A DNA stretch of 64,000 nucleotides from Terebella lapidaria (lineage: Eukaryota > Annelida > Polychaeta > Terebellida > Terebellidae), in the NCBI GenBank assembly GCA_949152475.1, contig OX424563.1, positions 2,701,001 to 2,765,000 of the forward strand, given 5' to 3'. The notes under the pieces were generated by a model, which worked only from the letters and a program-made list of their open reading frames with translations, made no database searches and was not told the DNA's origin. Position numbers and translations under genes: made by a program. Of the stretch, positions 1-64,000 are shown piece by piece (within the stretch, counting starts at the first letter, position 1; each line of letters opens with the position of its first letter).

Positions 1-567
1 CAATTTTCACCACTGTTCAGAAATGATATGTGTAAAAACACAATTGGTGGTATATTGTTGTTTATAGCTTCTTCTAAGGTCTGTGAGGATAAAATAAAAT
101 AAATTTCGGGACTTGGTTTCCGGACAATAGCTCAAAAAGTATTCGAACAATGGCTGCAGAGACTTGGATGTTGGTTCATATACCACTAGGGAAGAAACCC
201 ATTGTTTTTGGGATCAATATGCCGTTCGACCTCAGGGACTTTTTGCCTGGTTCATCAGGCTCCCTGCATACAAGTATGCAGGGACGTTATCTTCGGACTT
301 GTGGCCCTAGGCAAACATCTCTCAGGGGTATTAGGAATGAACTTGACCTTGACCTGAAATTTTTCGGCGGGTTGCCATTTTTCGATCTCTTCAATATCGC
401 GGAAACAGTGTGTGACCTAAATCTAAACTTTTGATTTTAGTCAGCTTCTTATCAATTATTCTTTACACTGATGTGCTTCCCAGGCATTTTTAGGCCTTGA
501 CGTCTAGTCCAAATGTTTTTAGTAATGGGTGGCTAAGTTTTTGTTTAGGTGTGGGTGGCATACTTGT
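1..567. other. Upstream DNA without a recognised gene
   Basis: A 94-codon open stretch (150-434, + strand) is present, but I recognise no domain in it and see no splice or start context that would make it convincing. It lies directly before a LINE-like tail (568-798), so it may belong to the same old repeat. No other structure was seen. Confidence 0.3.
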
Positions 568-798
568 ACAGCCTGAAGGCTACATGGGCGCTTCCGGAAT
601 GGAATGTTTAGATGTGAGTGGCTTAGGGCGGTATGGGTTCTGGGGTTCCAGATTAACTGTACTATGAGGAACCAAAGCCTAAAGGCTACATATGGGCGCT
701 TCCTGGAACCACCTACCTGTATGTTGTTTATGTGGATCTTGTACAGTTTGTGTTTTAGTACCTGAATCCTAAATAAATGATGATGGTGATGATGATGA
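568..798 (+). repeat. LINE-like 3' tail with internal duplication and (TGA)n end
   Basis: Two related segments, 568-598 and 672-703, both carry a GCCT..AGGC mini-hairpin followed by CTACAT and GGGCGCTTCC. They are followed by AATAAA (772-777) and a short TGATGATGGTGATGATGATG tail (778-798). A duplicated hairpin plus a simple trinucleotide tail is typical of the 3' ends of non-LTR retrotransposons. No reverse transcriptase is visible next to it, so the family is not assigned. Confidence 0.4.
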
Positions 799-3753
799 AA
801 TGCATCACTCTATGTACTGTATATTGGTTGTAGTGATATTGCTTGAGTGATGAGTGCATAGCTATTTTGTAAAATGTCAAAAATTAATGTTGATATTTAC
901 AATGTGGTACAACATACCATAGAATTGCTTACTTGTTGCAGATACTTATCCGGACAACTTCCAAAGTGTTCAAGGACAGATGTTGGGACAGAATATCAGG
1001 TCTCATAGATTGCAGTGTCTATTTTGAATTTCAAAAAAACTACAAATAATTGGTGTAAACCCAAAACTTTGTACTTCAATTTTTTTTATAATTTCCTGAA
1101 ATATGTTTCCTTGATTTTGCATATTTCTCCACCAGCAAATTATTGATACGACTGCCCTGAACTCATAAAATCAATACTGTTGTCATTGATCAATGTTGAT
1201 TGTGAGTGACTCACTAGAACTTCCCAGATAGAATCTATATGAATAGAATCAATACGAGCAATACTGTTGAGTGATTGTTAAGTATATATGTGCGGCAAAA
1301 AGGAAAGACACATAATAGACAACAGTTCTTGGATGACAACGATGAGGCCGCACAATGAATACATGTACAATACACAGACAGCAGTATGTTATTGTTATCA
1401 ATGCATTTATCCCTGATGTTAACAATTAGGGCCACTCGCCGTGAGCAGTTAGTAACAAAAAACTTCTAATTGACCTATTGGCGTATTGCATATGACACAC
1501 AGTATAGCAGTGAGCCTGTTGGAAAGGTCAGACTTTACTCTCCACATGCAGGGTGACAACAGGACATATAATCATCCGATCACCGCGCCACACAGCTTCT
1601 GCCTGGCATCCTTGTACACAAACAGACAGAGCAACCCTGCTGAGTCTAATAAGCATTGTTTTCTCGCTATTCAACCATGTTAACGGCGTGATATTGGACA
1701 GTTGATGCTACATGGATTTGTATTGTGCTTGTAGGTTGATGCGAATGTAAACAGAGTGGATATTGATGCACGAAGTCAATGGTAGGATATTATGTATATG
1801 TATACCATGTATATCGTTATCTCATACATAGTGCTCAAAATGATGTTGATAGGACATATGATATTCTTGATTTGCTGTTGGATAACTTTTCTCTGTGTGT
1901 GTATTCATATAACTGGCTCGTGCCACGACGTTTATTCTTTCAGCTGCATAGCGACGTACCATAACATAAAAACTAGTCTGAAAATGAATCGCGCGCTAGA
2001 TCTATGAGATGTCAGTTCTCTATTGATCACAATCTGCTCGTGGGATGAGCGACATTTATGTGCTCACAGATGTTTTCTTATCGCACATTAAATCTTAATC
2101 GTTACAGGTATTTTCTGTGTACAGAATAGAAACATTGGAGAGTTAGAGTTCACAGCAGTAAACACACACATATGTAAGTTTGGACCATAATTTCACACAA
2201 ATTATTTCACACTCAACATTCAAGCAGGGTGATACTAATGAATAATAATTGCATGTATAATATGCATGTAGTCTGTAAATACACTTTCCAGCATTCACTC
2301 TATGTATATGGACAGTACATGTATACACGGTCAAAATGACGATCAAGCTGCTCAGTAATGGATAGCATCAATTAATAATGCTTCATGTATGGACCAGTCA
2401 ATACGTATAACGGTTGGTTTGTGATGTGTGCGATCGTGATATCACTTGGCAGCGGTGATCAATAAGTGGTCGGGGAAATACCTGTACAGTAACAGATGAA
2501 ATCAGGCAACTTCAAGCTTCAATACTTTATGGTCTATGTACATTGTAACGGTATGAATCTTTTGATGAATTTTCTCCCCTAAAAAAACTCATTCTTGTTT
2601 TCTGAGAAAAAAAACACTTTTTATGAATTTTCTAAAATATTGTACATGCACTTTTCATGCAAAACAAAATAATGGCTATACATGTATATTATAATGGCCA
2701 TGTTACCCCTGGTATTCACAAGTTTGATGAACTGTTGAAATGTAGTATAGAACCAAAAATTCATGTTTGTGCATTTGTTTGGGTCAGACTCGATACATAC
2801 ATACTCAGGCGGGATTGTCTCAGTCCGGCAGTGACCGATCATGAGGGAAGAAATACATGTACCCGGTATAGGTAGCTAATCCAATGGATGTATATATTGG
2901 TATCGGATATATGCAGCATACATACCGGTAGATATTGTCCGTTTTGGTAAGTCACAGCTGCAGAGAATAAAACAACACAAATGACAAAATTAGTGAACAT
3001 ACAGTAGATGTATATCTGCAGAAGTGGAAATGTGTGCAAACTTTCTAATCTCAATTCTGTCACCAATGAAATAAAGCCTTTGGACACGTTGAAAACTTGA
3101 GAACCGAAGTCAATTTTGTGCCTATCAACGTTGATGAGTAATGTAGATTGCCCGAGTTAAGACCTCCGCCAAATTGTCAATTAATCTTCCCACGGTCTGC
3201 ACCAAATGCTACACGAGTAAGCTGATATTACGTGAATGTGGAGGAGGGGTATTTTCATTAAAGGCTGGACGAAAACACGACACTGCGAGTGCTAGCTGTA
3301 GGGGACATTGTCACTGGCGGGCGAAGTGAATTATGTCGTGTAATGCCTGTATCGCCTCAGTTCCGGACTGACTGTTGTCAGGGGATCATATCAACGATTA
3401 AGCCTTCAGCGTCACAGCATCAAACAGTACACATGTTATAGCTCGGCATTTGACACAGACGGTTTTGGGCTTTCACGGTAATGAATAGTTTTTAGCATGA
3501 TTGCCGGCCGCTGGTCGGCAGCTGTCACTCAACAACACATTACTGCGGAAACCTGTGGCCTGCAACATCAGATCACACTTAGGTTAAGGATCAAATCCGT
3601 GCTTCCACTTCGCTGATGGACGGAAAAAGTCTTCCTTTCAGTTGGCCCAGAACTTTGTGACAAAACAATGTGATGTATCATTTGGCAGATCTATACTCAT
3701 AAATGTTTTAAATATTTTTCTTGTATTTGAAAGCATTTTCTTCTGTTCTGCAG
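799..3753. other. Region upstream of the exchanger gene, no coding feature recognised
   Basis: AT-rich DNA with many ACATGTA/TACATGT words and no open frame with recognisable homology. The sequence ending at 3753 (TTCTTCTGTTCTGCAG) is a good 3' splice site just upstream of the exchanger's start codon. At least one non-coding first exon and the promoter therefore probably lie in this stretch or further upstream. I could not locate them. Confidence 0.4.
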
Positions 3754-3768
3754 CACGAGGCTGGCACG

Positions 3769-4099
3769 ATGACGACTTTGACTGTGAACAACGATCGCCT
3801 ACGATGTGATATTGGCGGCCGTGGAACAACAGATTACCATGGTTACAGGGACCATGGCAACACGAGACAGCGAACTCCCGTACCCAAAACCTCACTATGC
3901 TTCCGTCGACTACAAAAACTTCCCAAATATGCAGCAATAGTCTGTGGAGCTGCCGTGGTATTGATCTTTCGGATATTATACTCTGATATAAGCCATCAAT
4001 CCATCAAACAGAATGCTGACAGGGACTTGGATTTGAACAGTCACAATGTCCTGGACTTCAAACATATCAACAATGGAGGCCTTAACCAGCACAGCTCAT
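3769..4099 (+). CDS. SLC24A5: NCKX coding exon 1 (start codon, N-terminal signal-anchor segment)
   Basis: ATG at 3769 is the first in-frame Met after a splice acceptor ending at 3753, so about 15 nt of 5' UTR sit in this exon. It encodes 110 residues plus one base (donor GTAAGT at 4100). The N-terminus is basic and poorly conserved, as is usual. A hydrophobic stretch at residues 54-70 ([14 protein letters not shown]) could be a signal sequence or anchor. It is followed by a hydrophilic linker. Confidence 0.85.
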
Positions 4100-7000
4100 G
4101 TAAGTTTCAGTGATCGTTACTGTAGAAGTGATCATTCTGCTGTCAACATGGTAAATAGGCAATAAATGAATGCCTAGATGTAGATTTATGTAAAAATTCT
4201 GGTTTTCTTGTTTGATTATTCCATGCAACTTAGACCGATTAATAAATTTTAAAATGTTGACAATTCTGTTGATCCGGTGATAACAAAACAAGTAAATGTA
4301 GATATGGATTAAATTGATTTTGCCTATGGTTTGTGTAAACATATAACTGTGTCAAGCAGACAGGAATTGATACAAGTTCTCATTGCTATCGTCCAGTCCA
4401 CTCACGACACCTGCTGTCGGTGTCCAAGAACTGCACGCCGCCAGCGATATCGCAGTTCCCACGACCGCTGTTTACCGCGGAGCAGAGAGCGAAGGGCGCG
4501 GTCATCTTACACATCCTCTTTGCTGCGTACATGTTCATCGCGCTCGCCATCGCCTGCGATGACTACTTCGTACCTGCCTGCGAGAAACTCTGCAGCTGTG
4601 AGTTTAGCTGTTCACTCCAGACACATGTAAACCTGATCTAAACTTAGAGATAGTAGCCTTTCATTACCATCAATTGTAAATACAGGTAGGTATAGTTTTG
4701 TGATTTGTTCATGATGGGATAGTGGTACTTTTCAAAATTTCACATCTTATATCTCCATTGTGGAATTGTGGAATACACAGACATCAAACCTTGTATACAT
4801 TATATATCTCATGCTTTTCATATGAAGAAGTTTGTTTATTCCCCAAATGGTCATGTTTTGCGTGTGTACCGCGTGTACATGTACCTGTTTTGTCTATTTG
4901 CTCCTACACTACGGTACTATCTACATGATCTGTTTGACCACATGACCTGAGAGCTAATTCATCAGCAGGCATGTGTGTGTATTCCAAACATTAATACATT
5001 AATTTCATCCGTTGCTTTTGTTCACCAGGACAATAGCATTAAATTGATGCTGCTTCGCCCCTCTCTATAACCCCACGGCACAGCCCCCCACGGCACAGCC
5101 CCCCACTCACACCCCCCCCCCCCTCCCACCCCCTTTACAAAACCTCCCAACTGCCTTCCATACAACAGGTAGTCGTATTTCAGGGCTGAATACCCTCATA
5201 TGCTCGGAATCATTAGATATATTCAGTATTTGGAGGTGTAACAGGCTGTGAAAATACCTGATAAAATATGCACTGGATCTGGTTGAGTATTAGTAGCAAC
5301 CTGTATCTACAAAACAGATCTGCTGAAGCTGACACGAACAATTCAGTTTGTAAAACTGTAATGTCAGTTGTACGTGAGCTATCAGAGGAGTTTTTAATAT
5401 GCTTTTCATACAGTTTTAATTTTAATCTTTGAAATCATCTCTATATTCTAACATTTTCACTAGTCTGTTAGTTGGGTAACAATATATACATGTGTACTTC
5501 GATAAAATGTACCAAACTTAACACAAAGTCCACCACAATTATAACTGTATAATATAATACATTCATAACATACAATACAATATACTATACATTTATAACA
5601 TGGATATTATATTCATACATGTGGATTGCATAAAGAAAATCTATTTACAACATGCATGTATATACATGATATACTTTACACAATGTACATAATTTATCCA
5701 TTTTGTTAACGGGTAGCTGTGTGATCAACAGTATTCACCCATATATCCCCAATCATCTATAGCATGTGTACTGAATAAACCATTTTAGGATGAAAAGAAT
5801 ATAATGTTCTACCTGGATCAAATTTATTGTTTCCCCTGGTTAAGATGCCCTCTCAGAATCATTGAATCTGAACAACCATGTCCAAAATGTCCAATTATGG
5901 GACTACTTTCTACCTATCAACAGTTATTCTACCTATTAACAGTTACTGCAATAAATTTTTGATTGAATCCCATTATAGCAAAATGCCTCTGGTTTTAATG
6001 AAATGATTTATAATCTACAATATTAAGAAGGTTCCTTGTTTCTGGTGGTCAGCAGTATTACAGTCTGAGGTGTAGAAATATTCCAAATTTTGGGAATTAT
6101 TCCATGCATGTTTGTTCTAATGATTCTATGTGTTGTTCATGTTAACATCTGAATGCCCCCAGTCTATTTAACATGTTTTGAAAGAATCATAAATGTTTGT
6201 GTTTTCCTAGTGCTGCATATGTCGGACGATGTTGCTGGGGCAACCTTCATGGCCGCAGGAAGTTCTGCTCCTGAGCTTGCGACGGCCTGCATCGGGGTCT
6301 TCATCGCCAAGGTAACCATAGCAATCAACATACACCCACAGGGTTCAGCATAACTGGGTACCAACATATTCTAGGGGAAGGGTTTTCATTGTCGAGGTAA
6401 CCATAGCAACCAACATACACCCAGAGGGCCCAGCAGTACTGGGAACCAACATTCTGGGGTAAGGGTATTTATTTTCCAGGTAACCATAGCATCCAACACC
6501 CTCAAAGGGTTAAGCATTACTGGGAAGTATATTCAGGGATAAACTCAAGTTCATTCATCAGTGAAACACGCTTTTTGGCCGTAGTTTTGTTATAAATAAC
6601 CGGATCAACTTGAAATTTTGTGTGTATTAATTGGGCATCATGTTGTAATTTTTCACCAAATTTCAGAGTTCTATCTCAAAAATTGAGAAAGTTGGCAATC
6701 CAACCCAATGTTAAATTTTGATCCCAACATGAAATTTCAAAGTCTGCATAAAAAACAATAATTTTTATTCGATGTATGAGTTATGTATTGCTTCAGAATA
6801 CACATATTTACTCAATATGAACCGACTATGCCTTCCGACTCTAAATCAACACAATAAGTTCATTCTGTATGGACATAAACACGATAAAAGTCCTAAATTT
6901 GTTGAGATTTACTTGATCACATTTCCGACTGAAATTCAACATTGGGTTAGATTGCCAACTTTTTCAATTTTTAGGTTACCGGACCTATGGTCAGATAACC

Positions 7001-10000
7001 TATTGGCATGGCGTTGCGTCCGTCGTCCGTCGTCGTCATCCGTCGTCGTCGTCGTCGTCCACATTTTTATCTTTTTTGTTTACGGGCGAATTCTTCTGAA
7101 ATTTTGCACAAAAATACTTAAAAATTATTCAAGAAGGAGGTATTTTTTAGTTTTTTGATTTTCGCATGTTTTTTCAAATTGGCGGCCGTTTTCGACGAAA
7201 AATGCCTGATTTTGGACTTTGGTGGCCATTTTCTCAAAATCTGTTCAGTAACTTTTTTTCTCTTTGATACATAACACTCCTCATATGTACTCCTATGATG
7301 TCTATAAATTTTGTTGCGCTTGAATCGCTCGAAGTGGACCATTTTGGCCCAAATGGGACTTTCCCATGTTAAATTCTCCTATGCTTTATAATGGGACACA
7401 TTATGCCTAATATCTCACTTAATATTGAGATTAGAGACTAGGAATCAATTGTGGACATATAGGAAATGATATATGCTGAATATTCTCGTGACCTTGAATT
7501 TGACCTCTGACCTCATTTTCAAGGTCAGAGCTTAAAGTGGCTGATATCTTGCTTATTGACGACTTTACAGCTTAGGAATCAGTTGTATATATGCTGAATA
7601 TTCTGATGACCTTGAATTTGACCTTTGACGGCATTTTTAAGGTCATAGGACAAAATGGCTAATATCTCGCTTGTTATCGACTTTACAGCTTAGGAATCAG
7701 TTATGAACATATAGGAAATGATATATGCAGATTATTGTCATGACCTTAAATTTGACCTTTGACCTCATTTTCAAGGTCCAAGGACAAACTGGCTCATATC
7801 TTGCTCCTCTATTGACTGTATGGCTTGGGAATCAATTGTGGACATGATGATATACACTGAATATTTTGATGACCTTAAATTTGACCTTTGCCCCTTCATT
7901 TTCAAGGCCACAGCACAAAATTGCTAATAACTCGCTGATTATTGAATTTACAGCTTAGCAATCAACTGTGGACATGATATATGCTTAATGTTATATATGC
8001 TGAATATTCTCTTGACCTTGAATTCAACCAGTGACCTGGCTAACATCTAAAATATTAAACATTGTCCGGTAACCTATCTTTGGCCCTTGGCCTAATTTTT
8101 AGATAGAATTCTGAAATTTTGTGAAAAATTACGGCATGATACCCAATTGAGAAACACGAAATTTCAAGTTGATCCGATCATCCAAAACAAAACTACGGCC
8201 AAAAAGCGTGTTTCACTGATGGATGAACTTCACTTTAGTGGTTTTATTTTTGCCCAGTTAGCTTTAGCAACCAACACACTGACAGGGCCAGAACCACGGA
8301 GATACATCTGACAACTAACATGTTATCACTGAAGTCTTCATTGTCCAGGTAACAATAGCAATCTAGAAACACCTGATCGATTTATGAATGCATGGTAACC
8401 AATAAATTCTTGGGGGACGTATTCCTATTGAAAAGGTAGCCATAGCATTTATAAGAAACACCTGCAGGGTTCATCAGTCCAGTGTTTCCATAATTATTCA
8501 ATCAGTTCGAACGGCTAAAAATAATTAAATTTTGAAATGTTCGAATTATTAGATTCACGATAAATTTGCCTGTTCGAACTAAACGAGTCGGTTTAAAAAT
8601 TATTGTTGTTCGAATTATTTGAGTGTTTAAACTAATTGAATATCGGACACTAACACGGGAGCTAGGAGTCTCCAGGGTGCTTGACTTTCAGGGTAACCAT
8701 GGATACCAACTAGTATAGTGGAGGTCTTGTTGCCAAGGTATTCAAGGTAACCAACCTGACCTTGGGCGTCTCTGGTCCTGGGGTTACAATACATGTACAG
8801 TGTAGATCATGATACATTCGCCTGTTCATTTGGATAGACAGTTCATTGGGTTACAGTAACCAGCATACACTTTAACTGACACCCGCAAGAGAAATCAGTG
8901 TCTTTCTTATCAGTTCCTGCATGAGGTTAGGCGCCGCACAAGGCTATTGCGGCTCTTTTTCTTGCTTTTTCTTCTATATTCAATAAGGATTGAAAAGGTG
9001 TGAGATGGATTAAATGGTATGTTTTCAGTGGACGAGTAGTAGAAGGTGCTTGGGCTGGTTAGGCTGTCCACTAACAAGGCAGAAACACCACATCAGATTA
9101 ATTACAGAATGAGCCAAGATTTATGCTTTCTTGTACACCAAAATAAATTTCGTAGATTAGACTAATTGGAGGATGGGAGGAAAGCATACAGTAGTTTGTC
9201 AGTAATCCTAATGGTCTATGTAGCAATCGTTTAGTAGCATTGTCTATTATGTCTTATTGGACTCCGCTGAACACTTTGCTGCCGAACAAGAACTTCATTG
9301 TTTCAGTAGCAATGTGCAAATTTACTCAAAATCATTTCACCACAAAATATGTCATACCGGTAAATTAATTGTGACGTTTTGTATTTATTCAGTGTGGTAC
9401 ATGCAGTTAGCAATATCAATAAAAATAATAGAAGCTGAGTCAACAGGGAAAATCAATACATACTGATAGAGAGACGAATGGGTATGTGTCAGAATTCTCT
9501 TTATTGGCTCATTACTCCATGAAAGTGGCATATTAAATCCTTGAACTTTGTGTGTCATCTGTTGCAAAACTTTATCAGAATCAGCATCACAGAGTAGTAC
9601 TAATTATCGGCCTGTATGTATGGATAAAAGGGTTAGTAAAATCCTCACCAAGATGTAATTGAGGGGGTTCTTTATCATGTTTAGCTTCCACACACAGAAA
9701 TTGGCATCAGCATTCTACCGTAAGAGCATGGGAAGTCTCAAAATTATACATGGATAGAGATTGCATCAAATGCAGCATCATTGACTGTTAAGGTCATACA
9801 CTAAAGACTGAATGTATAATGTACTGCTACAAGCCTATAAATGAGAAACCATGGATATCCCCTTCCATAATGGGGCAGGTACTTGCACCATAAATGTTTA
9901 ATCTTCATTACTTGAAGCACTCACTAATACTATTGTGACACCATAAACTGTATCAGTTCAGAACCATAAAGGTAAAGTGTCAGAATTATAAGTGTAAAGC

Positions 10001-12327
10001 ATCAGAACCATAGGTGTAGAGTATCAGGATGATAGGTGTAAAGTATCAGCACCATAAGTGTAAAGTGTCAGAACCATAAGTGTAAAGTATCAGAACCATA
10101 AGTATAAAGAATCAGAACCACACGTGTAAAGTATCAGAACCATAAGTGTGAAGTATCAGAACCGTGAGTGTAAAGTATCGGAACCATAAGTGTAAAGTAT
10201 CAGAACCATAAGTGTAAAGTATCAGAACCATAAGTGTAAAGTATCAGAACCATAAGTGTAAAGTATCAGAACCATAGGTGTAAAGTATCAGAACCATAGG
10301 TGTAAAGTATCAGAACCATAAGTGTAAAGTATCAGAGCCATAAGTGTAAAGTATCAGAACCATAAGTGTAAAGTATCAGAACCATAAGTGTAAAGTATCA
10401 GAACCATAAGTGTAAAGTATTAGAACCATAAGTGTAAAGTATCAGAACCATAAGTGTAAAGTATCAGAACCATAAGTGTAAAGTATCAGAACCATAAGTG
10501 TAAAGTATCAGAACCATAAGTGTAAAGTATCAGAACCATAAGTGTAAAGTGTCAGAACCATAAGTGTAAAGTGTCAGAACCATAAGTGTAAAGTATCAGA
10601 ACCATAAGTGTAAAGTGTCAGAACCATAAGTGTAAAGTATCAGAACCATGAGTGTAAAGTATCAGAACCATAAGTGTAAAGTATCAGAACCATAAGTGTA
10701 AAGTATCAGAACCATAAGTGTAAAGTATCAGACCATAAGACTAGTGTAACGTATTAGAACCATAAGTATAAAGTATCAGAACCATAGATGTAAAGTATCA
10801 GAACCATAGGTGTAAAGTGTCAGAACCATAAGTGTAAAGTGTCAGAACCATAAGTGTAAAGTATTAGAACCATAAGTGTAAAGTATCAGAACCATAAGTG
10901 TAAAGTATCAGAACCATAAGTGTAAAGTGTCAGAACCATAAGTGTAAAGTATCAGAACCATGAGTGTAAAGTATCCGAACCATAAGTGTAAAGTATCAGA
11001 ACCATAAGTGTAAAGTATCAGAACCATAAGTGTAAAGTATCAGAACCATAAGTGTAAAGTATCGGAACCATAAGTGTAAAGTATCAGAACCATAAGTGTA
11101 AAGTATCAGAACCATAAGTGTAAAGTATCAGAACCATAAGTGTAAAGTATCAGAACCATAGGTGTAAAGTATCAGAACCATAGGTGTAAAGTATCAGAAC
11201 CATAAGTGTAAAGTATCAGAGCCATAAGTGTAAAGTATCAGAACCATAAGTGTAAAGTATCAGAACCATAAGTGTAAAGTATCAGAACCATAAGTGTAAA
11301 GTATTAGAACCATAAGTGTAAAGTATCAGAACCATAAGTGTAAAGTATCAGAACCATAAGTGTAAAGTATCAGAACCATAAGTGTAAAGTATCAGAACCA
11401 TAAGTGTAAAGTATCAGAACCATAAGTGTAAAGTGTCAGAACCATAAGTGTAAAGTGTCAGAACCATAAGTGTAAAGTATCAGAACCATAAGTGTAAAGT
11501 GTCAGAACCATAAGTGTAAAGTATCAGAACCATGAGTGTAAAGTATCAGAACCATAAGTGTAAAGTATCAGAACCATAAGTGTAAAGTATCAGAACCATA
11601 AGTGTAAAGTATCAGACCATAAGACTAGTGTAACGTATTAGAACCATAAGTATAAAGTATCAGAACCATAGATGTAAAGTATCAGAACCATAGGTGTAAA
11701 GTGTCAGAACCATAAGTGTAAAGTGTCAGAACCATAAGTGTAAAGTATTAGAACCATAAGTGTAAAGTATCAGAACCATAAGTGTAAAGTATCAGAACCA
11801 TAAGTGTAAAGTGTCAGAACCATAAGTGTAAAGTATCAGAACCATGAGTGTAAAGTATCCGAACCATAAGTGTAAAGTATCAGAACCATAAGTGTAAAGT
11901 ATCAGAACCATAAGTGTAAAGTATCAGAACCATAAGTGTAACGTATTAGAACCATAAGTGTAAAGTATCAGAACCATAGGTGTAAAGTATCAGAACCATA
12001 GGTGTAAAGTATCAGAACCATAAGTGTAAAGTGTCAGAACCATAGGTGTAAAGTATCAGAACCATAAGTGTAAAGTATCAGAACCATAAGTGTAACGTAT
12101 TAGAACAATAAGTGTAAAGTATCAGAACCATAGGTGTAAAGTATCAGAACCATAGGTGTAAAGTATCAGAACCATAAGTGTAAAGTATCAGAACCATAAG
12201 TGTAAAGTGTCAGAACTGTGAAGATCTCATGATGCAGAGTTCTGAGTAATCTGTTGAGGAAGGCATAATAAATATGAATGTTGAAATTTGTATAAATTGG
12301 ATGAACTAAGCTAAATTTGGTATAATA

Positions 12328-12372
<45 letters not shown>

Positions 12373-15300
12373 AGAAAGAATTAAGTAGAGGTGTTACAAG
12401 CACGGATGTAACAATTTATTATGAATGTGTGAACATCCTATATCTTTCTAAGTTTCTAATGATCACAAACTGCATATAACACAAATAAGGTATAATTTCT
12501 AGGTAGTCACACTAGGTTTCCATGGTTATTGATAATGTCGCCTGTGTCACTGTTTATTCTGAGTCCGCAGTGAATGCAATTATCATGCAGCTCTTCACAA
12601 ATTGCCACCGTGTTATGAACTATATTAGATATTGCACACAAATACAAGTGACATATAGAAACTAACGCCACCAGAGGCACCCATAGGTCAGACCAATTAC
12701 TCAGCCATTATTTCCAATTTTGTCATTGTGCCTTTGACGTAACGATGTTGGTCTCAGTTTGTCGTTTGTACTTGAAAATATTGCGGTAGTTTTTGCGATA
12801 CATAATTGCAGGTCTCTCAGGTACATGTATCTCGACAATAACACGATGTAACAGGTAGATCTCACTCCTAGCGTAACAGCAACAGTATGATGAATATCAG
12901 AATGATCACAGATTTTGTTGATTTATGCAATGATACTTTGAATGATCATGACAGGGCTGAATGAAACTGGCAGCACTTTATTTCACATGTTAATTTTCGT
13001 GCCACAGGTCTTTAAACCTCAACACCTCTGAAGCACTCATCGAACACATATATTTAATTTTCGCTTGATAATCGAGAACTATACAAATACCCCATGGAAA
13101 ATTGCATCTTGGTTACTCTGCTCATCTACACAACATGCCACAAACATGACAGGATGAATGAAATAGATGAAAAGTAAAAGAAAAAAAAACAGGTAACTGA
13201 GTGTTAACTACAGACAAAACAGACAAACAGACAAAAACAGACAAACTACAGACAAACAATGTATTGTGTGGAATTGTATCAGATTGTATAATGATGTACA
13301 TGCACCAAGATTGAAAACTTTGACGCAGCATTTTTCTAAGTCCAGTTTTGTAAATGAACAATGCTTCAATCATGTAACTTTCAACATGGAGACTATGATG
13401 TACTTATACGCTTGTCACATGGTTTAGTGCCGATAGCAATAATGAAGTATTTGCTTGATGTTACCTCATTGGACACTCATGATATTTAACCTGGAACATG
13501 TATGGATTGAACAGCTTGTGCTCACTGCAGGTTTTTTATGGCTGATTGCAATCAAACCTGATCCTGTTATAAGTCATGTGGCCTCACCTTGCACACTGCA
13601 ATTGAGACGTGTAGTGTGCATTTGTGTCACTAGTACTAAAGGGCCCTTTGTAATTATCATCCCTGAACTCACCCTAACTCTCCAAATAGCATGATGGCGA
13701 TCTCTAGAATTCCAAATCCCTCCCCCCCCCCCCCCCCCCCCTCCGGGAGATATTTTGCATGCAGTTCAAGTTCTGCTGACCACCCACTCTAAGTTTTCAA
13801 TGCACAACCAAGAGTTTGCATGTCAGGGGCTTGTCCTCATTGCCATAGCAACCATATTATCCCGTAATCGACAATGTTTTCTACCCTTGCTTTTGACGTC
13901 AAGTCCTAGTCTGTTTAAGGATATCGTTGTTCACCGTGATGTTTTTGTCCCATAATCCCCTTCTGACTACAACAACCGGGCTGAAGGGCTGTCTAGTTAT
14001 AGAGAGTAATAGCACTTGAAGGGGAAATTTATCGGAAATGAGCACTTTGCGTTCTGAGTGAACATACGGCTGTGTGACAGAGTATTGGAAGATGTGGAGC
14101 AATAATCTGTTTTCATGCGTGCACTGCAAAATCTTGTAGTGCAAGAGAAAATTTGTCATGATATGTACAATATATTATAACTGAAAAAGCTAATTTTAAT
14201 TTTTCTTCTGAATCTTTCGCATGAGAGCGAATATCAGAAAAGACAAATCCCACATTTGAGACAATTATTGTAACAGGATCCATTTCACAACAGGAAGTAC
14301 TTGGAAAGGTTTCCAGCCTCTGTGACCATGGGGCAAGTAAGAAGCAATCATGGGTCGCTATTCTCTAACCTCAGGGCTCCCGGTAGGATTTTTTCGAAGG
14401 AGTACCGTACCCCATGGGTCAAATTACAAGGGGTAAATTTTGAAATGAAGGGGTAATTGAAAAGGATGTACCGGGGTAGTGATTTTTTTTTTTTTTTTCA
14501 GTCAAAGTGACAGCTTCCATTATGTTTACAAATCTCGCATATCCTACAGGTTTTTCTCAAAATTTCAGCACAATCCTAATAGTCAACGATAGCCCTTGCC
14601 CACAGTAGCATTCTGAAGGTCTTCTATTGCAGAAATCGCATTCGTTTTACTCTCGAATAGTTCGTCGATTCATTGTCGAGTCGTGTTGAAGAAACGAAAG
14701 TGGGGAAATCCTTAAATTTATATTCGCAAGGAGGCGCACACATAGGCTTTCGATGTTGCAGCCATTCGCACGGGGGCGCTGTAGTTTATTGTGCTCGAAT
14801 TTTGATGACGTGTCCCACAACTTATTCGCCAGCGAGTGCATTGCGCATGCGTCACTTTGGCGGAAATTGACATTTTTTGATTATTTTCTAGGTATCACAG
14901 TAGTAATTGCGTCACATCCGGGTTGAATGGTAAATAAACAAAATTTCGAAACATGCGTATTTTCGAACTGTGGTTATTTGTGTCAAGAAAACAGAAAGAA
15001 ATTCACGTTTTTGTATTTGTTTGGAAAGCACACAAGACAACTACGTGATTCATGGTGTTTTGATGTGAATAATGCTAGAAAAAATGTGAGTTTGACCAAA
15101 AATTGCATATGGTCTCTGTTTTACACATTTTTTTTTCACCAGCAAATTCTAGTGCGGTTCATCTTTCAGTCCATAGTTCCAAAACGAATCACACAACATA
15201 TATCTTAAACTTGATAGAAAATATCCCAGAGAGTACGGCTTTCCTATGATATATTACACTAATGGATCAGGAAATTTTAACATGCACTAAAACGATGATA

Positions 15301-18300
15301 TTTGGACGATGATCTTGAAATTTCGTCTAAACAGAAAATATTTACTACTGTGACACCTTAATTAGCTCAGCTATTGTCTAATAATCGATAAAATACCAGC
15401 CTTAAAAACCTCCTGGATGATATATCGGATTTATTTGGGTAAAATATGTTTAATTGCTCAGATAAAAATGCTCATTTGAATATAGGTTATGTGTTTGGAT
15501 TTTTTTATATTGACCATTTCAATACATGTGTCAGTTTTTGCGTGATTCACGTCAAAATGTAGCGTCAGAATGTGATTTTGTAGCTAATCTTTCCCCTCTG
15601 CACCAAATTATGTTGTATACTAAGTGAAATGTGTCATGTTTTATTCATTTGCATTAACAGCTGGACAAAATAATGAAAAAAATTAGTTCATTATCTACAA
15701 GTTAATTACTCATTAAGGTATCACAGTAGTAATTGCGTCACATCCGGGTTGAATGGTAAATAAACAAAATTTCGAAACATGCGTATTTTCGAACTGTGGT
15801 TATTTGTGTCAAGAAAACAGAAAGAAATTCACGTTTTTGTATTTGTTTGGAAAGCACACAAGACAACTACGTGATTCATGGTGTTTTGATGTGAATAATG
15901 CTAGAAAAAATGTGAGTTTGACCAAAAATTGCATATGGTCTCTGTTTTACACATTTTTTTTTTCACCGGCAAATTCTAGTGCGGTTCATCTTTCAGTCCA
16001 TAGTTCCAAAACGAATCACACAACATATATCTTAAACTTGATAGAAAATATCCCAGAGAGTACGGCTTTCCTATGATATATTACACTAATGGATCAGGAA
16101 ATTTTAACATGCACTAAAACGATGATATTTGGACGATGATCTTGAAATTTCGTCTAAACAGAAAATATTTACTACTGTGACACCTTAATTAGCTCAGCTA
16201 TTGTCTAATAATCGATAAAATACCAGCCTTACAAACCTCCTGGATGATATATCGGATTTATTTTTGTAAAATATGTTTAATTGCTCAGATAAAAATGCTC
16301 ATTTGAATATAGGTTATGTGTTTGGATTTTTTTATATTGACCATTTCAATACATGTGTCAGTTTTTGCGTGATTCACGTCAAAATGTAGCGTCAGAATGT
16401 GATTTTGTAGCTAATCTTTCCCCTCTGCACCAAATTATGTTGTATACTAAGTGAAATGTGTCATGTTTTATTCATTTGCATTAACAGCTGGACAAAATAA
16501 TGAAAAAAATTAGTTCATTATCTACAAGTTAATTACTCATTAAGGTATCACAGTAGTAATTGCGTCACATCCGGGTTGAATGGTAAATAAACAAAATTTC
16601 GAAACATGCGTATTTTCGAACTGTGGTTATTTGTGTCAAGAAAACAGAAAGAAATTCATGTTTTTGTATTTGTTTGGAAAGCACACAAGACAACTACGTG
16701 ATTCATGGTGTTTTGATGTGAATAATGCTAGAAAAAATGTGAGTTTGACCAAAAATTGCATATGGTCTCTGTTTTACACATTTTTTTTTTCACCGGCAAA
16801 TTCTAGTGCGGTTCATCTTTCAGTCCATAGTTCCAAAACGAATCACACAACATATATCTTAAACTTGATAGAAAATATCCCAGAGAGTACGGCTTTCCTA
16901 TGATATATTACACTAATGGATCAGGAAATTTTAACATGCACTAAAACGATGATATTTGGACGATGATCTTGAAATTTCGTCTAAACAGAAAATATTTACT
17001 ACTGTGACACCTCTAGAACTTCGTTTTTTGAGCTAATAAATCGATGTCATTGTTTTTAAATTAGTTTCCACAAATCTTTCGAGTGCGTAATCATACGCAC
17101 TGGCCGTGATAGCACTGCGTAAATTTCAAAAAGTCATGCGTAATTACGCATTATTTTACGCTATCGGGAGCCCTGTAACCTGCTATGATTCTGGCTGTTA
17201 ATCTGATGAATGTCTTGCCGCGGGTGGTGAGTTGACGTTTTTAGCTCCGGCAGACGAGCGTAAGACATCAGTCATGTAGAGGGGAGGGGGGTGATAGCCG
17301 TCTCCTTGGCAATGGTTTCCATAGCAGCCATGTGTGCTTGACTCTTTGTTCAGCTGTGTAGTGACAGGATCCTCCCTTTGTTCCCTGTTTCCATGTCACC
17401 TGATTTTTGTCGTGATGTCACAGAAGAGCTAGAGGATCAGCTTGATACAGTAAAAACCTGTCCTCGAGCATTCCATATTTTGTAAGATAGGATACATTGG
17501 GGTGCTGTTTCCTTTCATGGTCACACTGAATATTTCCACGCAAAATACTGGGAAACGTGACGCCTAATTGCATGAAAAACAAGATTAGTAGGAAGGATAT
17601 ATTGAGGCTGTTTTATGAATCTGTATCAATCTCAAACAAATTACAAATTTATAGCATTTATTATGAAAACTTTCTGTTAGAAAATGAGTTTAGGAAATGA
17701 AGTCAAATAGATTCCTCCAACCAGATTGAGTCTGCTTCAGCATTTCCTCGGTGTGTGGTTGGGTATGTTCCGTGTGATGTGATTTCTTTCAAAATTGGAT
17801 CCTCTCCCACTTTTGTTGTCCACAGCTTGCTGTGTCATTTCACGTCTAAAGGCTGTTTAACCTCATCACACAGGGCAGCAGTCAAGCGTGATCGCTGAGT
17901 TGGAATTGACTTTGAACCACTTTCTTCCGTCATTTCCCCCTGTGATAATCGCATCAGGAGTAAACAAGTCTATCGTCCATAACTTCTCTCGTTACGGCGG
18001 ACAATCGATCCTGTAACACTTCGGGGCCGACGAAACGCGACAGAATAACTTTGCGTGGGGAGTTGGAAAAACCATAATTATGGCGCTTGTCGCAAGCCGA
18101 GACGAATCGGAAATGAGAATTTGTGGGGATGTAGTTGGTTTTCGCTGGCGTTGCGAGTATACGATGGCAACACTAGGAATGGGTTCAAGACGGATTACTG
18201 TTTGTTAGCGTGTTCAATCTATCAGCGGTCGTAGTGTACCGGTATTCTGTCATTACTGGTTATTACAAGGGTCCCGTAAGTGAATAAGTCTGGACCAAAT

Positions 18301-21300
18301 TCGGAGACAGGATTGCCCAAAAAACTCCGCTCCAAACATCTACTGAACTGCGGTGGTCCTCTCGGAAATACACCAGACCAGAGTTATGTGGACTCTTCAA
18401 ACATGAGATGGGTTTATGGTGCAATCCCAGTCAGGGACAGGGCACATTGAGAATCTTTACATCACATTTTCTTGGGTACATATGAATTTTGGCTGTAAAA
18501 TAGTTTGGAAATAGAGATTTATGTTGTGGTGCGAAAGGATAGGTTAGAGCAATAGGTTCAATTCATAGGAATTGAGTTTGATAAGTTTTCAACACACAAG
18601 CAAGAGTTTGCATGTCAGGGGCTTGTCCTCATTGCCATAGCAACCAGATTATCCCATAATCGACAATGTTTTCTACCCTGTCTTTTGACGTCAAGTCTAT
18701 TGTTGTTCGCTGTGATGTTTTTGTCCCATAATCCCCTCCTGACTACAACAACCGGGCTGAAGGGCTGTCTAGTTATAGAGAGTAATAGCACTTGAAGGGG
18801 AAATTTATCGGAAATGAGCACTTTGCGTTCTGAGTGAACATACGGCTGTGTGACAGAGTATTGGAAGATGTAGAGCAATAATCTGTTTCCATGTGTGTGA
18901 TGCAATATCTTGTAGTGCACGAAACTATTTGACTATGTATGTACAATACAACTGATAAAACTAATTTTAATTTTTTTAAAAAAATCTTTTACATGAGAGC
19001 GTTTATCGAAAAAGAAAAATCCTACATTTGATACAATATTGTATCTTCGAAAGTGAAATCAAGATCCATTTCACAAGAGGAAATACTTAGATAGGGTTTC
19101 CAGCCTCTGTGACCGAGGGACAAGTAAGAAGCAATCATGGGTCGCTATGGATACCTGGCTGGTAAAAGGTTTCTCATGTATTGTCTTCTCTAACCTGCTA
19201 TGATTCTGGCTGTTAATCTGATAAATGTCTTGCCGGGCGGGTGGCGAGTTGACGATTTTAGCTCCGGTGGACAAGCGTAAGACATCAGTCATGTAGAAGG
19301 GAGGGAGGGTGATAGCCGTCTCCGTGGCAATGGTATCCATAGCAGCCGCGTGCGTCTTTGTTCAGCTGTGTAGTGACAGGATCCTCCCTTTGTTCCCTGT
19401 TTCCATGTCGCCTGATTTTTGTCGTCATGTAACAGAGGAAAGGATCAGCTTGATACAATAAAAACCTGTCATCGAACATTCCATATTTTGTAAGATCATG
19501 AAGATAGAGTACATTGGAGTGCTGTTTCCTTTCATGGTCACACTAAATTTTTCCATGCAAAATACAAGGAAATGTGATGCCTAATTTCATGAAAGACCAG
19601 ATTAGTAGGAAGGATATATTGAGGCTGTTTTATAAATCTGTATCATTCTCAGACAAATTACAAATTTATAGCATTTATTATGAAAACTGTTTGTCAGAAA
19701 ATGAGTTCATGAAATGAAGTCAAATAGATTCCTCCAACTAGATTGAGTCTGCTTCAACATTTCCTTGGAGTGTGGTTGTGTATGTTCCGTGTTATGTGAT
19801 TCCTTCAAGATTAAATCCTCTCACTCTTGTTGTCCCTGTAGTGTGTTATGTCCAGCTTGCTGTGTCATTTCACGTCTAAACGCTGTTCAACCCGATCACA
19901 CAGGGCAGCAGCCAAGTGTGATCGCTGAGTCGGAATTGACTTTGTACCGCTTTCTTCCGTCATTTCCCCCTGTGATAATCGCATCAGAAGTGAACTAGTC
20001 TATTGTCCGTAACTTCTCTAGTTACGGCAGACAATCGCTCCAATAACACTTCGGGGCCGACGAAAACGCGACAGAAAAACATTGCGTGGGGAGTCTTGAA
20101 AACAAAAATTATGGCGCTTGTCGGAACCCGAGACGAATCGGAAATGAGAATTTGTGGGGATGTAGTTGGCTATCGCTGGCGTTGCGGGTATACAATAGCA
20201 ACTCTAGGAATGGGCTCAAGACGGATTACTGCTTGTTAGCGTGTTCAATCTATCATCGGTCGTAGTGTACCGGTATTCTGTCGTTATTGGTTATTACGAG
20301 GGTCCCGTAAGTGAATAAGTCTGGACCAAATTCGGAGACAGGATTGCCCATAAAACTCCGCTCCAAACATCTACTGAACTGCGGTGGTCCTCTCGGAAAT
20401 ACACCTGACCAGAGTTATGTGGACTCTTCAAACAGGCGATGGTTTTATGGTGTAAAGCCAGGCAGGGCACAAAGAGGATCTTCACATCACAATTCTTGGG
20501 TACATAGAAATTCTTGTTATAAAAGAGCACGGAGATATAGGAATTTATGTTGCACTACATGCGTCTGTATTATGTATCAACTCAATTTCTTGTAGATTTG
20601 CAATGTGCATTGGGAAATAATTCGGTATTTCTAACTTAGGGGCATACATACATGTACAGCCTGGAGCATGGTAACAAATGAATCAATCCTATTGCTATTG
20701 GATGAAACTCTGGTGTACATCATTATGTACATGAGTATGCATGAGATTGTGACTGAGCTTGTGTCCGATATCTGGCATGTCATCATCTTATTGTACTTCT
20801 CGCTGCTGCACAGATATCTCATATTCCGAGACCCGTCAGGAATGATCCAGGACCCCAAATATCATGTGTGGCATCATGCCTGAGCAGTGCTCAGGTGTCC
20901 TGTGTTTCCTTTCAGCTCTCCTCTGTATAATACCGGTACCCAGGCAAATATATCACCTTGATGTATGCATGGATATGAGTCAGTGAACAAATATATATTG
21001 TTGCCATGTATGGTATAGTTCTGGTGCAGTTCAGTCTGCAAATATATCCATGGTTGTCACAGGTAGATTCAGAAATAATCAATTGGGGGGGGGGGGGGGG
21101 GGGGGGCAGGGGTCCAAGATAGCCTGTCTGAAGTTTGCGGTCAGGGTAACTCGGCTCTAAATCCACTTCTGGTTGTTTCAGAAATGTATTGATACTTGTC
21201 AGTAATCTTGACAACAACATGTATATAAAATGACTTTCATTATATGCCTAGTCCTTTCAGACGTCATAATTTATCATGGTTATGTGAGCATTGTTTTCAA

Positions 21301-24300
21301 TACATTATCTTGATTATGGTACTTACTACTAAGTGGTATTAATTTTATTGACATGAAAATGTACATGTTTATATATGTCTTTTGAATGTTGTATAGACAT
21401 GTATTTTGAATATTGTTGTTTACTACTGACAAAAATGTATAAGTATGATATTGATTTAGATCTGTGTATCAAAAGCCTGATGTCCCCGTGGGTGATTACC
21501 ACCTGAAATCTGTCATTAGTATCGATGTCTGTTCTCAGTCAACTGGAATTACTTGTGAGAAAGGGCAAAATATTTATAGATTTCAGATTTGTAAATGATT
21601 TATTGGTATTAACTTCTTCCCCAATATGGCACTTAGGTATTCACATTGATTTCAGGCACATTAAATGTATCAGTTTCTGTCTGATGATAGTGCAATTTTA
21701 CAGTGTTCGTGCTACTTGATGAAGATGTGAATCAATGCACATGTGTTAAAAATAAAAACAAGATATTTTTAGATATACATGTAAAATTATCAAGTAGAAA
21801 CGTTAATTTTTATGCGGCACTTTCGAACCAATCGTATATATATATATATAGCTGAACTTCAGTTAGTAAGTTTTGATAATTTACACTTCATGCGTACCCC
21901 GCTGCGTGTATGTACAGCAGTAAATGTCTCGCTGATAAATATCATGAATTTTTGCATGGCGTTGGACGAACAATCGTATATCAGCAACTCAGGGCTCATA
22001 CAAACTTGTTCTCATACGAAATATTGTATGAGTAATGGCAATGGACTAAACACCAGAAGTTTGACCTTTATGGTGTGGGACATACAGTCTGTGGACTTAT
22101 AATAGTAACACAGCAGTCAGCAGAGGGACTATTTCATCAAGATTAGTACCCTGTTTGTTTTGGCCAGTCAAAGTATCAGATGGAGGGGGAAAAAAGTCCT
22201 GGTACAGTATACCCAACCATCGAACTTATCTGTCCAGCAGTGGCAAGTCGGCGAATATATGAGAATTTATCAAATATATTGCAGGGATCAATATTTGATG
22301 AAATGAGCAGCCTTGCGTTTTAGAGCGCTCGCCGGGCCAGATGCTTCGATCAATACCTGAGCAAGCGTGATATAAAATGTTGACGTATAACACAGTAACA
22401 CACCCACCCCCACCCCCAGGTCTCCCCCACATTACCCACCCCCCATCTCTGACACATGGCTATTGTTTGTGTTAGGTAAGAGACTCGCTCCTCCATATAA
22501 TATTTGGGGAATCTCACATTTATATATAGACTCTTTCTGATGAATTTTTGATGAATTGATTTTTGATTTGATAGTGTACTAGTTTGAATCCCTGTATTGC
22601 CACGTTATATAGCTTGGAAAGCATTGAATAAATACAACATTTCTTGCGTTGAAAAGTTGACCAATCATGCTCTTATTATGATCCATGTTGTGATCTTTTG
22701 ATTTGTTTGAGAAATTAGGAAGATTTAACGCATAATACCTTGTCATCCATGTAACATATTGTAATAATAATACATTTAATGTTGTATTTGATTTATTCAT
22801 TTATTACCGGTACACCACTTTCAATGATCTTTATCTGATTTACCGTATTGTCATATAATTTTGTTACTTGTCACACATACTATTGATGCTTCCCTCCCCC
22901 TCACCTCCCCTTCAGGATGACATTGGTTTAGGAGCAGTCGTGGGCTCGGCTGTTTTTAACATCATGTTCGTCATCAGTGTGTGTGCTCTGTTTGCTGGAA
23001 TGGTGAGGCTCTGATCAATGTGGACGGCTCATGTCACACTGTCATGATGTATTTTGCATTCTTTTTGTGCATAATATCGAAATCTATAAATATATACCTT
23101 TATTATCAAAACAGCATAATCAGATAATAATCATGATAATGTACAGTACAACATAACGTCAATATTTGTCAAGAAATCTGTTGTCTAATATGTTCGTAAA
23201 ACTATGTGTGATGATAAACTTACACTGGTGTTTGTTTTGTCATTTCGAGTAACCAAATCACTTGAGTATAATTTGAACCTTTCAGGTGGTTTACCTCAAG
23301 TGGTGGCCGCTGGTCCGAGACTGTATTTACTACACCATCAGTATCATAGCGCTTGTATTCGTCATTTATGATGAATACGTCCACTGGTGAGTTTTGTAAT
23401 GTTTTAATGTCATGTTATTGTATACTTGTGTCCACATCACATACTCGATCATAAATTTAGTATCTGTTTGTCTGATTTGGATGAAATATTGGATGAAATA
23501 TTTCTGTCATCTTTTTGTCTGATTTGGAGGAAATATTGGGGTGCATTATGATGGGAGATCTTTTGGTTGCATTATGACTCCAGATATTATTTGCAGGTAT
23601 GAAGCTCTGGTGTTGCTGATTCTGTACGTTTTATACATCGTCCTCATGTATTTCAACCCGATACTGGAGAGTAAATTCACCCCTTGTGGTGACCGATTAC
23701 TTGTACGCTATAAGGACCAGGAAGCTGAGCCAATCCCATTGAAATCCACAGACGGAAATATTCCCAACAGCAAAACTTTCAGCGATGATGAGAAAACCGA
23801 TTCTGAAGAAGGTACATTATGTATATGTGCATCTGTATACATTATCCTATTCACATTATTATGTTGCCATATACTATATGATTTCTGTCTCTATGGTGAT
23901 TTGACATATATCCTGTGATTTTGTTAGTGCAATACATATAACCTGATGAATTGTTGTAAAGAAAATCTTATTTCCTGGAATGGTCTTGAAATTTCTTGCT
24001 AACTTCTATTATTCTGAACTGAACTAGATAGAAGAGAAAAATTGTGATTGCCTGATGATGCCATGCACACAAAACTTCAGGCTTAAAGTAGTCAGTTGAA
24101 TAGCTTTCATTAAGGCATGATAACGGTAATAATAAATTAATGATATAAGCATGGTATTCAAACTTAGCTTAGAATTTTTAGCATACTCACACAAAATTGT
24201 TCAAAAAATCATGGGAGAATTCAGTACCTGAAACTGGAAGGAATAATTTTCTCTTTGAGGGTCCGGCAACATTCTACTGTTCAGAACAGAGATAATGTCG

Positions 24301-27300
24301 TCTGTTTGTTTTGACCATCAAGAAAAATCAGAAATATCATGTTACATGTGACATTAATGTATTCATATAGCTCTGGTTGCTATATAATACATTAAAACTG
24401 TATATATATGGACATGTATATTGTTCTCAACATGTAAGCTGAACATGTTTACAGCCATATTTATAATGTACATTGACTGTCTTTTGGTGCCTTGGTTGGT
24501 TTATGTTGGATTGTTTCTTCTACGCCCCTCCTGTGCCGTCCTAACAACAATGTCGCCATCCCTCCGCGCTGTGGATGAACTGACAGAAATAACCATACAC
24601 CATGCCCTGCTGCCATCTGGCGAGTATAAAAATGGAACAGTTCATTCAGCAGTCGACTGCGAAGCTAAAGGTATCAATAGATGTTTCACTAGTTAGTTAA
24701 TCATGGTGTTGCTACGTGTATCTGTTCAATGTGTGGGATTGTTGTCTTGTAACCACATCAACTTACGGTAATCTCCGATGAACATTCATTTTTGCACTTC
24801 TGTTGCGATTATGTGTCAGTTTGTTTTCACTGTTAAATTGATGAATTTGCAACAACAACAACAATTTATTACAACAAATAATTGCCTTCAGGAATGATCG
24901 CAAGAATGATGGAAATTAATTACTGGTACAAGCTTTTCCCAGTAGTACAGTTTGCCAAATAAATTTTTGTGTGTGTACATATGATACCTAAAACTTATAC
25001 TTACCGTTCTTTGTAACAAACTTATCAAGTATTTTGTTTTCCAATTTCAGAATCTCCATGTGTGTATAAAAATCTCAAGTATTTTCTGATATTGTTTGCA
25101 TGTCAAAATATCATTACCGGTATTTAAAACCTTGCTTGTCGTTTTCAGTGTGGGCGTGTTTTTGCACAGCAATTATTGTGGGGTATAAATTTGCATGAGG
25201 GAGAATTGTCGAATGAATGCTTAGCCATGCATGTATATTGGTAAAATAATGCAAGAGGACTTATTGATTTGGTTTGGAGCATGTGTAAATGATTCTGTGT
25301 TCATAATTGTCATTCACAACTAAAATGTGATGGCCTTGATTGGATAAAAGTACCTTAAATATTGGAATGATAGTGTTACTCAGCATGTTCCTCCTAATCA
25401 ACTTCTGCCAAGGAAACATTACTTACGAGTTACAAAATGGTTGTCTTTCAAACGCCATGGTGGGAAATAGTGAAATGCCAAATTTATATCAAAATATCAA
25501 AATAATAAAGATAAAATGATTTTAAATTTTGAAGATGTAACATATTTTATTTCAAACATCACAAAACTTGCGAACATGATTAATTGAACTAACTTACTAA
25601 GCCAATCATATTATTTGTGGGAGGTACGTAACATTGTTTTAATTTTCGTGTGGCCCAAAATTTAGTGGGGGGGGGGGGGGGGGGGGGCAAAAAACATGTG
25701 ATGGTTTTGTTCCTGATGTAAACAAACCTGCCATTCTCCCCCCCCCCCCCCCCCCCCCAGTCCTACAACCCGCCCACAACGCCGATGATGATGAGGTCCC
25801 CCCCTGGGTGCTGGCCTTCCCTGACGTCTGCTGGAAGCGTGTGCTGTGGGTGATCTCCTTGCCGCTGATTCTAGTGATGTTTATCTCGGTGCCGGACTGT
25901 CGACAGCCGCGGTGGCGACGCTGGTATCTCGTCACGTTCCTGATGTCTATCGTCTGGATCGCTCTCTTCTCGTACATCATGGTTTGGATGATCACTGTCA
26001 CGGGTACGCTTCATCATGAAAAAACTGTCGAATTTCCCTGTTTTGAATGATTTCTGACATATCAACATAGACTATTGAAACATTTCTCACGAAAGGACAA
26101 CGTTGGCCTGACCAAGCATCCAGACAATATCAGAAAGAATCATTGGAGCTATATGCATGATATATTTGATTGAACGTTCGTTGAAAACAAGAATCGTTTC
26201 TCACAAAACATGAAAAATTTCATGAGCCTGACAACAATTTTGAGACCTCACATTTTATTGAAAATGGTCAGGAAATCGGAAAAATATTTATTTTGTTAGG
26301 CCTTATTGAAATCTGACATCTAGTGGAATGCAGTCTCTGGTAGAATATCTGTGTCTGGGTCTGAATAATGGACACAAATGTGGGCTAGCTGCTACAATTT
26401 GTTTTAAATCACAATGTAATGGCTTTTCTTGGTGGAATGGATGGAGGACCAACTGGTTAATTGCGTTATCTTCTACTGCCTGGTTGATGTTTGATTCTTG
26501 ATGAAAGATTTCTAGTCAGAAGATTTCTACTGCCTGGTTGATGTTTGATTCTTGATAAAAGATTCTAGTCAGAAGAATATTCAATTCCCATTGAGTATGA
26601 ATGTGATAGCCATCTTCTGTTGCAGGTTACACATTCCACATCCCAGACACGGTGATGGGTCTAACGTTTATAGCCGCGGGCTCCAGCGTGCCTGACGCAA
26701 TCGCCAGCCTCATCGTCGTCAGGGAAGGTAATAATACCCGGGTACCGACCGGGAGGGCGGCCGTAGTCATGGGGCTGAGGTCAGGATGGGCATGAGATGA
26801 AGGTTATAATAATGAATGCATGTAATAGGAGCATGGTAAGAGAAGATGCCTTATAGTCATAAGACTTGAGTAAATTGCTGGGAAATCATCGCTGTCTGGA
26901 GTCTCATGTTTCTCGTCAGTGGGTGTTGATTGTGAAAGCGAAAATATGTTTCCGGGTCAACACAAGAGGAACCCATTTTGAATGTAAAGTCATAATGATA
27001 AAAAAAGTAAGCCATGCAGTAATAGGTGGGGGGGAGGGCTGGTGCACTTATATGAATATTCTATGATACTCAGTACTGCTGATACACGTGCCGTTAAATC
27101 AAACTACATAATGTATCAGTATGGAAGGCCATCAGAACACATCGCAACATTCTGATGTGTGAGAGTTGAATGATTCCTGAATTTGCTGTAGTACAATGTA
27201 TGTAGTACATGTATTATGTGAACAATCAGTTGAAAAAAAAATTTTTGTTCCGAGTGTATATATAATGTTGGAATTTTGACAGGTCTGGGTGACATGGCTG

Positions 27301-27889
27301 TGTCTAACGCGGTAGGAAGTAACGTTTTTGATATCCTCCTGTGCCTTGGAATGCCCTGGTTTCTTCAGACTACAATAGTCACACCAAATACGCCTATCCA
27401 AGTCTTCAGCGAAGGTATGTCTAGATCTGTTCAGCATTCAATATGTTACGCATGATGAACATTGTCAAGAAATTAATCATGGTAATTGAATGATAGAGAA
27501 AACAAGACTACTCAAAATGTAGAAAGTATCAAAATGTCTCATACTTTTGTCTAGGGACGAACTTCAGTCTTTATTACCTGAGGTATATCCACATGAATGA
27601 TCAACAATAATTATGATCTGTATGTAACAATAATAATAAATGAGATAAGTATTCCCTTGTGATATATTAAATGTACATTTCCCCGACAGGCCTTACGTAC
27701 TCCGCTCTGACTCTACTGTCGACCGTCGTCTTTCTCCTGGTTGCCACACATCTCAACAGGTGGCGCCTCACCAAGGGCTATGGCATTATTCTCATGGTCG
27801 TGTACTTCATCTTCAACATCCTCGCCAGCTTGTACGAACTGAATATCTTTGGTTACGTGCGGGCGCCGACGTGCCCCTCCAACTACTGA
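3769..27889 (+). CDS. SLC24A5: K+-dependent Na+/Ca2+ exchanger (SLC24/NCKX family, SLC24A5-like), 11 coding exons
   Basis: Exons: 3769-4099, 4397-4597, 6211-6311, 22916-23002, 23286-23386, 23597-23811, 24587-24670 (start uncertain), 25761-26003, 26626-26727, 27283-27414, 27690-27889. All junctions are GT-AG and all phases agree, giving about 598 residues. NCKX proteins are membrane antiporters that exchange Na+ against Ca2+ plus K+. The alpha-1 repeat (residues about 185-211, [15 protein letters not shown]) and alpha-2 repeat (about 463-490, [16 protein letters not shown]) are intact. They include E199 and D478, which align with the ion-binding acidic pair of NCKX2. A hydrophobic N-terminal segment (about 54-70), an acidic cytosolic loop (about 300-390) and two clusters of membrane helices fit the family. 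Short loop length, IPDTVMGLT and the wording around SLP...PDC favour the SLC24A5 branch over SLC24A3/4. Orthology needs a tree; the symbol is tentative. Confidence 0.93.
4397..4597 (+). CDS. SLC24A5: NCKX coding exon 2 (extracellular Cys motif, first core helix)
   Basis: The acceptor ends at 4396 (GCTATCGTCCAG) and the donor GTGAGT begins at 4598. It encodes [18 protein letters not shown], matching the NCKX motif N-C-T-x-P-A-x-x-x-F-P before the first core helix. It continues with [25 protein letters not shown] (membrane helix and the CDDYFVP signature). The phase-1 junctions on both sides restore F111 and L178. Confidence 0.9.
4598..6210 (+). other. Intron 2
   Basis: It has no coding feature. 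A C-rich simple stretch lies at 5071-5140 and includes a short duplicated CCCCACGGCACAG phrase. At 5520-5660 there is AT-rich CATA/TATACA-type sequence. Nothing else was recognised. Confidence 0.6.
5071..5140. repeat. C-rich low-complexity tract
   Basis: It is mostly C with a CCCCACGGCACAG duplication and a 12-C run at 5112-5123. It lies inside intron 2. No function is inferred. Confidence 0.7.
6211..6311 (+). CDS. SLC24A5: NCKX coding exon 3 (alpha-1 repeat)
   Basis: The acceptor is TTTTCCTAG ending at 6210 and the donor is AAG|GTAACC at 6312. It encodes [18 protein letters not shown] then [15 protein letters not shown], the signature alpha-1 repeat with the ion-coordinating Glu (E199). Its 3' end and donor are the apparent source of the degraded copies found further into the intron. 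Confidence 0.95.
6298..6510 (+). repeat. Tandem copies of the exon 3 end and its splice donor (proximal block)
   Basis: The real exon end and donor (GTCTTCATCGCCAAG|GTAACCATAGCAA) is followed by degraded copies near 6381-6420 (GTTTTCATTGTCGAGGTAACC) and 6463-6510 (TTTATTTTCCAGGTAACC). Each is followed by CATAGCA..CCAACA, and the first two by ACACCCA and a CAG.A.TACTGG-like stretch. The unit is about 85-90 bp. The ladder continues at 8240-8760, beyond a transposon insertion. Confidence 0.75.
6975..8093. mobile_element. Nested element with 9-bp TSD and internal ~130-bp tandem repeats
   Basis: It is inserted in the right arm of the 6547-8230 element. The 9-bp AATTTTTAG occurs at both 6966-6974 and 8094-8102, and the arm sequence reads continuously once the insert is ignored. 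It begins GTTACCGGACC, ends GTCCGGTAACC...TTGGCCT, and so has an inverted GGTTACCGGAC near each end. It contains a (CGT)n-rich stretch (7017-7060) and an array with TGACCTTGAA/TTCAAGGTCA. Relatives occur at about 30286-32197 and 47351-48871. A 9-bp TSD is Mutator-like, but no transposase is visible. Confidence 0.75.
7380..8040. repeat. Tandem array (about 5 units of 120-140 bp) rich in AGGTCA half-sites
   Basis: Units run GAATCA.TTGTGGACAT, TGATATATGCTGAATATT, TGACCTTGAATTTGACC, TTTGACCTCATTTTCAAGG. Positions are about 7442, 7576, 7694, 7819 and 7958. Each unit holds opposed TGACCT and AGGTCA hexamers. TGACCTTTGACCT at 7753-7765 and TGACCTCTGACCT at 7501-7513 are exact direct repeats spaced by one (DR1 on the other strand). 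TCAAGGTCA at 7519-7527 is an exact extended half-site. No function has been shown. Confidence 0.75.
8240..8760 (+). repeat. Distal block of splice-donor-ladder copies
   Basis: Decayed copies of the exon 3 end/donor phrase lie near 8240-8290 (TTTTTGCCCAGTTAGC..TAGCAACCAACA), 8331-8365 (GAAGTCTTCATTGTCCAG|GTAACAATAGCAAT), 8415-8465 (AAAAGGTAGCCATAGCA) and 8721-8760 (GAGGTCTTGTTGCCAAGGTA..AAGGTAACCAACC). The TIR element at 6547-8230 and a MITE at 8481-8651 are inserted among them. The best distal copies still look like usable donors. Confidence 0.6.
8481..8651. mobile_element. Small AT-rich MITE (~170 bp)
   Basis: The left end AGTGTTTCCATAATTATTC and the inverted right end AGTGTCCGATATTCAATTAG share AGTGT.CC.ATA..ATTCAATYAGTT. 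Internal TTCGAA-containing words repeat in both orientations. No coding capacity and no clear TSD were seen. Confidence 0.5.
8761..9950. other. Intron 3 stretch without recognised feature
   Basis: Ordinary AT-rich intronic DNA. I saw no open frame with recognisable homology and no repeat ends. Confidence 0.5.
9951..12217 (+). repeat. 22-bp minisatellite (~100 copies) with 884-bp higher-order repeat
   Basis: The consensus is AAGTGTAAAGTATCAGAACC plus AT, repeated almost without gaps. Variant units (GTGTCAG, GTATTAG, ATAGGTG, GTATCCG) and one 26-bp unit (CAGACCATAAGACTAGTGTA..) form a pattern that recurs exactly 884 bp later. The 26-bp unit lies at about 10728 and 11612, GTATCCG at 10971 and 11855, and GTATCGG at 10175 and 11059. 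884 equals 39 x 22 + 26, so a 40-unit block (about 10160-11043) was duplicated head to tail. Edge units are more diverged. Confidence 0.95.
12329..12371. repeat. (TTA)n microsatellite
   Basis: About 14 perfect ATT/TTA triplets, 110 bp after the minisatellite ends. Confidence 0.9.
12372..13721. other. Intron 3 stretch without recognised feature
   Basis: No coding or repeat feature was recognised apart from a purine-rich ACAGACAAAC-type simple stretch near 13200-13255. Confidence 0.5.
13722..13741. repeat. Poly-C run (20)
   Basis: An uninterrupted C run about 50 bp before the start of the segmental duplication at 13791. Confidence 0.9.
14892..15357. mobile_element. M element copy 1 (466 bp MITE)
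   Basis: 16-bp TIRs differ at one base. It carries an open frame from ATG 14927 that is shorter than in the other copies because a T run has a different length. See the composite entry. Confidence 0.8.
15717..16184. mobile_element. M element copy 2 (468 bp) with a 107-codon frame
   Basis: It has the same TIRs as copy 1. The frame 15753-16076 (+) encodes a peptide with C-x4-C ([10 protein letters not shown]), a central W (RDSWCFDV) and a later C (KNCIWSLFY). The spacing loosely recalls a THAP zinc finger, but the final Cys-x2-His is not clear and I do not assign it. Nothing indicates translation. Confidence 0.75.
16544..17011. mobile_element. M element copy 3 (468 bp) with a 107-codon frame
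   Basis: Nearly identical to copy 2, with one C-to-T change altering T27 to M in the frame 16580-16903. Its right end abuts TCTA rather than TTAA, marking the outer border of the composite. Confidence 0.75.
18583..20560 (+). repeat. Segmental tandem duplication, copy 2 (uninterrupted)
   Basis: Directly adjoins copy 1 and lacks the hAT-like insertion, so it records the pre-insertion site. I recognise no gene in it. Confidence 0.88.
20561..22915. other. 3' part of intron 3
   Basis: No gene was recognised. It contains a 22-G run (21085-21106), a short (TA)n at about 21835-21850 and a C-rich stretch at about 22394-22445. The last 30 bases are a good polypyrimidine tract for exon 4. Confidence 0.5.
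21085..21106. repeat. Poly-G run (22)
   Basis: An uninterrupted G run in intron 3, unrelated to the G/C pair near exon 8. Confidence 0.9.
22916..23002 (+). CDS. SLC24A5: NCKX coding exon 4
   Basis: Acceptor CCTCCCCTTCAG ends at 22915; donor GTGAGG begins at 23003. Twenty-nine codons encode [19 protein letters not shown] and onward. This matches the family's G-D-(I/V)-G-x-x-x-(I/V)-(L/V)-G-S-A-(V/I)-(F/Y)-N motif that completes the first alpha region. It sits after a 16.6-kb intron. Confidence 0.95.
23286..23386 (+). CDS. SLC24A5: NCKX coding exon 5
   Basis: Acceptor CTTTCAG ends at 23285; donor GTGAGT begins at 23387. It encodes [20 protein letters not shown] and then [12 protein letters not shown], matching the family's W-P-L-x-R-D-x-x-x-Y-T-(I/L)-S stretch and the (I/F)-Y-D-(E/N) end of the next helix. 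Phase 2 gives W274 across the junction. Confidence 0.95.
23597..23811 (+). CDS. SLC24A5: NCKX coding exon 6 (last helix of first cluster, start of cytosolic loop)
   Basis: Acceptor TATTTGCAG ends at 23596; donor GTACAT begins at 23812. It encodes [19 protein letters not shown], a membrane helix as in NCKX5 (YE.x.LL.Y..Y). It then runs into a hydrophilic acidic tail ending in DDEKTDSEE, which begins the large cytosolic loop. Confidence 0.92.
24587..24670 (+). CDS. SLC24A5: NCKX coding exon 7 (cytosolic loop; 5' boundary uncertain)
   Basis: The donor is AAG|GTATCA at 24671. The preferred acceptor is CTGACAG ending at 24586, about 43 nt after a branch-point-like TCCTAAC (24539-24545). It gives 28 loop residues ([16 protein letters not shown] and onward). 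An acceptor ending at 24454 (TTTACAG) also keeps phase. It would however add a hydrophobic stretch of some 35 residues to the loop, which does not suit NCKX topology. This loop is the least conserved part of the family, so homology does not decide. The exon could also be alternatively used, since its phase (1-1) allows skipping. Confidence 0.6.
25667..25758. repeat. G21...C21 mirror pair at the exon 8 acceptor
   Basis: 21 G (25667-25687), a 50-bp spacer and 21 C (25738-25758). The C run is the whole polypyrimidine tract of exon 8, ending two bases before the coding sequence. In RNA the two runs could pair as a 21-bp G-C stem; the G run could alternatively form a quadruplex. Exact run lengths may suffer from sequencing error. 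Confidence 0.85.
25761..26003 (+). CDS. SLC24A5: NCKX coding exon 8 (start of second helix cluster)
   Basis: The acceptor is an unbroken 21-C run followed by AG (25759-25760); the donor GTACGC begins at 26004. It encodes an acidic loop end ([11 protein letters not shown]) and then [37 protein letters not shown] and [12 protein letters not shown]. These match the SLP..-P-D-C-(R/N) and (Y/M)-x-x-V-W-M-(V/I)-T-(I/V) family motifs. Confidence 0.95.
26471..26578 (+). repeat. 54-bp tandem duplication in intron 8
   Basis: TTCTACTGCCTGGTTGATGT and the following bases occur at 26471 and 26525 with only a few differences, about 50 bp before exon 9. It moves no recognised signal. Confidence 0.85.
26626..26727 (+). 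CDS. SLC24A5: NCKX coding exon 9 (alpha-2 repeat)
   Basis: Acceptor TCTGTTGCAG ends at 26625; donor GTAATA begins at 26728. It encodes [18 protein letters not shown] then [15 protein letters not shown], the alpha-2 repeat. D478 aligns with the Asp of NCKX2 needed for Ca2+/K+ transport. IPDTVMGLT is the SLC24A5-type wording. Confidence 0.96.
27283..27414 (+). CDS. SLC24A5: NCKX coding exon 10
   Basis: Acceptor ATTTTGACAG ends at 27282; donor GTATGT begins at 27415. It encodes [20 protein letters not shown] and then [10 protein letters not shown], the highly conserved G-D-M-A-(V/M)-S-N-x-x-G-S-N-V-F-D block of the second alpha region. A less conserved extracellular stretch follows. Confidence 0.96.
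27690..27889 (+). CDS. SLC24A5: NCKX coding exon 11 (last helices and stop)
   Basis: The acceptor CCCCGACAG ends at 27689. It encodes [19 protein letters not shown] then [14 protein letters not shown] and a final helix ending [10 protein letters not shown]. The stop is TGA at 27887-27889. GLTY, H-x-N-x-W-x-L and L-Y-E-L-x-I-x-G are the SLC24A5-like C-terminal landmarks. I did not see a canonical AATAAA within about 1 kb downstream, so the poly(A) site is unknown. Confidence 0.95.
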
Positions 27890-28630
27890 CAGCAACCACG
27901 GAAACTCTGCATTACATAAAGCCGCTCACGATGGTGCCGCACGGGAGGTTTTTATCTCATCTTCCCAGCTCAACTGCAGATGTATATATTTTTTGGCTGT
28001 ACTTAGAGCTTTGAGCTCCCCAACTTTTCACTATTTCATGCGTGGGGCTTGAACTCTCTTCACTCAATCTAGTCATCGGTACGGATATAAGAGGCATTTT
28101 GATTGGACCGCGAGCAGTACATTAGGTACTGTATTCAATAATGTTTCAAGTAATTATATAATCAGTTGTGTTCTGCTTATGTTTTGAAAAATGTGATTTA
28201 CAGTGGAAACATTTGTGTCATTTCGATAAATTACGTAGGTTTTATTGTAATTTTTTGTCAGCATCAGTCATAAACATACTCTGTACATGTACCTTGTCAA
28301 CATGCTTGATAAATTTCTGAGAAAAGTCATCAGTGTATCATGAGTGTACCTGGTCCGGACATACTGATTACATTATTCAAGGCAGTTCTTCCTGTCTATT
28401 TTAATGAGATGTGCCTTGTTGGTATATGTAGGTCTGATTGTGATGCCTCTGAGCGCCTCCACTTTGACTTCCGCACAAATATGGGTGAAATGAACTATTG
28501 CATAGTAAAAAAGGAATATGGCTGGTGCGTTATATTGTCTTTTCATGTCACTTGACTTATATTCGTTGCAAGTAGTGTGATGTGCCATAGTTTGGTTAGT
28601 ATATTGTATCCTGATATCGACAATATTACA
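27890..28630. other. 3' flank / presumed 3' UTR of the exchanger gene
   Basis: Follows the stop codon. I saw no canonical AATAAA and no coding feature, so the transcript end is not defined. Confidence 0.4.
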
Positions 28631-28836
28631 GGGGGGACTGTATGGGATTCGGTTTTCTTGACACTGCAGGACTGTTAGAGCAAAAAGTCACATTACGTTT
28701 TTTACCCAGGATCTCTGCCGAGTCGACCTGGCTGATCTGACCAGGGGCTTGGGTCAAAAATGTAATCTGACGTTTTGTTCTATAAATACAACAGTGCAAC
28801 AGTAATCTTGGAAAACCAAATCCCATCTAGTGCCCC
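28631..28836. mobile_element. MITE (~206 bp) with imperfect inverted arms
   Basis: The left arm GGGGGGACTGTATGGGATTC and the inverted right arm GGGGCACTAGATGGGATTTG continue into GGTTTTC. Further inside, matching words in opposite orientation continue (CACATTACGTTTTTTACCCA and TCAGATTACATTTTTGACCC). It could form a long hairpin. The TSD is not clear. Confidence 0.65.
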
Positions 28837-29027
28837 TTTAAGTGTCTGATAACACTGTGATAATGTGTTTGAGATGTGGTTAAACATTGGCGGAGTGAGA
28901 ACACTTTTATCGGTGATATAAACTCTCTATTATATGTAGGTAATTGATATACACTTGTTTTATATGGGTACCTTGTATGCATATAGCACGATGCATGCAT
29001 GCGTGTTGGTGGATATCTATGTTTTTG

Positions 29028-29085
29028 TCTCACCCCCGGAGGTTGGGCGAGACTTAGGGATCCAAATGTCATGCGGCGGCAGCAA
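29028..29085. repeat. Hairpin-bearing repeat fragment
   Basis: GTCTCACCCCCGGAGG, then TTGGGCGAGAC, forms a stem (GTCTC.CCC / GGG.GAGAC), followed by TTAGGGATCCAAATGTC and a GGCGGCAGCAACG phrase. It looks like the end of a dispersed element. The rest of 28837-30285 shows nothing I recognise. Confidence 0.35.
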
Positions 29086-30589
29086 CGTGTCATTTTGGTT
29101 AAAGTTTTTGATTGAGATTTTTCCTGGATCTGTTTCGTGAAGTCAGTAATGACCGGCCATTTTCCTTGAAGTAAACAAGACAATGACTGATGTAGGGTGA
29201 AATTTAATATTTTTTTTCACTTTTAATTAATTTTGGGTGGCTGAAAATGGCGACATTTCGAGCCGGGTCCCACTTTTTTGTGAAATATTTCAACCTGTTT
29301 AATGATTTTGTTGATGAAAAAATTATGAAAACAAAGGTACAATATCCTCTTCTAATTCCAAATACATGTACATATTTGTTTTATCACTATTTTATTTCTT
29401 TTTGGCCATCTCATATCAAATATGGTAACAACATCAGTTTGGGTCTTATTTGGAAACAAATATAAACTACCTATGGTATTTCTGTGGGAATATAATCACG
29501 AATTATAAAATTACGGTTATGTACATTGCTGGGCTGTTATTTTGGCGTGTCTATTTAAGAGGCAGTGATCTTTATAAATTAAACATGGATTCATAGATAT
29601 GTATTTATACATCTACATGTACACAATTATCTTCTTTACATTCGAGCATATTGTGTGTCAGCTACACTTATTCATGTATTCCAGTCATACAAATTGTATT
29701 AATTCCTCTAGTCAAACTGCTATCCAGCTATGTATTTGACAAATTCTTGACAGATATAATTGTCACACATTTTTCATTTGTGTCTTAATGTGCGGCCACG
29801 GTGGTATGTATGTTATAAGAACATGCTCTAGTCAGGGACTTAAATAATATCAGCCGAGACTCGTGGAACGTGCTTCCGGTGTATATTCCTTTAAATAAAC
29901 ATAAGGAAGTGCTCACTCTGGATATCAATATAGAGTACCGGTAATTGAATAATGCTTGATATTTGAGTATTTGCCATAAATATTTCATGTTTGGATATTA
30001 ATGGTAATGAAGCCACCTGCATGACCCTTATGAACCATACTGGCACAAATAGGTGTTTTGAATGTTTGTCATCTTATAGCATGATTTTTGTGTTCAAAGT
30101 TTGCTCAATTGTCTACGATTGTTCAGTATGTCTGGCTTGTTGATCAGTGTTATACATCTGAAATTTCAAATGTATCTTCTATTATATTATATTTATACAA
30201 CAGGTCGGGATACATGTACATAAAATCACTGTTGGCAATAATAAAAATTATGAAACCGTAAGTTTACACAACTTTCCAGCTTAAGGGCTGATATTCTGAG
30301 CTAGTGTCATTGTTTTTCGTCCATGCGTCCTCCTTCCGGGTTTTTAATTTTTTTTTACTTTTTGCATGAATTTATAAGCTAATTTAACACAATCTAAAGA
30401 TACTTTTCTAAAATCCATATGATAACTTTCTCCTAGACCATTTGAAACATGTATGAAGGTAAGACTCAAAGGCCCAAAATTTGATGATATTGAACAAATT
30501 GGCTAGCCATTGGAGACAGAACACATGTAAATACATCTAGAGCTTAGGTTCCTGATATGGAATAAGCATATAGGAAGTCATATAGTGGA

Positions 30590-31345
30590 TCGTTTGGTGA
30601 CCTTGAAATTGACCTCAGATGACCTTACGTAACAAACCTCAAGGTCAAGTATGAAATCTGTGTATTGGCATGTGCAGGCATCACTTGTATGTGGAGTTTA
30701 GGAATGTACTATGAGCATATAGAACGTCATGTATAGTAGATCTTGGTGACCTTGAACTTGACCTCAAGGTCAAGTTCAACTTGAAATGTCTAAATCCCTC
30801 CACAGAAAAACACTTGTAGATAGTGGTAAGGTTTGTATTATGAGCATACAGGAAGTCCTGTATATCGGATCTTTCGGTCACTTTGAACTTGACCTCCGAT
30901 TACCTTGAGTGGTAAATCTTAAGGTCACGTCTGACTTGAAATATGTAAATTGGCCCCTGCAGACAAAACGCATGTAGATAGTGTTTATAGGTTTGTATAA
31001 TGAGTAATAGGGAATCCTATATTATGTCAGAACTTTTGGCGACCTTGAACTTGACCTCAGATGATCTTGAGTGGTAAATCTCAAGGTCACATATGAAATG
31101 AACTGAATAAATTGGCCTCTGCAGACAAAACACATGTAGATAATGTTTATAGGTTTGTATTATGAGTAATAGGACAGAACTTTCGGTGATCTTGGTGAAT
31201 CTCAAGGTCACATTCGACATGAACTATGTACTTTGGGCTCTCCAGATTCTAGTAGATGGTATGGCTCTATTACGGGCATATAGGGAATCACACATGGTAG
31301 ATCTGCTGGTGACCTTGAATTTGACCTCCGAGTGGCTTCAGTATT
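30590..31345. repeat. Tandem array (~145-bp units) with TGACCTTGA / TCAAGGTCA sites
   Basis: Units begin near 30595, 30745, 30868, 31038, 31180 and 31308 and share GTTTGTATTATGAGCATATA, GGTGACCTTGAACTTGACCT and CAAGGTCA. TGACCTTGA at 30747-30755 is an exact extended nuclear-receptor half-site. A weaker fragment of the same family lies at about 39815-39900. Confidence 0.7.
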
Positions 31346-31460
31346 AAACTCCATAGCATGTTTGACGCAAGTCTACCACCAACCGGTAAGCCACAGTACC
31401 CTTTGTGCTATGTTTATAAATCTGCATTCTACATGTACAAAGATATGCAGCACACCTATA

Positions 31461-32084
31461 AAGCCTAGGTCACATAGGAGTCCCGGCGCCAGTACCGGGA
31501 CAAACTATGGTCGAACCGTGGCCTACCGGGGCCACGCAGTCTTGACGCCTTGGCGAACCTTGATGAACGATGGCGGACCCTGATGGACCGTGGCGCTCTG
31601 GGAGCAAAAAAATATTTTTAAATATGCTTAAAACTGCCTGGATGCGCCGGGGCAAAAGCCTGCACCGTTATGCTCCGGCTTGGCGCTGTATTTGCGACGT
31701 TGTGATGCCGTCAGCATCGTAGTGAGGCCAGGAGCACCATGTTATATTGGCGCTGGGACGTACCGGGAGTGTTTTTTTCACAGTACGGTGCATCCCGGCG
31801 TCGACATGGTGGAGTTACAGAGTAGCCAAGGTGCTCGCCACGGTGCTCGCTGTGGAGCACTGTGACCTGCCAGGAGGTCGCCTGGAAGAAGTCAAACTAT
31901 TGCTGTGGGTAGCCGGGTCCACGCCAGCTCCACGCCGTGGTTCACCGAGGCCGACGGTCTCAAGTCGACCGTCAACATCTTTTTTCTGCGAATGTTGTCT
32001 GGGCAATCCAGGCCCAGTGATTTTCAACACCGTGGGTCGCCGCGGATCGCCGGGAATACGCCGGCTTCTATGTGACCTAGGCTT
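31461..32084. mobile_element. GC-rich MITE with TA target duplication
   Basis: The inverted ends AAGCCTAGGTCACATAG (31461 and, inverted, to 32084) are flanked by TA on both sides. The 624-bp interior is strikingly GC-rich (many CCGG, GGCG and CCGTGG words) within AT-rich surroundings. TA targets suggest a Tc1/mariner-type source. No transposase is present. Confidence 0.8.
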
Positions 32085-32238
32085 TACAGTGACATTGAAG
32101 TTCACAAAGATGACTGTGATTGGTAAATCTCAAGGTCATATCTCACCTGTGGTGCTTGAACCAAAATTGTCCGGTAACCCGTCTTTGACCTTAGGCTAAC
32201 TTTTATCTGTGCATCACCAGTTCACCACCAAACACTTC

Positions 32239-33192
32239 TACGGAAGCCCAGAACGGCCAGCTAGTATTTTTCTAGAGTTTGAATTTGTCTAGTTATTTTT
32301 TTCGAAATCCTGAGAAATATTTTCAAGATTTCGACTTTTTGAATTTTCGTTTTTTTTACTTTTCGTTTTTTCGAATTTTCGTTTTTTCGACTTTTCGACT
32401 TTTTGATTTTTCGAATTTTCGTTTTTTCGACTTTTCGTTTTTTCGATATTTTGACTTTTCGAATTTTCGACTTTTTGAATTTTCGTTTTTTCGACTTTTT
32501 TGATTTTTCGAATTTTCGTTTTTTTGAATTTTCGTTTTCTCGAATTTTCGTTTTTTCGACTTTTTGATTTTTCGTTTTTTCGAATCTAATGGATTATAGG
32601 TGATCTCTGCAGGGTTATGAGCATAATCTGATTGTGACCATGATTAATTAATTGAATATATTAGTAGAAAATATCGCAAATAACACAGACATTTCTTAGT
32701 CATAGCTAGGATACCCTATTGAAGGCTATCACATTTTCTTGGAAAAAGGTGTGTGTTGGGGATCCAAGGGGCCATTGTATACATGTCCGTAGACTTGGTT
32801 ATTGAATGTACATGTACTCACATAGACATGATTGCAATAGTCGAAAAGTCGAAAAATCGAAAAAACGAAAAGTAAAAAAAACGAAAAATCAAAAAGTCGA
32901 AAAAACGAAAGTTCAAAAAGTCGAAAAAACGAAAATTCAAAAAGTCGAAAATTCGAAAAGTCAAAATATCGAAAAAACGAAAAGTCAAAAAAACGAAAAT
33001 TCGAAAAGTCAAAAAGTCGAAAAAACGAAAATTCGAAAAAACGAAAAGTCAAAAAGTCGAAAAAACGAAAAGTAAAAAAAACGAAAATTCAAAAAGTCGA
33101 AATCTTGAAAATATTTCTCAGGATTTCGAAAAAAATAACTAGACAAACTCAAACTCTAGAAAAATGCTAGCTGGCCGTTCTGGGCTTCCGTA
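32239..33192. mobile_element. Foldback element with TTTTCG-rich minisatellite arms and perfect 6-bp TSD
   Basis: CACTTC occurs at 32233-32238 and 33193-33198. The ends are TACGGAAGCCCAGAACGGCC in inverted orientation. Each arm is about 350 bp and is largely made of short TTTTCG / GACTTTTTGA / TTTTTTCGA words (inverse in the right arm), around a ~250-bp unique centre (about 32591-32837). The long Phe-rich and Lys-rich open frames here are by-products of the repeat. Confidence 0.9.
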
Positions 33193-33198
33193 CACTTC

Positions 33199-34053
33199 AC
33201 CTCAGACTAGCTAGAGTGCGCATGCTCAGTAGGGTCTGGGCGGGAAAATTAAACCTGAGGCTGCAGCACACACTAGATCTTTGTGATGATATCATATTAC
33301 ATCGCGTCATGCTCGCATTGACATGCTAGCATTTGTAATCAACAATTTGCAAAAAGTGGCCATCGAAATTCCAAATCATGGGTAAAATACCATTTCGCAA
33401 GGTTACATAATAAGTACAAATATACTATAGCATACACTCTCACATAGATCCCTAACGTCCATTGAAGGTGATATTGAATTCCGTGATATGTGGAAATGAT
33501 ACTCGATACAGTAACGTATCTATGAAATGCCCTGAATAACACATATATGTACATATTATAGAATGGATTTACTACAATGTGTAATGTAATGAGCTGCTGT
33601 CGACCTGCAACCGTCAAGTGTCTACTGTGTAAGTGGATATGGTACTGAATACAAAACACGATTTGTAACCTATGTTGTAAAAACCCCAATTGAGTGCAAA
33701 CACCATAAAACCAACATAATGCGCGCAAATCCTCACGGACAGATTAAACATGACCCGGCAAGTCATTCATGTACCAGTAATTCGATCTCAGATCATTCCA
33801 GTTGATCGAAGACAGCAGTTTGATTTTGTATTCGCTCTGGGTTTGGTTCTGTTGTATGTGCGGAGGACAACGCGACTGATTTGGAAAAGGGCCTACTGTT
33901 GGAGGTTTCTCGTTCAGTGTATTGGCGGAATAGCAGCATACCCAAACCAAAGTCACATTTAGACTTCACGGATGAAAACAGTGAAATTGTGAACAATTAT
34001 TCGGTGGTTTTACCAGTACGGTTGAAATAAATAATCACTGGGATAAAACAACT
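33199..34053. other. Region before the candidate Lys/Arg-rich exon
   Basis: No homology was recognised. 33750-33962 holds a 70-codon frame without a recognised domain. The 100 bases before 34054 could be a 5' UTR if the MSKARGK exon is real. Confidence 0.3.
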
Positions 34054-34074
34054 ATGTCAAAAGCAAGAGGAAAG
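34054..34074 (+). CDS. Candidate first coding exon (MSKARGK) of an unidentified gene
   Basis: ATG TCA AAA GCA AGA GGA AAG is followed directly by a donor-like GTAATA at 34075. It ends in phase 0. It would join in frame to the 27-nt candidate exon at 40261-40287 to give a Lys/Arg/Gly-rich N-terminus. The evidence is composition and splice signals only, and no homologous domain is visible. If true, the retrotransposon fossil sits in its first intron. Confidence 0.3.
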
Positions 34075-34699
34075 GTAATATAGTTTATGTATTTTGTATA
34101 TCCAAAAAGTTCACTGAACCTGTTGGATCTATACAAACAAACGGGTCGGATAATCATTAATAGATATCAAAATTAGTACACCGTCAATACATCGTCCATA
34201 TTATGTTACTCTAATAACAACAAATTAAAAGACTTAAATAATAAATATAGAAGGGTACTAAATAATTTACTTCACGTATAGGACCTATTTGCACGGTACA
34301 TGTATATTTTAAGTTCCAAATAGTGCAGGGTTTACACACTGGTCATCGATTTATGTTTGTATGCTTTGTTTCACATCAGTCGGGTATCCAGGAAACATCA
34401 CATCCCCCACCAATATGTTGTTTGTTCAAATTGAAAGTTCAATACCACATTACCTACGTCAAGTGCCTATACAAAACCTTATAGGCGGGACATAACGTGG
34501 ATTCAATAACTTCATATAAGAATTTTCTTTACGGGTTTGCGTGCATATATCCTTTGCTTTTTCAAAAAAAATATTCATGAACACTTGCAATTGACATCTT
34601 TGTGATTTTACCGTCATAAAAAAATCCCCCGAACATGCACTATATATCGTATAGCAATCATAAATTATTTAGATAGATTTCGGCCAATGACCCCGTGGG

Positions 34700-37600
34700 C
34701 CATTGTGAACCCCAACTGATTGAATGAGAGGATCCGTCACTTGACTCGCATTTGACTCGCACTTGAGCACATGTCGGATAGAATCGTGTAGCAAAGTCCG
34801 GACCACTCATGCCTGCGGAAACACTACTGAGTGGTGAATGCGACAACAAATAGTACGGATGCTTATGGAAATGCCTGAAATCCATCCAGCGAATGATGGA
34901 CGGATACCAATTGCACATCCAGACGAGAGGAATGCTTATCCCATCCGTACCCCAATGGCGTACGCACCTAGCAATGCAGCCGTGGTAGATCTGACTAGTC
35001 TGGAGGCACCGGAGAGAACCAATGTCCTCGAGACCTCCATCTGATTCATCGGTGGGGTTCGGGGGAGCTACCTTCTGGCGTCCTCTGTCTGCGGACGCCG
35101 ACCGGAAGTGTCCAGTATAGGGAAACCATCAGCCTCCACATCTTGTATCAGGGGATCAATGGAGAGCAGGCCTTCATACCAATTCATGTTGTCGATATGG
35201 ACAAACAAGACCCAGTCGGAACCCATGAGGAGAGTATTTGGTCCAGTTTTGCTGCATCACCGGGTCGAACGCAGGGCTGTTCCGCTGGTACAGTGACGTT
35301 CTAGCCAAGGGGTGGACACCTGATGGCCAAGATGCTGCAGTTGTTTTGGTGGCAGCTATCTGCAGTTTCCCCCAGAAGATTCAGCTCAGAGTCTGAGGAA
35401 GAATCCGCATTCTACCAGACCGAGAAGGCACCAGTGCAGTTCGGATTCTTGGACTTGGCAACGCGATAGGCCGTCGGCATTAATGTGGTGCTTACCAGAA
35501 TGGTTCTCAATTTGCAAGTCATATTTTTCGAGTTTGACAAGCCACCGCGTTACCTGTTTGGACGGGTATTGCCAAAAGCTCTTGGTTATCGCCACCGAAA
35601 AACCCTTCGAGGTCCACAGGGCTTATTGGGTACTGATGACCATTGTCAGCACTGACAGTGTGCTCACCTCCACTTTGACACGGGTTCCAGTCAGTAGAAG
35701 GGAACGTCTGTTGTTTGTGCAAAGAACTGAAAACCCGAAAGGCCATGCGGTCAATACGGCCCACTGCCGCTTACCTGGCGGCTGCTCTGACACAGACTGT
35801 AGAGGTCTTGACTGGTCGGACTGGGTGCGCGTGTGACCAGATGCACTGTTCGCATGGTGCTGACATCTTCACTTGTACTCTTGGAGCCAGCTGATCCATG
35901 AGACTTCGTCAGATAGGTGCTAAGAGAGCGCATGATTTTTTAGTCGGATATCTCTTGACATTAAATCTCCTTGCCAGCTGCCTCCAGACGATGAGTCAGA
36001 GGTCTTCCAATCGTATCTGTATCGGCACTCTGGGTTGAGAGCCATTCCTGGAAGAATTCTCTTTTGGTGCCGAAGCCAGTGCTGTTGGTTGGGAGCCATT
36101 TCTTACCGAGGGAGCCCCCTTTTGACGCCCTGGTAGGCACCTTTGGCTGGGTGCTACAGCCACAGAATGGGTTGCATTATCGAAAGGTGCAAATTGTTTG
36201 TACTACATAGAAAGATATTCCAATTTTCACAGTTTAATCATGCATGACTAAAATTGATCAACATTCATAGGGCATGGTCGGTGCTGACCAGTGAGGCGAA
36301 TGAAATTTGTCAACAGTACTGACTTCACTATGCTTGAATGATTTTCCCAGAAGAGGGCATGAAATACAAGGTGGATCTTTACCAAAAGACTTCAATGAAT
36401 TTGCAAATGGCGCAGATAGCCCATTGTCAAAAAGAAATCAGACCTACCCACTAAGGTTACCTGAACCTGATGGGGGAAGTGGATCTCTTATCTTGGTTTT
36501 GTGGGGGTCTTTGGTCTGTATTCTTGATACTTGTGGTTGATTGCACCTTGTTTTTTGGCTGCCTGTTTTTGCGACTTCTCATATGGCAGTTTGATTCACC
36601 ATCTTTTGCATCTTCATTTTGGTCGTGTATTCGTGGCACTTGACATGGCAAAACTCTGTTCATGGTTTTGCGTCTTCATCTGACAGTGATTGTCTCATGC
36701 TGGTCCGTTTGTCATTTGGGGCATGTGTCACTTCTTACGACTTCAATTGTTCGCATTTGCGCAGTTGTAGGTTAATCCATACTGTTGGATTCGATCAAGG
36801 ACGGTTTCAAGGTTTCTGAGGACTTGGTCAATTCAGTTTCCATTCATGGTCATGTCGTCCAGGTAACATATAGTGTTGTCAGAGATAGCCTTACAGTATG
36901 ATGTCCATTAGACGCTCCCCGGTCTGTTACTCAGTCTGAATGGCATTATTTTCAACTAGTACAACCCCCTACTGATCGCAAAAGCAGTCTTTGGTCGGTC
37001 CTCTAGTTCCACTTCAACCTGCCAGTATTCGGAGGCAAGGTCCAGGGTCGAGAAGTACTGTGAACCAGCTAGTAAGTCATTGGTATGTTCTCTTGACGTA
37101 TGACCATTCTTTTTCCTGAGAGGGATGATCTGTGAACTCCATGGAGAGGTGAACAGTTCGATGGCATTGGGTCGGAGCATTTTGGCGAGTTCCTCATCGA
37201 TGATTCGTTGTTGTGACTATTGGGATCCATCGCTCTCGCTACTTGATTGGCACAGCCGATCCGGTGTTTCACAGCTGTTGTGTGTCCGAGGCGTCCATCC
37301 AGTGACATGAAGGAATCTTGACATCGATAGATGAGCTCAAAACTGTGATCTTTTTGCTCGTCGAGTAGCTTTTTACTCTGGAGATCAGGATCAGTTCTTT
37401 GATCGTCTCCCAACAGGGCGTTATCATTATGACGCATCATATAGCCATATATACAGAGCCTGCAGACTGTTCCTCTGAGGTGAAGATGATTTTGTCTCCC
37501 ATCTTGATGATTCTGTTTGCGAAATCGGCTGAGACTTGAATGTCCACCATGAAGTTCATTCTCAGGATAATGCTGTCGGGAATGGGTGCCCCGAAGAATG

Positions 37601-39395
37601 TTACTCTTATCCTTTTTTAAGCAACTCGGATTGTTATGCCAATCTCTCCTTTGACTGGTGAAGTATCGCCATTGACGTAACAGATGCTGATGCTGGGTTG
37701 GAGTTCGCGTAGTCATGATGGGAAGTGTGGTAACAGGTCTCGGCAGATCAGTGAAAATTGCGTGCCACTATCCAAGATGGCTGGTATTCGCTTCCTGCAC
37801 ATCATGATTGGGAGTCGCACTTCAGGACGGCACATCATGGAGAAGGCTCCCAAACAACCAGCAGGTTGGTCTTCAGGCCAGTGCACATTAATATCATGGG
37901 CAGTTTCTGGTCGAGTCAGCAGGCATGCCCATGCAGTGTACTTTGAAATGAAGCTCCTTTCTCTTGCTCAGTCCACTATATCGCTTCCGCATAATCCAAT
38001 GACGTACTTGGTCAAGGCGGCCTCTTCTTTCTGACCAAATGTTTGTCTCCATGGAACGATGTGTCTCTTGATGCCGTTTATTGTGGCTATGAGTGTTGTT
38101 GTGGCAGTCATCAATGTCGCTGTTCCTGTTGTTGTACTTGGTACTCCGATATGGTTGTCTTGACTGTCATGGGTTACGGGTATGTCATGTGGCTTGCGGA
38201 CATACCCTCGATCGATTGGGACGGCCCTGGCACAAAATGTGGTGGTCAATAGTTTGTCATCGCATAAGTGTATGCAAAATAGTTCAGCATTCCGATGGTC
38301 AGCGCCTGTGGCATGGTTGCCACGGATGGGTATCTTGGTTTTTGAAGGTCCATGAAGTGGGGTGTAATCAGTCCTACTGGTCGGACTGGTGCTCCAACGC
38401 TCAGCAAAGCCATTTTTGTGGTCGTCATATTCATTCTTGAGGGTCGGTTGAGCAGTGACTACAATGATAGCAAGTGACTGGTAATCACCTGGGGTCTCGC
38501 TCCCGTGCCTGTTGCTGGCATCTGCATGACGGTTGTCACCAAAGGTGCCAGAGTTGCAGCAGTCAGCTGATTGACCATCGTGCTTGTCAACTGACTGATA
38601 GTCAGCTGCATCAGATGTATTGCATCCTCTATCACGTGAATGCGTGCCGATTATGTTATCAGTGCCCTTTGCATCTTCGGTCGCATCTGTATCTGCGCCT
38701 GGGGTTGTGCTTGTATTCGCGGCCACAACTGGTACACGATTGTGCGATATGGATCGGCTCACTCGATCAGTCATTGGGAGTTTGCCCAAGGATTGTGATA
38801 TGTATATGGCCGCTTTCATACACCATAGTTTGCCACTTCGCCTTTGAAGCATGTGTCGTCTTGAAGATGGTCAATAACGTATTGACCGACTCCACTGTTT
38901 CTTGTCTGTGACGTCACACCCTCGTGTGCTGGTAATATGAATACTGCCAGCCCGGCGTGCTTTCCATCAGTTGTGTCAGAGCTAGGAAGCTGAGAGGACG
39001 ACAGGAGAGCTGTCATGGGCTGCTCCCGTTACCTTCGTTTTGAGCAGAGGGCCCTATAGGGCCCCGGGGACAATTTCATGGGGGGCACAGGAGATAGGCT
39101 ACTTTGATTCTGTACTCACGCGCCTGGATTGGTAGCTTCTGGACCTGGGATGGTGCGTATTGTGTACAGGCTCTGGCAGATTGTGAGGCTTATGTGGTTC
39201 AATCCCCGTGGTGGACCTTCGGCCAGGCCGACCAGCAACACGGCTCAACACACTGGGCTACATGATCGTGATGAAGCATTTCTGAGTCATGTATCGGTCA
39301 GATCTCGTCCAACGGACTACTACCTGGTTCAATTGGTCCTGGCAAGGACTGTGCCGAATGTCGGGGTATGTGTGCCCTAGAGATTCGGCGCCAGA
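34700..39395 (-). mobile_element. Ty3/gypsy-type LTR retrotransposon fossil (broken)
   Basis: It is read on the - strand. A gag-like, low-homology region lies at about 37970-39020 and a reverse transcriptase fragment at about 36956-37180 (FSTLDLASEYWQVEVE, RPKTAFA). An RNase H end lies at about 35450-35595 (VTRWLVKLEKYDLQIE, GKHHINADGLSR). A primer-binding-site-like TGGCGCC stretch lies near 39376-39393, so 39394-39780 may be a remnant of the 5' LTR. No matching LTR was found at the other end, and both limits are approximate. The copy is clearly broken, with numerous interruptions across all parts. It looks old. Confidence 0.75.
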
Positions 39396-40260
39396 AGTTA
39401 CATAAGTTTCCTGGTCATGGCAACCCAGGACCACTGTCACAACGGTAGTTACTTCACAATTCCTTTTTCTGTACAAATATCCAAGGGTTATTTCGAATAT
39501 TGTTTCAACTAGCTCAGAAATACCTGAACATGTGCTTTCCACAAAATCTTCTACAAGAGAGTGTCTATCCTAACTGTCATGGAGGCGTCCGTCAAGGTCA
39601 AGCTCGCACGACGTCCTAGGTCTGGGTTCGCGAGTCACGAGCATCACACATGATGCCAGTCTGCATGTCTGTCCCAGTTATTTTTCATCCGACGCATTTC
39701 CCGAAGTCCGTCGGTCAATGTACGCTGTCTGCTAGTAGGGAGGGGCCGAGTCCTATATGGGTTTATTATATTATTATGCGGTAAGTCTTTGTCGTACGTC
39801 TATCGCTACAAACACCATAGGTTTGTATTTGGGAGCATATTGGAAGAAGTCACCTATAAAGGACATGTTGATGACTTGAATTTGATCTTACCTGATCATC
39901 ATTCATCTTTTATGTCTACCAGGAATATGATATGTCATATTTATCTCGACCATAATTTCATAATAAAAATAATATCAATACTACTACTAATAATAATGTA
40001 AGAAAAATGTGAGAAAAAATCCTATTTAAACTCTCAAAATGTTCTCTAATGTTTACTGGGCGACAGACATTATCTGTAACTTATACTTTCAGTGTGTTTT
40101 TACTTTCATATACCTATAGAAGGCTAACCAATCATTGTATTACGACTCCCAGATTTGCTTCAATCAATTGAATAATGGAATGAAGTGCTGACAAATTTAC
40201 GCGACATTTCGTAATGAAGTGTGTTGTCACGTGTTCACCAAAATGTTTTTGTCATTCCAG
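39396..40260. other. Region between the retrotransposon fossil and the candidate exons
   Basis: Near 39815-39900 is a fragment of the AGGTCA-type repeat family (CATAGGTTTGTATTTGGGAGCATATTGG-like phrase, GATGACTTGAATTTGATC). The rest shows no recognised feature. Confidence 0.4.
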
Positions 40261-40287
40261 AAAACCAGGGGAAAATCTGGAAAAAAG
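40261..40287 (+). CDS. Candidate 27-nt micro-exon (KTRGKSGKK)
   Basis: TTTTTGTCATTCCAG ends at 40260 and GTGAGT begins at 40288: strong signals at both sides of exactly nine codons (AAA ACC AGG GGA AAA TCT GGA AAA AAG). Phase 0 on both sides fits the candidate exon at 34054-34074. The protein family is not recognised. Confidence 0.4.
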
Positions 40288-40820
40288 GTGAGTCGGTTCC
40301 AATGCATTAATATAAAATACTTGTACGTAAGTGTAGAAATTACAATCACTTTTTTGCTGATGGTATGTGGTGCGTGCATCTACTTCCAACCGTTACAGTT
40401 ACTATGTTTATGAACCCTAGTCGTTATGGTACCTTTGATCGGCCCGGTAGCTTAAAATTGTTTGTTCAGATTTGACCAATCTTCCGTTCTATTTTACAGT
40501 CGTTGATTGGTTGTTTTACTGGTATGGCCGATCAATGGTGCCCTGCCGATCATTGGTCCCGCCACTTGCCTTGGTCGCTCATCGAGAACGTTATGTTCTC
40601 GTTTCACGACACGCACAATCATACGAATTGATTACTCACCGTGATAAATAATCTCGAAACCACATATCAAATTTGCAAAGAAAACTTTTGAATATAGGAA
40701 CTACATGCTGCAATCAATGAATATATACAGTAATAATAATAACCATAGTTTCTGACAATAGCCCTACACTTGTCCGATTACTAGTAGTTCAATGAGGGTA
40801 GTTATTTTGAGAGTATTACC

Positions 40821-40964
40821 ATGACAACGCCATACGGCTTCAAAATGGCGACGAAAGCGAAAAGTCGAAGTGGAGGAAGATCTCCATCACAATCTTCGTT
40901 ATCAGTTGGTGGACAAGGTCATGGAAGGAAAAGTGCACGACACAAAGAACAGAGATTCTCCACG
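40821..40964 (+). CDS. Candidate alternative first exon (MATKAKSRSGGRSPSQSS...)
   Basis: Two in-frame ATGs lie at 40821 and 40845; the second has AAAATGGCG context. They are followed by 40 codons rich in Lys, Arg, Ser and Gly, and a donor-like CACG|GTACAC at 40965 in phase 0. The phase and basic composition match the micro-exon at 40261, so it may be an alternative start of the same gene, whose further exons would lie beyond the 19-kb element. Inverted CCAAT boxes (GATTGG, CATTGG) lie 290-340 bp upstream. Confidence 0.35.
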
Positions 40965-41034
40965 GTACACTGTATATTTCAGATAGATCTACTGTACACC
41001 AGAGCCGTCTACTAGACCTCAGTCCTGTCCTCAG

Positions 41035-41340
41035 TGACCGGCGTGAAGTTAGCTACTTGTTACTAGTTCCTTATTCAAATCGAATAAGTAACCAGGAGCT
41101 GGCTACTTATTCAGTCTGGCTACTTATTCAGACATAATTTCCTGATGAATCAAGACTTGAGTGGCACTGCTGAATGTATCACCATTCGACCTGGTACAAT
41201 ATTTTTGGTATATTTAGATCTGCTTATCATTACCCCCCCCCCCCCCCTCCCTCACCCAACCCCCTGCTATGCCCCACGGAGGGTTGTGTAGCTGGTGATG
41301 CCTGTTAGCTTTAGTGTATCAGGACCCAACGCTGGTTCAA
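41035..41340 (+). repeat. Left terminal inverted repeat of the 19-kb element
   Basis: The unique (non-satellite) terminal segment mirrors 59815-60173. It includes a short internal repeat around TGGCTACTTATTCAG (two copies) and a C-rich tract at about 41234-41252. The right copy carries an extra ~60-bp stretch next to its G tract that the left lacks. Confidence 0.85.
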
Positions 41341-43468
41341 AGCTGGCCATTTGTCCATTTTAACATAACTTTTTTGATATTCTAATTCTTGAGCCACCTT
41401 AAATCCTATACTAGTTCGAAGATACATATTAGATATATCAATCAGCATTAGTCCAAAACTGGCTCAGGATTCTATTCTCGAGGTATGACCCATTGAAATA
41501 AAAACTTAAGGAAGTTCAACTTTACGTATTTTCTGACAAAATCCTAATCCTTGAGCCACTCTAACTAATATATTACTTTGAAGCAACATATTAGAAGTAT
41601 CAATCAGCATTAGTTCAAGACTGGCGCAAGATTTCATTTCCGAGATATGACCCATTGAAATGAAAACTTAGCAAAATTCACTTTTTGGGTATTTTGACCA
41701 ACTTTACATATTTTCTGACAAAATCCTAATCCTTGAGCCACCCTAACTAATATATTTCTTTGAAGCAACATATTAGAAGTATCAATCAGCATTAGTTTAA
41801 GACTGGCTCAAGATTTCGTTTCCGAGATATGACGCATTGAAATAAAAACTTAGCGAAATTCACTTTTTGGGTATTTTGACCAACTTTACATATTTTCTGA
41901 CAAAATCCTAATCCTTGAGCCACCCTAACTAATATATTTCTTTGAAGCAACATATTAGAAGTATCAATCAGCATTAGTTCAAGACTGGCTCAAGATTTCG
42001 TTTCCGAGATATGACGCATTGAAATAAAAACTTAGCAAAATTCACTTTTTGGGTATTTTGACCAACTTTACATATTTTCTGACAAAATCCTAATCCTTGA
42101 GCCACCCTAACTAATATATTTCTTTGAAGCAACATATTAGAAGTATCAATCGGCATTAGTTCAAGACTGGCTCAAGATTTCGTTTCCGAGATATGACGCA
42201 TTGAAATAAAAACTTAGCAAAATTCACTTTTTGGGTATTTTGACCAACTTTACATATTTTCTGACAAAATTCTAATCCTTGAGCCACCCTAACTAATATA
42301 TTTCTTTCAAGCAACATATTAGAAGTATCAATCAGCATTAGTTCAAGACTGGCTCAAGATTTCGTTTCCGAGATATGACGCATTGAATTAAAAACTTAGC
42401 AAAAATCACTTTTTGGGTATTTTGACCAACTTTACATGTTTTCTGACAAAATACTAATCCTTGAGCCACCCTAACTAATATATTTCTTTGAAGCAACATA
42501 TTAGAAGTATCAATCAGCATCAGTTCAAGACTGGCTCAAGATTTCGTTTCCGAGATATGACGCATTGAAATAAAAACTTAGCAAAATTCACTTTTTGGGT
42601 ATTTTGACCAAATTTACATATTTTCTGACAAAATCCTAATCCTTGAGCCACCCTAACTAATATATTTCTTTGAAGCAACATATTAGAAGTATCAATCAGC
42701 ATTAGTTTAAGACTGGCTCAAGATTTCGTTTCCGAGATATGACGCATTGAAATAAAAACTTGGTAAAATTCACTTTTTGGGTATTTTGACCAACTTTACA
42801 TATTTTCTGACAAAATCCTAATCCTTGAGCCACCCTAACTAATATATTTCTTTGAAGCAACATATTAGAAGTATCAATCAGCATTAGTTCAAGACTGGCT
42901 CAAGATTTCGTTTCCGAGATATGACGAATTGAAATAAAAAGTTAGCAAACTTCACTTTTTGGGTATTTTGACCAACTTTACATATTTTCTGACAAAATCC
43001 CAATCCTTGAGCCACCCTAACTAATATATTTCTTTGAAGCAACATATTAGAAGTATCAATCAGCATTAGTTCAAGACTGGCTCAAGATTTCGTTTCCGAG
43101 ATATGACGCATTGAAATAAAAACTTAGCAAAATTCACTTTTTGGGTATTTTGACCAACTTTACATATTTTCTGACAAAATCCTAATCCTTGAGCCACCCT
43201 AACTAATATATTTCTTTGAAGCAACATATCAGAAGTATCAATCAGCATTAGTTCAAGACTGGCTCAAGATTTCGTTTCCGAGATATGACGCATTGAAATC
43301 AAAACTTAGCAAAATTCACTTTTTGGGTATTTTGACCAACTTTACATATTCTCTGACAAAATCCTAATCCTTGAGCCACCCTAAGTAATATATTTCTTTG
43401 AAGCAACATATTAGAAGTGTCAGCCAGCATTAGTTCAAGACTGGCTCAAGATTTCGTTTCCGAGATAT
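41341..43468 (-). repeat. 182-bp satellite, left block
   Basis: About 11-12 monomers. The typical monomer holds CTCAAGATTTCGTTTCCGAG, ATATGACGCATTGAAATAAA, TTTTGGGTATTTTGACCAAC, TCCTAATCCTTGAGCCACCC and TATCAATCAGCATTAGTTCA. The first two monomers are more diverged. The block stops at ATAT (43465-43468), where a transposon is inserted, and resumes in register at 49232. Confidence 0.95.
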
Positions 43469-43485
43469 CGACGGGTGAAAACCAG

Positions 43486-44005
43486 AAGGTCGTAAGCGCC
43501 ATTTTCACAATTTTACAAGAGCGTCATTTTTCATCCTGTAGAATTAGTTGTTGCGATCCTTGAAATTTCTTCTGCCACATGCTTTGTAGTAGGGATTGTT
43601 GGTGTCATTTCACTTATTTCATTCACCATAGCTATTATTTTTATTTAATTATCAAAGGAAATGTGACTTACGATGTTCTGGCGTCACGTCTAAACAAGGC
43701 ATATCTATGCGAACTCCTCGCTTTCAAGCATGAACAACGCAAATGGTATTTACGAGGTTCTGGCTCGTCACTATTCCGCAAAGACCTAACACTGACGAAA
43801 CGCCAGAAGGTCGTAAGTGTTTTTCGCGAGGCCACAACTCCGTTCTATTTCAAAATACAACAATGACACGAGTTCATGGCGCAATACGTGGATAGTGGAT
43901 CATACCCGGTAAACGAAATTAAAATTGGAGCAATGTAAATGGGTCAAATCGATAAAACATCGTAACCGCCACACGAGTTCGCCAGAACATCGTAAGTGCC
44001 AGTGG
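43486..44005. repeat. Left subterminal motif cluster
   Basis: Copies of the CCAGAAGGTCGTAAGCGCC motif lie at about 43490, 43670 (inverse, CTTACGATGTTCTGGCGTC), 43748 (inverse), 43800 and 43980. Such clusters often bind transposase; that role is inferred. Confidence 0.65.
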
Positions 44006-47000
44006 CTGTGAAAGAACGTCAGCCCAGAAAAAACATTTTACTGTATCTTTTGGCATTGTTTATCCCGAATAGTGAGCGTGTTATACCTCGAATGATGACC
44101 AATGTATTTATACTTTGTATTATTATGAAGCCTTCATCATCATGACAATAACGTGATAGAATACCAAAGCAAAGTGCTGTGATTCAGGCTATGAAGCCCA
44201 CATGAACCTTTTACTGGATAAGGAATGAAGTTTTGCGCTCTCTCGCGGGCATTTTCCCGGGCAATTTTTCGGTGTTCTCATGAAAGATGCCACTGTTTTT
44301 GTGCGCCATACAAACGGCACATAATTTTTCCCGACTCATCTAACTTATTTCCGGCATTTGCTGGTGTTATTTTGAATTTTGATGAAAATTCATAATCTCA
44401 GGTACGTTATATCATACTTCGTGTCTGACATTACCGCGTTTAATTTTATTGAAATCCAGCAAATATTTGACTCATTACAGTACGGTCAACCATTTCCTCT
44501 TGGATAACACCCTACAAATTGGCACCGAATCTACTGTACAGGCATCTGAGAAACAAGTACCCAGGCGGGTGTGTCGTGTTTCAGGTACTAGTAACCATGG
44601 TAACTAGAAGTATTAGATGGATTTTGTGAGGTGATGGCCTTATGCCTATGGTAAATAAAAAAAGTCAAGTTCAAGCAAAAGGTCCAAATCGAAAAAAAAA
44701 TGCAATAATTTTTTTTCTGAATAAGACCTTGTTCTGAGATTTGTCTTCTGAATAAGACTTGTGTACTTTCCTGCGTGTCCGATGGTCGTACGACCAAAAC
44801 CCCCGATTATCCCGAGGTCGAAAAAAAATTTTCAGGGGTGTCTTGATTTTACGGTTTCATATTGCGCAATATTCGGTACCATATTATGGGGCCAAATTTC
44901 AATGAACGCAGTTCCACTCAGTAACCACTGTCCTGACCCCTCCTTCCATCCCAACTTTTTAGCCGTAAACACTTTTGAATTATTAATATTTCTTGGGAGG
45001 TCGATTTTGGGGGAGGTTCAAATTATGTCCCTGAAAATACTGGATAGAGAATGCTCACTGACAACTAAACACCAAGAAATATCCACATTTTATTTCTCAT
45101 GTTTGTTCTTTTTCTTTCTTATCTTTCAATCTTGCCAGGAGTAATTTTAACATGACATTTTGATATACATGGATATACAGGGAATGAATATTGACTGACA
45201 GTGTAAGACACTGGTGATATCCTAAGGATATCACAGCGACATCAAAAATGTGACGTCGTGGCTCTTGGGTGTGAGATAGTCATATTTATTGTGGGCGAAC
45301 TTAAATAATGTAAAATTGATCACTATCATGATGAAGTTCATCATTTCAAAGTGATATAACAGTGTTTCTTTTTTGTGTTTACCATGCGTGTGTTTGCAAT
45401 TAAATTGCCGTATATTGGTCCTAATAGTAGCACGGCGAGCCAAAGCAAGATCTCCCACAGCAGCGCGTGCAAAAATAAGGTCAAAATTTAGGTACAAAAT
45501 GAGACAAACACTGAATAATATACGCATTGCCTTTAATTCCCCCTTTTTTTTTATTAAAAATGTCATAATATGTTGATTGGAATTCCCCTAGACTTTATTA
45601 GAAAGATGACGTGAAATATAAGGTTACGAAAAGCGAGTATTTTTGGGGGAGAAGATGGGGCGTGCTTCTATTAGGGTGCGTGCCACTATTGGGAGCAATA
45701 TGGCATATATCCTAGTATGCCTACACTGATAAGTTATTCTTTCTCGTAGAATTAGGCCTAACTAGAAAGTTGTCATGGTGAATATTGTCAAATCTTGAAG
45801 CAGGCAAGTTTCAGTGGTGTAATCTTTAATTATAATTCCAATGCCTAAGGACTCCTTAACATACATACCAGAAGTGCACAGCCTACAAATATTCCTTTGT
45901 TTTTGGAGGGTGGGTGGTTGGGCTTACGGGGGTTACATTGGTTTTGGATTTCTTAACGTTCTCTGGTCGTCATGCTGTTGTAAGTAATATCAGCTGCTAG
46001 TTGAAGAGAGATAACGCTCGGTTGCGTCATGCCACAGTGTCGGAATAGTTAGAGCGCTCGCGTTCGAATACAACTTAGGTATTTTATTCCCGGCTACATG
46101 CTGTTCAATATTTATTTTCTAGATCTATGCTGTTTTTGTTTTGCAATATCCGATAAATTTATTATAATTAATATTTGGTGAATTTATCCAAGATATGTTT
46201 TTACAGTGTGTTTTGATATACAAATCTACATGTAGGCCCACATAAAAATATGACTTTAGTTGATGTTTTAGTTGTTTTATGAGTGGGCCTAGGCCTATGG
46301 CATGCGAAAGGGGCCACCGCCAAGTGTCATAGTCTCAAATACTAAGAGTAGTCCTTTGGCATACAATCGCCAACTGCTGAAACTCATTCAAACTATTTTC
46401 AACTTCTTACGCTGCAAATTGCTCCGGAGATTTTGTTATTTTCTAATACCGGACATTGTTCAGGAGATATGTTAGGGCCTAAATGTAAAAATATGCGTAA
46501 ATTAATTCATAGAAGGTAGGCCTATGCGTCGAGCTTGGCTCATGGCCGATTATATTTATTAGTGTTGTAAATAATTATAATTGTAAATAATTGAATAATT
46601 ATAATCTTACAGTATTACTTAGAATAATATTTATTGTAACTTTGTAACCTGAACCGATCGATCGTATACTACAGTCGCCGAACGATTGCTTTATACATAG
46701 GCCTGCAGCAGCGGATTTTTTTAAAACAATCATATTATATACAATATTGTATAATGTTGAATTATACAGTATTCATATCATGATATGCATATTGAGAAGA
46801 TTGCCGAGTGTACATCGGCACGGCACATGGCCAGTCCAACGTTCCATATATGGAACGCAATAGGCTTACGACCCTACCTGTAGGCTGTAGGCCGGGCCTA
46901 CTTGTAAACCTACATGTGAGGTTTTGGAATTCTTTATGCAGCAGTGGCCAAGAATTTTCCACAGGACATAACAATCGGTATGGCTAGATCTACTGCTCAA

Positions 47001-47350
47001 GGCCCTTGAGCGGGTCCCAGACCCTTGCCTATCATTTTGCACCCCCTCCCCTCCCCCACCCTCTCAAATTTCTTGATCAGCCCTACCGAATGGATTTATA
47101 TAGGCCGACTATATGTAGGCCTAATAAAAGTGTCGACAACAATGGTTAATGAGCAGAGGAAGGGTGCACGTCACCTTTTATTGCTCATTGACTTGACAGA
47201 CCAGACGCGAATCAACTATAGATGAATGGTGCATTTTCTCTCCGATTCTAAATGCATTATCAATGAACAAATCACATTATGCAACATATACGAACCAAGA
47301 TGAAAGGCACATCGAGTCCGCGAGAAGGAAAAAAAAGTAGCCCAAAGGCA
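44006..47350. other. Interior of the 5.76-kb transposon without recognised gene
   Basis: The longest open frames (for example 44761-45144, + strand) have no recognisable domain and lie in AT-rich DNA. The one item of note is an 18-bp palindrome containing CCATATATGG near 46838-46855. Confidence 0.45.
46838..46855. promoter_or_regulatory. CArG-box-like 18-bp palindrome
   Basis: CGTTCCATATATGGAACG is a perfect palindrome whose core CCATATATGG is the consensus SRF-binding CArG box. It sits inside a transposon, not near a recognised promoter, so function is doubtful. Confidence 0.25.
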
Positions 47351-48017
47351 GACAGGTTACCGGACAATATGTTTCATACATTAAATATTAGTCATTTTCC
47401 CCGTGACTTTGAAAATAAGGTCTCTGGTCAAATTCAAGGTCATCAAAATATTCAGCATACATAATTCCTTACAAATGCACACTTGATTCCTATGCTGAAA
47501 CGTCGGTAATAAGCAAAAATATTAGCCATCTTGTGCTATGACCTTGAAAATGAGTTCAAATGTCAAATTCAAGGTCATGACAATATCCAGCATATATCAT
47601 TTCCTATATCATGTATATGTGCACAACTGATACCTAAGCGGTACACAGTCGATGATAAGTCGATAATAAGCGAAATATTAGCCATTTTGTGCTCTATCTT
47701 CAAAAATAGGGTCGAATGTCAAGTTCAAGGTCATCAGAATATTCACCGTATATAATTTTCTGTATGTCCACAATTGGTTCCCACGCTATATAGTCGATAA
47801 GAAGCAAGATATTGGCCATTTTGTCCCATGTGCTTGAAAATGAGATCAAAGGTCGAATTCTATATGTCCAAAATGGACTTCTAGGCTGTAAAGTCAATAA
47901 GAAGCGAGATATGAACCATTTTGTCATGTAACCTTGAAAATGAGGTCAAAGGTCAAATATTCAGCATATATATCCTTTATGTTCATAATTGATTTCTAAG
48001 CTGTAAAATCGGTAATA

Positions 48018-48123
48018 ATGTATCAATCTATTACCACCGAGACAGTCAGATTTTGATGATGCTAATAACAAACGTAGAATACAACATTTTTCAATGGATA
48101 CAAAGCACGACCAAATAATTGAT
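48018..48123 (+). repeat. ~105-bp direct repeat, left copy
   Basis: GTATCAATCTATTACCACCG to about 48123 matches 48576-48681 with around ten differences. The pair flanks a ~450-bp segment that contains the SINE. Confidence 0.8.
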
Positions 48124-48134
48124 CTGAAAGGATA

Positions 48135-48478
48135 AGACGTAACCGAGTGGTTACGTGCGAGCACTTAGTCGCTCAATTTGAACTAACAGCTATCGCCGGC
48201 GTGGGTTCGATCCTACGTCGGGCCGCATGTGCGGTAATTGTAAGGGGATTTTTTCCCTGTCCTCACAACTGGCAGTGTGCCCGTGACTCAGATATCACGT
48301 AAAATGGCGGTCCCATCTCTAAAAAATGTTGTAAAGGGATGTAAAAGACCCCTCTGAGAACGACATGTACCCTGGCAGTGACCACTCTCAGAGGACTAAA
48401 TTCCAAACTGTGAAGCGCTTTGAGAATGTGTGTAACGTTGATAAAGCGCTATATAAGAAAAGATTATTATTAGTAGTA
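48135..48478 (+). mobile_element. tRNA-derived SINE
   Basis: The head has pol III boxes: A box-like TAACCGAGTGGTTA (about 48139-48152) and an exact B box GGTTCGATCC (48204-48213), spaced as in Leu/Ser-type tRNAs with a long variable arm. The body is unrelated to tRNA, and the tail GTGAAGCGCTTTGAGAA .. AAAGCGCTATATAAGAAAAG ends in (ATT/AGT)n. The AAGCGCTATATAA tail motif is shared by several metazoan SINE families. It is not a functional tRNA: the acceptor ends do not pair. Confidence 0.8.
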
Positions 48479-48575
48479 CCTAATCACAAGCCAAAAGGCT
48501 ACTGAGTTGATGGTATCCTCGGGGACAGTTTCAACGTCCACCAGCAGTGACACCGGCTCAGTGGTATAAATGTAA

Positions 48576-48681
48576 GTATCAATCTATTACCACCGATACA
48601 GTCAGATTTTGATGATACCAATAACAAACGTAAAATACAACATTTTGCAATAAAAGCAAAGCCCGACCAAATAGTTTATCC
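48576..48681 (+). repeat. ~105-bp direct repeat, right copy
   Basis: Partner of 48018-48123. A TRIM-like pair of terminal repeats or a plain tandem duplication later split by the SINE are both possible; I see no primer-binding site. Confidence 0.8.
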
Positions 48682-48917
48682 AAAAACATAGCTAGATACG
48701 ATTTAGCCATTTTTTCCTGTGGCCTTAAAAATTGGGTCAATGGTAAACTTCAAGGTCATGACAATATTCAGAATATATCCTTATCCTTTCCTATTTGTTC
48801 ACATATATTTTATATGTTTTAGGTAACTTATTTTTTTGTTTGCTCACATATATTTTATATGTTTTAGGTAACCTATAACCCTTCCACATGTCGGGTAAAA
48901 GTACTCGAATGTCAAGC

Positions 48918-49220
48918 ACGTGTTGGCGGTTACGATGTTCTGGCTTTGACGCAAGTGCACTTACGAGGTTCTGGCGTCACCATTGTGAATCACACACGGG
49001 CGCTTGCGACCTTCTGGCAAAAATCGCTGGTGCTTACGACCTTTTGGCGAACACGTTTTGTGGAATTTGGCGCTTACGACTTTTTACAAAAAATGATTTT
49101 CCGGTTTTGGTTTATTGAGAGCATGATCAGTCATCGATTGGATGATGACAAAGAAGCTCCTGGCTTGATTTGACTGATTAACTCATTTTCACCAAAAATG
49201 GCGCTTACGACCTTCTGGTT
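48918..49220. repeat. Right subterminal motif cluster
   Basis: The same motif is near 48927 (GGTTACGATGTTCTGGC), 48959 (CTTACGAGGTTCTGGCGTC), 49004 (GCGACCTTCTGGC), 49032 (CTTACGACCTTTTGGCG), 49071 (diverged) and 49201 (GCGCTTACGACCTTCTGG). Here nearly all copies point the same way. Confidence 0.65.
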
Positions 49221-49231
49221 TTTACCCGTCG

Positions 49232-52200
49232 ATATGACGCATTGAAATAAAAACTTGGTAAAATTCACTTTTTGGGTATTTTGACCAACTTTACATATTT
49301 TCTGACAAAATCCTAATCCTTGAGCCACCCTAACTAATATATTTCTTTGAAGCAACATATTAGAAGTATCAATCAGCATTAGTTTAAGACTGGCTCAAGA
49401 TTTCGTTTCCGAGATATGACGCATTGAAATAAAAACTTGGTAAAATTCACTTTTTGGGTATTTTGACCAACTTTACATATTTTCTGACAAAATCCTAATC
49501 CTTGAGCCACCCTAACTAATATATTTCTTTGAAGCAACATATTAGAAGTATCAATCAGCATTAGTTCAAGACTGGCTCAAGATTTCGTTTCCGAGATATG
49601 ACGAATTGAAATAAAAAGTTAGCAAAATTCACTTTTTGGGTATTTTGACCAACTTTACATATTTTCTGACAAAATCCTAATCCTTGAGCCACCCTAACTA
49701 ATATATTTCTTTGAAGCAACATATTAGAAGTATCAATCAGCATTAGTTCAAGACTGGCTCAAGATTTCGTTTCCGAGATATGACGCATTGAAATAAAAAC
49801 TTAGCAAAATTCACTTTTTGGGTATTTTGACCAACTTTACATATTTTCTGACAAAATCCTAATCCTTGAGCCACCCTAACTAATATATTTCTTTGAAGCA
49901 ACATATCAGAAGTATCAATCAGCATTAGTTCAAGACTGGGTCAAGATTTCGTTTCCGAGATATGACGCATTGAAATCAAAACTTAGCAAAATTCATTTTT
50001 TGGGTATTTTGACCAACTTTACATATTTTCTGACAAAATCCTAATCCTTGAGCCACCCTAACTAATATATTTCTTTGAAGCAACATATTAGAAGTATCAA
50101 TTAGCCCTTGTCCCAGGCTGGCTCAGGATTTCATTTTCAAACTATGATGTACTGAAATAAGCATTCTTCATGAAATAGATTTTTCGTGTATCTGTCCAAT
50201 CTAACGTAACTTTTCAAATATTCTAATCCTTGAGCCACCTCAATTCCTATATTATTTCGAAGATACATATTAGATGTATCAATCAGCATTAATCCAAGAC
50301 TGGCTCAAGATTCTATTCTCGAGGTATGACCCATTGAAATAAAAATTTAAGGAAAATCTTTCTTTTTTTTCCAATTCGACCAAATTTACGTATTTTCTGA
50401 CAAAATCCTAATCCTTGAGCCACCCTAACTAAAATATTTCTTTGAAGCAACATATTAGAAGTATCAATCAGCATTAGTTCAAGACTGGCTCAAGATTTCG
50501 TTTCCGAGATATGACGCATTGAAATAAAAACTTAGCAAAATTCACTTCTTGGGTATTTTGACCAACTTTACATATTTTCTGACAAAATCCTAATCCTTGA
50601 GCCACCCTAAGTAATATATTTCTTTGAAGCAACATATTAGAAGTATCAGCCAGCATTAGTTCAAGACTGGCTCAAGATTTCGTTTCCGAGATATGACGCA
50701 TTGAAATAAAAACTTAGTAAAATTCACTTTTTGGGTATTTTGACCAACTTTACATATTTTCTGACAAAATCCTAATCCTTGAGCCACCCTAACTAATATA
50801 TTTCTTTGAAGCAACATATTAGAAGTATCAATCAGCATTAGTTTAAGACTGGCTCAAGATTTCGTTTCCGAGATATGACGCATTGAAATAAAAACTTAGC
50901 AAAATTCACTTTTTGGGTATTTTGACCAACTTTACATATTTTCTGACAAAATCCTAATCCTTGAGCCACCCTAAGTAATATATTTCTTTGAAGCAACATA
51001 TTAGAAGTGTCAGCCAGCATTAGTTCAAGACTGGCTCAAGATTTCGTTTCCGAGATATGACGCATTGAAATAAAAACTTAGTAAAATTCACTTTTTGGGT
51101 ATTTTGACCAACTTTACATATTTTCTGACAAAATCCTAATCCTTGAGCCACCCTAACTAATATATTTCTTTGAAGCAACATATTAGAAGTATCAATCAGC
51201 ATTAGTTTAAGACTGGCTCAAGATTTCGTTTCCGAGATATGACGCATTGAAATAAAAACTTGGTAAAATTCACTTTTTGGGTATTTTGACCAACTTTACA
51301 TATTTTCTGACAAAATCCTAATCCTTGAGCCACCCTAACTAATATATTTCTTTGAAGCAACATATTAGAAGTATCAATCACCATTAGTTCAAGACTGGCT
51401 CAAGATTTCGTTTCCGAGATATGACGAATTGAAATAAAAAGTTAGCAAAATTCACTTTTTGGGTATTTTGACCAACTTTACATATTTTCTGACAAAATCC
51501 CAATCCTTGAGCCACCCTAACTAATATATTTCTTTGAAGCAACATATTAGAAGTATCAATCAGCATTAGTTCAAGACTGGCTCAAGATTTCGTTTCCGAG
51601 ATATGACGCATTGAAATAAAAACTTAGCAAAATTCACTTTTTGGGTATTTTGACCAACTTTACATATTTTCTGACAAAATCCTAATCCTTGAGCCACCCT
51701 AACTAATATATTTCTTTGAAGCAACATATCAGAAGTATCAATCAGCATTAGTTCAAGACTGGGTCAAGATTTCGTTTCCGAGATATGACGCATTGAAATC
51801 AAAACTTAGCAAAATTCATTTTTTGGGTATTTTGACCAACTTTACATATTTTCTGACAAAATCCTAATCCTTGAGCCACCCTAACTAATATATTTCTTTG
51901 AAGCAACATATTAGAAGTATCAATTAGCCCTTGTCCCAGGCTGGCTCAGGATTTCATTTTCAAACTATGATGTACTGAAATAAGCATTCTTCATGAAATA
52001 GATTTTTCGTGTATTTGTCCAATCTAAAGTAACTTTTCAAATATTCTAATCCTTGAGCCACCTCAATTCCTATATTATTTCGAAGATACATATTAGATGT
52101 ATCAATCAGCATTAATCCAAGACTGGCTCAAGATTCTATTCTCGAGGTATGACCCATTGAAATAAAAATTTAAGGAAAATCTTTTTTTTTCCAATTCGAC

Positions 52201-52560
52201 CAATTTTACGTATTTTCTGACAAAATCCTAATCCTTGAGCCACCCTAACTAATATATTTCTTTGAAGCAACATATTAGAAGTATCAATCAGCATTAGTTC
52301 AAGACTGGCTCAAGATTTCGTTCCCGAGATATGACGCATTGAAATCAAAACTTAGCAAAAATCACTTTGGGTATTTTGACCAATTTCACATATTTTCTGA
52401 CAAAATCCTAATCCTTGAGCCACCCTAAGTAATATATTTCTTTGAAGCAACATATTAGAAGTATCAATCAGCTGGCCAGCTGAGCCAGTCTTAGTTCAAG
52501 ACTGGCTCAAGATTTCGTTTCCGAGATATGACCCATTGAAATAAAAACTTAGCAAAATTC
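49232..52560 (-). repeat. 182-bp satellite, middle block (same direction as left block)
   Basis: About 18 monomers continuing the left block. Two-monomer alternation (364 bp) shows at about 50474-51202. A diverged three-monomer stretch (with CCCTTGTCCCAGGCTGGCTC) occurs at about 50100 and again at about 51925, ten monomers apart, so larger blocks were also copied. The last monomer is truncated near 52560, after a CAGCTGGCCAGCTG palindrome (52469-52482). Confidence 0.95.
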
Positions 52561-52735
52561 ACAAGCAAGTGGAAACAGACCCAAGCAAGTGGAAACACCC
52601 TTCCCAACCCCAGTAACCCTAGTAACAAAGAACAAACATTTCTTACCGAAGTGATGCAACTGACAAGAAAAAATATTGAATGGTCTCTTGCTCGTGTCAG
52701 CTGCGTTCGTTCATTCAAAATAATACGGGATGATG
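52561..52735. other. Unique junction between opposing satellite arms
   Basis: About 175 bp without satellite sequence, beginning with two copies of CAAGCAAGTGGAAACA. It forms the loop of the giant inverted repeat. Confidence 0.7.
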
Positions 52736-55700
52736 CTTCAAAAAAGGTATATTAGTTAGGATGACTGAGGTGTCAGGATTCTGTGAAAAAAAAAGATTTG
52801 AAATAAATCGTGTTTACTTGTATGGGTCATGTTTCACGAATAAAATCTAAAGCCAGTCTTTGGATTTAGGTTGACATATATACAAATACACCCAAAAAAA
52901 TCCATTTCGTCAAGAATGCAGACTATTTCAGTGCATAATATCTCGGAGAATAAAATGCTGAGAGCCTGCCTTGGAGTAGGGCTAATTCATAATCTGATAT
53001 GTTGCTTCGAACCAGTATAGTACTTAGGTTGGCTCAAGCATTGGGATTTTTTTTCTAAAAATACTTAAAGTTGATCAGAATACTCAAAAAGGGATTTTCC
53101 CTGGGTTTTCGATTCAATGGGTTATATCTCGAGAATACGATCTTGAGCCAGTTTGGACTAATGCTGGTTGATATATCCAATATAAGTATTCAAAATAGAA
53201 AAGCACATGAGGTGGCTCATGGATTAGGATTTTGTCAGAAATTACGTAAAATTGGTCAAAATCCAATATAAAATGAATTTCCCTAAGTTTCTGTTTCAAT
53301 GGGTCATATCTTGGAAATGAAATCTTGAGCCAGTCTTGGACAAGTGCTGATTGATACATCTAATATTTATCTTCGAAATAGTATAGGATTCGAGGTGGCT
53401 CAAGGATTAGAATATTTGAAGTTATGTTAAAATGGACAAATACACGAAAAATCTATTTCGTGACGAATGCTTAGTTCAGTACATCATAATTTGTGAATGG
53501 AATCCTGAGCCAGCCTGGGACAAGGGCTAATTGATACTTCTAATATGTTGGTTTAAGGAAGTGCATTAGTTAGGGTGGCTCAAGGAATAGGATTTTGTCA
53601 GAAAATATGTAAAGTTGGTCAACATACCCAAAAAGTGAATTTTCCTAAGTTTTCATTTCAATGGGTCATATCTCGGAAACGAAATCTTGAGCCAGTCTTG
53701 AACTGATGCTGATTGATACTTCTAATATGTTGCTTCAAAGAAATATATTAGTTAGGGTGGCTCAAGGATTAGTATTTTGTCAGAAAATATGTAAAATTGG
53801 TCAAAATACCCAAAAAGTGAATTTCGCCAAGTTTTTATTTCAATGCGTCATATCTCGGAAACTAAATCTTGAGCCAGTCTTGAACTAATGCTGATTGATA
53901 CTTCTAATATGTTGCTTCAAAGAAATATATTAGTTAGGGTGCCTCAAGGATTAGGATTTTGTCAGAAAATATGTAAAGTTGGTCAAAATACCCAAAAAGT
54001 GAATTTTGCTAAGTTTTTATTTCAATGCGTCATATCTCGGAAACGAAATCTTGAGCCAGTCTTGAACTAATGCTGATTGATACTTCTAATATGTTGCTTC
54101 AAAGAAATATATTAGTTAGGGTGGCTCAAGGATTAGGATTTTGTCAGAAAATACGTAAAGTTGGTCGAATTGGAAAAAAAAAGATTTTCCTTAAATTTTT
54201 ATTTCAATGGGTCATACCTCGAGAATAGAATCTTGAGCCAGTCTTGGACTAATGCTGATTGATACATCTAATATGTATCTTCGAAATAATATAGGAATTG
54301 AGGTGGCTCAAGGATTAGAATATTTGAAAAGTTACGTTAGAATGGACAAATACACGAAAAATCTATTTCATGAAGAATGCTTATTTCAGTACATCATAGT
54401 TTGAAAATGAAATCCTGAGCCAGCCTGGGACAAGGGCTAATTGATACTTCTAATATGTTGGTTTAAGGTAGTACATTAGTTAGGGTGGCTCAAGGATTAG
54501 GATTTTGTCAGAAAATATGTATAGTTGGTCAAAATACCCAAAAAGTTAATTTTGCTAAGTTTTTATTTCAATGCGTCATATCTCGGAAACGAAGTCTTGA
54601 GCCAGTCTTGAACTAATGCCGATTGATACTTCTAATATGTTGCTTCAAAGAAATATATTAGTTAGGGTGGCTCAAGGATTAGTATTTTGTCAGAAAATAT
54701 GTAAAGTTGGTCAAAATACCCCAAAAGTGAATTTTGCTAAGTTTTCATTTCAATGCGTCATATCTCGGAAACGAAATCTTGAGCCAGTCTTGAACTAATG
54801 CTGATTGATACTTCTAATATGTTGCTTCAAAGAAATATATTAGTTAGGGTGCCTCAAGGATTAGGATTTTGTCAGAAAATATGTAAAGTTGGTCAAAATA
54901 CCCAAAAAGTGAATTTTGCTAAGTTTTTATTTCAATGCGTCATATCTCGGAAACGAAATCTTGAGCCAGTCTTGAACTAATGCTGATTGATACTTCTAAT
55001 ATGTTGCTTCAAAGAAATATATTAGTTAGGGTGGCTCAAGGATTAGGATTTTGTCAGAAAATACGTAAAGTTGGTCGAATTGGAAAAAAAAAGATTTTCC
55101 TTAAATTTTTATTTCAATGGGTCATACCTCGAGAATAGAATCTTGAGCCAGTCTTGGACTAATGCTGATTGATACATCTAATATGTATCTTCGAAATAAT
55201 ATAGGAATTGAGGTGGCTCAAGGATTAGAATATTTGAAAAGTTACGTTAGAATGGACAAATACACGAAAAATCTATTTCATGAAGAATGCTTATTTCAGT
55301 ACATCATAGTTTGAAAATGAAATCCTGAGCCAGCCTGGGACAAGGGCTAATTGATACTTCTAATATGTTGGTTTAAGGTAGTACATTAGTTAGGGTGGCT
55401 CAAGGATTAGGATTTTGTCAGAAAATATGTATAGTTGGTCAAAATACCCAAAAAGTTAATTTTGCTAAGTTTTTATTTCAATGCGTCATATCTCGGAAAC
55501 GAAGTCTTGAGCCAGTCTTGAACTAATGCCGATTGATACTTCTAATATGTTGCTTCAAAGAAATATATTAGTTAGGGTGGCTCAAGGATTAGTATTTTGT
55601 CAGAAAATATGTAAAGTTGGTCAAAATACCCCAAAAGTGAATTTTGCTAAGTTTTCATTTCAATGCGTCATATCTCGGAAACGAAATCTTGAGCCAGTCT

Positions 55701-58700
55701 TGAACTAATGCTGATTGATACTTCTAATATGTTGCTTCAAAGAAATATATTAGTTAGGGTGGCTCAAGGATTAGGATTTTGTCAGAAAATATGTAAAGTT
55801 GGTCAAAATACCCAAAAAGTTAATTTTGCTAAGTTTTTATTTCAATGCGTCATATCTCGGAAACGAAATCTTGAGCCAGTCTTGAACTAATGCTGATTGA
55901 TACTTCTAATATGTTGCTTCAAAGAAATATATTAGTTAGAGTGGCTCAAGGATTAGGATTTTGTCAGAAAATATGTAAATTTGGTCAAAATACCCAAAAA
56001 GTGATTTTATTAAGTTTTTATTTCAATACGTCATATCTCGGAAACGAAATCTTGACCCAGTCTTGAACTAATGCTGATTGATACTTCTAATATGTTGCTT
56101 CAAAGAAATATATTACTTAGGGTGGCTCAAGGATCAGGATTTTGTCAGAAAATATGTAAAGTTGGTCAAAATACCCAAAAAGTGAATTTTGCTAAGTTTT
56201 TATTTCAATGCGTCATATCTCGGAAACAAATTCTTGAGCCAGTCTTGAACTAATGCTGATTGATACTTCTAATATGTTGCTTCAAAGAAATATATTAGTT
56301 AGGGTGGCTCAAGGATTAGGATTTTGTCAGAAAATACGTAAAGTTGGTCGAATTGGAAAAAAAAAAGATTTTCCTTAAATTTTTATTTCAATGGGTCATA
56401 CCTCGAGAATAGAATCTTGAGCCAGTCTTGGACTAATGCTGATTGATACATCTAATATGTATCTTCGAAATAATATAGGAATTGAGGTGGCTCAAAGATT
56501 AGAATATTTGAAAAGTTACGTTAGAATGGACAAATACACGAAAAATCTATTTCATGAAGAATGCTTATTTCAGTACATCATAGTTTGAAAATGAAATCCT
56601 GATCCAGCCTGGGACAAGGGCTAATTGATACTTCTAATATGTTGGTTTAAGGTAGTACATTTATTTAGTTAGGGTGGCTCAAGGATTAGGATTTTGTCAG
56701 AAAATATGTATAGTTGGTCAAAATACCCAAAAAGTTAATTTTGCTAAGTTTTTATTTCAATGCGTCATATCTCGGAAACGAAGTCTTGAGCCAGTCTTGA
56801 ACTAATGCCGATTGATACTTCTAATATGTTGCTTCAAAGAAATATATTAGTTAGGGTGGCTCAAGGATTAGTATTTTGTCAGAAAATATGTAAAGTTGGT
56901 CAAAATACCCCAAAAGTGAATTTTGCTAAGTTTTCATTTCAATGCGTCATATCTCGGAAACGAAATCTTGAGCCAGTCTTGAACTAATGCTGATTGATAC
57001 TTCTAATATGTTGCTTCAAAGAAATATATTAGTTAGGGTGGCTCAAGGATTAGGATTTTGTCAGAAAATATGTAAAGTTGGTCAAAATACCCAAAAAGTG
57101 AATTTTGCTAAGTTTTTATTTCAATGCGTCATATCTCGGAAACGAAATCTTGAGCCAGTCTTGAACTAATGCTGATTGATACTTCTAATATGTTGCTTCA
57201 AAGAAATATATTAGTTAGGGTGGCTCAAGGATTAGGATTTTGTCAGAAAATATGTAAAGTTGGTCAAAATACCCAAAAAGTGATTTTATTAAGTTTTTAT
57301 TTCAATGCGTCATATCTCAGAAACGAAATCTTCAGCCAGTCTTGAACTAATGCTGATTGATACTTCTAATATGTTGCTTCAAAGAAATATATTAGTTAGG
57401 GTGGCTCAAGGATTAGGATTTTGTCAGAAAATATGTAAATTGGTCAAAATACCCAAAAAGTGATTTTTGCTAAGTTTTTATTTCAATGCGTTATATCTCG
57501 GAAACGAAATCTTGAGCCAGTCTTGAACTAATGCTGATTGATACTTCTAATATGTTGCTTCAAAGAAATATATTAGTTAGGATGGCTCAAGGATTAGGAT
57601 TTTGTCAGAAAATATGTGAAATTGGTCAAAATACCCAAAAAGTGATTTTTGCTAAGTTTTTATTTCAATGCATCATATCTCGCAAACGAAATCTTGAGCC
57701 AGTCTTGAACTAATGCTGATTGATACTTCTAATATGTTGCTTCAAAGAAATATATTAGTTAGGGTGGCTCAAAGATTAGGATTTTGTCAGAAAATATGTA
57801 AAGTTGGTCAAAATACCCAAAAAGTGATTTTATTAAGTTTTTATTTCAATGCATCATATCTCGGAAACGAAATCTTGAGCCAGTCTTGAACTAATGCTGA
57901 TTGATACTTCTAATATGTTGCTTCAAAGAAATATATTACTTAGGGTGGCTCAAGGATTAGGATTTTGTCAGAAAATATGTAAAGTTGGTCAAAATACCCA
58001 AAAAGTGAATTTTGCTAAGTTTTTATTTCAATGCGTCATATCTCGGAAACAAAATCTTGAGCCAGTCTTGAACTAATGCTGATTGATACTTCTAATATGT
58101 TGCTTCAAAGAAATATATTAGTTAGGGTGGCTCAAGGATTAGGATTTTGTCAGAAAATATGTAAAGTTGGTCAAAATACCCAAAAAGTGAATTTTGCTAA
58201 GTTTTTATTTCAATGCGCCATATCTCGGAAACGAAATCTTGAGCCAGTCTTGAACTAATGCTGGTTGATACCTCTAATATGTTGCTTCAAAGAAATATAT
58301 TACCTAGGGTGGATCAAGGATTAGGATTTTGTCAGAAAATATGTAAAGTTGGTCAAAATACCCAAAAAGTGAATTTCGCTAAGTTTTTATTTCAATGCGT
58401 CATATCTCGGAAACGAAATCTTGAGCCAGTCTTGAACTAATGCTGATTGATACTTCTAATATGTTGCTTCAAAGAAATATATTAGTTAGGGTGGCTCAAG
58501 GATTAGGATTTTGTCAGAAAATATGTAAAGTTGGTCAAAATACCCAAAAAGTGATTTTATTAAGTTTTTATTTCAATGCGTCATATCTCGGAAACGAAAT
58601 CTTGACCCAGTCTTGAACTAATGCTGATTGATACTTCTAATATGTTGCTTCAAAGAAATATATTACTTAGGGTGGCTCAAGGATTAGGATTTTGTCAGAA

Positions 58701-59814
58701 AATATGTAAAGTTGGTCAAAATACCCAAAAAGTGAATTTTGCTAAGTTTTTATTTCAATGCGTCATATCTCGGAATCAAAATCTTGAGCCAGTCTTGAAC
58801 TAATGCTGATTGATACTTCTAATATGTTGCTTCAAAGAAATATATTAGTTAGGGTGGCTCAAGGATTAGGATTTTGTCAGAAAATACGTAAAATTGGTCG
58901 AATTGGAAAAAAAAAGATTTTCCTTAAATTTTTATTTCAATGGGTCATACCTCGAGAATAGAATCTTGAGCCAGTCTTGGACTAATGCTGATTGATACAT
59001 CTAATATGTATCTTCGAAATAATATAGGAATTGAGGTGGCTCAAAGATTAGAATATTTGAAAAGTTACGTTAGAATGGACAAATACACGAAAAATTTATT
59101 TCATGAAGAATGCTTATTTCAGTACATCATAGTTTGAAAATGAAATACTGAGCCAGCCTGGGACAAGGGCTAATTGATACTTCTAATATGTTGGTTTAAG
59201 GTAGTACATTAGTTAGGGTGGCTCAAGGATTAGGATTTTGTCAGAAAATATGTAAAGTTGGTCAAAATACCCAAAAAGTGAATTTTGCTAAGTTTTCATT
59301 TCAATGGGTCATATCTCGGAAATGAAATCTTGAGCCAGTCTTGAACTAATGCTGATTGATACTTCTAATATGTTGCTTCAAAGTAATATATTAGTTAGGG
59401 TGGCTCAAGGATTAGGATTTTGTCAGAAAATACGTAAAGTTGGTCGATTTCGAAAAAAAAAAACGAACTACCTTAAGTTTTCATTTCAATGGGTCATATC
59501 TCGGAAATGAAATCTTGAGCCAGTCTTGAACTAATGCTGATTGATACTTCTAATATGTTGCTTCAAAGTAATATATTAGTTAGGGTGGCTCAAGGATTAG
59601 GATTTTGTCAGAAAATACGTAAAGTTGGTCGATTTCGAAAAAAAAAAACGAACTACCTTAAGTTTTTATTTCAATGGGTCATACCTCGAGAATAGAATCC
59701 TGAGCCAGTCTTGGACTAATGCTGATTGATATATCTAATATGTATCTTCGAACTAGTATAGGATTTAAGGTGGCTCAAGAATTAGAATATCAAAAAAGTT
59801 ATGTTAAAATGGAC
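52736..59814 (+). repeat. 182-bp satellite, right block (opposite direction)
   Basis: About 39 monomers. Near the loop, monomers are strongly diverged (52736-53640); the rest are close to consensus. A five-monomer higher-order unit of 910 bp repeats nearly exactly (about 54070-54979 and 54980-55889). It includes the variant monomers with GGTCGAATTGG-A(n) and TACACGAAAAATCTATTTCA, and reappears in part at about 56290 and 58830. Confidence 0.95.
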
Positions 59815-60173
59815 AAATGGCCAGCTTTGAACCAGCGTTGGGTCCTGATACACTAAAGCTAACAGGCATCACCAGCCACACAACCCTCCGTGGGGCATAG
59901 CAGGGGGTGGGGTGAGGGGGAGGGGGGGGGGGGTGGTGGTACCACACCTACAATAAAGCAAAAAAGTATATTTCGCGTAATAATAAGCAGATCTAGATAT
60001 ACCAAAATTATTTTACCAGGTCGAATGGTGATACATTCAGCAGTGCCACTCAAGTCTTGATTCATCATGAAATTATGTCTGAATAAGTAGCCATACTGAA
60101 TAAGTAGCCAGCTCCTGGTTACTTATTCGATTTGAATAAGGAACTAGTAACAAGTAGCTAACTTCACGCCGGT
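59815..60173 (-). repeat. Right terminal inverted repeat of the 19-kb element
   Basis: Inverse of 41035-41340, with a G-rich tract at about 59906-59938 opposite the C tract of the left end. It ends CTTCACGCCGGT, followed by TCCTCAG. Confidence 0.85.
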
Positions 60174-60237
60174 TCCTCAGCGCTGCTTAATTTTCTTTCA
60201 TAAATGATCTTTAGCCTTGCAACAACTACCGATTGAC

Positions 60238-60966
60238 TAGACAAAGTACGTCTTTCGGGAATACCTGCTGAGGACCGCAGGTCCGAAAGACGGAAGTTCC
60301 ATGCGTGTTGAAAAGTGTACTTCGATGCGAACGAAATCTATTCGCTGTTTGAGAGTTCAAAACTTGGTGAAAACTAACGAAAATTGCAGCTAAACTTACC
60401 AAAATGGCAAGCATAATCATTTCAAAGTTGTTATCTGTGTTAAAATCGTTGATTCATTGTGTTTTACAAACATTTCCAATCGTTTGAACTAAACCGGCAA
60501 AATCAGGCAAGTTTCTCGCTTCGATTCAATGGCGGTTTCACCATTGCCTCGATAAACTCCGTGACACAGAAATACGGTGTAGAATAAAATCGAAACGGAA
60601 AATGTGTTGCGTAATGCTAAACAACATGAACGCATATACTAAGCCAGTTTCGATTTGATTCAACATCGTATAAAACCGCCATTGAATCGAAGCGAGAAAG
60701 TTGCCAGATTTTGCATCTTTGGTTCAAACGATTCAAGATGTTTGTAAAACATAATAAATCAGCGATTTTAGTGCAGATAACAACTTGTAAATGATTATTC
60801 TAGCCATTTTGGTAGCTGTAATTTTAGTTAGTTTTCACCATGTTTTAAGGTGTCAAACGGCGAATAGATTTCATTCGCATCGAGGTACACTTTTTATAAT
60901 GCATGGCACTTCGTCTTTCGGACCTGCGGTCCTCAGCAGGTATCCCCGAAAGACGTACTTTGTCTA
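60238..60966. mobile_element. 729-bp foldback element with perfect 9-bp TSD
   Basis: CCGATTGAC lies at 60229-60237 and 60967-60975. The two halves are inverted copies through most of their length, from TAGACAAAGTACGTCTTTCG, through CCTGCTGAGGACCGCAGGTC, to GATTCAATGGCGGTTT near the middle, leaving a loop of about 60-100 bp. A 9-bp duplication fits Mutator-like elements. The same target CCGATTGAC is unoccupied at 61322-61330. Confidence 0.88.
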
Positions 60967-61011
60967 CCGATTGACAGCTTCATGTATATAGCCTAAAATT
61001 ATAATGATATA

Positions 61012-61250
61012 GAGTAATCCAGCCTATTTTCGGACACCACCAGAAATCGGACACTTCATGATTTACCACCAATTTTCTATGTCAGTTACTATGTCGCAAA
61101 CAAATTTTCTCAAGCACTGAATCGAGCCAAGTGTCTGTGGTCTTTGCTGGTTTAAAGAAATTTCTGCGAAGTGTTAGCAGAAGTATGTAGTTCGATAAGT
61201 TCCACAATGTTAGCTTCCGTGTTAGTGTCCGAAAACTGTCTATTGTACTC
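61012..61250. mobile_element. Small MITE (239 bp) with TATA flanks
   Basis: The left end GAGTAATCCAGCCTATTTTC then GGACAC, and the inverted right end GAGTACAATAGACAGTTTTC then GGACAC. TATA lies on both sides (61008-61011, 61251-61254). Another inverted end of this type (GAGTAAACCATACAGTTTTC) is at about 61597-61622, so the copy structure here is more complex than one insertion. Confidence 0.55.
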
Positions 61251-61258
61251 TATATGAT

Positions 61259-61367
61259 CTTCCTGTCCTCAGGGCTGCTTAATTTTTCTTTCATAACTGA
61301 TTTTTAGCTTTGCAACAACTACCGATTGACAGCTTCATGTATATAGCCTAAAATTATAATGATATAG
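61259..61367 (+). repeat. Partial duplicate of the flank of the two large insertions (double empty site)
   Basis: TCCTGTCCTCAG joins directly to GGCTGCTTAATTTTTCTTTC, and CAACTACCGATTGAC joins directly to AGCTTCATGTATATAGCC. In the other copy these joins are split by the 19-kb element and by the 729-bp foldback element respectively. The two copies otherwise differ at scattered positions. Confidence 0.85.
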
Positions 61368-61820
61368 TTATTATTCTTAAAGACACAGAAGGTGTCCGAT
61401 TTCTGTCTGGGGTGTCCGATTACTGTCACTTGAACTCACAGTTCATAATTCACCAATATCGAAGTCAGGACAAAATAATATTTCCATACGACTTTATAAC
61501 TTTTACCACATTTACGTGCATATGCCGTTGCATCAAAAATAACTCATCTGGTATTTTTCTCTACAATTTTTCTCTATAATTGAGATTTCACCTTAAGTGT
61601 CCGAAAACTGTATGGTTTACTCATACTGTGTGCAATTTCTGTTTATAAAATAGTAAACAGGTATGATGGAAACAAACAAAACTTAAGTTTCAGTTCAATA
61701 TACATGCGCATGGAATTGTTCGGGATCGGCAGAGAGTGTACAAGCTGTCAGTCCTAACTTGGCCACTTTTTGGGTCATATCATTCAATAAATAGAAATAT
61801 ATGACGAGTGATGAAACATC

Positions 61821-62385
61821 TATACTCTGATTTTTCTAACTTGTTTACACATGCTTTTGACAATATTTTTGCGATGCTTGATGTTATCGTTCTGTAACAT
61901 GTCATACTTCCCCTGGGAGTTAAACGGCAACTTTCTACCAAATTTCTATCGCAAAAATTTAAGAAGTTGGCAATCTACCCCAATGTTAAATTTTAGTACA
62001 AAACGGAATCTCGAGAATATGAGCATATTCGAGGATTTGGTCCTGATTACTTATATCAGGATTTCATGTATTATTGTGATTTCGGACCAAAAGACACATT
62101 GGCGTGTATTTTACAAAAACATGTTGGTTTCGAAAGATTGCACCGTTCTAAAACCGAGCAAATGCACAAAATTATGTGCGGGCCCAGAAACTAAATGACA
62201 GGGCTAAATTCAACATTGGGGTAGATTGACAACTTTTGCAATTTTCGCGATAGAAGTCTGAAATTTGGTGCACAATTGCCTTTTGACTCCAAGGTGGAAT
62301 ACGCCAAATTATAGAATGATACCATTTAGCATCGCAAAAATATCTGTGAAAAACAGTGTAAACAAGTTATAAAAATCAGAGTATA
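61821..62385. mobile_element. Long-TIR MITE (565 bp)
   Basis: TATACTCTGATTTTT(C/A)TAACTTGTTTACAC at both ends in inverted orientation continues for about 190 bp, with TATTTTTGCGATGCT and AGTTG(G/T)CAATCTACCCCAA. The latter is shared with the element at 6547-8230. TA borders the ends. No coding capacity; the 115-codon frame at 61851-62198 lies across the arm. Confidence 0.8.
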
Positions 62386-64000
62386 TAGGCGTTCTCCCTG
62401 TTAAAATTAGGTTCCTTCTGCATGTTTTCCACCATGTGCCTGTGTTTGTCATTGCCTAAGGATTCTGAGAGGAGTGTCTTAAATCTTGATGTAACATTGG
62501 CCGACAGTAGAGCACAGAGTCCCTAATTTGGCCATGTATTTTCTTGTTCAGTTGAAGCCATAATTTAGCTACATATGTTATATCAAATGACAAAACTAAT
62601 ATTCTGTGCCATGAAACAAAGCAATTTGCACATCTTTCAGTCAGCTACTAAAGATATTTTGACAGATAGAAATATGTATGTTGGGATGAACGCAATTTCA
62701 GGAATGGAAAGAATACTGGAGCCAATTGACCGTCTTGACAGCAATTATCGTCGAGTGACCAAAGTTCGGGATAGCCCTAAGTTCGGGAGTGGGGCTGATG
62801 CTTGGCTTCGCACGCCGTTTTGAGGCCATTACCATCATTGTTTGTTTACATGTTGTTGTTGACACCTGACTCAAGTTCTATAGAAGAAAACAGTCAAATG
62901 CAAAATTGAAAATAATGCCTGTACAGCACACAATACCTAATAATCACACCAGCAGCGTCTGCTAGGAAATTTTCGTCGCCATCTTGATTATGATAATTAG
63001 TTGGGCATAAGCCACACCCATTATTTGGTATGGCACGCCATTATGTCTGATATTGCGAAAGTTATTAATATTGGATTTGATCATCTACTTTATGAAGCTT
63101 AAATTGTTCACAATCTTTCGAATGAATTGTATGGTTTAATAGACATATTAGAGTGATGTCTTGCCATATTCCGAACTTAGGTACACTTTCACTCGCTAGG
63201 GGCACTGCATACATCGTCAGTAAACAAACTTGCTGCTATTTGAAATCTCGTGGAATATTTCCATAAAACACATCACTGTCAGCGTAAACAATTGTAGTTT
63301 TAAACTCATGAACTTGGAAATAAATCTCGATAACCAATCAACCCACTTTATGTATCGATCCAGAACTCTTATCACACACTCATAGAAATTTAAAGGTTTT
63401 CACAATTGAAGGACATTATGGTGAGGAATGGAAAAATGTCTTTCATCCATCTGTTTGAAACCATGTTAACAGCATTCCCCCGGGCGCGTAATGAATGGCA
63501 TAAAAGAGTGGACTACATCTCATTCGTATAAATAACGTTTAATGTGAGATAATCCTCGGAAAATAACTGAAATTGGACTTTTAGTCCATTCTATACTGAG
63601 TAACAATACTGGTATGCTTTATTAGAAGAAACAAAACCTCTGGAGATGTACAACAAAATTAACAGGGTTACCTCAGCATCCAAAATTTTGGGTATTTTCA
63701 CCCCGGGTCCATTTAAGGCAGAATTGCGAAAAATCCCATGTGTCGTCAAATATATTAATGCGTATCACACAATGTCCAAAACGTCAATTGTAAAAACTAG
63801 CACAGTGGTTACCCGGTAGGCTGGAATTTTTTTGTAGAAATGTGCTATGGACTGTCGAAGACCATTTGACATTGAGTTGAATGGCCACTTGAAATGATAT
63901 AATGTACACACTCCACAGGTATTGTTATCAATAACTGAGCGGAGCTTATGTAAGATAAAGTGCCACTCTGGCCAAATGTGGGAGTGACCAATCAGCGTCT
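62386..64000. other. Right end of the window, no feature recognised
   Basis: Low-repeat AT-rich DNA with no convincing gene. An 82-codon frame at 62575-62823 has no recognised domain or splice context. Confidence 0.4.

Follow-up and report, generated by a model that had tools for sequence, protein, structure and literature searches.

The closest described systems are DNA transposons with tandem repeats in or near their ends. Rehavkus elements, which are known from arthropods and annelids and serve as an outgroup of the Mutator-like elements, are described with a PHD finger, 9-bp target-site duplications and ends 26-400 bp in length; they also have a minisatellite, which that account places 'in Cterm' and 'prior to the 3' TIR' (PMC6446971). 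For Rehavkus-1_TC of Tribolium castaneum, 164-bp satellite units are reported in the inverted termini (PMC10218199). Tetris of Drosophila virilis is a foldback element with 8-10-bp duplications and ~220-bp tandem units, which sit between the terminal and the inner domain of each inverted repeat; the cited account gives only three structurally complete copies and reports that no transposase-coding copy was found (PMC4079207). The Tm1 Mutator/Foldback elements of root-knot nematodes are described with 9-bp duplications, composite inverted repeats containing a tandem motif of ~14 bp, and a single transposase-coding type accompanied by non-autonomous relatives; for that transposase the portion of the description cited here names FLYWCH and MULE domains and mentions no PHD finger (PMC3169594). 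Galileo of Drosophila is a foldback element that is grouped with P elements by its transposase, according to its description (PMC3573991).

Among these, Rehavkus-1_TC and Tetris appear to be the nearest precedents for the family of elements reported here, which seems to carry the same plan to an extreme. As in Rehavkus-1_TC, a satellite unit lies in the inverted termini, with 182 bp here against 164 bp there; unlike Rehavkus-1_TC as described, the elements reach 42 kb with more than 50 units per arm, and 14 copies have the form of a coding-free deletion derivative. The foldback build and the long unit arrays are shared with Tetris, whose few complete copies contrast with the 25 elements and one coding copy found here; the long Tetris arrays are portrayed as satellite-like and growing out of the element, whereas here the high-identity satellite listed in our search lies inside the elements. 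Tm1 resembles the family in its duplication length, its composite ends and its single coding type, and differs in the length of its tandem motif, in its transposase domains and, as far as its cited description goes, in the PHD finger that our coding copy carries. What is new is the size of the elements, the length of their satellite arms (about 10 kb at most) and the link between such arms and a coding copy. A search of the open-licence literature found no description of a satellite foldback of such size.

The window (the whole stretch of 64,000 nucleotides analysed here, C9:2701001-2765000 of an assembly with 761,603,190 bp in 438 contigs) contains one such unit, element E21, at 41037-60173 (19,137 bp). 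It is very probably a non-autonomous copy of a giant cut-and-paste foldback DNA transposon, descended from a coding parent similar to element E02 (see below). The unit starts with A-CCGGCGTGAAG and finishes with CTTCACGCCGG-T. Its target-site duplication, TCCTCAGTG on the left (41028-41036) and TCCTCAGCG on the right (60174-60182), is 9 bp long with 8/9 bases equal (one mismatch), and not the 7-bp TCCTCAG that a sequence-only reading of the locus had proposed. The left terminal inverted repeat (TIR; 41037-41340, + strand) is a short variant that is also present in E08, E10 and E15, and the right TIR (59827-60173, - strand) is the long variant, the commoner of the two; they are inverted relative to each other and 84.7% identical across 347 columns, the left being ~40 bp shorter. 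The left arm consists of 182-bp satellite on the + strand, in an outer part (41379-43473, the first unit of which is older, at 80% identity) and an inner part (49231-52562). Between them lies a later insertion of another element (43469-49231, ~5.8 kb), which is not part of the unit and has 37-bp inverted ends (CGACGGGTGAAAACCAGAAGGTCGTAAGCGCC...), sub-terminal CTTACGACCTTCTGG-type repeats and ATAT at either side. The loop (52563-52723, 161 bp) is followed by older satellite units of 75-82% identity at the inner end of the right arm (52730-53471, - strand), and these by the main right-arm satellite, which runs in the opposite direction to that of the left arm (53471-59788, - strand). Satellite accounts for 61.7% of the 19,137 bp, with the 5.8-kb insertion included in the denominator. 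The giant inverted repeat of satellite is thus as claimed from the letters of the window, in its two ends, its arms and their opposed orientation.

A related, unoccupied site had been suggested at 61266. The right flank of the unit does recur there, over 65 columns at 92%, but the left flank matches over 12 bp only, and we rejected a clean empty allele because the site repeats the right flank alone. It appears to be a local copy of that flank, which supports an empty site weakly. A ~0.7-kb palindromic element with ends like AAAGTACGTCTTTCGG... interrupts the right flank at 60238-60966, and the flank resumes beyond it.

Several other features of the window and the assembly are recorded here. 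A second, small foldback lies at 32241-33190. Its inverted ends (GGAAGCCCAGAACGGCCAGCTAG...) are ~95 bp long, and its two arms consist of oppositely directed 16/24/40-bp tandem repeats of TTTTCGAA type. A search for its tip gave 153 places in the genome (77 and 76 per strand at up to 2 mismatches; control 0), often in convergent pairs ~1 kb apart. At 9958-12216 a 22-bp unit, TCAGAACCATAAGTGTAAAGTA, is repeated ~102 times in an array. TGA codons are present in COX1 on contig C438, where AAA, read as lysine, argues against the echinoderm code. A second COX1-like stretch with TGA codons, less similar to the model than the first, is found on a small contig (C417:44633-46450) and appears to be foreign or nuclear mitochondrial DNA.

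Inverted pairs of the terminal repeats, which the sequence-only reading had proposed to look for, are found elsewhere: the 761.6-Mb genome contains 25 elements with convergent ends, the window unit included, with lengths of about 5.6-41.8 kb. Searches with the left and the right end yielded 40 scored matches each, of 58 and 57 candidates respectively. A 24-base tip pattern (up to 3 mismatches) occurs at 75 places, 38 and 37 per strand, against 0 for the reversed control. These sort into 49 places in the 25 convergent pairs (E08 counts one tip place, the first bases of its left end being lost), 2 solo ends (C1:35671758, denoted L059, and C17:18882261) and 24 more divergent places. With a second, more internal pattern we obtained 53 places, the control again giving 0.

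Both limits could be placed in 24 elements, E08 being left out, and these were scored for duplications with identical limits for all. A duplication of 9 or 10 bp with at most one mismatch flanks 21 of the 24, whereas none of 552 mismatched pairings of left and right flanks passed the same test. The duplications are 9 bp long in 17 elements and 10 bp in four; 19 of the 21 are perfect (15 of 9 bp, 4 of 10 bp), and E01 and E21 have 9 bp with one mismatch. E03, E10 and E23 showed no clean duplication under this test. The duplicated words differ among all elements, and a BLAST comparison of the 48 flanks (up to 400 bp) returned 7 short matches of 25-100 bp, four of them within one element and three, of 53-64 bp, linking different elements. 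Since the flanks are mostly unlike and the duplications distinct, the elements represent separate insertions rather than copies of one larger duplicated region. The earlier suggestion that the window unit arrived as one insertion, instead of growing in place, gains support from this family and its duplications, as does the expectation of distinct duplications at other loci.

Degenerate copies were also seen. At L059 a solo end of ~113 bp has its left flank, TGGCTCTGCAC, repeated on the other side; this is perhaps an element cut down to one tip, possibly via failed repair post-excision. Three further loci, L060, L061 and L065 (on C4, C15 and C16), have divergent ends, CCGGTGTGAAGTTAGCT(A/G)CTCGTT, and the satellite units that follow these are divergent too. 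Some 40 bp of flank outside the end are common to L061 and L065, as if an old element end had been incorporated into another repeat. At L063 the first ~100 bp of the end are present at 93-95% and the sequence differs thereafter; a second end was not found nearby. It was from ~2.1-kb pieces only that L062, L063 and the group L060/L061/L065 were considered as further coding relatives.

Eleven elements were read whole (E01-E07, E09, E11, E21 and E23), the remaining 14 of the 25 being known from their ends and matches only. The order is the same in all eleven: end, satellite on the + strand, centre, satellite on the - strand, end. Their satellite share ranges from 46.7 to 91.9% of the length, later insertions included. 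With long TIRs, made mostly of tandem repeats, around a central segment in 11/11 whole-read elements and one duplication length class at independent sites, the family works like a foldback transposon in any case.

The coding copy, E02, lies on C1 and is 41.8 kb long, with a 21-kb centre between the loop segment and a segment of the type found in E05. The centre holds a 1,534-codon frame (L013:1056-5660, minus strand), so the absence of protein noted for the window unit does not extend to the family as a whole; the autonomous relative with the same ends that had been sought has its counterpart in this copy, a coding relative with nearly the same ends and an interrupted gene. The frame contains an acidic repeat with 66-bp units and a PHD finger (PF00628, E 9e-8, residues 711-756; 32.5 bits against a cut-off of 24), for which the nearest solved structure is the PHF2 PHD (E 2.2e-11). 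It probably also holds a DDE region with a putative catalytic role: by eye, and by general motif patterns, we take D1041, D1116 and E1357 to be a candidate DDE triad, with a candidate C-x-x-H at C1163/H1166. This presumed catalytic region matches no transposase family in Pfam, even at E 10. The NCBIfam search gave no significant match, and relatives of the E02 protein in viral_contigs could not be confirmed. A search of the genome with the Pfam MULE model (PF10551) gave 39 matches, E02 not among them.

An LTR element of ~7.7 kb, with 1,647-bp repeats that are 99.8% alike and a gag frame, is located in the E02 centre. LTR sequence makes up the last 48-50 of the 1,534 codons, and the E02 gene would continue in an open stretch of 111 codons past the far LTR repeat; a young LTR element therefore appears to interrupt the gene near its 3' end. 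The E02 protein has 35 matches in the genome in all. Of these, one is E02 itself, 29 fall at query positions 713-769 and belong to the LTR element, another is a short match on C1 (48%), and four lie in one 8-kb region of C11 at 44-61% identity. Three of the four C11 fragments have several stops, and the fragments start downstream of both candidate aspartates. The presumed catalytic part of the protein exists in a single full-length copy in this genome. As this sole full-length gene copy is interrupted by the LTR element, its present activity is doubtful, and, barring another source, we expect the family to be quiet in this individual.

The centres of the other elements connect them to E02. The 161-bp loop is present in 15 of the 25 elements, in 14 of them at full length (a genome search gave 16 matches, one a 53-bp fragment), and 11 of the 14 full-loop elements have a duplication. 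Loop bases 14-161 adjoin the coding centre of E02, and the first 13 bases copy a stretch just downstream and mark a deletion joint. In E09, E11, E21 and E23, the four of 14 loop elements in which the joint itself was read, the junction of satellite and loop lies at an identical base and contains an identical 13-bp filler, in place of which E02 has a sequence of its own. E02 apart, the match to the loop begins at base 1 in all 14 loop elements, which points to one internal-deletion founder for them. From this sequence pattern we take it that one internal deletion, of which the loop would be the scar, founded 14 of the 25 copies, including the window unit. A 2-kb core, 98-100% alike, occupies six elements; it has many relatives of 73-89% identity elsewhere in the genome (40 of 623 candidates scored) and so looks like acquired cargo. 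Four elements (E03, E05, E17 and E19) have neither loop nor core, and a 295-bp segment of E05 is 99.3% identical to the other edge of the E02 centre. Since the E02 centre lies between the loop and the E05 joint, the E02 form is a plausible parent of the deletion forms.

We propose the following model. Each terminal inverted repeat would be composed of a ~305-347-bp outer domain and then a long inward array of the 182-bp satellite, and the parent form, like E02, would have had the order arm, loop segment, centre with transposase-like gene, arm. Internal deletions would have removed the centre. We infer that the E02 protein catalysed the movement of such deletion copies in trans, by acting on their outer ends and leaving 9-10-bp duplications. 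The arms would travel as parts of the element and then grow or shrink via local segmental duplication.

We term the family Rehavkus-like, as it appears to fit every Rehavkus trait tested in a comparison with published descriptions only. The 9-bp duplications (17 elements), the outer domain of 304-347 bp in the window and the PHD finger in E02 correspond to those descriptions, and the 182-bp satellite in both arms corresponds to the minisatellite, though the published wording is not identical. Its superfamily is likely the Rehavkus branch beside the Mutator-like transposons; as no MULE-domain match was obtained, we do not file it as a canonical MULE. The missing Pfam MULE match would also suit a foldback driven by some other transposase group with 8-10-bp duplications, for example a P-type enzyme as in Galileo, in which case the E02 gene would be cargo. 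The foldback build is reported to have arisen in different groups (PMC3169594, PMC4079207), and some centres do hold foreign repeats, such as the 2-kb core with its relatives elsewhere in the genome. We nevertheless consider another driver unlikely, because the PHD finger, the 9-bp duplications and the tandem units in the termini jointly fit the Rehavkus account as published, and because the loop and the E05 joint mark E02 as parent of the deletion forms.

The satellite arms bear on a further question, namely whether the satellite travelled with the Rehavkus-like element or whether a short foldback landed at each site and its arms lengthened there separately later. Arm lengths vary widely from copy to copy, as growth in place would allow. 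Within one element, the two arms align to each other at 98.0% over 3.4 kb in E05 and at 92.4% over 10.0 kb in E02. Among 468 full monomers, the nearest neighbour lies in the same arm in 175 cases (27 expected) and in the opposite arm in 49 (24 expected). The same-arm excess indicates later local duplication in the arms, so some local expansion occurs; with the much smaller excess for the other arm, we rejected the idea that the arms were homogenised chiefly by exchange with each other. Mean monomer identity, however, is nearly equal at all levels (95.9% both for monomers of the same arm and for those in the two arms of one element, 95.6% for those in different elements), which indicates that the satellite variety predates most insertions. 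Arms of 1.7-2.5 kb are moreover colinear between elements at different sites: E11 and E23 have one arm in common over 2,531 bp at 98.4%, and E01 and E07 over 1,688 bp at 99.5%. Separate growth at each site is therefore improbable as the origin of the arms. Of 774 satellite matches in the genome, every one of the ~150 listed, each at least 99% identical, lies inside elements; more divergent relatives also exist outside them. Together with the arm common to E11 and E23, these matches support the earlier idea that the element spreads the satellite.

Helitrons are not known to have inverted ends or to make target-site duplications, and this family has both long TIRs and a duplication. Although Helentron-type elements are reported to carry satellite-like arrays in bivalves (PMC7492417), the presence of long inverted ends at 25 loci, duplications at 21/24 against 0/552 in the control and only three short flank matches between elements make a Helitron/Helentron-like or pearl-type element, plain satellite with chance inverted flanks, or a local mis-assembly hardly credible.

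Divergent copies of the 182-bp unit retain two dyad boxes, CTTGAGCCA and TGGCTCAAG, better than the intervening stretch. In 64 divergent unit pieces, identity is 0.94 at TAATCCTTGAGCC and 0.87 at TGGCTCAAGATTT, against 0.64 at TTTCTTTGAAGCA, figures that are uncorrected for shared descent of the pieces. Six pieces from relatives outside the elements gave 0.85, 0.89 and 0.74 at the same three stretches, which we regard as the same order. Single-strand folding of the unit has a z of -2.3, with 4/200 shuffles equally good. The conserved imperfect dyad may be a binding site. We speculate, quite tentatively, that the satellite has a function in the element instead of being ballast, and that hundreds of putative dyad sites help the transposase or a host protein to unite ends up to 42 kb apart. 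The outer end shows no likeness to the 182-bp unit beyond chance (best E 1.9), which counts against this possibility; a derivation of the satellite from the outer end, as proposed for Tetris, was rejected on the same comparison. If the speculation were true, the satellite would represent the amplified internal binding sites of a transposon, and selection for transposition would make and spread satellite DNA.

It is a long-standing question how satellite arrays get from one chromosome to another. In the proposed Rehavkus-like family, whole kilobase arrays would have moved as transposon arms, and this can be read directly at many sites: the duplications serve as dated scars, the common deletion joint provides a genealogy, and the coding copy points to the likely enzyme. 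The family also tests the upper size and the palindromy of cut-and-paste elements, because a foldback palindrome of 5-40 kb should be unstable.
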